From positions 1 through 45,563 of the forward strand of contig NZ_NIDE01000012.1 of assembly GCF_002197845.1 (NCBI RefSeq): a stretch of DNA of 45,563 bases, given 5' to 3'. A program made the translations under genes and the position numbers. A model generated the notes under the pieces. The model worked only from the letters and a program-made list of their open reading frames with translations. It was not told the DNA's origin and searched no databases. This document shows, piece after piece, positions 1 through 45,563 of the stretch; within the stretch, counting starts at the first letter, position 1, and every line of letters begins with the position of its first letter. The stretch is from Fimbriiglobus ruber (lineage in GTDB: Bacteria; Planctomycetota; Planctomycetia; Gemmatales; Gemmataceae).

Positions 1-9
1 GTGGTGGGT
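1..9 (+). repeat. Cut-off end of the last origin iteron
   Basis: The first nine bases, GTGGTGGGT, match the last nine bases of the fifth direct iteron (33111-33131). The contig was therefore opened inside the iteron array, a repetitive place where assemblers often break. Confidence 0.85.
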
Positions 10-141
10 TTGGCCACTTAAAATGTTTTGTACCAGCAGTTTATAGTTTCCCAACTCTTATAACTAATGTAAACAAAGAAGAACAACAACCGCGGCCCCG
101 TGTTGTTGTCTCTTGGATTATTATTTGAATGAAGTAAAAAC

Positions 142-1754
142 ATGACCCCGTTACCTACCTCCAAATGCGATGAATCGCCCGTCCAGGATACGACCTGGAA
201 GGACGAAATGAACTTGTGCGAGTTACCCGTCAGCACGATCAGTGAGCGTGCTCCGGAAGGGTTGGCAACCCTCGATTTCTTTATCACTGAGGCGGACGGG
301 GAAACGGTGCGCCGTGTGTCGATCATTCCTCCAAGCGACGATCAGCTTCAAAAATTAGTCCAGGTTGCTTATCCGGGCCTGATGCCAGAATCAGAAGTGT
401 CGGCTCGTCCGAGTCGGCGACGGAAGAAAGAGCCCGATCCTCCGGTGGTATTGCCACCGAATGTCGAGAAGTTGTTAGCCAGTGTCCGGGACTGCCGAAC
501 CCCATCGATGAGGACGTGCTGCTGGCGTTGATTCAACTGACGCGCAAAAACGGATTTGAAAACCGGCGGGTGAATTTCAGCCTCTACGAAGTCGTAAAAT
601 TACTCGGTTGGGATGATGGTTCAAAAAGTTATACGCGGGTTATTGTATCATTGCTGCGCTGGAAGGCCGTTCTGCTCACCTACCACGAAAGTTGGCGGGA
701 TAACTCGGAGAGACGGTGGCTAAGCCGAACGTTCAACATGCTCGATGAGGTAAGCATTTACACCAGCCCGGGGCGACGTAGCAAGGCCGACAGCAATGGT
801 CAATCACAGCTTCCGTTCTCGTCCTTTGCCTGGAGCGAGGTGGTATTTAAGAGCTTCCAAGACGGCTACCTGAAGAACCTCAATTTCCCGGTCTACAAGG
901 CGCTTGGCAGTCGAATCGCCAAGCGGATGTATCGCTTCCTCGACAAGTGCTTTGGTCGGCTCAAAGGCCCTTCGGTGTCGTTCGATTTGCGTGATTTCGC
1001 GTGCGGTCATATTGGGCTGATCGGGGATTACGAACCGTGGAAGCTCAAGCAGGTGCTAGCTCCGGCCATCCGCGAGCTTGAGGAAACGGGAATCATTGCT
1101 CCTTTGTCGTCGGACCAGCGTTACGAAAAAACAGGTCGCGGAAAGTGGTCCATCGTGTTCCAGCCACCGCGGCCTTCCCGGGTGGTGATGGGCAAGACGA
1201 TCCCAGTCACAGATTCGGTCACATCGCTGGTGGCTGCCCTGGAACAACATGGGGTGACGGGCAAAACGGCGGCAGTATTGGCGGCGGAATTTCCGACTGA
1301 GCAGATTGAACTCCAACTCGACGTGCTGGAATGGTGGCAGTCCACGAATCGGAAACCGGTGATTAAAGACCCAGCGGCCTGGCTTACAAAAGCAGTGCGC
1401 GACAGTTACTCACCGCCTAAAGAATACGAACCGAAAGTCGAGCGATTACGGAAAGAACAAGTAGCCGAGGAGCAACGGCAAAAAGTGGAAGCGGCTAAGC
1501 GTCGGCGAGACGAAGCCGAACGAATGGCGGCTGCGGAGCGGGCGACCGCTGATGGGGCTAAACGAGCACACGTCGAGCGTTTTCTCGCCTCCCTCTCGCC
1601 GGCCGCCCGGGAGGCATTTGAACGTCAAGCGATCGCGGAGGCCCCGCCACTCTATCGGGAAAATATCCGACGTGGAAATGGACCACTTGCGGAAACTAGT
1701 CGGCAGTTGGTGATCGAGGAAGCGGTGTTGCGGGCAAGCCCGATGACAAGCTGA
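142..1754 (+). pseudogene. Replication initiator RepA, frameshifted copy
   Basis: This is the same gene as the intact one at 33264-34877, but a G is missing in the run at 488-490 (GGG here, GGGG at 33610-33613). The frame starting at 142 therefore ends early at 531, and the rest of the protein is read in another frame up to 1754. Apart from this base the two copies encode the same residues. A homopolymer consensus error in the overlapping end of the assembly is the simplest cause, so the gene in the cell is probably intact. Family, domains and context are described under the second copy. Confidence 0.9.
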
Positions 1755-1799
1755 GCATCTAAATAGCTCCCGCCAAAGGCGGAAGTAGTGCTCATTTTT
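1752..1799 (+). terminator. Hairpin and T-run after rep
   Basis: An outer arm TGAGCA (1752-1757) pairs with TGCTCA (1789-1794), and an inner CCGCC-AAA-GGCGG hairpin lies at 1770-1782. TTTTT follows at 1795-1799. The outer arm begins at the rep stop codon TGA (1752-1754). It looks like a Rho-independent terminator for rep. The transposase remnant on the other strand also ends here. Confidence 0.55.
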
Positions 1800-2529
1800 C
1801 AGAACTTTCCTTGTACACCGAGGACTGGACGCGGAAGTGGGTGCGGGTCTCGAACCAATCGAACGTGAGATCGAGCAGCTCCTGCATCGTCTGGCATCGG
1901 TGGTTGCGGGTGACCCGTCCGGTCCGCCAGTGGATGCTCCCGGCCAGGTACCGCTTCTCGTTATTACCCGGCGTCTCGACGGCTGCCTGCTGGCCCTGCG
2001 TCATCCACTGGCACCCGATCTTCGGGTTCCGGTTCACGTCCACCTCGTCCAGAAACACCGCCGTCTCGTCCGCCGGTAGACCGTTGAGCAGCGCCCGGAG
2101 AACCCGCAGCTTCTTTTCTCGGTCGGGATCCTTCGGGCGAATGGAAGGCCGAGGCCGCCGCCACACCAGGTCGGCCTCTCGGAGCCACCGGCGGACGGTC
2201 TCCCGCCCGACCGACGTCCCGAAGTCCTCCCGCAGTACGATGGCGGCCGCCTCGCAGGTCCACCGGGAGCGGGCGAACCCGAAGTGGGTGGGCGAGAGGG
2301 TCCGCACCCACCGGACGACCAGGAACGCCCAGATGTGGATGCCGGACCGCTTCCGACCCCGGGGCCGGCCGAACACGGCGTCCACCCCCTCCTTCTCGAA
2401 CCGGGCCTTCCACCGGCGGATCGTGGCCCACGGCAAGTCGTCGGCCAGGAGCAAGAGGATGTGCGCCCGGAGTCGGACATCGGGCTCGGGAGAACGGCGA
2501 TAGTGGTCGAAAACGGCTTTGTTTTCCAC
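1792..2529 (-). pseudogene. IS630-family transposase with internal deletions
   Basis: The 245-aa frame has clear IS630 features: a WKARFEKEG DNA-binding segment, WVRTLSPTHFGFARSRW, ETVRRWLREADLVWRRPRP, then FLDEVDVNRNPKIG with the first catalytic Asp and YLAGSIHWRTGR. It then jumps straight to TRNHRCQTMQELLDLTFDW, which resembles the normal C-terminal tail of this family. The block with the second Asp and the catalytic Glu is missing. The N-terminal helix-turn-helix also looks shortened between LLLLADDLPWATI and RRW. Full members are roughly 330-350 aa. Both deletions kept the frame, but an enzyme without two of its three DDE residues should be inactive. I could not identify convincing terminal inverted repeats. 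Confidence 0.75.
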
Positions 2530-2669
2530 AACTATCGGGCTTTTGAGTCCTCATGGGCAGTGCTTATTCCTGCCCGGAATGTCGGTAGTAATCGGATGTT
2601 CATACTTGGTGTCAGATGCTTGATTTGTGGGCGGGTTCGATAGCGTCACCGCCCCACCCCGCGATCAGA

Positions 2670-2900
2670 TCAGACGTGCGTCAAATCGGGCACATAGTAA
2701 TCCAAGATGTCGCGGCCGGGTGACAGTGAGACTTTGCGTTCCTCCGTCGGCTCCCAGGAGTTAGATGAAGGGACAACGTCCAAAACGCTTTGGGTACGAG
2801 GGTTGAAAAGAGCCGTCGCTTTATCGACCAAGGCCGAGAAGCCGATTGCCAGGAAATCGGAAAGCCCACAGTGGCTGGACGCGTACAGGATGGTTTTCAT
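2670..2900 (-). CDS. Small hypothetical protein, 76 aa
   Basis: The frame starts with ATG (MKTILYASS) and has GAGGG about seven bases upstream, which supports translation. I recognise no family. The protein has a mildly hydrophobic N-terminal third (FLAIGFSALVDKATALF) and a C-terminus rich in aspartate and tyrosine. It lies between the IS630 remnant and the gene that overlaps the relaxase, all on the minus strand. A longer plus-strand frame covers the same DNA but has arginine-rich shadow composition and no ribosome site. Confidence 0.45.
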   Translation of the reverse strand: MKTILYASSHCGLSDFLAIGFSALVDKATALFNPRTQSVLDVVPSSNSWEPTEERKVSLSPGRDILDYYVPDLTHV

Positions 2901-3114
2901 CGGTGACCCTCAGTCGTTAGATAGTTATGACTTGTTTCGTTTGCCTTCACTATGGATGGTGACGACAGGGGAAAACGCTGACAGGAAAATGCGGGGAACA
3001 AAAGTGGTGAAAACTACGGTTCGAGCGAGTTTGCTTTTGAACCGACGACACAGAACCATTTGGCTTGCAACCAAAGACAGATGGCCACGCTTTACAAACC
3101 TTTCCCTGCCGGCA

Positions 3115-3528
3115 TTACTTGGCAGGATCGACCCCGATCGTGGTGACCACCGTGGCCTCGGGATCGCGGGATACTGCCGATGGCTCCTCGGCCACCGCTA
3201 CCCAGGCCACCCGATGAGCTAGGATCGCTTCGAAAAGTGGCCGCAGGTTTTTCCCGCAGATCGTCACCGTGCCGGTAGCAAAGAACAGCGTCACCCCTTC
3301 CGACCGGTTGAACGTGCAGCGCCCGAGCAGGCCGTAATCGAAACTATCGCTGTCGCCGCCGGTCAGTCGTAATTCGAGCATGAAGGCGATTTGCCGCGCT
3401 CCACGCAACTTGGCGTAGCAGGCATGCTCCTCGGGCGGTTCCTCGGCTTCCTTGGCGGGCGCGGCCGGCGCAGGCGATGGCTTCTCGCCCCGGGCCTGAC
3501 GGACCAGGTCACTGATGCTACCGTTCAT
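3115..3528 (-). CDS. Hypothetical protein translationally coupled to the relaxase, 137 aa
   Basis: The chosen start is the ATG at 3526-3528 (MNGSISDLVRQARGE), preceded by GGGAGG at a good distance. The frame can be extended upstream to 3645, but that part has shadow-like Ser/Thr/Gly/Arg composition and would overlap the relaxase much further. With this start the gene overlaps the relaxase end by 11 bases, so the two are probably translated together. Residues 15-35 are a Pro/Ala/Glu-rich linker. The rest is a compact globular domain of unknown family (FDYGLLGRCTFNRSEGVTLFF followed by a C-terminal helix). A role as relaxase accessory protein is inferred from position only. Confidence 0.7.
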   Translation of the reverse strand: MNGSISDLVRQARGEKPSPAPAAPAKEAEEPPEEHACYAKLRGARQIAFMLELRLTGGDSDSFDYGLLGRCTFNRSEGVTLFFATGTVTICGKNLRPLFEAILAHRVAWVAVAEEPSAVSRDPEATVVTTIGVDPAK

Positions 3529-6292
3529 AACTGACCTCCCGAGGAACGACGTGGGATTGTGCCGCGGTGAGCTGCTCCCGCACGTGGTCGAGCCCGAGCC
3601 GCGCGTAGACCTTGGCGTGGTAAGCCAACCGCCGCACCCGCTCAAGCATGCTGGCCCAGGCGGGCGTTGTCGCAGCGCGTGGATTCAGCAGCTCGGTAGC
3701 CGTGATGGGCTGGTCGGAACGGGCGACCGCCCGCCGCAAGGCGAACTTGTCGTCGGTGTAGATGGCCACCGCTCCGGGGCCGCCCTTGGCGCGCGACACC
3801 GACACGTAGAATTGCGACAGGTTTGAAGCTGGCAGGCTGGCGGCGGATTGCGCGAGGAATACCCGACCCTTGACCGTTCGGCCCTGGGAAGCGTGAGACG
3901 TCACGGTCCAGCCCGATGCCACGTGGCCAAATTCCTTGGGTACTACCCAGCCGTTATCGAGCCGCACATCGCCGCCGGGAGTGAAACCGGCGATCGTCGC
4001 CACCCTTCCGTTGCTAAGCCGCTTATGGTCGCGGGTGGTCCCGCCCAGGGTAAAGCGAATGCGGTCGCCGGCAGCAACCGTCAGTTCTTGGGTACGGTAA
4101 AGCTGGAATTTCTCCGCCGCGGCCAGCGGCAGGGCTTTGACTTCTCCCGATACGGTTCGCACTTGCACGCCGCTTTCGCCGTGCGACACCACCGTGGCCC
4201 GGTCCCCCTTTCGCCATCCGCCTTTTACGTTCTGCACAAACTGAACGACATCCCCATCGCGGTACTGTGCCGCATCCTGTCGCTGGGCGGTGGTCAGATT
4301 GGTATTCTCCAACCGCAGCAAGCAGTGTTCGTTCGACCCGAGAAGGCCGCGGCTTTTCAATTCGGTCCGGATTGCTGTTCCCACCGCTTCCCCTTCGGCG
4401 TGGGTCGGGGCGATCGCCAGGGCCTCTTTGCTTTGCTGAAGCGTGTCAACGTAATCACGGGCTAGAAGCTGATACCGCTGCGCCGCGTCAGGCGTCTCGT
4501 TAATGGCTCCCATCGCATCGAGCCGGTCAAATCCTTCTTCACCGTGGCCGCCCGCCAGGGCGGCCACGGCGTCCCTCAGTTTGCCGGTCTGTCGCAAGAT
4601 TTCGGTGAGGCCGGCGGGCTTGAGCCCGCCGCGTTCTTCGAGCAATCGCAGCGCCGTGCCCCGGGCCGGTGAGCGATGTTGCGCCGAATCGCCAGAAAGG
4701 ATCACCCTCGCCCCCTGCCGCTCGGCCAGGGCGAACAGGCGGGCCATGTCGCGGCTGCCGACCATCCCGGCCTCATCGACGATAAGCACCCCGCTGGCGA
4801 GTTGCTTCTGCTGCGCCTCGCTGGTGAGCAGCATGGCAATGGTTTCGGCGTGAAAGCCGTCGGCACGCAAAATGTCTCTGGCCCCGGTCGAGGGGGCGAC
4901 GGCGAACACGCTCCGCCCTTGCGCTTCGATCGCATTCCGTAGCTCGCCCAGCGCCGTCGATTTCCCGACCCCGGCCAAGCCGCGCAGGATTTGCACACGG
5001 TCGAACGAACTGAGCAGCGCCGTGACCGCCCGTTTCTGCCCGCTGTTCAGATCGTCGCGGCGGAATGTCGGCTCGCCATACCCGCCGAGCGGGTCGCACG
5101 CGCCGCGCCCGTCGCGGGTAAAGCGCAACATGGCCTGTTCCTCGGCCAGCACGTCCGCAGCGGTCGCCCGTAATCGGCCATCGGCTTTCGCGGTCAGCAG
5201 GCCCTGCCGGGGGAACTGCTCGCGCAGCGATTCCGGCGTGACCGCGCCGACGCCGAATTTCAAGGCGGAGGTGAGTAGGGTCTTGACCGGTACGGTGCTT
5301 TCCCGCTCGAAATGGTGATCCGCCGCATGGGCCAGGGCCTGCAAGGGCGTAGTCCCGAGCTGTGGCCCGCCAGGACCCCTTGCATGATTGAACGTCGTGG
5401 CGATGGCTTGGCGCTCATCGGGCGTGAGCTTAGCGAGCCAATTGTCCCGCAGCTCCCCGCTCGGGATGGGATCGCCTTTTGCACGCCGCGTCTTTGCACC
5501 TAACTGGCCCTTATCCGCGGCACTGGTAATGCCGCGTCGCTTCGCCTCAGCCTCGATCTCCGCCGTCCGCCGGCTCATTTTGTCGATCACCGTTTGCGGC
5601 ACACCTGCGATCTCCCAGCCGTTGGATCGCCGCTCGATGTGGTAGCCCAGGTCGTGGGCCAGCCGCGCCGCTAGCCGTGCCTCGAATGCCGCTTCGTAGT
5701 ACGGCCGGTCGATATGCAGGGCGTGGGTGTCGATCGCCTGCCAGCGATGCTCACGCTCGATCCAGGCGGCGTTGTGGACGTAGGCGTGGATATGGTCGTG
5801 CGGGTCGGGCGTGTTGTCGCCCAGGGCGCGGGTGGTGTCGTGGGTGAACAAGCTGGCGACCAGATTGCTTACCGGCTCGATTCCTTGCTGCCCGCCCCGG
5901 CGTAACCGCGTGGCGATCGCCTCAGCTTCGATCTCGGCGAGCGTTTCTTTCGCACTGGTCAGCATGGCTTCGCGGATGCGTTCGTCGCCGGTCAAAGCCT
6001 GCAACACCGACACCGATTTCGGCGGAGAGAATACGAGATCCCAACCCGGTCGCCGCTGGTCGCCCTTGTCGCGGGCCGTCAATCGCTGCTGAGTGCCCGG
6101 CTGGCGGTTCTCCAGCAGCGCGAAGAAAGCCTCCTTGCTGACCTCGCCAGCGAGCCCCAGACGTTCGGCCCCTTGACCGAACCAGATGCCTGGCTGCTCG
6201 CCGTCCCGGGCGTAATAATCCGTCCGGTCGAGGGCCTGGGTGTAATACTGCTTGGCCTGTGCGGCCGATGCCGATTGGTGGATACGGAGCAT
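3518..6292 (-). CDS. MobF-family relaxase-helicase (TrwC/TraI type)
   Basis: This enzyme nicks oriT, stays covalently bound to the 5' end through tyrosine, and unwinds the strand for transfer. The N-terminal TrwC relaxase domain has DYYARDGEQPG near the start and a metal-binding HDHIHAYVH cluster near residue 165. The helicase part has Walker A GLAGVGKS (about residue 437), Walker B LIVDEAGMVG (about 502) and a later UvrD-like motif with TSHASQGRT. Length is about 924 aa, close to TrwC. I start at MLRIHQSA because the family begins this way; an upstream ATG at 6334 would add 14 residues. Neither start has a strong ribosome site. The gene leads into the overlapping 137-aa gene, and the matching coupling protein is at 15470. 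No VirB-type channel genes are visible on the plasmid. Confidence 0.93.
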   Translation of the reverse strand: MLRIHQSASAAQAKQYYTQALDRTDYYARDGEQPGIWFGQGAERLGLAGEVSKEAFFALLENRQPGTQQRLTARDKGDQRRPGWDLVFSPPKSVSVLQALTGDERIREAMLTSAKETLAEIEAEAIATRLRRGGQQGIEPVSNLVASLFTHDTTRALGDNTPDPHDHIHAYVHNAAWIEREHRWQAIDTHALHIDRPYYEAAFEARLAARLAHDLGYHIERRSNGWEIAGVPQTVIDKMSRRTAEIEAEAKRRGITSAADKGQLGAKTRRAKGDPIPSGELRDNWLAKLTPDERQAIATTFNHARGPGGPQLGTTPLQALAHAADHHFERESTVPVKTLLTSALKFGVGAVTPESLREQFPRQGLLTAKADGRLRATAADVLAEEQAMLRFTRDGRGACDPLGGYGEPTFRRDDLNSGQKRAVTALLSSFDRVQILRGLAGVGKSTALGELRNAIEAQGRSVFAVAPSTGARDILRADGFHAETIAMLLTSEAQQKQLASGVLIVDEAGMVGSRDMARLFALAERQGARVILSGDSAQHRSPARGTALRLLEERGGLKPAGLTEILRQTGKLRDAVAALAGGHGEEGFDRLDAMGAINETPDAAQRYQLLARDYVDTLQQSKEALAIAPTHAEGEAVGTAIRTELKSRGLLGSNEHCLLRLENTNLTTAQRQDAAQYRDGDVVQFVQNVKGGWRKGDRATVVSHGESGVQVRTVSGEVKALPLAAAEKFQLYRTQELTVAAGDRIRFTLGGTTRDHKRLSNGRVATIAGFTPGGDVRLDNGWVVPKEFGHVASGWTVTSHASQGRTVKGRVFLAQSAASLPASNLSQFYVSVSRAKGGPGAVAIYTDDKFALRRAVARSDQPITATELLNPRAATTPAWASMLERVRRLAYHAKVYARLGLDHVREQLTAAQSHVVPREVSYER

Positions 6293-6398
6293 GGTCGATG
6301 GGTCGAGCTGGGTGTGGAATCCCGACCCTAGCATTTCGCCGGAACGACCTCAATCTTTTCGTGCGGTCGCCCCCTTTGTTTTTCCTTCAGGCGTGTCC

Positions 6399-6415
6399 CC
6401 TAAGCGTTGCTTAGG
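6399..6415. other. Hairpin upstream of the relaxase, possible oriT element
   Basis: CCTAAGC and GCTTAGG form a perfect 7-bp stem with a 3-base loop, about 65 bases upstream of the relaxase gene and just after GCGTGTC. MobF origins of transfer often carry a short hairpin beside the nic site, next to the relaxase gene. I cannot match a known nic sequence, so oriT is only a guess; it could equally be an operator or terminator. Confidence 0.3.
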
Positions 6416-6433
6416 CCGTAGGTCAGCCGACTC

Positions 6434-6451
6434 ACTTTCGCCGGCGAAAGT
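6434..6451. promoter_or_regulatory. Candidate parS palindrome 1, ACTTTCGCCGGCGAAAGT
   Basis: This is a perfect 18-bp palindrome, the same motif found four more times between 7336 and 7631 just before parA. It lies over 1.2 kb from parA, between the relaxase and the toxin-antitoxin promoter. It may be an outlying ParB-loading site. Confidence 0.6.
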
Positions 6452-6498
6452 CCGCGTCGTTGGCGACCCCTACGGTCCACTCTGTGGGATCATTCCCA

Positions 6499-6528
6499 TT
6501 GACAGTCGGCGTCGTTATGACGGATAAT
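6499..6528 (+). promoter_or_regulatory. Sigma-70-like promoter of the toxin-antitoxin pair
   Basis: TTGACA (6499-6504) and GATAAT (6523-6528) are separated by 18 bases, followed by an AT-rich stretch. The first gene starts at 6585. This is the best canonical promoter I see on the plasmid. Confidence 0.55.
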
Positions 6529-6584
6529 ATAATTTCTGTGAAGGGTAGGGCTACGGCCTTTTCCCGCGATAGAGGACAAGGGAC

Positions 6585-6914
6585 GTGACGACACTCAAAC
6601 AGGTAGAACAGCTTATTACGCACCTCAGCCCCGCGGAGAAGATTCAGCTTTTGCAGCGGGTGGCGGAAGAAATCGCCCGCGATGACATCGGGATCGACTC
6701 CGACCCCCGCATCTGCGGCGGCGAGGCCCGGGTGCGTGACACGCGCATTCCGGTCTGGGTACTCGTCGAGGCTGCGCGGCAGGGACAAAAGGACGCCGAC
6801 ATTCTTCGGGCTTACCCGACCTTGTCGGCCGAGGGCTTGGCCCATGCCCAGGTCTACGCGCGCTCGCACGCCGATGAAATCGATCGCGACATCCAGGCCA
6901 ATGAAGCGGCGTGA
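6585..6914 (+). CDS. DUF433-domain antitoxin
   Basis: The 109-aa protein has the DUF433 core DPRICGGEARVRDTRIPVWV, then VLVEAARQGQKDADILRAYPTLSAEGLAHAQVYA, a winged-helix-like fold. DUF433 proteins are usually the antitoxin partner of PIN-like toxins. An N-terminal helix of about 30 residues (HLSPAEKIQLLQRVAEEIA) may mediate dimerisation. The start is GTG at 6585 with GAGGACAAGG upstream. The toxin gene follows four bases after the stop, or overlaps it if an earlier ATG at 6901 is used. The pair probably shares the promoter at 6499-6528 and may be autoregulated. On a plasmid it would act in post-segregational stability. Confidence 0.85.
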   Translation: MTTLKQVEQLITHLSPAEKIQLLQRVAEEIARDDIGIDSDPRICGGEARVRDTRIPVWVLVEAARQGQKDADILRAYPTLSAEGLAHAQVYARSHADEIDRDIQANEAA

Positions 6915-6918
6915 CCTA

Positions 6919-7263
6919 ATGACCCGACTTTATGCGAACGAAAACTTTCCGTTCCCCGTGGTGGAAGCACTTCGCGCGCTGGGGCATGACGTGACCACCA
7001 CCCAGGATGCCGGACGGGCCGGGCAGGCGATCCCCGACGATGAAGTGTTGCGGTACGCTGTTGGCGAGGACCGTGCCGTGCTAACGCTCAACCGCCGGCA
7101 TTTTATCGCCCTGCACGATCCCGCGAATCCCACCCATGCCGGCATCGTGGTCTGTACGTTCGACGCCGATTTCGTCCGTCAGGCTGCACGCATTCACGAA
7201 GCGGTGACGCAGGCCGGCGACCTGGCCGGCAAGCTCATACGCATCAACCGCCCCGCCCACTAA
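6919..7263 (+). CDS. DUF5615 PIN-like toxin
   Basis: The protein, about 114 aa (MTRLYANENFP), follows the DUF5615 plan: an N-terminal YANENFPFPVVEALRALGHDV, then IPDDEVLRYAVGEDRAVLTLNRRHF, and a C-terminal strand-helix part. PIN-fold proteins are Mg-dependent RNases built around acidic residues. The usual acidic TxDxDF-type motif reads TLNRRHF here, so one metal ligand differs from the classic set. An alternative start is the ATG at 6901, which overlaps the antitoxin stop. The longer frame back to 6682 only reads the antitoxin gene in another frame. Together with the DUF433 gene it forms a likely type II toxin-antitoxin module set between candidate parS sites. Confidence 0.8.
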   Translation: MTRLYANENFPFPVVEALRALGHDVTTTQDAGRAGQAIPDDEVLRYAVGEDRAVLTLNRRHFIALHDPANPTHAGIVVCTFDADFVRQAARIHEAVTQAGDLAGKLIRINRPAH

Positions 7264-7330
7264 GGTTCCCTTCTTGCTGCCGCGCGGCGTCCCATCGGCC
7301 AATTTGTTCCCGGCAGGTTCGTCCTTCTCC

Positions 7331-7358
7331 GCCTGACTTTCGCCAGCGAAAGTCAGGC
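7331..7358. promoter_or_regulatory. Candidate parS palindrome 2 (core 7336-7353)
   Basis: ACTTTCGCCAGCGAAAGT differs from the perfect motif by one central base. The symmetry extends to 13-bp arms, GCCTGACTTTCGC and GCGAAAGTCAGGC. It lies about 300 bases before parA. Confidence 0.65.
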
Positions 7359-7440
7359 GAGTTCACAATGCTTGCCATCGCCAGCGTTTTGCGCTAGGGT
7401 CGGCCCATGACCGCCCTGCCACCCACATATCCACCACAGG

Positions 7441-7458
7441 ACTTTCGCCAGCGAAAGT
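7441..7458. promoter_or_regulatory. Candidate parS palindrome 3
   Basis: ACTTTCGCCAGCGAAAGT, the same one-base variant as palindrome 2, set 105 bases after it. Confidence 0.65.
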
Positions 7459-7486
7459 CCGCCTTACCCATCCCATCATCATGGTT

Positions 7487-7504
7487 ACTTTCGCCGGCGA
7501 AAGT
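7487..7504. promoter_or_regulatory. Candidate parS palindrome 4
   Basis: A perfect ACTTTCGCCGGCGAAAGT, starting 46 bases after the start of palindrome 3. Confidence 0.65.
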
Positions 7505-7613
7505 CCGCCGTGAGTCATTTCACTTTGCCTGGAGCGGGTTCACTCAGCCCGGCCCGAAGTCCGATGCTGGTAGCGTAAGCCGCCGGGCCGTTCGCCCGGT
7601 GCCAAAGGAGGGG

Positions 7614-7631
7614 ACTTTCGCCGGCGAAAGT
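7614..7631. promoter_or_regulatory. Candidate parS palindrome 5, next to parA
   Basis: A perfect ACTTTCGCCGGCGAAAGT ending 35 bases before the parA ATG. From this position it could also act as an operator in the parA leader. The 7264-7665 gap otherwise holds no convincing gene. Confidence 0.65.
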
Positions 7632-7665
7632 TGCATTAGGAGGCATCAGCAGGAGGATTGGGCTT

Positions 7666-8472
7666 ATGGCTGTTAGATACGCGGTGACGCTGCATAAAGG
7701 CGGCGTCGGGAAAACAACGACGAGTGTGAATCTGTCGGGCGTTCTCGCCGAGCGTGGCCATCGCGTGTTGATTATTGATTGCGATTCCCAGGGCGACCTC
7801 TCGTCCGTTTTTCTCGACGCTCACGAGCAACTGCCCCACACCGTTGCCGACATCTTCGCCGATACCGGGATGCTGACCGAAGACTTGATCCGGCCGACCG
7901 CTTTCCCCAACATTTTTGTCATCCCGGCTGATCGTCGCTTAGAGCAGTTTGAACAAACCCACAACTTCAAGCAGGAGGATTTAACCCGCTGCCTGACCGA
8001 TGCGATTGCCGAGGTGGAACACCGCTTCGATTACGTGATCCTCGACACCGCTACTCGGCCGCACCTGACCGGCTACGCCGCGCTCGTCGCCTGTGACGTG
8101 GCGGTTATCCCTTTGGAAGCCGCTCGCTTTTCTTTCCGTTCGGTGCAGTCCATCCGCTCCTACGTCGAACTGGAGAATGACGCCCGCTCTCTCAACCCGG
8201 CAATGGCGATCCGCTACTTCCTGTCGAAGAGCAAGAAAAACAAAGTGCATGACGCCTGCCGTGAAGCCCTGACCGACATTCTCGGTCCCCAGGCCCTGCT
8301 CAGGACCGAGATACCCGACAGCTCGGCGATCAACACCGCCTTGCATCTGCGCAAGCCGCTGGTCGTTCACTCGAAGAAATCGAAGCCGTCGGAAGCCTAC
8401 CGCACCTTGATTAACGAACTTCAGGAGGTGACCCGTGGACAAGCTAACCACGCCAACCCGGCAGCAGCGTGA
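7666..8472 (+). CDS. parA: Plasmid partition ATPase ParA
   Basis: ParA ATPases bind DNA non-specifically when ATP-loaded and move ParB-bound plasmids over the nucleoid. Residues 10-19 are the deviant Walker A KGGVGKTTTS with its signature lysine. VLIIDCDSQGD (about 35-45) and FDYVILDTATRP (about 121-132) supply the A' and B motifs. At 268 aa with no N-terminal helix-turn-helix it is a short, type Ib or chromosomal-like ParA. AGGAGG sits seven to eight bases before the ATG. parB starts inside the end of parA, so the two are coupled. The leader carries the palindromic candidate parS sites. Confidence 0.95.
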   Translation: MAVRYAVTLHKGGVGKTTTSVNLSGVLAERGHRVLIIDCDSQGDLSSVFLDAHEQLPHTVADIFADTGMLTEDLIRPTAFPNIFVIPADRRLEQFEQTHNFKQEDLTRCLTDAIAEVEHRFDYVILDTATRPHLTGYAALVACDVAVIPLEAARFSFRSVQSIRSYVELENDARSLNPAMAIRYFLSKSKKNKVHDACREALTDILGPQALLRTEIPDSSAINTALHLRKPLVVHSKKSKPSEAYRTLINELQEVTRGQANHANPAAA

Positions 8473-9379
8473 AATTCGGGCCGAGCTGGGCCAGACCCTG
8501 GGTAACTTCCACCCCGGGCAGTTGCCCTATCCCGACGCCCGAGCCGCCGAGCCGCCGGCACGCCGGCGAAACCCGCGGGCGCTGATCGTCGCCGCCTCGC
8601 GGATTAAAACCGATCCCGGTCAGGTGCGGCAGAAAGAGCGTGACCCTTCGTCGGAACGCATCCAGGATTTGGCTAAGTCGATTACGGCGGTCGGCCTTCA
8701 GCAGCCGCCCGGGGTTCGCGAAACCGCCGATGGTATGTACGAGATCGTCTACGGCGAAGGCCGCTTCGTCGCCATGACCGAGGTTCTCGGCTGGACCGAG
8801 ATCGAGGTGATGCGGGTCGATGTCGAGGCAGAAAATTTAATCTGGCACCAGCTACACGAAAATATCCATCGTACCAATCTCGATCCGCTCGATTTGGCCG
8901 CCGCTGTGCGGCAGGCCCAGGCCCAAGGGCACAGCTTGAGCCAGATCGCCGAGCGGATGAGCAAGTCGGAGACGTGGGTGCAAAAGGCGCTCACCGTATC
9001 CGAGCGGCTCAGCGAACCGGCATGGCAGACCCTCGCCGCCTCCGGCGAGCGGCAGGCGATGGATACCGTTTACGCTATCGCCCAGGTGCCGCCCGAAGCC
9101 CAAGAGGAAATCGCCCGGGAAGTGGTCGAGAAGAAACTGACCCGGCGTGAAACCGAGGCGTTGGTCGAGACGGCGAAGAAGAAACGGACGGTCGCAGAGA
9201 CGCCCAAACGTTCCGGCCGCAAGAAAAAAGGCAAGCCGTATGAGACGACGTTGAGGACGGCCGCGGGAGCCAGCGTGACGGTGAAATTCCGCAAGGTGGA
9301 GGTGGAACCATCAGACGTGATAACGGCGCTGGAAGAGGCGCTGCAATCGTTGCGTCAGGGTATACGCTCGGCAGCCTGA
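8435..9379 (+). CDS. parB: Partition protein ParB
   Basis: ParB proteins load on parS and stimulate ParA. The 314-aa protein has a basic N-terminal tail, then a ParB N-terminal domain (IQDLAKSITAVGLQQPPGV, YEIVYGEGRFVAM, ENIHRTNLDPLDLA) and a helix-turn-helix (SLSQIAERMSKSETWVQKALTV). The usual GERRxRA box reads GEGRFVA; that arginine-rich box is the CTP/DNA-clamp motif in the family. A lysine-rich linker (KKKRTVAETPKRSGRKKKGK) leads to a short C-terminal dimerisation region. The start is GTG at 8435 with AGGAGG upstream, overlapping parA by 38 bases. A strong bidirectional hairpin follows at 9453. Confidence 0.93.
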   Translation: MDKLTTPTRQQREIRAELGQTLGNFHPGQLPYPDARAAEPPARRRNPRALIVAASRIKTDPGQVRQKERDPSSERIQDLAKSITAVGLQQPPGVRETADGMYEIVYGEGRFVAMTEVLGWTEIEVMRVDVEAENLIWHQLHENIHRTNLDPLDLAAAVRQAQAQGHSLSQIAERMSKSETWVQKALTVSERLSEPAWQTLAASGERQAMDTVYAIAQVPPEAQEEIAREVVEKKLTRRETEALVETAKKKRTVAETPKRSGRKKKGKPYETTLRTAAGASVTVKFRKVEVEPSDVITALEEALQSLRQGIRSAA

Positions 9380-9452
9380 CCTGGTCCGTCCCATGAGCGG
9401 GGTCAGCCCCATTCCAGACGCGAAAAGAGAAATGTACGCCGGCTGACTTTAA

Positions 9453-9480
9453 AGAGGCCGCCCAGATCTGGGCGGCCTCT
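9453..9480. terminator. Bidirectional terminator between parB and the LRR kinase
   Basis: AGAGGCCGCCCAGA and TCTGGGCGGCCTCT form a perfect 14-bp inverted repeat. The T-run is weak on either side. It sits between the converging parB (+) and kinase (-) genes, where it could stop both transcripts. Confidence 0.7.
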
Positions 9481-9519
9481 TCGCTTTGGGAATAGATGTC
9501 GGCGGGGATGGTGAACCGT

Positions 9520-11841
9520 CTATCGCGACGGCACGGCGTAGGTGCCCGGTCTGTCAGCCGCTACGCGATCTCCATTCGTATAGATTGCTTTAGGTATCAG
9601 GGTCGGCGGGGTGCCGTCTGCGGGGAAAAAAATCACGTACTTTGGCTTTACAGGAAGTTGGAAAACAAAGGGTGCTTTTGCCTCTGAACTTAAATAGAGA
9701 TCGTAACCCCCGACCGTCTTAAAAAAGCCGCCGCTCGAACAAAGCATACCGGGTTTATCCGTATAGCGGTTGTCCGTCAGATTGTTTGGGGTGATTTTTG
9801 CTATGGCCGCGAGAGTCGATTCGGGGAGGGGCTGGATGTTTTTGTCCTTTAGAGCTTGTTTGAGAGCATCGATCTTGTTTATGGGCTTTTCTTTGGGTTT
9901 TTCGACGACCTCGGGCCGGTCGAGCGGGATTTCTGGTCCGGGATCTTTGTCTTTGATCTCAGGTGGCGAATCGGTTTTTTTCTTCTCGACAGGTAAGGGA
10001 TTATCTGTCTTCTCTATGGGTAGTGATGCCTCTTTATCTTTTGGATAGAGGTCGCCGTCGTTCGGCCAAGCGATTTCGCAGGCGGGCAACGCTTTTTTTA
10101 GTTCATCGAGCCCTTTAGCAGATACTTTTGTGCCGATAAGATTGATTCGCCTAAGACTTTCGCATTTATAAAAGAATTTAAGATCATCATCGGTCACTGG
10201 CAAATTATGCAAATTGAGAAATCTCAGGTTTTTTTGGTTCTCAAATTGCACAAGGCCGGGGCCGATCAGCTTCGAGAATTCAAAGCTAACATTGGCCAAT
10301 TGAGTGCAATTTTGAAGGTAAATCAATCCGGAATCAGTTATATCCGTTTCGCCCAATTGGAGGGTATCTAGGTCTTTGCACATTTTGAAGCTGGCTAAAC
10401 CCTTATCGGTCACTTTTGTACCGAAAAGATTAAGGTTAGTTAGGCTGCTGATTCCAGAAAAGTAGGCTACACCCTCGTCGCCAACAGAGGTGCGGCCCAA
10501 TCCCAGGTGCTTAAGGTACAAGCAGCCCTTGAATACTTTCAGGCCATCGTCATCTATCTTGCCATTTTTGGACAGTTCAACATAAGTTAATTTGAATTCT
10601 TTGGGTAATGGAATAGAGGGGGCCGTGATTTCATTATTGATGCAAATTGTCCCGCCGATCGAGAGTACGTACTCGGCGGCTTTAAGATCTTGTGCCAAGC
10701 TACCGGGGGGTGGGGGTACTTCGCCCCCAGTCTTAGAAACGAGATCCTTGTTGACCGAAGGAATTGATCCATCGCCAATTTGGCCAGAGGTTTGCTTTGG
10801 GCGAGAATCCAGCGCCCAGAAAGCCGCGATGAGTAGTGCCACGATTACTGTGCCGATAATGAGTAGCGGCCTGAAAGTTCGATAAGACGGTTTTCTGCTG
10901 TTAGTAATTAATGTGTAATATTCTTCATTGCTTGCGATTGCTGCAAGCTCTTCGGCCAACTCTCTTGCAGTAGGGCGAAAATCCGGTCGTTGTAAGCACT
11001 TTTCGAGGAGTGATACGACTTGAAGTGGGAAATCATAACCTTCGTGCCAACCCTTTCGTAACAATGAACCGGTGACTTCGTAGAAGCCGCGGGTTTCAGT
11101 AATAAACTCTCCGGTGAGACATCGGTACAAAACCGCGCCGAGGCTGTAAATATCGCCAGGAAACGTGCTGTCCTCCCAGGGATCGGCGTAACGATTTCCG
11201 GCCAGACGGATGCCGTATGGCACAGATCGATTTTTTCGTCCTAGCCAGCGCAAGCAATATCCTGTCCAGCGCAAAAGACGGTTAGCGATTGAGTTGTTGT
11301 CCTGTGAGACGGCACGACACTGCCCAAAATCCAGCAACTTCACAATGCCGTCCGTAGTAATTACTAGATTCTCTGGCTTGAAGTCACCGTGAATTCGACC
11401 GAGTTCATCATGGACCAATTCTAGCGCTCTGGCTGCTCCTGCCATCAGCCGGAAGGTCCCACGCCAGGGCAGTCTTGCGTCTGGGACTAAGTAATCGCTT
11501 AGCCGTTTGCCCTCAATGCGTTCCATTACGAGACAAGCTTTACTATCTTCTAAAATGCCTTGTGCTATGTATCTAACAATATGTTTGTAGCCATGATGCT
11601 TGTTTTCATATGCACGTATCTGCTTTAGTATGTCTGCCTCGTCCGCCAGTCGATACTGGCCGACTTCGTCGCGCGGCCATTTAGCTACTTTGACGGCGAC
11701 GCACGAATTGTATTCCGGGACATATACCTCCCATACGACTCCTTGGCCGCCGTCGCCCAGAATTTTCTGAAATTTGTAAGCGCGTGCTGATCTGCTGGCC
11801 GGCGGAATAACCGGGAGATTCGGTCTATCAGGATCGGCCAC
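9520..11841 (-). CDS. Membrane Ser/Thr kinase with leucine-rich repeats
   Basis: The 773-aa protein starts with a Hanks-type kinase domain: glycine loop GDGGQGVVW (about 29-37), VAVKVAKW lysine, HGDFKPENL catalytic loop and LLDFGQ. The arginine of HRD is glycine here, making it a non-RD kinase; the catalytic Asp is kept. A single membrane helix (PLLIIGTVIVALLIAAFWAL, about 325-345) follows. Residues about 395-595 carry seven or so repeats of the type LTNLNLFGTKVTDKGLASF, a leucine-rich repeat array that would lie outside the cytoplasmic membrane. A Pro/Lys/Glu linker and a C-terminal domain of unknown family end the protein. The ECF sigma-factor gene lies directly upstream, overlapping the kinase start by 14 bases. 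A signal-sensing kinase that controls this sigma factor is inferred. Confidence 0.9.
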   Translation of the reverse strand: MADPDRPNLPVIPPASRSARAYKFQKILGDGGQGVVWEVYVPEYNSCVAVKVAKWPRDEVGQYRLADEADILKQIRAYENKHHGYKHIVRYIAQGILEDSKACLVMERIEGKRLSDYLVPDARLPWRGTFRLMAGAARALELVHDELGRIHGDFKPENLVITTDGIVKLLDFGQCRAVSQDNNSIANRLLRWTGYCLRWLGRKNRSVPYGIRLAGNRYADPWEDSTFPGDIYSLGAVLYRCLTGEFITETRGFYEVTGSLLRKGWHEGYDFPLQVVSLLEKCLQRPDFRPTARELAEELAAIASNEEYYTLITNSRKPSYRTFRPLLIIGTVIVALLIAAFWALDSRPKQTSGQIGDGSIPSVNKDLVSKTGGEVPPPPGSLAQDLKAAEYVLSIGGTICINNEITAPSIPLPKEFKLTYVELSKNGKIDDDGLKVFKGCLYLKHLGLGRTSVGDEGVAYFSGISSLTNLNLFGTKVTDKGLASFKMCKDLDTLQLGETDITDSGLIYLQNCTQLANVSFEFSKLIGPGLVQFENQKNLRFLNLHNLPVTDDDLKFFYKCESLRRINLIGTKVSAKGLDELKKALPACEIAWPNDGDLYPKDKEASLPIEKTDNPLPVEKKKTDSPPEIKDKDPGPEIPLDRPEVVEKPKEKPINKIDALKQALKDKNIQPLPESTLAAIAKITPNNLTDNRYTDKPGMLCSSGGFFKTVGGYDLYLSSEAKAPFVFQLPVKPKYVIFFPADGTPPTLIPKAIYTNGDRVAADRPGTYAVPSR

Positions 11842-12460
11842 GAGCTTTCTCCAGAAACGGGTTAGTGATCACAAGCGAAGCGGTGTATCTTTTGGAAATG
11901 TCCACGGGTGAAATAGCGAGTATTTCTGCTGCTTTTACTTGGTCCCAACCAAAATACACAATCAAATCATTTACCGCGCGGAGCGATGAGGGAAGCTTTC
12001 CTGCTGCTCGGTGGTATGCTTTCCACGCGGTAATTTGTCTTTGGATGGGCTTGTCGGAAGCTTCGAGATGAGCCAGTCGCTCAATCAACCAATTTCGCAT
12101 AGCGCTTGCCGCACGCGTATAAAAATCCTTGACGTGAATGGGTTCAGAATCACGAAAAATAGCGGCCTGGAATTCGGCAACTAGTTCCGGTGACGATGAG
12201 CTTATTGTAATCGCTTCATATCTTAATTCTTGGTTAGTTACTGCAACAATCGTGGCCAGTCGCCCTACCATGTCCCGGATTATGGCGCGTTCGCCCTCAT
12301 TACGCTTAATTTTGACATTTTCAGCGTTTTCACTGATCTCTTGCGCGATAGATGAACCAAGCCATGCTTCTATTTGTTTATGACGTAATGGTGTGCCCGC
12401 AGATGTTGATCTTTCAGACGGTGTAGGCCACGCTGGTTGTTTTGCAGGGTCTTTGGCCAT
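11828..12460 (-). CDS. ECF-like sigma factor, partner of the LRR kinase
   Basis: The 210-aa protein resembles planctomycete ECF sigma factors. DFYTRAASAMRNWLIERLAHLEA matches the end of region 2, and LPSSLRAVNDLIVYFGWDQVKAAEILAISPVDISKRYTAS is a region 4 helix-turn-helix that would read the -35 element. I start at MAKDPAKQP (12460), which has GAGGAA at the right distance. The open frame runs up to 12673, but that part is arginine-rich and lacks support. No anti-sigma gene is nearby. The next gene is the LRR kinase, with a 14-base overlap, so the two are coupled. ECF factors regulated by phosphorylation from a neighbouring kinase are known elsewhere (EcfP/PknT in Vibrio); here it is an inference. 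Confidence 0.78.
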   Translation of the reverse strand: MAKDPAKQPAWPTPSERSTSAGTPLRHKQIEAWLGSSIAQEISENAENVKIKRNEGERAIIRDMVGRLATIVAVTNQELRYEAITISSSSPELVAEFQAAIFRDSEPIHVKDFYTRAASAMRNWLIERLAHLEASDKPIQRQITAWKAYHRAAGKLPSSLRAVNDLIVYFGWDQVKAAEILAISPVDISKRYTASLVITNPFLEKARGRS

Positions 12461-12695
12461 GACCATTTCCTCTGTGTGCAGTATGGCGGTTCGGGAAGTA
12501 AGGAGGAACGCAAACTGACGGCATTGTACCCTTCTTGCCGCTTGTTTTCGACTTTTCCTAATCTGCTTCGGCGAACTACGGAAGCGGTGTGGACGGCAAT
12601 GAATTTTGCCCGCGTTGCGACCGCTGCCGCTACTTGTCCGCGGGGAGTTAAAGTAAGCTAACAGTAGAGGCAATTGTCAGCCAAGAGGCTCGTTT

Positions 12696-13313
12696 GTGAC
12701 TGCACCGAACTCAAATCCCGACCCTATTCGCAAAAATCATGTCGCTGGCGACGTGGGGGGACACGATTCTCCATTTGGCGGCGGCCAGGATATTAACGAT
12801 AGAATCGTTCGACAAATTGGTTTATTATATAGTTCAAATGAATGTAATGGGCAGGGGCGTTTGAAAGAAGAACTAGAACAGCAGAGATTAAGGGAATTGG
12901 CGGGAGAATACGAGCCGTTGAGCCTGGAAATGCTTGCGGAGCGGCGGTCATTCCTTGAGAAGGCACAGAGGGAGTTTACCCCCAGGTTCAGAGCAGTTGT
13001 TCAGCTTCGCTGGAATCAAAACAAACCGACCACGCCAGATGCTCATGAAGCATTCGTCGGGTGGATGAACCAGCAGATTGAAGGACTTGGGTTGTCGTTT
13101 TATCACCCTGAAACGAAGCAACCAGCGGCACTAATGGTTAGCGGGAATGGTGAATATCGGATACTCGCGCATGGAGAACAAAATGCCCGACCTGGTTTTA
13201 GTAGTATGAACTTGCTGAAGTTGGTATCAAAGTTTGAATTCGGGGCTGTAGTCGATCAAAAGCGAGCTAAAGCAGGGATGGGTGTCCGGCAGGGCGGACA
13301 ATTGGCTAGGTAA
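12696..13313 (+). CDS. Hypothetical protein, 205 aa
   Basis: The frame starts with GTG at 12696, divergent from the ECF sigma factor with a 235-base gap that should hold both promoters. I recognise no family. The first 35 residues are Gly/Asp-rich and probably disordered. Residues about 53-100 are charged helices (RLKEELEQQRLRELAGEYEPL), possibly a coiled coil. The second half has a small folded part with GLSFYHPETKQPAALMVSGNGEYRIL. There is no signal peptide or membrane helix. Codon use and frame length suggest a real gene, but the exact start is uncertain. Confidence 0.6.
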   Translation: MTAPNSNPDPIRKNHVAGDVGGHDSPFGGGQDINDRIVRQIGLLYSSNECNGQGRLKEELEQQRLRELAGEYEPLSLEMLAERRSFLEKAQREFTPRFRAVVQLRWNQNKPTTPDAHEAFVGWMNQQIEGLGLSFYHPETKQPAALMVSGNGEYRILAHGEQNARPGFSSMNLLKLVSKFEFGAVVDQKRAKAGMGVRQGGQLAR

Positions 13314-13336
13314 GGCAAATCGAGAAAAAGGATTGA

Positions 13337-13375
13337 CACTCCACGGCTCCATGATTAGCATGGAGCCGTGGAGTG
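13337..13375. repeat. 17-bp perfect inverted repeat with 5-base loop
   Basis: CACTCCACGGCTCCATG (13337-13353) pairs perfectly with 13359-13375. No T-run follows, so it is not a typical Rho-independent terminator. It lies in the 265-base gap between two plus-strand genes. It could be a terminator of another type, a single-strand origin, a recombination site or a protein-binding site. Confidence 0.7.
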
Positions 13376-13578
13376 GATTCGGCAAAGTCCCTGCCGAGGT
13401 GAGTCAGCAAGGAACAGGTTTAGCACCGTTCAGCATATCACCTAAGTCGCGACCATCCACTCTGAATCCGGCGTTCCGATCCGGTGTGTACCCGGTTCGT
13501 AGGACGTCTGTGCGCCTAAAGCCAGTCCATTACTCGACCGGCATCGCCGGAGGTGTCGTTTCTCGTCACGGAGGCAAC

Positions 13579-13899
13579 ATGTTCGGAATTGTCGTCCAAG
13601 TTGCGCAATGGTTGGGTCGAAATCCGCAAGCGGCCCAAGTCATCTTCGCTTCGACGCTCGCGACGAGGCGGGCGTTCGACAACCTTACCCCGGAGTCCAA
13701 GGCGAAAGTGGAAGCGGTGATCAAATGGGGGGTCGCGCGGGCGGCCAACTACGCCTTGACCACCGTCCTCGGTGAAGTCGGGTCGCGGGTGGTTGATCAG
13801 GTGGCGAACCCGCAAGTCGCTGAGTTCGCGAAGGAGATCGTCAAGCGAGGTGTCGACATCGGGGTCGAGGCGGCCATGAAAGAAGCTCGCCTGCGTTAG
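13579..13899 (+). CDS. Small helical protein, 106 aa
   Basis: I start at the ATG at 13579 (MFGIVVQVAQWLGRNPQ), which has GGAGG six bases upstream; the open frame reaches back to 13282, but that part runs across the 17-bp hairpin. The protein is almost entirely predicted helix with alternating Ala/Val and charged residues (VEAVIKWGVARAANYALTTVLGEVGSRVVDQVANPQVAEFAKEIVKRGVDIGVEAAMKEA). It could form amphipathic or membrane-associated bundles. No family is recognised. It opens a row of small plus-strand genes that ends with the coupling protein. Confidence 0.65.
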   Translation: MFGIVVQVAQWLGRNPQAAQVIFASTLATRRAFDNLTPESKAKVEAVIKWGVARAANYALTTVLGEVGSRVVDQVANPQVAEFAKEIVKRGVDIGVEAAMKEARLR

Positions 13900-13960
13900 G
13901 AAGAGCTAAATGAAGTCACGGCCCTGGCCGCGTGGACCAGGGCTCCCCTGCCAAACAATG

Positions 13961-13986
13961 ATGCCTGCCGAGCAATCGGCAGGCAT
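13961..13986. terminator. Hairpin after the 106-aa gene
   Basis: ATGCCTGCCGA and TCGGCAGGCAT form a perfect 11-bp stem with a GCAA loop. A further repeat, GCCCTGG with CCAGGGC, lies just upstream (about 13921-13942), and AGCCCG/CGGGCT just downstream. No strong T-run is seen. It could attenuate or terminate transcription; the row of hairpins fills much of the 13900-14276 gap. Confidence 0.45.
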
Positions 13987-14102
13987 CTCCAGCCAGCCCG
14001 TATTGTGCGGGCTCTACCCGGAAGCAATTCGCGGCGGGAGCTCTACGCCTTCGGCCTGTGGGTAGCTACGTACCTTTGAATTTCACTGCGGAGCATTCAG
14101 AA

Positions 14103-14174
14103 ATGTATTTCATCGATGCACTTGATGCAGTCATAACGGCCATTTTCACCGTCTTCGGATCGAAGCGGAAGTAA
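14103..14174 (+). CDS. Possible 23-residue amphipathic peptide
   Basis: ATG at 14103 opens a 23-codon frame with a hydrophobic body (MYFIDALDAVITAIFTVFGS) and a basic end (KRK). GGAG lies about ten bases upstream. The composition is like type I toxin peptides or small membrane-active peptides. A frame this short can arise by chance, so this is only a candidate. Confidence 0.3.
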   Translation: MYFIDALDAVITAIFTVFGSKRK

Positions 14175-14276
14175 TTTGGCCGCACCTGACCGTGGCTTTT
14201 ATGGCCCAGAGCATGTGGTCACGGGCCTTTGAACGGTTCTTCAGATTCTTTGTTTCTCACGCAAAGAGGTTATGTC

Positions 14277-14690
14277 ATGACCAAGTTGGTGTGCCTTTCC
14301 GTGATCGCCGCGCTGGGAGCGGTCTCCTTCCCTGTGGCCGCGCGGGCGGCCTCCGCCTCAACCACGTCCGCGACTCGGTCAGAGTCGCTCGCCCCGAGCC
14401 CAGCGATGGCCCTGCCCGTCGACCAGGTTCGTGGTGACCAGGTTGTCCTGGTGAACTACCAAGCCCCGCAGCCCCCCGAACGCAAGTCGCTGGTCCAACA
14501 CTTCTTTGAAACCGTTTCGGAGAACATTGGCGCGATCGTTGGAGGGGCTACGGGCGGGGCCGTCGGTCTGCTGGTCGGTGGCCCAGGGGGGGCCGTGGCG
14601 GGCGGTGTCGGAGGAGCTGCCGCAGGGCAGGCGTTCTTCAAGTACCTGTTCCAGAGCGACCCGCCCGGCAAGCCGACGATCGGGAAGTAA
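14277..14690 (+). CDS. Exported glycine-zipper protein, 137 aa
   Basis: I start at the ATG at 14277 (MTKLVCLSVIAALGAVSFPVAARAAS), which gives a clear Sec signal peptide cut after ARA. AGAGG is about nine bases upstream; the frame can be extended to 14229, which would bury the signal peptide. A Ser/Thr/Pro-rich linker follows. Residues about 90-125 are a dense glycine-zipper stretch (GAIVGGATGGAVGLLVGG and GGAVAGGVGGAAAGQAFF). Glycine zippers pack membrane helices and occur in outer-membrane lipoproteins, pore formers and some pilin-like proteins. No lipobox cysteine is seen at the cleavage site. The link to the coupling protein downstream is positional only. Confidence 0.75.
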   Translation: MTKLVCLSVIAALGAVSFPVAARAASASTTSATRSESLAPSPAMALPVDQVRGDQVVLVNYQAPQPPERKSLVQHFFETVSENIGAIVGGATGGAVGLLVGGPGGAVAGGVGGAAAGQAFFKYLFQSDPPGKPTIGK

Positions 14691-14723
14691 TCGATAACCC
14701 TTCGATAGATCGAGGAGTTAACC

Positions 14724-14746
14724 CCGGGCAGCTAACACCTGCCCGG
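14724..14746 (+). terminator. Hairpin after the glycine-zipper gene
   Basis: CCGGGCAG and CTGCCCGG form an 8-bp stem with a 7-base loop, followed by ATTTAT. It is a likely weak terminator or attenuator before the 54-aa membrane protein. Confidence 0.5.
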
Positions 14747-14806
14747 ATTTATCAGCCCAATCTTACGTTTGATGAACCGGACCTGCTTCAAATTAAGGAA
14801 AAAATC

Positions 14807-14971
14807 ATGTGGCATGAATTGGCTCACGTGGTGCATGGCGCCCACGCTGAAAGTGAACGTGGGAACCACACGCTCGCCGGAATTGCCTATATCGGCGCCG
14901 GGTTTTTCCTGGCTCCGATACTCATCGGCATCCCGCTCATGATCTACGGATTCTACAAGCTGATGAAGTAA
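14807..14971 (+). CDS. Small membrane protein, 54 aa
   Basis: ATG at 14807 is preceded by AAGGA at good spacing. The protein begins with a polar, His-rich stretch (MWHELAHVVHGAHAESERGNH) and ends with one hydrophobic helix of about 25 residues (AGIAYIGAGFFLAPILIGIPLMIYGF) and a short basic tail. The His residues could bind metal, but no known motif is present. A clear hairpin terminator follows at 14984. It sits between the glycine-zipper gene and the 127-aa gene. Confidence 0.65.
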   Translation: MWHELAHVVHGAHAESERGNHTLAGIAYIGAGFFLAPILIGIPLMIYGFYKLMK

Positions 14972-14983
14972 CAACGATCTTTT

Positions 14984-15013
14984 GACCCGGGAGGTATTCC
15001 CGGGTCTTCTCTT
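14984..15013 (+). terminator. Rho-independent terminator
   Basis: GACCCGGGA and TCCCGGGTC form a perfect 9-bp stem with loop GGTAT, followed by TTCTCTTT. It closes the small membrane-protein gene. Confidence 0.7.
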
Positions 15014-15030
15014 TACCCGGTATTTCCGCC

Positions 15031-15414
15031 ATGACACCCACAAATGCCGCGTCGATGCCTATGGGCGAAGACGCGAAGCTCGTCCGCCGTGGCCGGCCCG
15101 GGCTCGCGGACGGCAGCAACCAACTCACGTTTCTGTCGAAGAGTGACGTCACCTTGGTACTCTCTTGGACCGCCCACGCCGATGGGTTGATGGAAATCGC
15201 ATCCGCACTCGATGAACTCAAGCTCCTCCTTCGCCGTGTTCGTGGCCAGGGCCTCGGGATCGACAAATTCCAGGCCTTGATCGCTGCCCGTATGGAAGCC
15301 ACCAAACTTGCACGCCAGGCGAGCGCGGCGAAGGCCGCCTGCGATCGCCTGCTTACCCCGGAGCGAAGCCTGAAACCGCCGCCCGACGCGGAAGCAATAA
15401 CCCACCAATCGTAA
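15031..15414 (+). CDS. Hypothetical protein upstream of the coupling protein, 127 aa
   Basis: The frame begins at ATG 15031; a second ATG at 15055 (MPMGEDAKL) is also possible and neither has a strong ribosome site. The middle is a helix-rich, leucine-patterned segment (LVLSWTAHADGLMEIASALDELKLLLRRVRGQGL) and the second half is Ala/Lys-rich (RMEATKLARQASAAKAACDRLL), possibly a coiled coil. There is no signal peptide or membrane helix. It ends 55 bases before the TraG/VirD4 gene, with a GC-rich hairpin in between. A small accessory role in mobilization is a guess from position. Confidence 0.6.
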   Translation: MTPTNAASMPMGEDAKLVRRGRPGLADGSNQLTFLSKSDVTLVLSWTAHADGLMEIASALDELKLLLRRVRGQGLGIDKFQALIAARMEATKLARQASAAKAACDRLLTPERSLKPPPDAEAITHQS

Positions 15415-15469
15415 CGCTCACCGCCTCGAACCCGTTTCGGGGCGGTTCCTTTTACCAAACGGTGATCCC

Positions 15470-17353
15470 GTGTTGGCCGCCGTCCTGACCCGGTTATTCA
15501 TCCTCGCGAGCGTCGCCGCGGCAGCCTACATTCTCGCTGACGAGGTTGGGTGTTTCGGGGTCGTATGTCTCGCCTTGTTTGCCATCCGTTGGGCCGGACG
15601 CAGCTGGCCGGGGTCGGGAACATCTTGCGGTACGGCCGCGATCGCCGACGCGGCCGAGATGCGTGACGCCGGCATGAACCGGCCGAACTCGGGAATACAT
15701 CTCGGTCGGCAATTGATCCAAATACCAACCCGCCGCGAAGCGATCCTCGACCTCGTGACTGCTCCGGTCTCCCACTCGCCCGCTGTCGTCGAAAACCTCT
15801 CCCTCGCTTTCGGGCAGCAAGAACCGAAACAGCGTCTATGGCTACCTAAAATTAATCATTGTTCTGTCTTTGGGGCGAGTGGCTGCGGCAAAGGAGCTGG
15901 AATACTAGTAACAACATTACTGACATATAATCGACCGGTAATAGTGCTGGACCCGAAGGGCGAGCTGTACAGCCTGACCGCCTATGCTCGCCGCGCTGCC
16001 TTCGGCCGCATCGCCCATCGCCTCGACCCTTACCACGTCATTCGATCGGGTGGTGGCGTGTCGATTAACCCACTCGCGTGGGTCAGCCCGGACAGCCCGT
16101 TCGTCACCGATTGCGCCAAAGATTACGCCGTCGCGCTCGTAACCCGCGGGCAAGAAAAAGAACCCTTCTTTCCGAATATGAGCGAATTACTCCTCCAGGC
16201 GTTTATCGCGGCCACCATCTGGGGCGCTTCGGCCGAGGACCGACATCTCGTCACCGTCGCCGATTTGATCGGCAACCCGAGTACCTTCGCCAGCACGCTC
16301 CAGGCCATGCAGGCGAGCGATGCCTATGGCGGGGTTCTTCGCACGCTCGGGCACCAGATCGCCGCGTTGGAGGGGAAGGAAAAGGCTAGTATTCTTGCCA
16401 GCGTGGCGCAATATCTTGGCTGGCTAAATAGCCCGAGCGTCCGCGATACGGTACGCGCGACCACGTTCGATCCGCTCGCTGTCAAAACCGGCAATACCGA
16501 CCTATTCGTTATTCTGCCGCCCGAAAGATTGAAATCGGCCAGCGGCTTTGTTCGCTATCTCCTGACGGCGATTCTCCGCCGACTGGCCCAAGGGCCGCCG
16601 GACGAGTCGCGGGAAGTGCTGGTGATTTTGGACGAAATCGCCTGTGTTGGGGCGAATTTGCCAATCATCGAAGAAATGGTGACGCTGTTTCGCGGCTGGG
16701 GGGTGCGGACGATATTCGTATGGCAGTCCCTGGGTCAGCTTCAAGATGTGTTTCCCGGTGACAAAGCGAAAACATTCATGGCGAATATGAGTGCCCAGAT
16801 TTTCGCTAAAACGAACGACCTGGATACAGCAAAACTGATATCTGAGCAAATTGGGGACACAACCGTTCTTACCACCAGTACCCAGAACGGCGGCTCCTAT
16901 TCCCGGCCGACCGATACGTCGGGGCAGGGGGGCCATAATTCGGGCCAGCGCTCGGAGAGTTGGAGCGTGAGCCATTCCGAGGCCGGGCGTCGTGTGCTCA
17001 AACCCGAAGAAATCTTGCGGCTACCATCGCGTGTCATGGTGCTATTTACAGACCGTACGTTGCCTGTTTTGGTCGAACAAGTGCGTTTCTATGATCCCGA
17101 TTTCAAACGACCCCCGCGCTGTTCCGGTGTTTCCCGCCTGTTCAACCGGATTGTGTTTATCTCCATCGGGGCACTCCTCATCCTCATTGCCTGGGACACG
17201 GCGCAGACTCGTCAACGGAAGCGGCAGCCAAACCGTTACGTTCCGACCATTCCCAGCCCCGATACCTTCCCAAGCCAGCCCAGCGGGCCGCCGGCTTCGG
17301 GTTTCCCTGTCCACCCGCTTGGAGAGGACCGCAATGGCCAAGAAAGTCGGTGA
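15470..17353 (+). CDS. VirD4/TraG-type coupling protein
   Basis: Coupling proteins are hexameric ATPases that bring the relaxase-DNA complex to the secretion channel. The 627-aa protein begins with two membrane helices (residues 1-45). It has Walker A GASGCGKG (about 134-141; GKG instead of GKS/T is common in this family), VLDPKGEL, and Walker B VLVILDEIA (about 383-391). WQSLGQLQDVF follows. Unusually, a further hydrophobic helix (IVFISIGALLILIAW) lies near residue 560, followed by a proline-rich tail. The start is GTG at 15470. The matching MobF relaxase is at 3518-6292. As no VirB genes are seen, the channel would have to come from another element. Confidence 0.9.
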   Translation: MLAAVLTRLFILASVAAAAYILADEVGCFGVVCLALFAIRWAGRSWPGSGTSCGTAAIADAAEMRDAGMNRPNSGIHLGRQLIQIPTRREAILDLVTAPVSHSPAVVENLSLAFGQQEPKQRLWLPKINHCSVFGASGCGKGAGILVTTLLTYNRPVIVLDPKGELYSLTAYARRAAFGRIAHRLDPYHVIRSGGGVSINPLAWVSPDSPFVTDCAKDYAVALVTRGQEKEPFFPNMSELLLQAFIAATIWGASAEDRHLVTVADLIGNPSTFASTLQAMQASDAYGGVLRTLGHQIAALEGKEKASILASVAQYLGWLNSPSVRDTVRATTFDPLAVKTGNTDLFVILPPERLKSASGFVRYLLTAILRRLAQGPPDESREVLVILDEIACVGANLPIIEEMVTLFRGWGVRTIFVWQSLGQLQDVFPGDKAKTFMANMSAQIFAKTNDLDTAKLISEQIGDTTVLTTSTQNGGSYSRPTDTSGQGGHNSGQRSESWSVSHSEAGRRVLKPEEILRLPSRVMVLFTDRTLPVLVEQVRFYDPDFKRPPRCSGVSRLFNRIVFISIGALLILIAWDTAQTRQRKRQPNRYVPTIPSPDTFPSQPSGPPASGFPVHPLGEDRNGQESR

Positions 17354-17543
17354 GGACCACGCCAAAGAGATGTTCCGCCGAGGACTCAATGAACTTCAGG
17401 CAGTTTTTTCCTTCGCCGGGTCAAATATCGCCCAGCCAAGCATTCCGAGCTACTACGGAAACCGGGAACCGACCCCGGAAATCACTCCGCCGGTGCCAGA
17501 GGTCACTCCCGACCGCGGCCCGGCGATCGAGCACGAACGGTAA
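17334..17543 (+). CDS. Small protein overlapping the coupling-protein gene, 69 aa
   Basis: ATG at 17334 has GGAGAGG upstream and overlaps the end of the coupling-protein gene by 20 bases, so it is probably co-translated. The N-terminal 30 residues form a charged helix (MAKKVGEDHAKEMFRRGLNELQAVF). The C-terminal half is Pro/Glu-rich and likely disordered (REPTPEITPPVPEVTPD). I recognise no family. Confidence 0.65.
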   Translation: MAKKVGEDHAKEMFRRGLNELQAVFSFAGSNIAQPSIPSYYGNREPTPEITPPVPEVTPDRGPAIEHER

Positions 17544-17574
17544 CCGTGCGACGACTTGCACCCGTATCCAGACA

Positions 17575-18276
17575 TTACCCCCGCCGGTGCTGGTCCGGAA
17601 TATCCGGATCGCCCCGGACGGCCGCCGCCCATTCCCGAATGCGAGCGGGCGGCACAGTAACGCGGATGCGGCCCCGCTCGACCGGCCCGGCGATCGTCTC
17701 CCGATACGCGGCGAAGCACTCGTCGGCCGGCCGGAATCGTCGCTCCTTCGGGATCAAGAGGGTGGCGAATCCAATATCCTTTACCCCGACAATTATCTGG
17801 GCCTGCACCCAGGCCGCTTCCCGGACATATTCCGCCAGCGGCGGCCCCCAGCCTTTGACCTGGGCAAGTTTTGCCAGATGCGTCGTTTTCATAAACCGCG
17901 CCGTATAGGCGTCGGCCAGGGCGAGGGCCTGTTGCCGCCGCATTTGGCTTTCATTCGCCGCAGCCGGCGGCGGGGCACACTGGCGGCAAGCCTCCACGAT
18001 GAAGCCGGGATTGGGCCACACCCAGAACTGGTGTTCGGCCACGACACGATCCCACCCCTTTGCCAGAGTCGCCCGGTCAAAACCCGCCAGTACCCGGTGG
18101 TAAGTTCCCAGGGCCTCAGCCAGAAGTGAATCGTCGTTTCGCAAATGCTGGGGCGGGGGATAGAGAGCCCGCATGGGCCTGACGACAAATTCTTCGACCG
18201 CTTCTGACACCCGACGTAGCTTTCCTCTGATGATGATTTCACGCCGGTTGTACACTGCCCTGCCGGCGAAGGGCAA
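17575..18276 (-). CDS. Hypothetical protein, up to 233 aa
   Basis: The minus-strand frame has balanced composition with well-placed Trp and hydrophobic residues (LAKGWDRVVAEHQFWVWPNPGFIVEACRQ, AEYVREAAWVQAQIIVGVKDIGFATLLI). The segment around HQFWVWPNPGFI faintly resembles phage helicase-loader proteins, but I do not rely on it. The start is uncertain: TTG at 18276, GTG at 18210 with AGAGGA upstream, or ATG at 18177. It converges on the 69-aa gene with a 31-base gap. Confidence 0.6.
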   Translation of the reverse strand: MPFAGRAVYNRREIIIRGKLRRVSEAVEEFVVRPMRALYPPPQHLRNDDSLLAEALGTYHRVLAGFDRATLAKGWDRVVAEHQFWVWPNPGFIVEACRQCAPPPAAANESQMRRQQALALADAYTARFMKTTHLAKLAQVKGWGPPLAEYVREAAWVQAQIIVGVKDIGFATLLIPKERRFRPADECFAAYRETIAGPVERGRIRVTVPPARIREWAAAVRGDPDIPDQHRRG

Positions 18277-18367
18277 GCACCGCGTTGCACCGATCGTGAT
18301 CGGTTCCCGGCAAGCAGAGATGGTGCGAGTTGCGCAGCGCCGCCGGGAGGGCAGGTAGCTGCCCGTA

Positions 18368-18386
18368 TTAAAGACGATTTAAAAAC
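18368..18386. repeat. 19-bp direct repeat, left copy
   Basis: TTAAAGACGATTTAAAAAC occurs here and again at 21094-21112, 2726 bases away. It contains the short palindrome TTAAA-GACGA-TTTAA. The two copies flank the exported protein, XRE and YhcG genes and could mark the edges of an inserted segment. Confidence 0.7.
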
Positions 18387-18389
18387 CAC

Positions 18390-18421
18390 GGGCGTTTGTG
18401 CAGATCGTTGCACAAACGCCC
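18390..18421. terminator. 13-bp perfect hairpin
   Basis: GGGCGTTTGTGCA and TGCACAAACGCCC pair perfectly around a 6-base loop. It lies next to the left 19-bp repeat. On the minus strand A/T-rich sequence follows at 18381-18386, giving only a modest T-run. It may terminate the exported-protein gene or form a site linked to the repeat. Confidence 0.5.
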
Positions 18422-18548
18422 AGATCGGCCGACTGAATTAATCTACCCAGCCGGATTATTTTGATAGTGTTGCCCTCTCCCGTTGGGCGGATGGATGCCC
18501 TCACTACTCCGTTAGTCAATTCGCGTCAGGCAATGCTTGGCCTTAGTG

Positions 18549-18998
18549 TCACTTCTTCTTGTAGTAGATGACGTTGCCAGCGCCCTTCGGGCCGCGCTGG
18601 ACGACGATGTACTGCGTTCCGGTGTCCGCCTGCAAGTCCTCGGAAGCCGCCCCGCACCACCAGCCGATCGTCTTGCCACGGATCGCGAGCAGCGGCGATT
18701 CGGAGTCCTTCTTCACCTCGAAAAAGCCTTTCTCATTAAGCTTGTACCAACCGGCGGCCTTGAGGTTGCCGATTTTAATTACTTCGTCGTTGCAGGCGAA
18801 CTTCTCCCGGCTGATCTCGACTACATCCGGTTCCTCGGTGTCTTTCGTCCCCTTACGCTCCATGCCGGCCTTGCTTTTGTCTTTCTCACCCGAAAGCAGG
18901 GCGGTTTTCGTCTGGTTCGGGGCCGGTGCCGGGGCATCGCCTGCCCGCACCAGACTGGAGGCCACGAGCGCCATCCCAAGAAGTAAGAATCGTTTCAT
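18549..18998 (-). CDS. Exported protein of unknown function, 149 aa
   Basis: The N-terminus MKRFLLLGMALVASSLVRAGD is a typical Sec signal peptide with cleavage after VRA. A Lys/Thr/Glu-rich linker (residues about 30-60) leads to a small folded domain with ISREKFACNDEVIKIGNLKAAGWYKLNEKGFFEVKK and TIGWWCGAASEDL. Two cysteines in this domain could form a disulfide. I recognise no family. The gene lies on the minus strand downstream of the XRE regulator, separated by a strong terminator, so it has its own promoter in 19000-19160. Confidence 0.7.
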   Translation of the reverse strand: MKRFLLLGMALVASSLVRAGDAPAPAPNQTKTALLSGEKDKSKAGMERKGTKDTEEPDVVEISREKFACNDEVIKIGNLKAAGWYKLNEKGFFEVKKDSESPLLAIRGKTIGWWCGAASEDLQADTGTQYIVVQRGPKGAGNVIYYKKK

Positions 18999-19165
18999 TG
19001 CGGTGTCCTCTCTTAGATGTCCGTTGTGACGTGAGGCTATCCGTCTGGCTCATCTGCCTCGCGGCATGTGACCCGCGGTCACAATCTCCGGACGTGAGGA
19101 TTCTTTCCCGCTCGATCCCTATCTCCAATTCGCGGGCGGCCCTAGCCAACCTGGTCATAAAAATG

Positions 19166-19207
19166 AGTCAGCCCGGCGGGAGGATGATTCCTCCCGCCGG
19201 GCTGACT
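19166..19207 (-). terminator. Strong terminator of the XRE gene
   Basis: AGTCAGCCCGGCGGGAGGA and its exact complement (19189-19207) form a 19-bp stem with a 4-base loop. Read on the minus strand it is followed by a T-run (CATTTTTATG). It separates the XRE gene from the exported-protein gene. The rest of 18999-19298 shows no gene. Confidence 0.8.
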
Positions 19208-19298
19208 AGTCATTCTGGTAGGCTGATTATGGAAAAACCTGGATTGCTAGCAGGAATCACGGGGACTGATCGGACACTTAGGGGGCTGAGCGATCGGA

Positions 19299-19751
19299 TT
19301 ATTTTCCGGCTCCGCCCTTCGAGTTGCCCGCCGGAGGCGGGCGATCAGTTCCCGTCGGAGGCCGCCTTTGCGCAAGCCACGCTCGGATCATTCCGGCCAA
19401 TTCCTGAATTTTCTTCTTTTCCTTCGTGTCAATTTTGGCGTAGGAAGTCGCAAGCACCTCCAGCATCCACGTTTGAATATCGAAAGCACGGGCCATTTGC
19501 TCGGGGAGCATGAGGTCGAAGTTCCTCCGCCCCCGCTCGATGTCCGACACGCGCCGGTTATATTGCTCCGGGTCCGGACAGGGGCGTTTCGGATTCAGGC
19601 TTCCTGGCCCGGTCTCGTAATACTGCTCGATAAGTAACCGGGCTACTTCTTTCTGTTTCATGCCAAGTAACTCACGCACCTCCCGGATCGCCCGTCCCAT
19701 CCGTTGCTGGTAGTCGCTAGGTGGCTTCTTCGGTGCTTGCAGGGTGGGCAT
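19299..19751 (-). CDS. XRE-family transcriptional regulator, 150 aa
   Basis: I start at the ATG at 19751 (MPTLQAPKKPPSDYQQ), which has AGGAGAG upstream; the open frame reaches 19841 but lacks support there. Residues about 17-75 form a helix-turn-helix of the XRE type (MGRAIREVRELLGMKQKEVARLL, then NRRVSDIERGRRNFDLMLPEQMARAF), with a 25-residue insertion between the recognition helices. The C-terminal third is Lys/Glu then Pro/Gly-rich. It is divergent from the YhcG gene with a 231-base gap and may control both itself and that gene. Confidence 0.8.
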   Translation of the reverse strand: MPTLQAPKKPPSDYQQRMGRAIREVRELLGMKQKEVARLLIEQYYETGPGSLNPKRPCPDPEQYNRRVSDIERGRRNFDLMLPEQMARAFDIQTWMLEVLATSYAKIDTKEKKKIQELAGMIRAWLAQRRPPTGTDRPPPAGNSKGGAGK

Positions 19752-19982
19752 TACAAATCTCTCCTGATTGGGCGAGAAAGTACGAGCCGGACACCACTGG
19801 CGATGTGCGCCAAGGAGACCGAAGGCAATCCATCGCTTCACCGATCATAGCCGGTCCCGAGGTAGTTGGGGACTGTTATCAAAGCCCACGGCCACCGCTT
19901 GTCAGCGGGAAGCGTTCACAATGACTTGCCCGCCATCGGCCGTGCTGATAGGTTCGCTCCGCACGACGAGCAGGAGTGAGCA

Positions 19983-21071
19983 GTGGCCAAGAAGAAACCG
20001 ACCCCAAAATCCACGCCGCCGGCGAAACGGGCTACCGTACAGCCGGCCGGGTACGTCGAACTGCTCGACGCATTGAAAATCCGTATTCGCTCCAGTCAAA
20101 TCAGGGCCGCGGTCGCGGTCCATCGAGAACTCGTTACCCTTTACTGGCAAATCGGTCGGGACATCCTGACACGTCAGGAGGCCGAAGGCTGGGGGGCCAA
20201 AGTCATTGACCGCCTCGGTCGGGATCTCCAAGCCGAATTTCCCGGAGTTGCGGGATTTTCACCCCGCAACCTGAAATACATGCGGGCCTTCGCCGAGGCA
20301 TGGACCGATGAGGCAATTGTGCAACGGGTCGTTGCACAAATCCCGTGGGGGCACAACATCACCTTGCTTGAGACTCTTAAGGACCGCAAAGAACGCGAAT
20401 GGTACGCCCTGGCGACGGTGGAATACGGATGGTCCCGCCCCGTCCTCGTTCACCAGATTGAAACGGGGGCTTTTGCCCGCCAGGGGAAGGCCATTACGAA
20501 CTTCGAGAAGACCCTGCCGCCGCCGCAGTCGGACCTCGCCCGGGAAGCCCTGAAAGACCCTTACACGTTCGATTTTCTGGAGTTGCAAACCGAACATCAG
20601 GAGCGGGAGTTAGAGACGGGCCTTCTTGCCCACATTCGTAAATTCCTCCTCGAACTCGGGGCCGGGTTTGCGTTCGTCGGCCAACAGGTCCACTTGGAAG
20701 TCGGCGGGCAGGATTTCTACCTCGATTTGCTCTTCTATCACTTGAAGCTCCGCTGTTACGTCGTGCTGGACCTCAAAGCGAAGCCGTTCACCCCGGAATT
20801 TGCCGGCAAAATGAACTTCTACCTCTCGGCCGTGGATGATCTGCTGCGGCACCCGGACGACAAACCCTCGATCGGAATTATCCTGTGCAAATCGCGCAAC
20901 GAAGTGGTGGCAGAATACGCCCTACGTGACCTGACCAAGCCCGTCGGAGTATCGAGCTACGTCACCAAACTGGTCGAAACCCTTCCGGCCGCCTTCCGTG
21001 ACCAACTCCCCAACGCCAAACAACTCCGCGACGCCATCAAAGAAGCCACTTCGACGATCGATCCAGGCTGA
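19983..21071 (+). CDS. YhcG/DUF1016-family PDDEXK nuclease-domain protein
   Basis: The 362-aa protein matches the YhcG plan. A DUF1016 N-terminal domain (IRAAVAVHRELVTLYWQIGRDIL, GWGAKVIDRLGRDLQAEFPGVAGFSPRNLKYMRAFAEAW, QIPWGHNITLLETLKD) is followed by a C-terminal PD-(D/E)XK fold. Its active-site stretch FYLDLLFYHLKLRCYVVLDLKA holds the Asp and the DLK lysine (residues about 245-266); many members have ELK instead of DLK. The start is GTG at 19983. Family members are often found beside restriction-modification genes or on mobile elements, but their substrate is not established. No methylase is nearby. The XRE gene is divergent and a 19-bp repeat follows. Confidence 0.88.
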   Translation: MAKKKPTPKSTPPAKRATVQPAGYVELLDALKIRIRSSQIRAAVAVHRELVTLYWQIGRDILTRQEAEGWGAKVIDRLGRDLQAEFPGVAGFSPRNLKYMRAFAEAWTDEAIVQRVVAQIPWGHNITLLETLKDRKEREWYALATVEYGWSRPVLVHQIETGAFARQGKAITNFEKTLPPPQSDLAREALKDPYTFDFLELQTEHQERELETGLLAHIRKFLLELGAGFAFVGQQVHLEVGGQDFYLDLLFYHLKLRCYVVLDLKAKPFTPEFAGKMNFYLSAVDDLLRHPDDKPSIGIILCKSRNEVVAEYALRDLTKPVGVSSYVTKLVETLPAAFRDQLPNAKQLRDAIKEATSTIDPG

Positions 21072-21093
21072 GCCAGACCACCGTAATCACCAG

Positions 21094-21112
21094 TTAAAGA
21101 CGATTTAAAAAC
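21094..21112. repeat. 19-bp direct repeat, right copy
   Basis: An exact copy of the sequence at 18368-18386, lying between the YhcG stop and the broken Fic gene. Confidence 0.7.
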
Positions 21113-21168
21113 ACTTTATTGACGGTTTCTTGCCGATCGGTTACGGTCCCACCCGACAAGAGGACCGC

Positions 21169-21510
21169 ATGTTCCAGCCCCGCTTTACCATCACGCCGGC
21201 GATTACCAAGGCCCTCATGGAGATCGAGGCCAACCGCCAGATGGTGGCCGGATTGCCCCTGACCGCCAAGATGCTCGACTCCCTGCGCCGCACCGCCCGG
21301 CTGCTTTCCACCCACTACTCCACCCAGATCGAGGGCAACCAGCTTTCCCCGGCCCAGGTCCAGGCCGTCATCGCCGGCGAGGGGAATTTTCCCTGCCGGG
21401 AACGCGACGAGGTCAAGGACAATTACCGCGCGCTCGAACACGTCGAGGCGTAGGGCCGGCGGAAAGCGACCATCAACGAGCAGGTCATCCGTAGCCTCAC
21501 TTTTGAGCCA
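21169..21510 (+). pseudogene. Fic-family protein, N-terminal fragment
   Basis: The frame starts at ATG 21169 with AGAGGA upstream. It encodes the Fic N-terminal domain with the inhibitory-helix motif STQIEGN (S/T-x-x-x-E-G type) and LSPAQVQAVIAGEG. A TAG stop occurs at 21451-21453 inside DNYRALEHVEA. After it the same frame continues with GRRKATINEQVIRSL, which is again Fic-like, and then homology ends. The catalytic HPFxxGNGR half is absent. Fic enzymes AMPylate proteins; this remnant cannot. The ECF gene begins right behind the break, so the region is a junction. Confidence 0.8.
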
Positions 21511-21562
21511 GGCGGGGTATACTATGGGGGTCCGTAGGTCTACCTGCAGCGCGGGAGATGTC

Positions 21563-22192
21563 GTGGTTAACCTCCTACCGGCGGAAAGCGACCGAAGCCC
21601 GGAAAACACACGTGCGACCCTACTCGACCGACTCCACGCTGGCGACCGAGTGGCGGCCGACGCGTTCGCGCGGTATTACCGACCCCTCGTGTACGATTAC
21701 GCGAGCCGATGGTTACAGCCGGCCGATGCGGACGAAGTGGCACAGGAGGTATGCTTCCGCATGTGTCGGCGCCCACTTAAGTACAATCGCGAATTGAAAC
21801 CTGGCTCGTTCCGGGCCTACCTCCGCGTGGTCGTACGCAACGCGGTCAACGCTTTCTTCAGAAGGCGAGCCGCGGAGGAAGGCCAGGGTCCTTCGGTCGG
21901 CGTCACCGACCTGCCAGCGATCCCGGACATTGACCTGGGCGAATTGGACGAAATTCTCGCCCAACGCGATCTCATAAGGCGGGCACTTGAGTTCATCCGG
22001 CTGGATTTCGATCCCGTCAATTGGGCGGCTTTCGTCCGCGTGCGGCTGGAGGGCGAGGACGCGGCCAAGGTCGCCGCCGATCTCGACAAGAAGGCATCCA
22101 CGCTGCAAGTCGCCTACAACCGCATTATGAAGCGGTTGAGTGAAGAGATTGGCCGGATGGGGGGGCGGAGAATTCCCCTCGGATTCGCGTAA
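21563..22192 (+). CDS. ECF-type RNA polymerase sigma factor
   Basis: The 209-aa protein has sigma region 2 (AADAFARYYRPLVYDYASRWLQPADADEVAQEVCFRM, with the DADEVAQE polymerase-binding helix, then FRAYLRVVVRNAVNAFFRRR). Region 4 is RVRLEGEDAAKVAADLDKKASTLQVAYNRIMKRLSEE. I start at GTG 21563 with GGGAGATG upstream; the frame can reach 21503, inside the Fic remnant. A TATACT -10-like box lies about 40 bases upstream. The next gene, an exported protein, starts 83 bases later, and a membrane kinase follows it, all on the same strand. No anti-sigma factor is visible, so control by the kinase is plausible. Confidence 0.88.
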   Translation: MVNLLPAESDRSPENTRATLLDRLHAGDRVAADAFARYYRPLVYDYASRWLQPADADEVAQEVCFRMCRRPLKYNRELKPGSFRAYLRVVVRNAVNAFFRRRAAEEGQGPSVGVTDLPAIPDIDLGELDEILAQRDLIRRALEFIRLDFDPVNWAAFVRVRLEGEDAAKVAADLDKKASTLQVAYNRIMKRLSEEIGRMGGRRIPLGFA

Positions 22193-22274
22193 CTCTAAGG
22201 GTTGCGCTGCATACCTGCGGTGACGGCCGCTCCGCCGACGCTCGGTCGGGGGCCGATCACCCGGAGAACAGGTT

Positions 22275-24080
22275 ATGAAACGCAGGCTGCTCAAAACGTT
22301 CGCGGTAGGGATGCCCTTGTTTGCTGGCGGGCTGGGGGTGTACAGCATCGCCGCCCCGCCGAACAGTCCCACCTCGCCCGTCGCCGCTGCTCCGTTGCCC
22401 GCCACTCCTGGAAGCATCGAAGGGGTGAAAGAGACGCCGTTCAGTTTCTTCGACACCGTCACCGGCGGGCAGGTGACCATCTACGAAAGCGTGGTCGATC
22501 CCAAACGATATTACATGAGTCCAGTATTTTGCATTACCCCGTGGCCCGACGGCGATCACGAGAAGAAGTTCCTCGAAACCCCGGTGAGCGGCGGGTACGA
22601 GTACCACTTCCGCGTGGTCTACTTCCACTCCGGCATGGAACAGCAGGCGATCGACACGCTGAAGAAGCACGGCGTCACGCCGGGACATGTCAGCCCGATG
22701 GTGGTGTCGGCCGTCGGGTACACCGTCCGTGGCGTGCCGGCTGCCACGGTGACGCCTCTGGGGGAGGTGGGCACCTGCCTGCACCTAGGCATGGCCCCCG
22801 GCGTGCTGACGGTGCGGGTGCCGGAATCGGGCAACCGCGACTTCCGTGCCCTCCTGGACAGCGACAAGGGCGTGGGCGTCCGCATCGACGCCAAATGCTA
22901 CTACAACGCCATCGACCTGAAACGGGCCGTGCTCCATTGGGGCGTGGACGAAATCCGCGAGTCCGAGGCGTACAAGAAGCTCGCCACCGATGGCGGGCAG
23001 TTCGTGACCGCGGAGCAGGTTCACGGCGTCTTCCAGTCTGTCTGCAAGCTGCCGAAATTCGTTGAGTTCAGCGATGACGTGTTCTTGGCCGAGACGCTGC
23101 ACAAGCGGGCGGACGAGTTTTTCAAGAAACTGGTGGACGATTCGCGGGAGTGGGCCATCCGCAATGAGAAGGACGCCGAGGCACTCGACGCCGAGCTGCG
23201 GAAGGGCACCGGGCTGAAGGCGACGGACTACCAGCCGAACGTACAGATGGTGAAGTTCCTGAATACCGTGCGGACCGTTACCGACCTGAAGACGGCCAAT
23301 GAGCACGCCAAGACCGCGTTCCACACCACCACCACCGGCGGGAACGGGAACGTCGGGTTCCGCTACGGCCCGTTCAGCATCGGCCTGGGGGCGAGCCGCA
23401 ACTGGGTGCAGGGCGGGAGCGAGATGTTCAAGACGGAAAATGACTATAAGGCGTTCCGTGACGAGTATCTGACCAAGCGTGGCGACGAAGTGATCATCAC
23501 GCCCCGCTCGCTCAAGTTGGTGGAGAAGGCCACGCTCACCGCCCGCCTGAGTTGGACCGCCTCCGCCATGATGCTGCAACCGCTCCACATGGCGAAAAAC
23601 TTCACCGTCAGCCAGTACAGCGGCCCCGCTGTGGCGACGAAGGAAAAGCTCCTCGACGAGCAGAAGAGGTTGACGCAGAAGCTGGCGGAGGCGAAGACCG
23701 CGGTGGTGAAGCAGATCGATGTGCTGGTCGCCATCCCGGACTGGACCGAGACGCGTCAGCCGGATTGGCCGGAACACTTCCTCACTGCCATGATGATCCA
23801 AGATCAAAATCAGTGTTTTCACGGTGGGAAGAACGAAATCGAAGTGGCTCTCAAAGCGGGCACGATTGATAAGGACTGGGCCGAAAAGCGGTTGGTCGGT
23901 ATCAACAGCGGCTGTGAAGAAGCCCGCAAGTACGCGCCGAAGATGGATGCTCATCGCAAGAGCCTCGAAGACCGGCGGACCGCCGAGAAGAAAACGCTGC
24001 TCGACCTCATGAAACAACAGGAAGACACGCAGGCTGAGTTGAACAAAGTGAGCGACTTGCTGGCCCGCCGACTGTGGTAA
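22275..24080 (+). CDS. Large exported protein of unknown function, 601 aa
   Basis: The N-terminus MKRRLLKTFAVGMPLFAGGLGVYSIAAP is a signal peptide or signal anchor, followed by a Pro/Ala-rich stretch. The middle has no recognised domain; it includes a glycine-rich GGNGNVGFRYGPFSIGLGASRNW segment (about 355-375) reminiscent of a beta-hairpin. The C-terminal 150 residues form helices with coiled-coil character (KEKLLDEQKRLTQKLAEAKTAVVKQ and RTAEKKTLLDLMKQQEDTQAELNKVSDLLARR). It lies between the ECF sigma factor and the membrane kinase and may be sensed by, or secreted under control of, this pair. That is inference from gene order. Confidence 0.75.
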   Translation: MKRRLLKTFAVGMPLFAGGLGVYSIAAPPNSPTSPVAAAPLPATPGSIEGVKETPFSFFDTVTGGQVTIYESVVDPKRYYMSPVFCITPWPDGDHEKKFLETPVSGGYEYHFRVVYFHSGMEQQAIDTLKKHGVTPGHVSPMVVSAVGYTVRGVPAATVTPLGEVGTCLHLGMAPGVLTVRVPESGNRDFRALLDSDKGVGVRIDAKCYYNAIDLKRAVLHWGVDEIRESEAYKKLATDGGQFVTAEQVHGVFQSVCKLPKFVEFSDDVFLAETLHKRADEFFKKLVDDSREWAIRNEKDAEALDAELRKGTGLKATDYQPNVQMVKFLNTVRTVTDLKTANEHAKTAFHTTTTGGNGNVGFRYGPFSIGLGASRNWVQGGSEMFKTENDYKAFRDEYLTKRGDEVIITPRSLKLVEKATLTARLSWTASAMMLQPLHMAKNFTVSQYSGPAVATKEKLLDEQKRLTQKLAEAKTAVVKQIDVLVAIPDWTETRQPDWPEHFLTAMMIQDQNQCFHGGKNEIEVALKAGTIDKDWAEKRLVGINSGCEEARKYAPKMDAHRKSLEDRRTAEKKTLLDLMKQQEDTQAELNKVSDLLARRLW

Positions 24081-24146
24081 CCGCTGAACGCCTTTCACGC
24101 CGGCCGGGGCAAACCCGGCCGGCTTTCGTTGTTCCCGGAGTGTATC

Positions 24147-25532
24147 ATGCTCGCCCCCCGTCCGTCGGACGACGAACTGCGGGCCTTCCAGAACGGCAAA
24201 CCGTCGAACGCCGTGGAACAATGGCTCGACGCCGACCCGGGCGCCGCCGCGGTTCTAGCCATGCTTCCCGCCGTCGGGTTGGCGGCAGACGTGGCCGGGT
24301 TGTCGTCCATGTTGGCCGCGAACGACCTGCTACTTGAAGCAGGCCTACCTCCTCCGAACCCAACGGTCCGGTTCGTCCAGTCGCTCCCGACGATCGGCAA
24401 TCACCGCATTCTGCGGGAACTCGGTCGCGGCGGGATGGGAGTGGTCTATCTGGCCCACGACGCCGACCTGAACTGCAAGGTGGCGATCAAGATGATCCTG
24501 CCGGAGTGGTCGGGCGACGCCGATTTGCATGCCCGCTTCCGCCGCGAGGGTCGGGCGCTCGCCGGGCTGCGTGGGAAGGAGGGCGTGGTAACGGCGTACT
24601 CCGCCGGGTTCGACCACGACCCACCGTTTCTGGTGATGGAATACCTGGAAGGGGCGACGCTCGAACATTGGTTGCCGGCGCGACCCGGGCCGGCGACGGC
24701 CGAAGACGTGCTGTGGGTGGCGGAGCAATCGCTCGCCGCACTGTCCGCCGTTCACGCCGCCGGGCATGTCCACCGCGACATCAAACCGAACAACTTATGG
24801 GTGGCGAACGGCAGTGTGAAGCTCCTCGATTTCGGCGTCGTCACCCATGCCGGCGCGGACACCGGGAGGGCCGGCACACACGGGTACATAGCACCGGAAC
24901 AGCAGAGCGGCGGTACGGTGGACGGGCGGGCCGATCTCTACTCGCTGGGGGCGGTGCTGTACCGCATGGCCACCGGCCGCCCGCCCGTCGGCGTCGCCGA
25001 CGAACCCGACCCGCTCCGGCACCTACCGCGAGAACTGTCCGCGTTCATCCGCCGACTGCTTGCCCACAAGAAGGAGGAGCGGCCCGCGCACGCAACGGCG
25101 GCGATGGAAGAGTTGCGGGCCGTCCGCGCCCGGGTTCCTCTGCCCGAGTCAGAACGGCAGAAGGAGCGGCTGGAGTGGGTTCTGCTCACCGCGGGATTGG
25201 CCGCCGTCCTGGGTATAATCGGGGTATGGTGGTTGCTCGACCGCGCTGCGGTAACTCACCGGGCGGCGGAGCGGGATGCGGTCGTCGAGCAGATTCGAGA
25301 AACGGACCAAGCATTCGACCAGTTGGCTAAGGAACTTGACGCCGCCGCGAAAGCGCTGGAGATGGCGAAAGCAGCCGACTTGAATGGGGCGCCGAACGCC
25401 GAAGCCCTGATGAAGGCGACCGCGCAATTCAACACGGCTTGGAATAACTATCAGAGAGCACGGGATCAGGTCCTCCACTCCAGCGGCCGCCGTAAAGAAT
25501 TGCTCGACCGATTAAGAAATATAGATAAATAA
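24147..25532 (+). CDS. Membrane Ser/Thr protein kinase
   Basis: The chosen start is ATG 24147 (MLAPRPSDDELRAFQNG) with GGAG upstream; a TTG at 24129 is less likely. The protein of about 461 aa has an N-terminal planctomycete-type segment (residues 1-80), then a complete Hanks kinase: GRGGMGVVY (about 93-101), VAIKMILPE lysine, HRDIKPNN (about 210-217), LLDFGVV and YIAPEQ. A membrane helix (WVLLTAGLAAVLGIIGVWWLL, about 343-363) leads to a C-terminal helical domain of about 95 residues outside the membrane. That domain resembles the matching part of the truncated kinase at 25802. All catalytic residues are present, so it should be active. Confidence 0.92.
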   Translation: MLAPRPSDDELRAFQNGKPSNAVEQWLDADPGAAAVLAMLPAVGLAADVAGLSSMLAANDLLLEAGLPPPNPTVRFVQSLPTIGNHRILRELGRGGMGVVYLAHDADLNCKVAIKMILPEWSGDADLHARFRREGRALAGLRGKEGVVTAYSAGFDHDPPFLVMEYLEGATLEHWLPARPGPATAEDVLWVAEQSLAALSAVHAAGHVHRDIKPNNLWVANGSVKLLDFGVVTHAGADTGRAGTHGYIAPEQQSGGTVDGRADLYSLGAVLYRMATGRPPVGVADEPDPLRHLPRELSAFIRRLLAHKKEERPAHATAAMEELRAVRARVPLPESERQKERLEWVLLTAGLAAVLGIIGVWWLLDRAAVTHRAAERDAVVEQIRETDQAFDQLAKELDAAAKALEMAKAADLNGAPNAEALMKATAQFNTAWNNYQRARDQVLHSSGRRKELLDRLRNIDK

Positions 25533-25801
25533 TAAAATGATAGTATAATAACTGTCTTAGTTTTAGCCGCTTCGCCATTGAACGTCCGATCCAAACAATT
25601 TGTGAATCCGCTGTCGCGCCATCCCGGCCTATGTGCTTGGAAACGTTGCAATTCCCAGGGAAATATGGCAAGAATGTGAAAGCCCACACCTCAATGAACG
25701 TGGCCTTCTTCGTTAGTGGAACAGACCGGAACTTATCGGACCTCGAACCGTTCGATGCGGCCCGGTTCGGGGTTGACCCGCGCGAAGCCGCAACTCGTAC
25801 T

Positions 25802-26710
25802 TCACTCTTTTTTGTCCTGCATAGCGGCCTTTGACCCCAAGCGGTCAAGGAGATTGGCCCGCGTGCGGTGGGCATCGTCGATCCGAGTCTTGGCGGAGTT
25901 GTACCGATCCATCGCGTCCCGGAACCGTTCCGCCGCTTTGAGTCGGGCAGCGGCGTCCGCCTTCCCGTGCAGATCAATGGCTCGGGCCGCGTCCATCTCC
26001 TTGACCGCTTCGGACAACTCGTCGAGGCCGCGGTCCAGTTCCACCTCGGTCGCGCGGATGCGGTCAACGTTTCGCGCCTGCTCCGCCCGCACCAGTAGCC
26101 ATCCGACAATGAGGAGGCCGAGCGTCGCTGATAATCCGATGGTCAGCCATGCCCAGGGGTTCGATGGCGGCTTCAACTCGGCCAGTTCGATTTGCTCCGG
26201 TGTGGGAACGGCCTTCAACTCGGCCAACTTGGTCAGCGCGGCGTGGGCGGATGCGGGGCGCTTGGCCGGTTCCTTGTCGAGGAGTTCGAGAATAAAACCC
26301 CGCAGGGCCGGCGGTAGTTCCTGGAACTTGGGTTCGTCCGCGAGGTTCGCAACCGTGCCGACGTGCTTGCCCGTCGCCATCTCGTACAGCACCACGCCGA
26401 CAGAATAGAGGTCGGACTTCGTGTCGGCCTCGGCACCTGCCGCCACTTCCGGGGCCATGTATGCGGCCGTCCCCGCCGGCATCGTCTCCTGGCCGGCGTG
26501 GGCGGCGATGCCGAAGTCGAGGAGCTTGATCTTCCCGTGCGCGACCCACAGGTTTCCCGGCTTGATGTCGCGGTGGATCAGCCCGGCGTCGTGGGCGGCC
26601 GCCGTCCCCGTCAAAGTGTGCTCGGCGAACCAGGCCACATTCGCCGCGGCTTCCTTGGTGCCGGTGGCGGTCAGCCACTGATCGAGGTTCACCCCTTCCA
26701 GGTACTGCAT
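25802..26710 (-). pseudogene. Ser/Thr kinase lacking its N-lobe, paralogue of the facing kinase
   Basis: The frame retains HRDIKPGNLW (about residues 45-54), LLDFGIA, MAPEV, a membrane helix (WAWLTIGLSATLGLLIVGWLLV, about 186-207) and a C-terminal helical domain. It lacks the glycine loop and the ATP-anchoring lysine; kinase similarity stops upstream of PFLVMQYLEG, around 26735. Beyond that the DNA is unrelated in this frame, so a rearrangement has removed the 5' part. It cannot be a normal kinase. If translated from the ATG at 26710 it would still place the outer domain in the membrane. Its outer domain and that of the kinase at 24147 share a pattern ending in LLDRL, showing common origin. 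The two genes converge with a 269-base gap. Confidence 0.8.
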
Positions 26711-27223
26711 GACGAGGAACGGGCAGCTCCCACAGAACCACAGACGACAGCTTGGGCACCGCCTTTCCCTCGCGGGTGGCGATCTCGGCCTGGGCCGCCT
26801 TCAGCAGCGGCGAAGGGTTCATCACGAGTTGCACGCTGACCTTGGCTTGGTACTCATGCGTCTCCAGTTGTCGTATTGGAGTTCGATAAAGCAACAAACA
26901 CCAGCCCGCGCCGCCCGACCTGAGCGGCAGTTTCCAGTTTGAGACACCTTCCAGCATACCCGGTCAGAATGACGAGTTGGAAATGGCCGGGCAGGATGAG
27001 GTCGCGGAACACCAGTACCGTGCGAACGAACCGTCACCAGATGGTCGTCTTTATCCTCCGGGTGGTACCGGCCACGAAGGCCGATTGTGCAACTGGATTA
27101 CTTGAACCGCCATCCGAGTCTTGCTCCTTATCCAATTATGTGGTACATAAAGGACGTTATGCACCCCAATGTCGACTTTCTTGGCCAGGGTGCTGGATCA
27201 GCCGATTTTGAGCGGGGGCAGGC
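26711..27223. other. Rearranged stretch with gene remnants
   Basis: This 513-base stretch joins the broken kinase to the tyrosine recombinase. Minus-strand frames here contain protein-like pieces (VMNPSPLLKAAQAEIATREGKAVPKL and FRDLILPGHFQLVILTGYAG) in different phases. That suggests fragments of lost genes. I can name none of them and see no intact gene. Confidence 0.45.
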
Positions 27224-28210
27224 ATGACAGGCGAACTGGTGGTGGTCAACAAGCACGAAGACGTCGTCCGGCTCGATCCTGCATCGATCATCCCGGCCAT
27301 CGTTACCCGCGCCGGTGCCCGGGCCGAGGAGAAGTTCGCGGAATTCTTCGCTGCATCGATCCGTAACGTGAATACGAGAATGGCCTATCTACGGGCCGTG
27401 ACCAAATTTTTCGCCTGGATTGATGCCAAGGCGCTCGGCCTCGACAAAATCCGACCCCTCCACGTCGCCACCTACATCGAACTCCTCGGCCGCGACTGCT
27501 CAGCACCCACCGTGAAACAGAACCTCGCGGCCATCCGCATGTTATTCGATTATCTTATACTTGGACAAGTAATTGAAATGAACCCGGCCGCCGCCGTCCG
27601 CGGCCCCAGCTATTCGGCCAAGAAAGGGAAAACCCCCGTCCTCGACCAGGACGAGACCCGCCAACTCCTCGGGGCCATCGACGCCACCACCCTCGTCGGT
27701 GCCCGCGACCGGGCGGTCATCGGCCTGATGGTTTACACCTTCGCCCGTGTCGGTGCGCTCGCCGCCATGAATATTGAGGATTACTACGCCCAAGGAAAAC
27801 GGTGGTGGGTGCGACTGCACGAAAAGGGTGGGAAACTCCACGAACTCCCCTGCCACCACAAGCTGGAAGAATTGCTTGACGTCTACCTGGAAATAGCCCA
27901 ACTAGGAGAGCAGAAAAAGGGGCCGCTCTTTCGCACCGCCACTGGCAAAACCGGCAAGCTGACCGTCAAGCGGATGACCCGCCGCGACGTTTACCGGATG
28001 GTTCGCCGGCGTGCGACGGAAGCCGGGATCGAAACCAAAATCGGCTGCCACACCTTCCGCGCAACCGGCATCACCAATTACCTTGAGAATGGCGGCACCC
28101 TCGAAAAGGCCCAGCAACTCGCCAACCACGAATCCGCCCGCACCACGAAGCTCTACGACCGGCGGAATGACAAGCTGAGCCTGGATGAGGTGGAGAGAAT
28201 TACCATCTAA
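27224..28210 (+). CDS. Tyrosine recombinase (XerC/phage-integrase family)
   Basis: The 328-aa protein has a SAM-like N-terminal core-binding domain (residues about 35-125: NTRMAYLRAVTKFFAWID to AIRMLFDYLI). The catalytic domain shows the R-K-H-R-H-Y set: FARVGAL Arg (about 173), EKGGKLHE Lys (about 201), CHTFRATG His and Arg (about 275-279), ANHES His (about 300) and LYDRR Tyr (about 310). All residues needed for strand exchange are there. GGGGG lies just before the ATG. It could resolve plasmid dimers or move a cassette. Its neighbours on the left are rearranged, but I find no clear attachment sites. A strong terminator follows. Confidence 0.92.
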   Translation: MTGELVVVNKHEDVVRLDPASIIPAIVTRAGARAEEKFAEFFAASIRNVNTRMAYLRAVTKFFAWIDAKALGLDKIRPLHVATYIELLGRDCSAPTVKQNLAAIRMLFDYLILGQVIEMNPAAAVRGPSYSAKKGKTPVLDQDETRQLLGAIDATTLVGARDRAVIGLMVYTFARVGALAAMNIEDYYAQGKRWWVRLHEKGGKLHELPCHHKLEELLDVYLEIAQLGEQKKGPLFRTATGKTGKLTVKRMTRRDVYRMVRRRATEAGIETKIGCHTFRATGITNYLENGGTLEKAQQLANHESARTTKLYDRRNDKLSLDEVERITI

Positions 28211-28274
28211 ATCAATCCGGAACTACGATCATTTGTTCACTATCCAGTTAACTTGGCTGAGTACCAAAAGAGAA

Positions 28275-28301
28275 ACACCGCCATTTTTTAAATGGCGGTG
28301 T
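28275..28301. terminator. Terminator after the recombinase gene
   Basis: ACACCGCCATTT and AAATGGCGGTGT form a 12-bp stem with a TTT loop. It separates the recombinase (+) from the small peptide gene (-) and could serve both. Confidence 0.7.
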
Positions 28302-28326
28302 AGGGCGAAGAGAAAACTTAGACAGT

Positions 28327-28518
28327 TCAACAAGTGGTGGGGGTCGGAATCGACTCGTTCGGAATCACGACCGACGCGATGATAATTTTGTCGATGTTGC
28401 CCGCGATTTGAATTATCGAACCGATTGCTTGTTCTGCGACGATTGGGCTCGCAGACGCAGTGACGTCAGACACAATCAGCCCAGAAATCGTAACCATAAA
28501 CAAAGATAAATTGAACAT
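28327..28518 (-). CDS. Small exported or membrane peptide, 63 aa
   Basis: ATG at 28518 is preceded by GAGGGG at about nine bases. The N-terminus MFNLSLFMVTISGLIVSDVTASA looks like a signal peptide cut after ASA. The remaining 40 residues are hydrophobic and low in charge (AIGSIIQIAGNIDKIIIASVVIP) with a single Cys at the last position. It could be a secreted peptide or a small membrane protein. It lies downstream of the ACT-domain gene on the same strand with a 57-base gap. Confidence 0.55.
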   Translation of the reverse strand: MFNLSLFMVTISGLIVSDVTASASPIVAEQAIGSIIQIAGNIDKIIIASVVIPNESIPTPTTC

Positions 28519-28575
28519 AAAATAACCCCTCGGTAAATTTTAGTGTTGTTATAGTCTTTAGTGTTGTTATAGCCT

Positions 28576-29265
28576 CTATTTCATCTTAACGACAAATCGG
28601 TTTTCTTCGCGGTGGTCTCCACTCGACCGTTTCCAGACCTCTCGCAACGTGACACGAGACCACGCCGGGCACCGGAGTTCCAGCCCATCCCTCAACTGCT
28701 GCTCGGTCATACTCGGGGGCACTTCCAGTTGCGCGAAAACCTGAACTTCTGGCAGCCCATCCAAACCTCCCAGATCGTCCTTGTCTGCTCGGAAATAGCG
28801 AAGATTAACATCGTTCGTGGCCAGAAAGTCCGCTACTGGATAGAGCAGCCCACATTCGTCTTTCAGCACCTCGACGTTGAGGTTGTAGAGTCGATCGAAC
28901 CCAACCAGCGACCGCAACTCGAAATCACCGGCGTCCTTTTTCAGATGTTCCGCCATTAAGCGGAGCTTTTCCTCGTTATCGCCGCCGTGGGTCAATTCGA
29001 AGCGAGAGCCTTGGCTGCGTTTCATCCGCTCACCCAGACATGACTCCACGTTGACTCTGAAGCGTTTAAATTGTTTGGTGACGTAGGCCAGAATGCCCGG
29101 ACGGTCGTACCCATCGACTGTGACTAGCAGGGTATCCGGGTAGAAGCTACAGTTCAGCGTGGCGAACGGCTCGTCTGTACCACGGTGGTGCAAGCTGAGC
29201 GTGAGTAACTCGCCCGCGCCCGTGCTGAAGCTGCCACCCCACATACTCATCAGTGCATTGCTCAT
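28576..29265 (-). CDS. Tandem ACT-domain protein (GcvR-like)
   Basis: I start at ATG 29265 (MSNALMSMWGG), with AGAGGAAAG upstream; the frame reaches 29436, but that extension is basic and unsupported. The 229-aa protein has two ACT-like domains. The first is LLVTVDGYDRPGILAYVTKQFKRFRVNVESCLGERM (about 45-90), where DRPGILA is the ligand-loop signature. The second is LNVEVLKDECGLLYPVADFLATNDVNLRYFRADK (about 130-165). This layout is like GcvR and related glycine-pathway regulators, which bind small molecules or proteins rather than DNA. What it regulates on a plasmid is unknown. Confidence 0.78.
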   Translation of the reverse strand: MSNALMSMWGGSFSTGAGELLTLSLHHRGTDEPFATLNCSFYPDTLLVTVDGYDRPGILAYVTKQFKRFRVNVESCLGERMKRSQGSRFELTHGGDNEEKLRLMAEHLKKDAGDFELRSLVGFDRLYNLNVEVLKDECGLLYPVADFLATNDVNLRYFRADKDDLGGLDGLPEVQVFAQLEVPPSMTEQQLRDGLELRCPAWSRVTLREVWKRSSGDHREENRFVVKMK

Positions 29266-29533
29266 CTGCTTTCCTCTTTCTGAAGACAAACCGATTTTGT
29301 TATCGCCCTTGATACTTCGCTCTTCCCTGTCACAGAGGGATGGCAGGGATAAGTCTTCTCGTTGACAACAAAAGGTGGTTTTTTGCACTTTTAGAGTTTT
29401 TTGCCGCCGGTTCAGAAATGACCATTTTCTAGCCATGACTTAGTAACAGGGTGCAAAACAGCCTCACTTGCCGTTCTTCTGAACCCAGATTGGGGCCTAG
29501 ACAGTCACACGGACGAATGGGAGGGTTTCAAAT

Positions 29534-29764
29534 ATGCCGAAGCAAGCAACGGCCCGCGTGTTGGCTACGATCAGCGCAGCCGTCTACTGCGGTGCTTATG
29601 GGACTGCGGCCGTCATAGCTCATCTGAATCAAATGCACCAGGAATTTTATCCTGTGTACGCGGTAATCACCGCGGCCGCTTTACTCCATCTGGTGGCCGA
29701 GTTGTCCGGCAATGACCATACCCCGCCGCCAGGCGAATGGAATGGAACCGGGAGCGAGACCTGA
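29534..29764 (+). CDS. Small membrane protein, 76 aa
   Basis: ATG at 29534 has GGGAGGG upstream. Two hydrophobic segments (VLATISAAVYCGAYGTAAVIA, residues about 9-29, and YPVYAVITAAALLHLVAEL, about 39-57) are joined by a polar loop. The C-terminal 20 residues are polar and Pro/Gly-rich. A two-helix hairpin in the membrane is likely. It is divergent from the ACT gene, and a strong terminator follows. No family is recognised. Confidence 0.65.
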   Translation: MPKQATARVLATISAAVYCGAYGTAAVIAHLNQMHQEFYPVYAVITAAALLHLVAELSGNDHTPPPGEWNGTGSET

Positions 29765-29830
29765 CGGAAACAGTTCAATCGCCGAAGCGATCGGGGTCGA
29801 ATTAAGCCGATGACGCGTCCAGTATTACTC

Positions 29831-29871
29831 AAACGCAAGTGGGCCGGGATACTCCCGGCCCACTTGCGTTT
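29831..29871. terminator. Strong bidirectional terminator
   Basis: AAACGCAAGTGGGCCGGGA pairs with its exact complement (29853-29871) in a 19-bp stem with loop TAC; the ends give short A and T runs on both strands. It lies between the membrane protein (+) and the LRR gene (-), which converge here. Confidence 0.8.
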
Positions 29872-29890
29872 GACCTGTGTTAATTACCGA

Positions 29891-30931
29891 CTACACGTTT
29901 CTTCCTGTAGCTATTTCATTGTGTTCGTCCGTACGCCGGCTAATTAATTGCCCAACTTTCTGCGGGAGGTGCTCGGTGTCGAGCGTGAGGACAACGGAGT
30001 TCAAGTAGGGCGAGTCGAGCAGCTTGTTGATCGCCACCGGGGACAACGGATTGCCCTCCAAATGAAGCTCCTTTAATGTCTCCAGCGCCGGCGTGCTTGC
30101 CAATTCGGTTGCCCCCGCGTCATCGAGACCACAATCATTTAGCCAGAGAAAGTGAAGCGCAGGGTGCAGGGAGCCGACATCTGAAAATATTTTCACAACA
30201 TCAATAGGAATCGAGTTATTGCTAAATTCCAGGCTTTTCACTTGCGGAAGATTTGGTGAAATCAAGATTTCTCGCAGGCCGTCGGGTCCGACATCACAGG
30301 CAGACAAATTCAAGGCTTTTAAATGCCCCACCCGCGTTGAAGAAGCCAGCGATTCCGCCGCTTGGTCGTTCCATCCTTTCCCCCGCAGTGAGAGCGCGTC
30401 GACCCGCTCAAGAATCGGGAGATCAAAAAACTTGTCGGCTTGCCAAGAAAAATCAAAATAACGCTCGCCGAGATCGAGAGTCAGCCCTTCAAGTAACGGT
30501 GCCGCTTCACTGAGTTCCTCTGCGTACCGATCAAACTGACTTGCGTCGTCGAATATGAAATGGGACGGAAAACCCCTGCGGTAAACGACCTTGTGAAGAC
30601 CTGGAAAAGATTCCTTATATTCGTTCGTTTTCTCTCTGCCCCACCGTGAGAAAAGAGCCTGCTCTTCGTCATGTAACTGACGAAACCTGGCAATCCCTTC
30701 CGGGGTAGTAGGAGGTGAACTGGCACTTGCAATCTGCGCCAGTTCGCATTGGACTTCGATGAATCTCGCTTCCTGCTTCCTGCGGTCGTCCTTCGCCAGC
30801 ATTTGAGCGTAGCGAAGTCGCGGCTCATCTTCGCTGGGACGAGCCGAAACTTCTGCCAATATTGCGTTTAAGTCATCGTAACTATTGAGCACCAGATCAT
30901 CTATCACTGCAATGCGCGATTTGTCAACCAT
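29891..30931 (-). CDS. TIGR02996-domain leucine-rich-repeat protein
   Basis: The 346-aa protein starts with the TIGR02996 signature (LNAILAEVSARPSEDEPRLRYAQMLAKDDRRKQEARFIEVQCELA, residues about 22-68; shown here only in part as a known family pattern). This domain is frequent in Gemmata-like planctomycetes, where it precedes LRR arrays. Residues about 145-320 carry leucine-rich repeats of the type HLKALNLSACDVGPDGLREIL and LHFLWLNDCGLDDAGATELA. No signal peptide or membrane helix is seen, so it is probably cytoplasmic and acts in protein-protein contact. It is set apart from other genes, with an 800-base gene-poor region upstream. Confidence 0.85.
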   Translation of the reverse strand: MVDKSRIAVIDDLVLNSYDDLNAILAEVSARPSEDEPRLRYAQMLAKDDRRKQEARFIEVQCELAQIASASSPPTTPEGIARFRQLHDEEQALFSRWGREKTNEYKESFPGLHKVVYRRGFPSHFIFDDASQFDRYAEELSEAAPLLEGLTLDLGERYFDFSWQADKFFDLPILERVDALSLRGKGWNDQAAESLASSTRVGHLKALNLSACDVGPDGLREILISPNLPQVKSLEFSNNSIPIDVVKIFSDVGSLHPALHFLWLNDCGLDDAGATELASTPALETLKELHLEGNPLSPVAINKLLDSPYLNSVVLTLDTEHLPQKVGQLISRRTDEHNEIATGRNV

Positions 30932-31732
30932 GTGTCATGTCTCTTTTGGAGTGGGCGCTTTTTGGTAATTTACATGGCCATTCCGTCCATCCAGGCATTC
31001 CGAACGCACGCAGATGGCATACCGCATCGGCCCGGTCCTCCCGCCCCACACCTGCTTCTTCAGAGTCGATTCTTAACATCATTCGGGACGCCGGCGTCCA
31101 ACTAGCCAGGATGACCAAAAAAGTCCTCAGCCGCCGAGCCAATCACTTTTCTTCCGAGGAAGACATTTTTCGCTAGCGAAACCCAAAACCATTGGCTACC
31201 TTTAACCGGACGGGATTTTACGAATTCTCTCCCCTATTTGAATACCGTCTGGTGGCCATAAGGATAACACCATCTTTTATAAATTGATACTGCCTCCACT
31301 TCCATTTTGCGGGAAAGCCGCCGCACAAAATGCGTAGGAACAAGGAGAATCATCGTCTTTAGCCCACAGCAAATAGAAAGTAAGCGATTCAGCTAGCTTG
31401 TTGCGAATCAGTCTCAGATATAAAAGGATTGCCAGCAAAGGAATTATGCTTTCGCAAATATTCTGAGTGATGTGATCGACGCTGTAAATCTAAACACCGA
31501 GCCGGCGCCTGATATTCCGACAGTTGTTAACTTGGGCTACCGATAATTCACGTCACTGAAGTCTTCCGGGTCGCGCGCCAGGTATAATTTATCAATCCCG
31601 CCGCGGTTGTACGTCAAAAGCAGCGAAAGTAAATTTTGGCGTATGTTTATTGTTATACCGCTTAATAATTCTTGTCACTGACTTGGTCCTACAACCGCTT
31701 TTTTTCCCCTCGGCCATATAGAGGTGCCTTCT
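30932..31732. other. Gene-poor, AT-richer region
   Basis: About 800 bases with no convincing plus-strand gene. It should contain the promoter of the LRR gene (-) and that of the 123-aa gene (+). On the minus strand near 31545-31670 a 42-codon open stretch reads LLTYNRGGIDKLYLARDPED before stopping. It looks protein-like but has no good start, so it may be a gene remnant. A 79-codon frame at 30937 lacks a ribosome site. Confidence 0.5.
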
Positions 31733-32104
31733 ATGGCTGGCCCGTTACTCGAATGGCTCATCGATCCGAACAAGGACCGTCAAGCGGAGTGCATCGCAGC
31801 TGTGGAAGCGGCCGCGATGCTGACGATTTCTCGGCTGAATACGCCCAACTATCCGAGACCGCGAGCGGTTAACATTCCGTCCGACTACATCGCGAGGTTT
31901 TTGGTCCGCGCCCTGACGGTGCGCATTCGTAAAGAAAAGTCAGGCAACGTCTTGGCCAAGGGAATTCTGCTTATTTCCCAATTACAAATTGGAAGCCGCG
32001 AATTCGATCGACTCGTCTCGCAATTTGTCCGAGCCACCGTGCGCGGAACCATTAACACGGACGAAGATTACACTGACAAGTATCCGAAAGATGACGGTAA
32101 TTAG
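31733..32104 (+). CDS. Hypothetical protein, 123 aa
   Basis: I start at ATG 31733 (MAGPLLEWLIDPNKDRQ), which has AGAGGT seven bases upstream; the frame can start nine bases earlier at GTG. The protein is largely helical and cytoplasmic (ECIAAVEAAAMLTISRLN, DYIARFLVRALTVRIRKEKSGNVLAKGILLISQL) with an acidic C-terminus. No family is recognised. It is upstream of the sigma-like gene on the same strand, but a hairpin at 32134 separates them. Confidence 0.6.
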   Translation: MAGPLLEWLIDPNKDRQAECIAAVEAAAMLTISRLNTPNYPRPRAVNIPSDYIARFLVRALTVRIRKEKSGNVLAKGILLISQLQIGSREFDRLVSQFVRATVRGTINTDEDYTDKYPKDDGN

Positions 32105-32133
32105 TCGCAATCGCCCGTTTAGACAGGACAAAC

Positions 32134-32167
32134 GCTACGGGGCGACCTGCGTGGTACGCCCCGTAGC
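32134..32167. terminator. Hairpin after the 123-aa gene
   Basis: GCTACGGGGCG and CGCCCCGTAGC form a perfect 11-bp stem with a 12-base loop. No T-run follows directly. A notably AT-rich stretch lies at 32221-32270, which may hold the promoter of the sigma-like gene. Confidence 0.55.
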
Positions 32168-32327
32168 CGTCAGCAAACTAACTGTCCTAGCAGTTCAAGT
32201 CAAAATCTTCATAAACTAGCATACGTTATTTAAATAATAAATTTTTAATTCTTTATCTGTCTCGTTTATTTCCGGTCGACGCCATCAGAATTGAGGGGCT
32301 GTACCTTTCACCACTGAGGCATTTTCC

Positions 32328-32921
32328 ATGACGGATTCAAGTCCTCTGACGCTCAAATTGCTTGTTTCACCGGACCAAATTCTCCAGGACCGGGTTAAAT
32401 CGGACGTGTTTAATATTGGCCTGGTTTATGCTTCGCGCACGTTTACCGCCTCGCGATCGCGATCTTTTAATATCGATCCCGGTGACGTAGCGACGCATGT
32501 TGTTTACGCCTTGACGGCCTCGGTTCAACACGAACAAAAATGCGATCCGGTGGCGGGGGGGCGTTATTCGAACTTAAGTCTCGATAGCCCCGCCTGTGGT
32601 CGAGTGATTTCGAGCTTCTGCGTCAACGCTTTCCGCGACCTCTGTCGCCGCGAAGAACGTTTCTTGAGAAACCGGGAATCGAGCGACGTCGCGGTAACGC
32701 CGGATTCACGCGCTGACTTTCGTCATCAATTTGAAGAACAAGACGAAGTGACCCAACGGGTGGAAAAACTTCGACGGATATGTACCGATGGCGAGCAGAA
32801 AGTCGTGGAAGAACTTCTTCGCTCGGCCATGAACTACCGCCAAGCGGCGGCGAATTTGGGCGTGACTGAAAGTTACCTCTCAAAAGTTATCCGGCGGATT
32901 CGAGAAAAGAACACGGACTAA
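32328..32921 (+). CDS. ECF sigma-like regulator next to the origin, 197 aa
   Basis: ATG at 32328 has GAGG about eight bases upstream. The C-terminal 50 residues form a sigma region 4-like helix-turn-helix (GEQKVVEELLRSAMNYRQAAANLGVTESYLSKVIRRIREK). The middle segment SSFCVNAFRDLCRREERFLRN resembles the end of region 2. The N-terminal part is less clear and lacks the usual DxxDxxQE polymerase-binding helix, so it could be a sigma-derived DNA-binding protein rather than a true sigma factor. It ends about 40 bases before the iterons and about 340 before rep, and may regulate replication; this is inference. Confidence 0.65.
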   Translation: MTDSSPLTLKLLVSPDQILQDRVKSDVFNIGLVYASRTFTASRSRSFNIDPGDVATHVVYALTASVQHEQKCDPVAGGRYSNLSLDSPACGRVISSFCVNAFRDLCRREERFLRNRESSDVAVTPDSRADFRHQFEEQDEVTQRVEKLRRICTDGEQKVVEELLRSAMNYRQAAANLGVTESYLSKVIRRIREKNTD

Positions 32922-32958
32922 CAGTTGTGCCTGAGTCCACAGGATAGCTACGTTTCAA

Positions 32959-33131
32959 ACCCACCACCGAATCCCGGTATTAGCGGGTATCAGCTCCTTG
33001 AAATCTAATACCGGGATTCGGTGGTGGGTTTACCGGGATTCGGTGGTGGGTTTTGACGCGTGAATACCGGGATTCGGTGGTGGGTAATACCGGGATTCGG
33101 TGGTGGGTAATACCGGGATTCGGTGGTGGGT
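32959..33131. repeat. Iteron array of the replication origin
   Basis: A 21-bp unit (core ACCGGGATTCGGTGGTGGG, framed by T on each side) occurs once inverted at 32959-32979. Five direct copies lie at 33009-33029, 33031-33051, 33065-33085, 33088-33108 and 33111-33131. Start-to-start spacings are 22, 34, 23 and 23. Iterons directly upstream of a RepA-type gene are the classical binding sites of the initiator, so this is the likely replication origin. The copy number of units may be affected by the assembly break inside the last one. No exact DnaA box was found nearby. Confidence 0.9.
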
Positions 33132-33204
33132 TTGGCCACTTAAAATGTTTTGTACCAGCAGTTTATAGTTTCCCAACTCTTATAACTAATGTAAACAAAG
33201 AAGA

Positions 33205-33231
33205 ACAACAACCGCGGCCCCGTGTTGTTGT
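33205..33231. promoter_or_regulatory. Inverted repeat in the rep leader
   Basis: ACAACAAC and GTTGTTGT form an 8-bp inverted repeat with an 11-base GC-rich spacer, 33 bases before the rep ATG. It does not resemble the iterons. It may be an operator or an mRNA hairpin controlling rep. The same element lies in copy 1 at 83-109. Confidence 0.35.
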
Positions 33232-33263
33232 CTCTTGGATTATTATTTGAATGAAGTAAAAAC

Positions 33264-34877
33264 ATGACCCCGTTACCTACCTCCAAATGCGATGAATCGC
33301 CCGTCCAGGATACGACCTGGAAGGACGAAATGAACTTGTGCGAGTTACCCGTCAGCACGATCAGTGAGCGTGCTCCGGAAGGGTTGGCAACCCTCGATTT
33401 CTTTATCACTGAGGCGGACGGGGAAACGGTGCGCCGTGTGTCGATCATTCCTCCAAGCGACGATCAGCTTCAAAAATTAGTCCAGGTTGCTTATCCGGGC
33501 CTGATGCCAGAATCAGAAGTGTCGGCTCGTCCGAGTCGGCGACGGAAGAAAGAGCCCGATCCTCCGGTGGTATTGCCACCGAATGTCGAGAAGTTGTTAG
33601 CCAGTGTCCGGGGACTGCCGAACCCCATCGATGAGGACGTGCTGCTGGCGTTGATTCAACTGACGCGCAAAAACGGATTTGAAAACCGGCGGGTGAATTT
33701 CAGCCTCTACGAAGTCGTAAAATTACTCGGTTGGGATGATGGTTCAAAAAGTTATACGCGGGTTATTGTATCATTGCTGCGCTGGAAGGCCGTTCTGCTC
33801 ACCTACCACGAAAGTTGGCGGGATAACTCGGAGAGACGGTGGCTAAGCCGAACGTTCAACATGCTCGATGAGGTAAGCATTTACACCAGCCCGGGGCGAC
33901 GTAGCAAGGCCGACAGCAATGGTCAATCACAGCTTCCGTTCTCGTCCTTTGCCTGGAGCGAGGTGGTATTTAAGAGCTTCCAAGACGGCTACCTGAAGAA
34001 CCTCAATTTCCCGGTCTACAAGGCGCTTGGCAGTCGAATCGCCAAGCGGATGTATCGCTTCCTCGACAAGTGCTTTGGTCGGCTCAAAGGCCCTTCGGTG
34101 TCGTTCGATTTGCGTGATTTCGCGTGCGGTCATATTGGGCTGATCGGGGATTACGAACCGTGGAAGCTCAAGCAGGTGCTAGCTCCGGCCATCCGCGAGC
34201 TTGAGGAAACGGGAATCATTGCTCCTTTGTCGTCGGACCAGCGTTACGAAAAAACAGGTCGCGGAAAGTGGTCCATCGTGTTCCAGCCACCGCGGCCTTC
34301 CCGGGTGGTGATGGGCAAGACGATCCCAGTCACAGATTCGGTCACATCGCTGGTGGCTGCCCTGGAACAACATGGGGTGACGGGCAAAACGGCGGCAGTA
34401 TTGGCGGCGGAATTTCCGACTGAGCAGATTGAACTCCAACTCGACGTGCTGGAATGGTGGCAGTCCACGAATCGGAAACCGGTGATTAAAGACCCAGCGG
34501 CCTGGCTTACAAAAGCAGTGCGCGACAGTTACTCACCGCCTAAAGAATACGAACCGAAAGTCGAGCGATTACGGAAAGAACAAGTAGCCGAGGAGCAACG
34601 GCAAAAAGTGGAAGCGGCTAAGCGTCGGCGAGACGAAGCCGAACGAATGGCGGCTGCGGAGCGGGCGACCGCTGATGGGGCTAAACGAGCACACGTCGAG
34701 CGTTTTCTCGCCTCCCTCTCGCCGGCCGCCCGGGAGGCATTTGAACGTCAAGCGATCGCGGAGGCCCCGCCACTCTATCGGGAAAATATCCGACGTGGAA
34801 ATGGACCACTTGCGGAAACTAGTCGGCAGTTGGTGATCGAGGAAGCGGTGTTGCGGGCAAGCCCGATGACAAGCTGA
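33264..34877 (+). CDS. Replication initiator protein (RepA/RPA family), intact copy
   Basis: The 537-aa protein should bind the iterons just upstream and open the origin. Residues about 110-350 match the replication initiator A type (PF10134-like). ENRRVNFSLYEVVKLLGWDDGSKSYTRV is the first winged-helix part, and FKSFQDGYLKNLNFPVYKALGSRIAKRMYRFLDKCFG is the conserved core. The second winged-helix part follows at FDLRDFACGHIGL. The N-terminal 110 residues are Pro/charge-rich and may be flexible. Residues about 425-480 are a long charged helix (RLRKEQVAEEQRQKVEAAKRRRDEAERMAAAE), probably a coiled coil. The start ATG has only a weak ribosome site (GAAGTAAAAAC), fitting low expression. A terminator hairpin begins at its stop codon. 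Confidence 0.88.
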   Translation: MTPLPTSKCDESPVQDTTWKDEMNLCELPVSTISERAPEGLATLDFFITEADGETVRRVSIIPPSDDQLQKLVQVAYPGLMPESEVSARPSRRRKKEPDPPVVLPPNVEKLLASVRGLPNPIDEDVLLALIQLTRKNGFENRRVNFSLYEVVKLLGWDDGSKSYTRVIVSLLRWKAVLLTYHESWRDNSERRWLSRTFNMLDEVSIYTSPGRRSKADSNGQSQLPFSSFAWSEVVFKSFQDGYLKNLNFPVYKALGSRIAKRMYRFLDKCFGRLKGPSVSFDLRDFACGHIGLIGDYEPWKLKQVLAPAIRELEETGIIAPLSSDQRYEKTGRGKWSIVFQPPRPSRVVMGKTIPVTDSVTSLVAALEQHGVTGKTAAVLAAEFPTEQIELQLDVLEWWQSTNRKPVIKDPAAWLTKAVRDSYSPPKEYEPKVERLRKEQVAEEQRQKVEAAKRRRDEAERMAAAERATADGAKRAHVERFLASLSPAAREAFERQAIAEAPPLYRENIRRGNGPLAETSRQLVIEEAVLRASPMTS

Positions 34878-34922
34878 GCATCTAAATAGCTCCCGCCAAA
34901 GGCGGAAGTAGTGCTCATTTTT
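34875..34922 (+). terminator. Hairpin and T-run after rep, second copy
   Basis: Same element as 1752-1799: an outer TGAGCA/TGCTCA arm, an inner CCGCC/GGCGG hairpin and TTTTT. Confidence 0.55.
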
Positions 34923-35652
34923 CAGAACTTTCCTTGTACACCGAGGACTGGACGCGGAAGTGGGTGCGGGTCTCGAACCAATCGAACGTGAGATCGAGCA
35001 GCTCCTGCATCGTCTGGCATCGGTGGTTGCGGGTGACCCGTCCGGTCCGCCAGTGGATGCTCCCGGCCAGGTACCGCTTCTCGTTATTACCCGGCGTCTC
35101 GACGGCTGCCTGCTGGCCCTGCGTCATCCACTGGCACCCGATCTTCGGGTTCCGGTTCACGTCCACCTCGTCCAGAAACACCGCCGTCTCGTCCGCCGGT
35201 AGACCGTTGAGCAGCGCCCGGAGAACCCGCAGCTTCTTTTCTCGGTCGGGATCCTTCGGGCGAATGGAAGGCCGAGGCCGCCGCCACACCAGGTCGGCCT
35301 CTCGGAGCCACCGGCGGACGGTCTCCCGCCCGACCGACGTCCCGAAGTCCTCCCGCAGTACGATGGCGGCCGCCTCGCAGGTCCACCGGGAGCGGGCGAA
35401 CCCGAAGTGGGTGGGCGAGAGGGTCCGCACCCACCGGACGACCAGGAACGCCCAGATGTGGATGCCGGACCGCTTCCGACCCCGGGGCCGGCCGAACACG
35501 GCGTCCACCCCCTCCTTCTCGAACCGGGCCTTCCACCGGCGGATCGTGGCCCACGGCAAGTCGTCGGCCAGGAGCAAGAGGATGTGCGCCCGGAGTCGGA
35601 CATCGGGCTCGGGAGAACGGCGATAGTGGTCGAAAACGGCTTTGTTTTCCAC
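34915..35652 (-). pseudogene. IS630-family transposase with internal deletions, second copy
   Basis: Identical to 1792-2529. The first catalytic Asp (FLDEVD) is present; the second Asp and the Glu are lost by an in-frame internal deletion between HWRTGRV and TRNHRC. Confidence 0.75.
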
Positions 35653-35792
35653 AACTATCGGGCTTTTGAGTCCTCATGGGCAGTGCTTATTCCTGCCCGG
35701 AATGTCGGTAGTAATCGGATGTTCATACTTGGTGTCAGATGCTTGATTTGTGGGCGGGTTCGATAGCGTCACCGCCCCACCCCGCGATCAGA

Positions 35793-36023
35793 TCAGACGT
35801 GCGTCAAATCGGGCACATAGTAATCCAAGATGTCGCGGCCGGGTGACAGTGAGACTTTGCGTTCCTCCGTCGGCTCCCAGGAGTTAGATGAAGGGACAAC
35901 GTCCAAAACGCTTTGGGTACGAGGGTTGAAAAGAGCCGTCGCTTTATCGACCAAGGCCGAGAAGCCGATTGCCAGGAAATCGGAAAGCCCACAGTGGCTG
36001 GACGCGTACAGGATGGTTTTCAT
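35793..36023 (-). CDS. Small hypothetical protein, 76 aa, second copy
   Basis: Identical to 2670-2900, with the same GAGGG ribosome site before the ATG. Function unknown. Confidence 0.45.
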   Translation of the reverse strand: MKTILYASSHCGLSDFLAIGFSALVDKATALFNPRTQSVLDVVPSSNSWEPTEERKVSLSPGRDILDYYVPDLTHV

Positions 36024-36237
36024 CGGTGACCCTCAGTCGTTAGATAGTTATGACTTGTTTCGTTTGCCTTCACTATGGATGGTGACGACAGGGGAAAACG
36101 CTGACAGGAAAATGCGGGGAACAAAAGTGGTGAAAACTACGGTTCGAGCGAGTTTGCTTTTGAACCGACGACACAGAACCATTTGGCTTGCAACCAAAGA
36201 CAGATGGCCACGCTTTACAAACCTTTCCCTGCCGGCA

Positions 36238-36651
36238 TTACTTGGCAGGATCGACCCCGATCGTGGTGACCACCGTGGCCTCGGGATCGCGGGATACTGC
36301 CGATGGCTCCTCGGCCACCGCTACCCAGGCCACCCGATGAGCTAGGATCGCTTCGAAAAGTGGCCGCAGGTTTTTCCCGCAGATCGTCACCGTGCCGGTA
36401 GCAAAGAACAGCGTCACCCCTTCCGACCGGTTGAACGTGCAGCGCCCGAGCAGGCCGTAATCGAAACTATCGCTGTCGCCGCCGGTCAGTCGTAATTCGA
36501 GCATGAAGGCGATTTGCCGCGCTCCACGCAACTTGGCGTAGCAGGCATGCTCCTCGGGCGGTTCCTCGGCTTCCTTGGCGGGCGCGGCCGGCGCAGGCGA
36601 TGGCTTCTCGCCCCGGGCCTGACGGACCAGGTCACTGATGCTACCGTTCAT
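36238..36651 (-). CDS. Relaxase-coupled hypothetical protein, 137 aa, second copy
   Basis: Identical to 3115-3528. Starts at MNGSISDL with GGGAGG upstream and overlaps the relaxase stop by 11 bases. Confidence 0.7.
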   Translation of the reverse strand: MNGSISDLVRQARGEKPSPAPAAPAKEAEEPPEEHACYAKLRGARQIAFMLELRLTGGDSDSFDYGLLGRCTFNRSEGVTLFFATGTVTICGKNLRPLFEAILAHRVAWVAVAEEPSAVSRDPEATVVTTIGVDPAK

Positions 36652-39415
36652 AACTGACCTCCCGAGGAACGACGTGGGATTGTGCCGCGGTGAGCTGCTC
36701 CCGCACGTGGTCGAGCCCGAGCCGCGCGTAGACCTTGGCGTGGTAAGCCAACCGCCGCACCCGCTCAAGCATGCTGGCCCAGGCGGGCGTTGTCGCAGCG
36801 CGTGGATTCAGCAGCTCGGTAGCCGTGATGGGCTGGTCGGAACGGGCGACCGCCCGCCGCAAGGCGAACTTGTCGTCGGTGTAGATGGCCACCGCTCCGG
36901 GGCCGCCCTTGGCGCGCGACACCGACACGTAGAATTGCGACAGGTTTGAAGCTGGCAGGCTGGCGGCGGATTGCGCGAGGAATACCCGACCCTTGACCGT
37001 TCGGCCCTGGGAAGCGTGAGACGTCACGGTCCAGCCCGATGCCACGTGGCCAAATTCCTTGGGTACTACCCAGCCGTTATCGAGCCGCACATCGCCGCCG
37101 GGAGTGAAACCGGCGATCGTCGCCACCCTTCCGTTGCTAAGCCGCTTATGGTCGCGGGTGGTCCCGCCCAGGGTAAAGCGAATGCGGTCGCCGGCAGCAA
37201 CCGTCAGTTCTTGGGTACGGTAAAGCTGGAATTTCTCCGCCGCGGCCAGCGGCAGGGCTTTGACTTCTCCCGATACGGTTCGCACTTGCACGCCGCTTTC
37301 GCCGTGCGACACCACCGTGGCCCGGTCCCCCTTTCGCCATCCGCCTTTTACGTTCTGCACAAACTGAACGACATCCCCATCGCGGTACTGTGCCGCATCC
37401 TGTCGCTGGGCGGTGGTCAGATTGGTATTCTCCAACCGCAGCAAGCAGTGTTCGTTCGACCCGAGAAGGCCGCGGCTTTTCAATTCGGTCCGGATTGCTG
37501 TTCCCACCGCTTCCCCTTCGGCGTGGGTCGGGGCGATCGCCAGGGCCTCTTTGCTTTGCTGAAGCGTGTCAACGTAATCACGGGCTAGAAGCTGATACCG
37601 CTGCGCCGCGTCAGGCGTCTCGTTAATGGCTCCCATCGCATCGAGCCGGTCAAATCCTTCTTCACCGTGGCCGCCCGCCAGGGCGGCCACGGCGTCCCTC
37701 AGTTTGCCGGTCTGTCGCAAGATTTCGGTGAGGCCGGCGGGCTTGAGCCCGCCGCGTTCTTCGAGCAATCGCAGCGCCGTGCCCCGGGCCGGTGAGCGAT
37801 GTTGCGCCGAATCGCCAGAAAGGATCACCCTCGCCCCCTGCCGCTCGGCCAGGGCGAACAGGCGGGCCATGTCGCGGCTGCCGACCATCCCGGCCTCATC
37901 GACGATAAGCACCCCGCTGGCGAGTTGCTTCTGCTGCGCCTCGCTGGTGAGCAGCATGGCAATGGTTTCGGCGTGAAAGCCGTCGGCACGCAAAATGTCT
38001 CTGGCCCCGGTCGAGGGGGCGACGGCGAACACGCTCCGCCCTTGCGCTTCGATCGCATTCCGTAGCTCGCCCAGCGCCGTCGATTTCCCGACCCCGGCCA
38101 AGCCGCGCAGGATTTGCACACGGTCGAACGAACTGAGCAGCGCCGTGACCGCCCGTTTCTGCCCGCTGTTCAGATCGTCGCGGCGGAATGTCGGCTCGCC
38201 ATACCCGCCGAGCGGGTCGCACGCGCCGCGCCCGTCGCGGGTAAAGCGCAACATGGCCTGTTCCTCGGCCAGCACGTCCGCAGCGGTCGCCCGTAATCGG
38301 CCATCGGCTTTCGCGGTCAGCAGGCCCTGCCGGGGGAACTGCTCGCGCAGCGATTCCGGCGTGACCGCGCCGACGCCGAATTTCAAGGCGGAGGTGAGTA
38401 GGGTCTTGACCGGTACGGTGCTTTCCCGCTCGAAATGGTGATCCGCCGCATGGGCCAGGGCCTGCAAGGGCGTAGTCCCGAGCTGTGGCCCGCCAGGACC
38501 CCTTGCATGATTGAACGTCGTGGCGATGGCTTGGCGCTCATCGGGCGTGAGCTTAGCGAGCCAATTGTCCCGCAGCTCCCCGCTCGGGATGGGATCGCCT
38601 TTTGCACGCCGCGTCTTTGCACCTAACTGGCCCTTATCCGCGGCACTGGTAATGCCGCGTCGCTTCGCCTCAGCCTCGATCTCCGCCGTCCGCCGGCTCA
38701 TTTTGTCGATCACCGTTTGCGGCACACCTGCGATCTCCCAGCCGTTGGATCGCCGCTCGATGTGGTAGCCCAGGTCGTGGGCCAGCCGCGCCGCTAGCCG
38801 TGCCTCGAATGCCGCTTCGTAGTACGGCCGGTCGATATGCAGGGCGTGGGTGTCGATCGCCTGCCAGCGATGCTCACGCTCGATCCAGGCGGCGTTGTGG
38901 ACGTAGGCGTGGATATGGTCGTGCGGGTCGGGCGTGTTGTCGCCCAGGGCGCGGGTGGTGTCGTGGGTGAACAAGCTGGCGACCAGATTGCTTACCGGCT
39001 CGATTCCTTGCTGCCCGCCCCGGCGTAACCGCGTGGCGATCGCCTCAGCTTCGATCTCGGCGAGCGTTTCTTTCGCACTGGTCAGCATGGCTTCGCGGAT
39101 GCGTTCGTCGCCGGTCAAAGCCTGCAACACCGACACCGATTTCGGCGGAGAGAATACGAGATCCCAACCCGGTCGCCGCTGGTCGCCCTTGTCGCGGGCC
39201 GTCAATCGCTGCTGAGTGCCCGGCTGGCGGTTCTCCAGCAGCGCGAAGAAAGCCTCCTTGCTGACCTCGCCAGCGAGCCCCAGACGTTCGGCCCCTTGAC
39301 CGAACCAGATGCCTGGCTGCTCGCCGTCCCGGGCGTAATAATCCGTCCGGTCGAGGGCCTGGGTGTAATACTGCTTGGCCTGTGCGGCCGATGCCGATTG
39401 GTGGATACGGAGCAT
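36641..39415 (-). CDS. MobF-family relaxase-helicase, second copy
   Basis: Identical to 3518-6292: TrwC relaxase domain with HDHIHAYVH, then helicase with GLAGVGKS and LIVDEAGMVG. The alternative upstream ATG here is at 39457. Confidence 0.93.
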   Translation of the reverse strand: MLRIHQSASAAQAKQYYTQALDRTDYYARDGEQPGIWFGQGAERLGLAGEVSKEAFFALLENRQPGTQQRLTARDKGDQRRPGWDLVFSPPKSVSVLQALTGDERIREAMLTSAKETLAEIEAEAIATRLRRGGQQGIEPVSNLVASLFTHDTTRALGDNTPDPHDHIHAYVHNAAWIEREHRWQAIDTHALHIDRPYYEAAFEARLAARLAHDLGYHIERRSNGWEIAGVPQTVIDKMSRRTAEIEAEAKRRGITSAADKGQLGAKTRRAKGDPIPSGELRDNWLAKLTPDERQAIATTFNHARGPGGPQLGTTPLQALAHAADHHFERESTVPVKTLLTSALKFGVGAVTPESLREQFPRQGLLTAKADGRLRATAADVLAEEQAMLRFTRDGRGACDPLGGYGEPTFRRDDLNSGQKRAVTALLSSFDRVQILRGLAGVGKSTALGELRNAIEAQGRSVFAVAPSTGARDILRADGFHAETIAMLLTSEAQQKQLASGVLIVDEAGMVGSRDMARLFALAERQGARVILSGDSAQHRSPARGTALRLLEERGGLKPAGLTEILRQTGKLRDAVAALAGGHGEEGFDRLDAMGAINETPDAAQRYQLLARDYVDTLQQSKEALAIAPTHAEGEAVGTAIRTELKSRGLLGSNEHCLLRLENTNLTTAQRQDAAQYRDGDVVQFVQNVKGGWRKGDRATVVSHGESGVQVRTVSGEVKALPLAAAEKFQLYRTQELTVAAGDRIRFTLGGTTRDHKRLSNGRVATIAGFTPGGDVRLDNGWVVPKEFGHVASGWTVTSHASQGRTVKGRVFLAQSAASLPASNLSQFYVSVSRAKGGPGAVAIYTDDKFALRRAVARSDQPITATELLNPRAATTPAWASMLERVRRLAYHAKVYARLGLDHVREQLTAAQSHVVPREVSYER

Positions 39416-39521
39416 GGTCGATGGGTCGAGCTGGGTGTGGAATCCCGACCCTAGCATTTCGCCGGAACGACCTCAATCTTTTCGTGCGGTCGCCCCCTTT
39501 GTTTTTCCTTCAGGCGTGTCC

Positions 39522-39538
39522 CCTAAGCGTTGCTTAGG
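39522..39538. other. Hairpin upstream of the relaxase, second copy
   Basis: CCTAAGC-GTT-GCTTAGG, as at 6399-6415; possible oriT element, unproven. Confidence 0.3.
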
Positions 39539-39556
39539 CCGTAGGTCAGCCGACTC

Positions 39557-39574
39557 ACTTTCGCCGGCGAAAGT
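39557..39574. promoter_or_regulatory. Candidate parS palindrome 1, second copy
   Basis: Perfect ACTTTCGCCGGCGAAAGT, as at 6434-6451. Confidence 0.6.
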
Positions 39575-39621
39575 CCGCGTCGTTGGCGACCCCTACGGTC
39601 CACTCTGTGGGATCATTCCCA

Positions 39622-39651
39622 TTGACAGTCGGCGTCGTTATGACGGATAAT
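39622..39651 (+). promoter_or_regulatory. Promoter of the toxin-antitoxin pair, second copy
   Basis: TTGACA, 18-base spacer, GATAAT, as at 6499-6528. Confidence 0.55.
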
Positions 39652-39707
39652 ATAATTTCTGTGAAGGGTAGGGCTACGGCCTTTTCCCGCGATAGAGGAC
39701 AAGGGAC

Positions 39708-40037
39708 GTGACGACACTCAAACAGGTAGAACAGCTTATTACGCACCTCAGCCCCGCGGAGAAGATTCAGCTTTTGCAGCGGGTGGCGGAAGAAATCGCC
39801 CGCGATGACATCGGGATCGACTCCGACCCCCGCATCTGCGGCGGCGAGGCCCGGGTGCGTGACACGCGCATTCCGGTCTGGGTACTCGTCGAGGCTGCGC
39901 GGCAGGGACAAAAGGACGCCGACATTCTTCGGGCTTACCCGACCTTGTCGGCCGAGGGCTTGGCCCATGCCCAGGTCTACGCGCGCTCGCACGCCGATGA
40001 AATCGATCGCGACATCCAGGCCAATGAAGCGGCGTGA
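39708..40037 (+). CDS. DUF433-domain antitoxin, second copy
   Basis: Identical to 6585-6914; GTG start, DUF433 core DPRICGGEARVRDTRIPVWV. Confidence 0.85.
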   Translation: MTTLKQVEQLITHLSPAEKIQLLQRVAEEIARDDIGIDSDPRICGGEARVRDTRIPVWVLVEAARQGQKDADILRAYPTLSAEGLAHAQVYARSHADEIDRDIQANEAA

Positions 40038-40041
40038 CCTA

Positions 40042-40386
40042 ATGACCCGACTTTATGCGAACGAAAACTTTCCGTTCCCCGTGGTGGAAGCACTTCGCGC
40101 GCTGGGGCATGACGTGACCACCACCCAGGATGCCGGACGGGCCGGGCAGGCGATCCCCGACGATGAAGTGTTGCGGTACGCTGTTGGCGAGGACCGTGCC
40201 GTGCTAACGCTCAACCGCCGGCATTTTATCGCCCTGCACGATCCCGCGAATCCCACCCATGCCGGCATCGTGGTCTGTACGTTCGACGCCGATTTCGTCC
40301 GTCAGGCTGCACGCATTCACGAAGCGGTGACGCAGGCCGGCGACCTGGCCGGCAAGCTCATACGCATCAACCGCCCCGCCCACTAA
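40042..40386 (+). CDS. DUF5615 PIN-like toxin, second copy
   Basis: Identical to 6919-7263; begins YANENFP after the start and has the variant motif TLNRRHF. Partner of the antitoxin four bases upstream. Confidence 0.8.
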   Translation: MTRLYANENFPFPVVEALRALGHDVTTTQDAGRAGQAIPDDEVLRYAVGEDRAVLTLNRRHFIALHDPANPTHAGIVVCTFDADFVRQAARIHEAVTQAGDLAGKLIRINRPAH

Positions 40387-40453
40387 GGTTCCCTTCTTGC
40401 TGCCGCGCGGCGTCCCATCGGCCAATTTGTTCCCGGCAGGTTCGTCCTTCTCC

Positions 40454-40754
40454 GCCTGACTTTCGCCAGCGAAAGTCAGGCGAGTTCACAATGCTTGCCA
40501 TCGCCAGCGTTTTGCGCTAGGGTCGGCCCATGACCGCCCTGCCACCCACATATCCACCACAGGACTTTCGCCAGCGAAAGTCCGCCTTACCCATCCCATC
40601 ATCATGGTTACTTTCGCCGGCGAAAGTCCGCCGTGAGTCATTTCACTTTGCCTGGAGCGGGTTCACTCAGCCCGGCCCGAAGTCCGATGCTGGTAGCGTA
40701 AGCCGCCGGGCCGTTCGCCCGGTGCCAAAGGAGGGGACTTTCGCCGGCGAAAGT
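40454..40754. promoter_or_regulatory. Candidate parS cluster before parA, second copy
   Basis: Four 18-bp palindromes at 40459-40476, 40564-40581, 40610-40627 and 40737-40754. The first two are the CCAGC variant, the last two perfect. Same as 7331-7631. Confidence 0.65.
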
Positions 40755-40788
40755 TGCATTAGGAGGCATCAGCAGGAGGATTGGGCTT

Positions 40789-41595
40789 ATGGCTGTTAGA
40801 TACGCGGTGACGCTGCATAAAGGCGGCGTCGGGAAAACAACGACGAGTGTGAATCTGTCGGGCGTTCTCGCCGAGCGTGGCCATCGCGTGTTGATTATTG
40901 ATTGCGATTCCCAGGGCGACCTCTCGTCCGTTTTTCTCGACGCTCACGAGCAACTGCCCCACACCGTTGCCGACATCTTCGCCGATACCGGGATGCTGAC
41001 CGAAGACTTGATCCGGCCGACCGCTTTCCCCAACATTTTTGTCATCCCGGCTGATCGTCGCTTAGAGCAGTTTGAACAAACCCACAACTTCAAGCAGGAG
41101 GATTTAACCCGCTGCCTGACCGATGCGATTGCCGAGGTGGAACACCGCTTCGATTACGTGATCCTCGACACCGCTACTCGGCCGCACCTGACCGGCTACG
41201 CCGCGCTCGTCGCCTGTGACGTGGCGGTTATCCCTTTGGAAGCCGCTCGCTTTTCTTTCCGTTCGGTGCAGTCCATCCGCTCCTACGTCGAACTGGAGAA
41301 TGACGCCCGCTCTCTCAACCCGGCAATGGCGATCCGCTACTTCCTGTCGAAGAGCAAGAAAAACAAAGTGCATGACGCCTGCCGTGAAGCCCTGACCGAC
41401 ATTCTCGGTCCCCAGGCCCTGCTCAGGACCGAGATACCCGACAGCTCGGCGATCAACACCGCCTTGCATCTGCGCAAGCCGCTGGTCGTTCACTCGAAGA
41501 AATCGAAGCCGTCGGAAGCCTACCGCACCTTGATTAACGAACTTCAGGAGGTGACCCGTGGACAAGCTAACCACGCCAACCCGGCAGCAGCGTGA
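40789..41595 (+). CDS. parA: Partition ATPase ParA, second copy
   Basis: Identical to 7666-8472; Walker A KGGVGKTTTS, AGGAGG ribosome site. Confidence 0.95.
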   Translation: MAVRYAVTLHKGGVGKTTTSVNLSGVLAERGHRVLIIDCDSQGDLSSVFLDAHEQLPHTVADIFADTGMLTEDLIRPTAFPNIFVIPADRRLEQFEQTHNFKQEDLTRCLTDAIAEVEHRFDYVILDTATRPHLTGYAALVACDVAVIPLEAARFSFRSVQSIRSYVELENDARSLNPAMAIRYFLSKSKKNKVHDACREALTDILGPQALLRTEIPDSSAINTALHLRKPLVVHSKKSKPSEAYRTLINELQEVTRGQANHANPAAA

Positions 41596-42502
41596 AATTC
41601 GGGCCGAGCTGGGCCAGACCCTGGGTAACTTCCACCCCGGGCAGTTGCCCTATCCCGACGCCCGAGCCGCCGAGCCGCCGGCACGCCGGCGAAACCCGCG
41701 GGCGCTGATCGTCGCCGCCTCGCGGATTAAAACCGATCCCGGTCAGGTGCGGCAGAAAGAGCGTGACCCTTCGTCGGAACGCATCCAGGATTTGGCTAAG
41801 TCGATTACGGCGGTCGGCCTTCAGCAGCCGCCCGGGGTTCGCGAAACCGCCGATGGTATGTACGAGATCGTCTACGGCGAAGGCCGCTTCGTCGCCATGA
41901 CCGAGGTTCTCGGCTGGACCGAGATCGAGGTGATGCGGGTCGATGTCGAGGCAGAAAATTTAATCTGGCACCAGCTACACGAAAATATCCATCGTACCAA
42001 TCTCGATCCGCTCGATTTGGCCGCCGCTGTGCGGCAGGCCCAGGCCCAAGGGCACAGCTTGAGCCAGATCGCCGAGCGGATGAGCAAGTCGGAGACGTGG
42101 GTGCAAAAGGCGCTCACCGTATCCGAGCGGCTCAGCGAACCGGCATGGCAGACCCTCGCCGCCTCCGGCGAGCGGCAGGCGATGGATACCGTTTACGCTA
42201 TCGCCCAGGTGCCGCCCGAAGCCCAAGAGGAAATCGCCCGGGAAGTGGTCGAGAAGAAACTGACCCGGCGTGAAACCGAGGCGTTGGTCGAGACGGCGAA
42301 GAAGAAACGGACGGTCGCAGAGACGCCCAAACGTTCCGGCCGCAAGAAAAAAGGCAAGCCGTATGAGACGACGTTGAGGACGGCCGCGGGAGCCAGCGTG
42401 ACGGTGAAATTCCGCAAGGTGGAGGTGGAACCATCAGACGTGATAACGGCGCTGGAAGAGGCGCTGCAATCGTTGCGTCAGGGTATACGCTCGGCAGCCT
42501 GA
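41558..42502 (+). CDS. parB: Partition protein ParB, second copy
   Basis: Identical to 8435-9379; GTG start inside the parA end, box GEGRFVAM and helix-turn-helix SLSQIAERMSKSETWVQ. Confidence 0.93.
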   Translation: MDKLTTPTRQQREIRAELGQTLGNFHPGQLPYPDARAAEPPARRRNPRALIVAASRIKTDPGQVRQKERDPSSERIQDLAKSITAVGLQQPPGVRETADGMYEIVYGEGRFVAMTEVLGWTEIEVMRVDVEAENLIWHQLHENIHRTNLDPLDLAAAVRQAQAQGHSLSQIAERMSKSETWVQKALTVSERLSEPAWQTLAASGERQAMDTVYAIAQVPPEAQEEIAREVVEKKLTRRETEALVETAKKKRTVAETPKRSGRKKKGKPYETTLRTAAGASVTVKFRKVEVEPSDVITALEEALQSLRQGIRSAA

Positions 42503-42575
42503 CCTGGTCCGTCCCATGAGCGGGGTCAGCCCCATTCCAGACGCGAAAAGAGAAATGTACGCCGGCTGACTTTAA

Positions 42576-42603
42576 AGAGGCCGCCCAGATCTGGGCGGCC
42601 TCT
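42576..42603. terminator. Bidirectional terminator after parB, second copy
   Basis: Perfect 14-bp inverted repeat, as at 9453-9480. Confidence 0.7.
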
Positions 42604-42642
42604 TCGCTTTGGGAATAGATGTCGGCGGGGATGGTGAACCGT

Positions 42643-44964
42643 CTATCGCGACGGCACGGCGTAGGTGCCCGGTCTGTCAGCCGCTACGCGATCTCCATTC
42701 GTATAGATTGCTTTAGGTATCAGGGTCGGCGGGGTGCCGTCTGCGGGGAAAAAAATCACGTACTTTGGCTTTACAGGAAGTTGGAAAACAAAGGGTGCTT
42801 TTGCCTCTGAACTTAAATAGAGATCGTAACCCCCGACCGTCTTAAAAAAGCCGCCGCTCGAACAAAGCATACCGGGTTTATCCGTATAGCGGTTGTCCGT
42901 CAGATTGTTTGGGGTGATTTTTGCTATGGCCGCGAGAGTCGATTCGGGGAGGGGCTGGATGTTTTTGTCCTTTAGAGCTTGTTTGAGAGCATCGATCTTG
43001 TTTATGGGCTTTTCTTTGGGTTTTTCGACGACCTCGGGCCGGTCGAGCGGGATTTCTGGTCCGGGATCTTTGTCTTTGATCTCAGGTGGCGAATCGGTTT
43101 TTTTCTTCTCGACAGGTAAGGGATTATCTGTCTTCTCTATGGGTAGTGATGCCTCTTTATCTTTTGGATAGAGGTCGCCGTCGTTCGGCCAAGCGATTTC
43201 GCAGGCGGGCAACGCTTTTTTTAGTTCATCGAGCCCTTTAGCAGATACTTTTGTGCCGATAAGATTGATTCGCCTAAGACTTTCGCATTTATAAAAGAAT
43301 TTAAGATCATCATCGGTCACTGGCAAATTATGCAAATTGAGAAATCTCAGGTTTTTTTGGTTCTCAAATTGCACAAGGCCGGGGCCGATCAGCTTCGAGA
43401 ATTCAAAGCTAACATTGGCCAATTGAGTGCAATTTTGAAGGTAAATCAATCCGGAATCAGTTATATCCGTTTCGCCCAATTGGAGGGTATCTAGGTCTTT
43501 GCACATTTTGAAGCTGGCTAAACCCTTATCGGTCACTTTTGTACCGAAAAGATTAAGGTTAGTTAGGCTGCTGATTCCAGAAAAGTAGGCTACACCCTCG
43601 TCGCCAACAGAGGTGCGGCCCAATCCCAGGTGCTTAAGGTACAAGCAGCCCTTGAATACTTTCAGGCCATCGTCATCTATCTTGCCATTTTTGGACAGTT
43701 CAACATAAGTTAATTTGAATTCTTTGGGTAATGGAATAGAGGGGGCCGTGATTTCATTATTGATGCAAATTGTCCCGCCGATCGAGAGTACGTACTCGGC
43801 GGCTTTAAGATCTTGTGCCAAGCTACCGGGGGGTGGGGGTACTTCGCCCCCAGTCTTAGAAACGAGATCCTTGTTGACCGAAGGAATTGATCCATCGCCA
43901 ATTTGGCCAGAGGTTTGCTTTGGGCGAGAATCCAGCGCCCAGAAAGCCGCGATGAGTAGTGCCACGATTACTGTGCCGATAATGAGTAGCGGCCTGAAAG
44001 TTCGATAAGACGGTTTTCTGCTGTTAGTAATTAATGTGTAATATTCTTCATTGCTTGCGATTGCTGCAAGCTCTTCGGCCAACTCTCTTGCAGTAGGGCG
44101 AAAATCCGGTCGTTGTAAGCACTTTTCGAGGAGTGATACGACTTGAAGTGGGAAATCATAACCTTCGTGCCAACCCTTTCGTAACAATGAACCGGTGACT
44201 TCGTAGAAGCCGCGGGTTTCAGTAATAAACTCTCCGGTGAGACATCGGTACAAAACCGCGCCGAGGCTGTAAATATCGCCAGGAAACGTGCTGTCCTCCC
44301 AGGGATCGGCGTAACGATTTCCGGCCAGACGGATGCCGTATGGCACAGATCGATTTTTTCGTCCTAGCCAGCGCAAGCAATATCCTGTCCAGCGCAAAAG
44401 ACGGTTAGCGATTGAGTTGTTGTCCTGTGAGACGGCACGACACTGCCCAAAATCCAGCAACTTCACAATGCCGTCCGTAGTAATTACTAGATTCTCTGGC
44501 TTGAAGTCACCGTGAATTCGACCGAGTTCATCATGGACCAATTCTAGCGCTCTGGCTGCTCCTGCCATCAGCCGGAAGGTCCCACGCCAGGGCAGTCTTG
44601 CGTCTGGGACTAAGTAATCGCTTAGCCGTTTGCCCTCAATGCGTTCCATTACGAGACAAGCTTTACTATCTTCTAAAATGCCTTGTGCTATGTATCTAAC
44701 AATATGTTTGTAGCCATGATGCTTGTTTTCATATGCACGTATCTGCTTTAGTATGTCTGCCTCGTCCGCCAGTCGATACTGGCCGACTTCGTCGCGCGGC
44801 CATTTAGCTACTTTGACGGCGACGCACGAATTGTATTCCGGGACATATACCTCCCATACGACTCCTTGGCCGCCGTCGCCCAGAATTTTCTGAAATTTGT
44901 AAGCGCGTGCTGATCTGCTGGCCGGCGGAATAACCGGGAGATTCGGTCTATCAGGATCGGCCAC
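42643..44964 (-). CDS. Membrane Ser/Thr kinase with leucine-rich repeats, second copy
   Basis: Identical to 9520-11841: non-RD kinase (HGDFKPEN), one membrane helix, leucine-rich repeats outside. Confidence 0.9.
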   Translation of the reverse strand: MADPDRPNLPVIPPASRSARAYKFQKILGDGGQGVVWEVYVPEYNSCVAVKVAKWPRDEVGQYRLADEADILKQIRAYENKHHGYKHIVRYIAQGILEDSKACLVMERIEGKRLSDYLVPDARLPWRGTFRLMAGAARALELVHDELGRIHGDFKPENLVITTDGIVKLLDFGQCRAVSQDNNSIANRLLRWTGYCLRWLGRKNRSVPYGIRLAGNRYADPWEDSTFPGDIYSLGAVLYRCLTGEFITETRGFYEVTGSLLRKGWHEGYDFPLQVVSLLEKCLQRPDFRPTARELAEELAAIASNEEYYTLITNSRKPSYRTFRPLLIIGTVIVALLIAAFWALDSRPKQTSGQIGDGSIPSVNKDLVSKTGGEVPPPPGSLAQDLKAAEYVLSIGGTICINNEITAPSIPLPKEFKLTYVELSKNGKIDDDGLKVFKGCLYLKHLGLGRTSVGDEGVAYFSGISSLTNLNLFGTKVTDKGLASFKMCKDLDTLQLGETDITDSGLIYLQNCTQLANVSFEFSKLIGPGLVQFENQKNLRFLNLHNLPVTDDDLKFFYKCESLRRINLIGTKVSAKGLDELKKALPACEIAWPNDGDLYPKDKEASLPIEKTDNPLPVEKKKTDSPPEIKDKDPGPEIPLDRPEVVEKPKEKPINKIDALKQALKDKNIQPLPESTLAAIAKITPNNLTDNRYTDKPGMLCSSGGFFKTVGGYDLYLSSEAKAPFVFQLPVKPKYVIFFPADGTPPTLIPKAIYTNGDRVAADRPGTYAVPSR

Positions 44965-45563
44965 GAGCTTTCTCCAGAAACGGGTTAGTGATCACAAGCG
45001 AAGCGGTGTATCTTTTGGAAATGTCCACGGGTGAAATAGCGAGTATTTCTGCTGCTTTTACTTGGTCCCAACCAAAATACACAATCAAATCATTTACCGC
45101 GCGGAGCGATGAGGGAAGCTTTCCTGCTGCTCGGTGGTATGCTTTCCACGCGGTAATTTGTCTTTGGATGGGCTTGTCGGAAGCTTCGAGATGAGCCAGT
45201 CGCTCAATCAACCAATTTCGCATAGCGCTTGCCGCACGCGTATAAAAATCCTTGACGTGAATGGGTTCAGAATCACGAAAAATAGCGGCCTGGAATTCGG
45301 CAACTAGTTCCGGTGACGATGAGCTTATTGTAATCGCTTCATATCTTAATTCTTGGTTAGTTACTGCAACAATCGTGGCCAGTCGCCCTACCATGTCCCG
45401 GATTATGGCGCGTTCGCCCTCATTACGCTTAATTTTGACATTTTCAGCGTTTTCACTGATCTCTTGCGCGATAGATGAACCAAGCCATGCTTCTATTTGT
45501 TTATGACGTAATGGTGTGCCCGCAGATGTTGATCTTTCAGACGGTGTAGGCCACGCTGGTTGT
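44951..45563 (-). CDS. ECF-like sigma factor, cut by the contig end
   Basis: Same gene as 11828-12460. The window ends 20 bases before its ATG would be reached, so the first seven codons are missing here. The gene itself is complete in copy 1; the truncation is due to the contig end. Confidence 0.78.
   Translation of the reverse strand, partial: QPAWPTPSERSTSAGTPLRHKQIEAWLGSSIAQEISENAENVKIKRNEGERAIIRDMVGRLATIVAVTNQELRYEAITISSSSPELVAEFQAAIFRDSEPIHVKDFYTRAASAMRNWLIERLAHLEASDKPIQRQITAWKAYHRAAGKLPSSLRAVNDLIVYFGWDQVKAAEILAISPVDISKRYTASLVITNPFLEKARGRS

What the first reader, a model, noticed from the sequence alone, without database searches (positions are those of the whole stretch)
21563..25532. 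Three-gene set: ECF sigma factor, large exported protein, membrane kinase
The same strand and short gaps suggest an operon. The exported 601-aa protein has no known family and ends in a coiled coil, and the kinase has an outer helical domain that could bind it. Sigma, exported ligand and receptor kinase together would form a self-contained signalling circuit that I have not seen described.
Basis: inference. Interest (0 to 1): 0.7.

Follow-up and report, generated by a model that had tools for sequence, protein, structure and literature searches.

The report
Plasmid sigma factor with anti-sigma kinase
A small plasmid of a planctomycete bacterium carries a gene switch (sigma factor) and a membrane receptor kinase whose front end looks able to hold that switch, with the gene of an exported protein of no known family between them; such pairs are common in these bacteria, and the exported protein's part in it is unproven.

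Summary
The three genes are real and in the stated order, but on a circular plasmid of about 33.1 kb. The exported protein is an orphan in every collection searched. "Operon" is doubtful: a strong terminator-like hairpin separates the exported gene from the kinase. The sigma-kinase half is a common planctomycete pairing: 42 of 50 related sigma genes examined have a kinase within 1.1 kb.

What goes beyond the claim is how such pairs may work. In 41 of those 42 loci the nearest kinase begins with an Hx3Cx2C anti-sigma-type domain, against 2 of 21 unpaired kinases of this genome; as a profile it matches solved anti-sigma factors (DdvA, ChrR, RsiW). The window's kinase has a zinc-less version, and its sigma keeps the acidic region 2.2 motif that ECF43-type, phosphorylation-activated sigmas lack. 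Best reading: an anti-sigma receptor kinase. Whether the exported protein is its ligand is neither shown nor excluded. Sigma-gene-kinase layout recurs once in this genome, with an unrelated calpain-like gene, and in none of 30 regions from relatives. New variant of a known kind.

The parts
21563..22192 (+). ECF sigma factor, 209 aa (GTG start); region 2.2 reads DADEVAQE
22275..24080 (+). 601-aa exported orphan protein; signal peptide by inspection; helical C-terminus
24099..24123 (+). terminator-like hairpin (10 GC pairs, loop 5) followed by TTTCGTTGTT, starting 18 bases after the exported gene's stop and ending 23 bases before the kinase ATG
24147..25532 (+). membrane Ser/Thr kinase, 461 aa (ATG start; TTG 24129 possible)
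24162..24338 (+). kinase residues 6-64: zinc-less class I anti-sigma-like domain (W, D and A in place of H, C and C)
24408..25085 (+). protein kinase domain (PF00069)
25170..25241 (+). single transmembrane stretch (by inspection)
   Evidence: sequence
25242..25529 (+). outer domain, about 95 aa; 39% identical to that of the truncated second kinase, three other hits in 59 genomes only at E 0.004-0.009
25802..26710 (-). second kinase without its N-terminal lobe (no glycine loop, no catalytic Lys, no anti-sigma domain); outer domain kept; likely a remnant

Best explanation
A plasmid-borne ECF sigma / receptor-kinase switch of the planctomycete type in which the kinase is itself the anti-sigma factor. 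Its N-terminal 64 or so residues are a zinc-less class I anti-sigma domain that would hold the sigma (inferred from homology), followed by a kinase domain, one membrane span and a helical sensor outside. On a signal to the outer domain the kinase would become active and phosphorylate its own anti-sigma domain or linker, or the bound sigma, and so release an otherwise competent sigma (inferred). The exported orphan gene follows the sigma gene without a terminator-like site between them and ends at its own terminator-like hairpin, so it would be made with the sigma and in excess of the kinase; it is most likely an output of, or accessory to, the switch (inferred). Shown: gene order, domain content, pairing and anti-sigma domain in the family, acidic sigma motif, hairpin. 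Inferred: binding, phosphorylation, release, role of the exported protein.
For: Kinase within 1.1 kb of the sigma homologue in 42 of 50 loci, and Hx3Cx2C before the kinase domain of the nearest kinase in 41 of those 42, against 2 of 21 unpaired kinases of this genome; own genome 14 of 15 against 2 of 21, Fisher p 4e-7. The profile of 28 such N-termini matches solved anti-sigma factors: DdvA 1.2e-7, 3hug_B 2.1e-6 (RslA, name recalled), ChrR 2.5e-5, RsiW 3.2e-5, and a CHAT-domain protein 6.8e-7; 5 of 10 tested reach Pfam's zf-HC2 cut-off. The window's version: with C17 and C2:862735 as a 3-row profile it matches the zinc-bearing profile with probability 95.7, E 1e-8; alone P 4.9e-4, against 0.017-0.64 for 18 motif-free controls; the model has short helices at 8-15, 21-29, 33-39 and a longer one at 50-64, pLDDT 82. 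The sigma keeps DADE; 48 of 49 aligned homologues keep acids at both places of that motif. About 44% of class I anti-sigma domains lack the zinc motif (PMC7406223, passages), and release of a sigma on phosphorylation of its anti-sigma factor is described (PMC8999054, passage).
Against: The window's three zinc ligands are lost; alone it scores only 4.5 bits on the zinc-only HMM (E 0.048). The 3-row profile finds no solved anti-sigma factor significantly (DdvA E 0.25, below haemoglobins). Foldseek found no anti-sigma structure; VIA-align gave ChrR only Z 3.9 over 45 residues. In one search the known zinc-less C2:862735 and the motif-bearing control L030 scored as noise because the stretch given missed their domain. 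Two unpaired kinases with the motif have no ECF sigma nearby, so the domain may have other partners. In the sigma tree the window's sigma does not group with that of C17, although the kinases do (96/90); AU p 0.08, not rejected. A possible ECF-type AAC..CGT spacing in 21401-24200 occurs only at 22279, inside the exported gene, so no autoregulation was seen. The exported protein's role rests on position alone.
Confidence: 0.5

Rival explanations
1. One reading: the exported protein is a dedicated ligand of the kinase's outer domain, and sigma, ligand and receptor form a closed loop.
For: Same strand and short gaps. The closest kinase relative (C17; clade 96/90) also has a large gene between sigma and kinase; these two kinases and C2:862735 are the three zinc-less ones.
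Against: No homologue of the exported protein anywhere searched; the middle gene of C17 is unrelated (Peptidase_C2; no hit of the exported protein among the ORFs of 50 loci); hairpin before the kinase; none of 30 regions from relatives has such a middle gene.
Confidence: 0.15
2. Direct phospho-activation as in ECF43 (EcfP/PknT, EcfK/PknS): the kinase phosphorylates the sigma, which cannot bind RNA polymerase before.
For: ECF-kinase linkage is the mark of that kind (PMC8103513, PMC8999054, passages). EcfK keeps a partly acidic motif (QATE) and is also controlled by phosphosites in the linker (PMC13147305, passages), so an acidic motif does not by itself exclude direct phosphorylation.
Against: The window's sigma has DADE where ECF43 members lack the acids; 48 of 49 aligned homologues keep acids at both places. 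The anti-sigma-type domain in 41 of 42 linked kinases would be unneeded.
Confidence: 0.2
3. Accidental neighbours on a plasmid: the exported gene is cargo with its own terminator, and sigma and kinase come from different lineages.
For: Orphan gene; hairpin; sigma and kinase trees place the window differently; a truncated kinase beside it shows rearrangement; the gene tables of two related planctomycete plasmids list neither sigma nor kinase.
Against: Pairing of this sigma family with kinases is far too common for chance; the sigma tree is poorly resolved and AU does not reject a joint origin (p 0.08); the PLSDB gene tables are incomplete.
Confidence: 0.25

Closest known systems
ECF43 sigma / Hanks-type kinase pairs (EcfP-PknT, EcfK-PknS)
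   Same: ECF sigma gene close to a membrane Ser/Thr kinase with an extracytoplasmic sensor part (passages of PMC8103513, PMC13147305).
   Different: The sigma here keeps acidic residues in region 2.2 (DADE); the kinase has an anti-sigma-type N-terminus; a gene for an exported protein lies between.
Class I anti-sigma factors (ASDI; DdvA, ChrR, RsiW; RslA by recall)
   Same: N-terminal domain related by profile, with the helix order 3 short + 1 long.
   Different: Fused to a kinase; zinc ligands replaced; binding not tested.
Planctomycete / Gemmataceae ECF-STPK loci (Jogler 2012, recalled; expansions of kinases and ECF proteins in Gemmataceae, passage of PMC11032199)
   Same: Pairing, kinase domain, one of about 20 such loci in this genome.
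   Different: Plasmid-borne, zinc-less anti-sigma domain, orphan exported gene between the two, hairpin before the kinase.

Membership tests
ECF sigma factor | sigma2 and sigma4 regions only, about 200 aa | tested here: met
   TIGR02937 over residues 31-195, PF04542 over 37-103
ECF43-type (phosphorylation-activated) ECF | acidic DAED motif of region 2.2 replaced by uncharged residues | tested here: not met
   DADE in the window; 48 of 49 aligned homologues acidic at both places
ECF43-type (phosphorylation-activated) ECF | gene next to a Hanks-type kinase | tested here: met
   same strand, one gene between; adjacent in most homologous loci
Class I anti-sigma domain (ASDI) | sequence-profile kinship to ASDI | tested here: met
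   3-row profile with the window against the 28-row profile: prob 95.7, E 1e-8; 28-row profile against solved ASDI factors. Weak for the window alone and the 3-row profile does not reach solved factors itself
Class I anti-sigma domain (ASDI) | Hx3Cx2C zinc motif (present in about 56% of ASDIs, not required; PMC7406223) | tested here: not met
   W, D, A at these places
Class I anti-sigma domain (ASDI) | three-helix bundle plus helix 4 | tested here: inconclusive
   helices as expected, pLDDT 82, pTM 0.51; no Foldseek match; ChrR Z 3.9
Class I anti-sigma domain (ASDI) | binds and inhibits the cognate sigma | not testable with these tools
   needs a bench test
Hanks-type receptor Ser/Thr kinase | kinase domain with catalytic Lys, HRD and DFG, a membrane span and an outer domain | tested here: met
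   PF00069 E 6e-37; motifs and span by reading

The most novel reading that the evidence does not exclude
A mobile anti-sigma receptor kinase with its own extracellular partner: in a kinase lineage that lost the zinc site of its anti-sigma domain, control has passed to a dedicated exported protein encoded between sigma and kinase (an orphan on the plasmid, a calpain-like protease on the chromosome), the intervening terminator setting the ratio of sigma and partner to kinase.
Probability: 0.15. Interest if true: 0.75.

Novelty: new variant of a known kind. Interest (0 to 1): 0.42.

Why it matters
Several ECF groups linked to kinases keep the acidic motif and their mechanism is described as open (PMC8999054, passage). 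Anti-sigma-type N-termini on 41 of 42 kinases linked to this sigma family offer a direct, testable answer: kinase and anti-sigma factor in one receptor. I found no paper that states this in the open-licence library; the main classification paper (Casas-Pastor 2021) and Jogler 2012 are not held, so it may be in print. That a plasmid carries such a switch adds a possible route of transfer.

Tried and rejected
Structure of the exported protein: single-sequence AlphaFold, pLDDT 42, not used for a fold search. PDB sequence search for it: one hit, 3kd4_A, E 0.029, not pursued. Outside match of the phylum search: G233, 48 residues including the signal region, E 0.0095, taken as chance (there at most 3 candidates a genome were scored). 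Remnant of the exported gene beside the truncated kinase: none found. Defence reading: the kinase hits PADLOC kinase models (PD-T4-6 and others), as expected of any Hanks kinase; no partner gene was found, so I do not file it there. zf-HC2 in the window's own N-terminus: no match. Structural search of the N-terminal model: no useful Foldseek hit. ECF-type and sigma-70-type promoter motifs: nothing useful upstream of the sigma gene. First count of the zinc motif (28 of 31 kinases chosen) was replaced by the full count. Error of mine: searches used an out-of-frame window kinase; corrected. One search also read several minus-strand loci in the wrong orientation; corrected. The 21 unpaired control kinases are the unpaired ones among the 28 best-matching kinases other than the window's own, not a random sample, and 'unpaired' means not beside a sigma match; only two of them were checked further. 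One search scored 20 of these 21.
Full report
What is there. The window is the whole of contig C12 of a 12.36-Mb, 20-contig genome. From 488 on, its first 12,440 bases are repeated exactly at an offset of 33,123; before 488 the copies differ by one base in register. It is therefore best read as a circle of about 33.1 kb read 1.37 times. It carries a replication initiator (RPA), ParA- and ParB-type proteins, a TrwC/MobF relaxase, a TraG-type coupling protein and a tyrosine recombinase: a plasmid. The closest listed relaxases include those of planctomycete plasmids (K2D, Paludisphaera, Singulisphaera; 36-39% identity); the gene tables of two of these list no sigma factor or kinase.

The three genes. 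Sigma 21563-22192, 601-aa exported protein 22275-24080, kinase 24147-25532, all on +, gaps 82 and 66 nt. The exported frame has the codon-position pattern of a real gene. Between it and the kinase lies a hairpin of 10 G-C pairs with a T-rich tail. In one turn of the plasmid plus 22 stretches of this genome (327,145 bases) hairpins this strict occur 8 times, 7 outside called genes although only 13.9% of the bases are. This argues against a simple three-gene operon, or for a kinase made at a lower level.

The exported protein. It has no relative in its own genome, in 98 other relatives, in 391 other genomes of the phylum, partly the same ones, except for a chance-level match of 48 residues, in plasmid and phage records, or by short-peptide scans of GTDB genomes and viral contigs. 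The scans by peptide pattern find close relatives only. There is no usable model.

The pairing. Of 20 other sigma homologues in this genome, 15 have a kinase within 1.1 kb of the sigma domain: 14 downstream on the same strand and 1 divergent. One (C17) has a kinase 4.3 kb downstream with other genes between, and 4 have none in the 13-kb stretch fetched. In 30 regions that I chose from the best matches in relatives, 27 have a kinase within 1.1 kb: 18 same-strand downstream, 7 on the opposite strand, 2 same-strand upstream. Of the 3 without, two end near a contig end. None of the 30 shows sigma, full gene, kinase on one strand at such a distance. ECF-kinase pairs are a known kind (passages of PMC8103513 and PMC8999054).

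The anti-sigma domain. In 41 of the 42 close pairs (own 14 of 15, relatives 27 of 27) the nearest kinase has Hx3Cx2C before its kinase domain; of 21 unpaired kinases of this genome 2 have it, and neither of those two has a sigma homologue nearby. The profile of 28 of these N-termini matches solved class I anti-sigma factors at E 1e-7 to 3e-5, and a CHAT-domain protein. The one exception among the 42 (C2:862735), C17 and the window carry the same domain without zinc ligands: profile against profile, probability 95.7, E 1e-8. The window's N-terminus alone gives P 4.9e-4 against 0.017 or worse in 18 motif-free controls, but only 4.5 bits on the zinc-only HMM, no Pfam zf-HC2 match and no significant hit in solved structures through the 3-row profile. 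The model of this domain is confident (pLDDT 82) with the expected helices; Foldseek finds nothing useful, and VIA-align places ChrR at Z 3.9 over 45 residues. Zinc-less domains are about 44% of the family (PMC7406223, passages).

The sigma. Region 2.2 reads DADEVAQE. Of 49 aligned homologues (two in very long frames were left out) 48 have acids at both places. ECF43 sigmas, which kinases activate by phosphorylation, have lost them (PMC8103513, PMC8999054, passages), although EcfK keeps one acid and is also controlled by linker sites (PMC13147305, passages). The review PMC8999054 says that linked ECFs outside ECF43 keep the motif and may work differently. An anti-sigma domain on the kinase would be that difference; release of a sigma by phosphorylating its anti-sigma factor is described there for PknB.

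History. In a tree of 31 paired kinases the window's groups with C17 (96/90); the sigmas of the same two loci do not group, though AU does not reject it (p 0.08). C17 also has a large gene between sigma and kinase, a repeat protein with a calpain-family protease domain, apparently interrupted by an insert of about 1 kb, unrelated to the plasmid's exported protein. So middle genes may have entered this kinase lineage twice, or the space between sigma and kinase may simply take up cargo.

Verdict. The recurring thing is a sigma with an anti-sigma receptor kinase. The exported protein is a single-copy orphan whose role cannot be told from sequence.

Noticed in passing
window 1-12440 and 33124-45563: Terminal direct repeat of about 12.4 kb with one 1-base difference: circular plasmid of about 33.1 kb assembled past its start.
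   Followed up: yes
window 25802-26710 (-): Second kinase lacking its N-terminal lobe, 44% identical to the first kinase, outer domain included: likely a remnant.
   Followed up: partly
window 9520-11841 (-): Third kinase of the plasmid, with leucine-rich repeats; the 281-aa ORF upstream (11828-12673) has no Pfam or NCBIfam match.
   Followed up: no
window 32328-32921 (+): 197-aa protein with a weak sigma-70 match (TIGR02937 E 3e-4, below cut-off).
   Followed up: no
window 19983-21071 (+): YhcG-type PD-(D/E)XK nuclease, strong match to PADLOC candidate defence model PDC-S02.
   Followed up: no
L053 6778-10692 (contig C17): Large repeat protein with calpain protease domain between sigma and kinase, apparently interrupted by about 1 kb.
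   Followed up: partly
L144 5217-7226 (-), L145 6802-8445 (-): Kinases with the Hx3Cx2C N-terminus but no sigma homologue in the 13-15 kb fetched: what would they hold?
   Followed up: partly
PDB 8rot_B: A CHAT-domain protein shares the anti-sigma-type N-terminal profile.
   Followed up: no
window 28576-29436 (-): Protein with weak ACT-domain matches.
   Followed up: no
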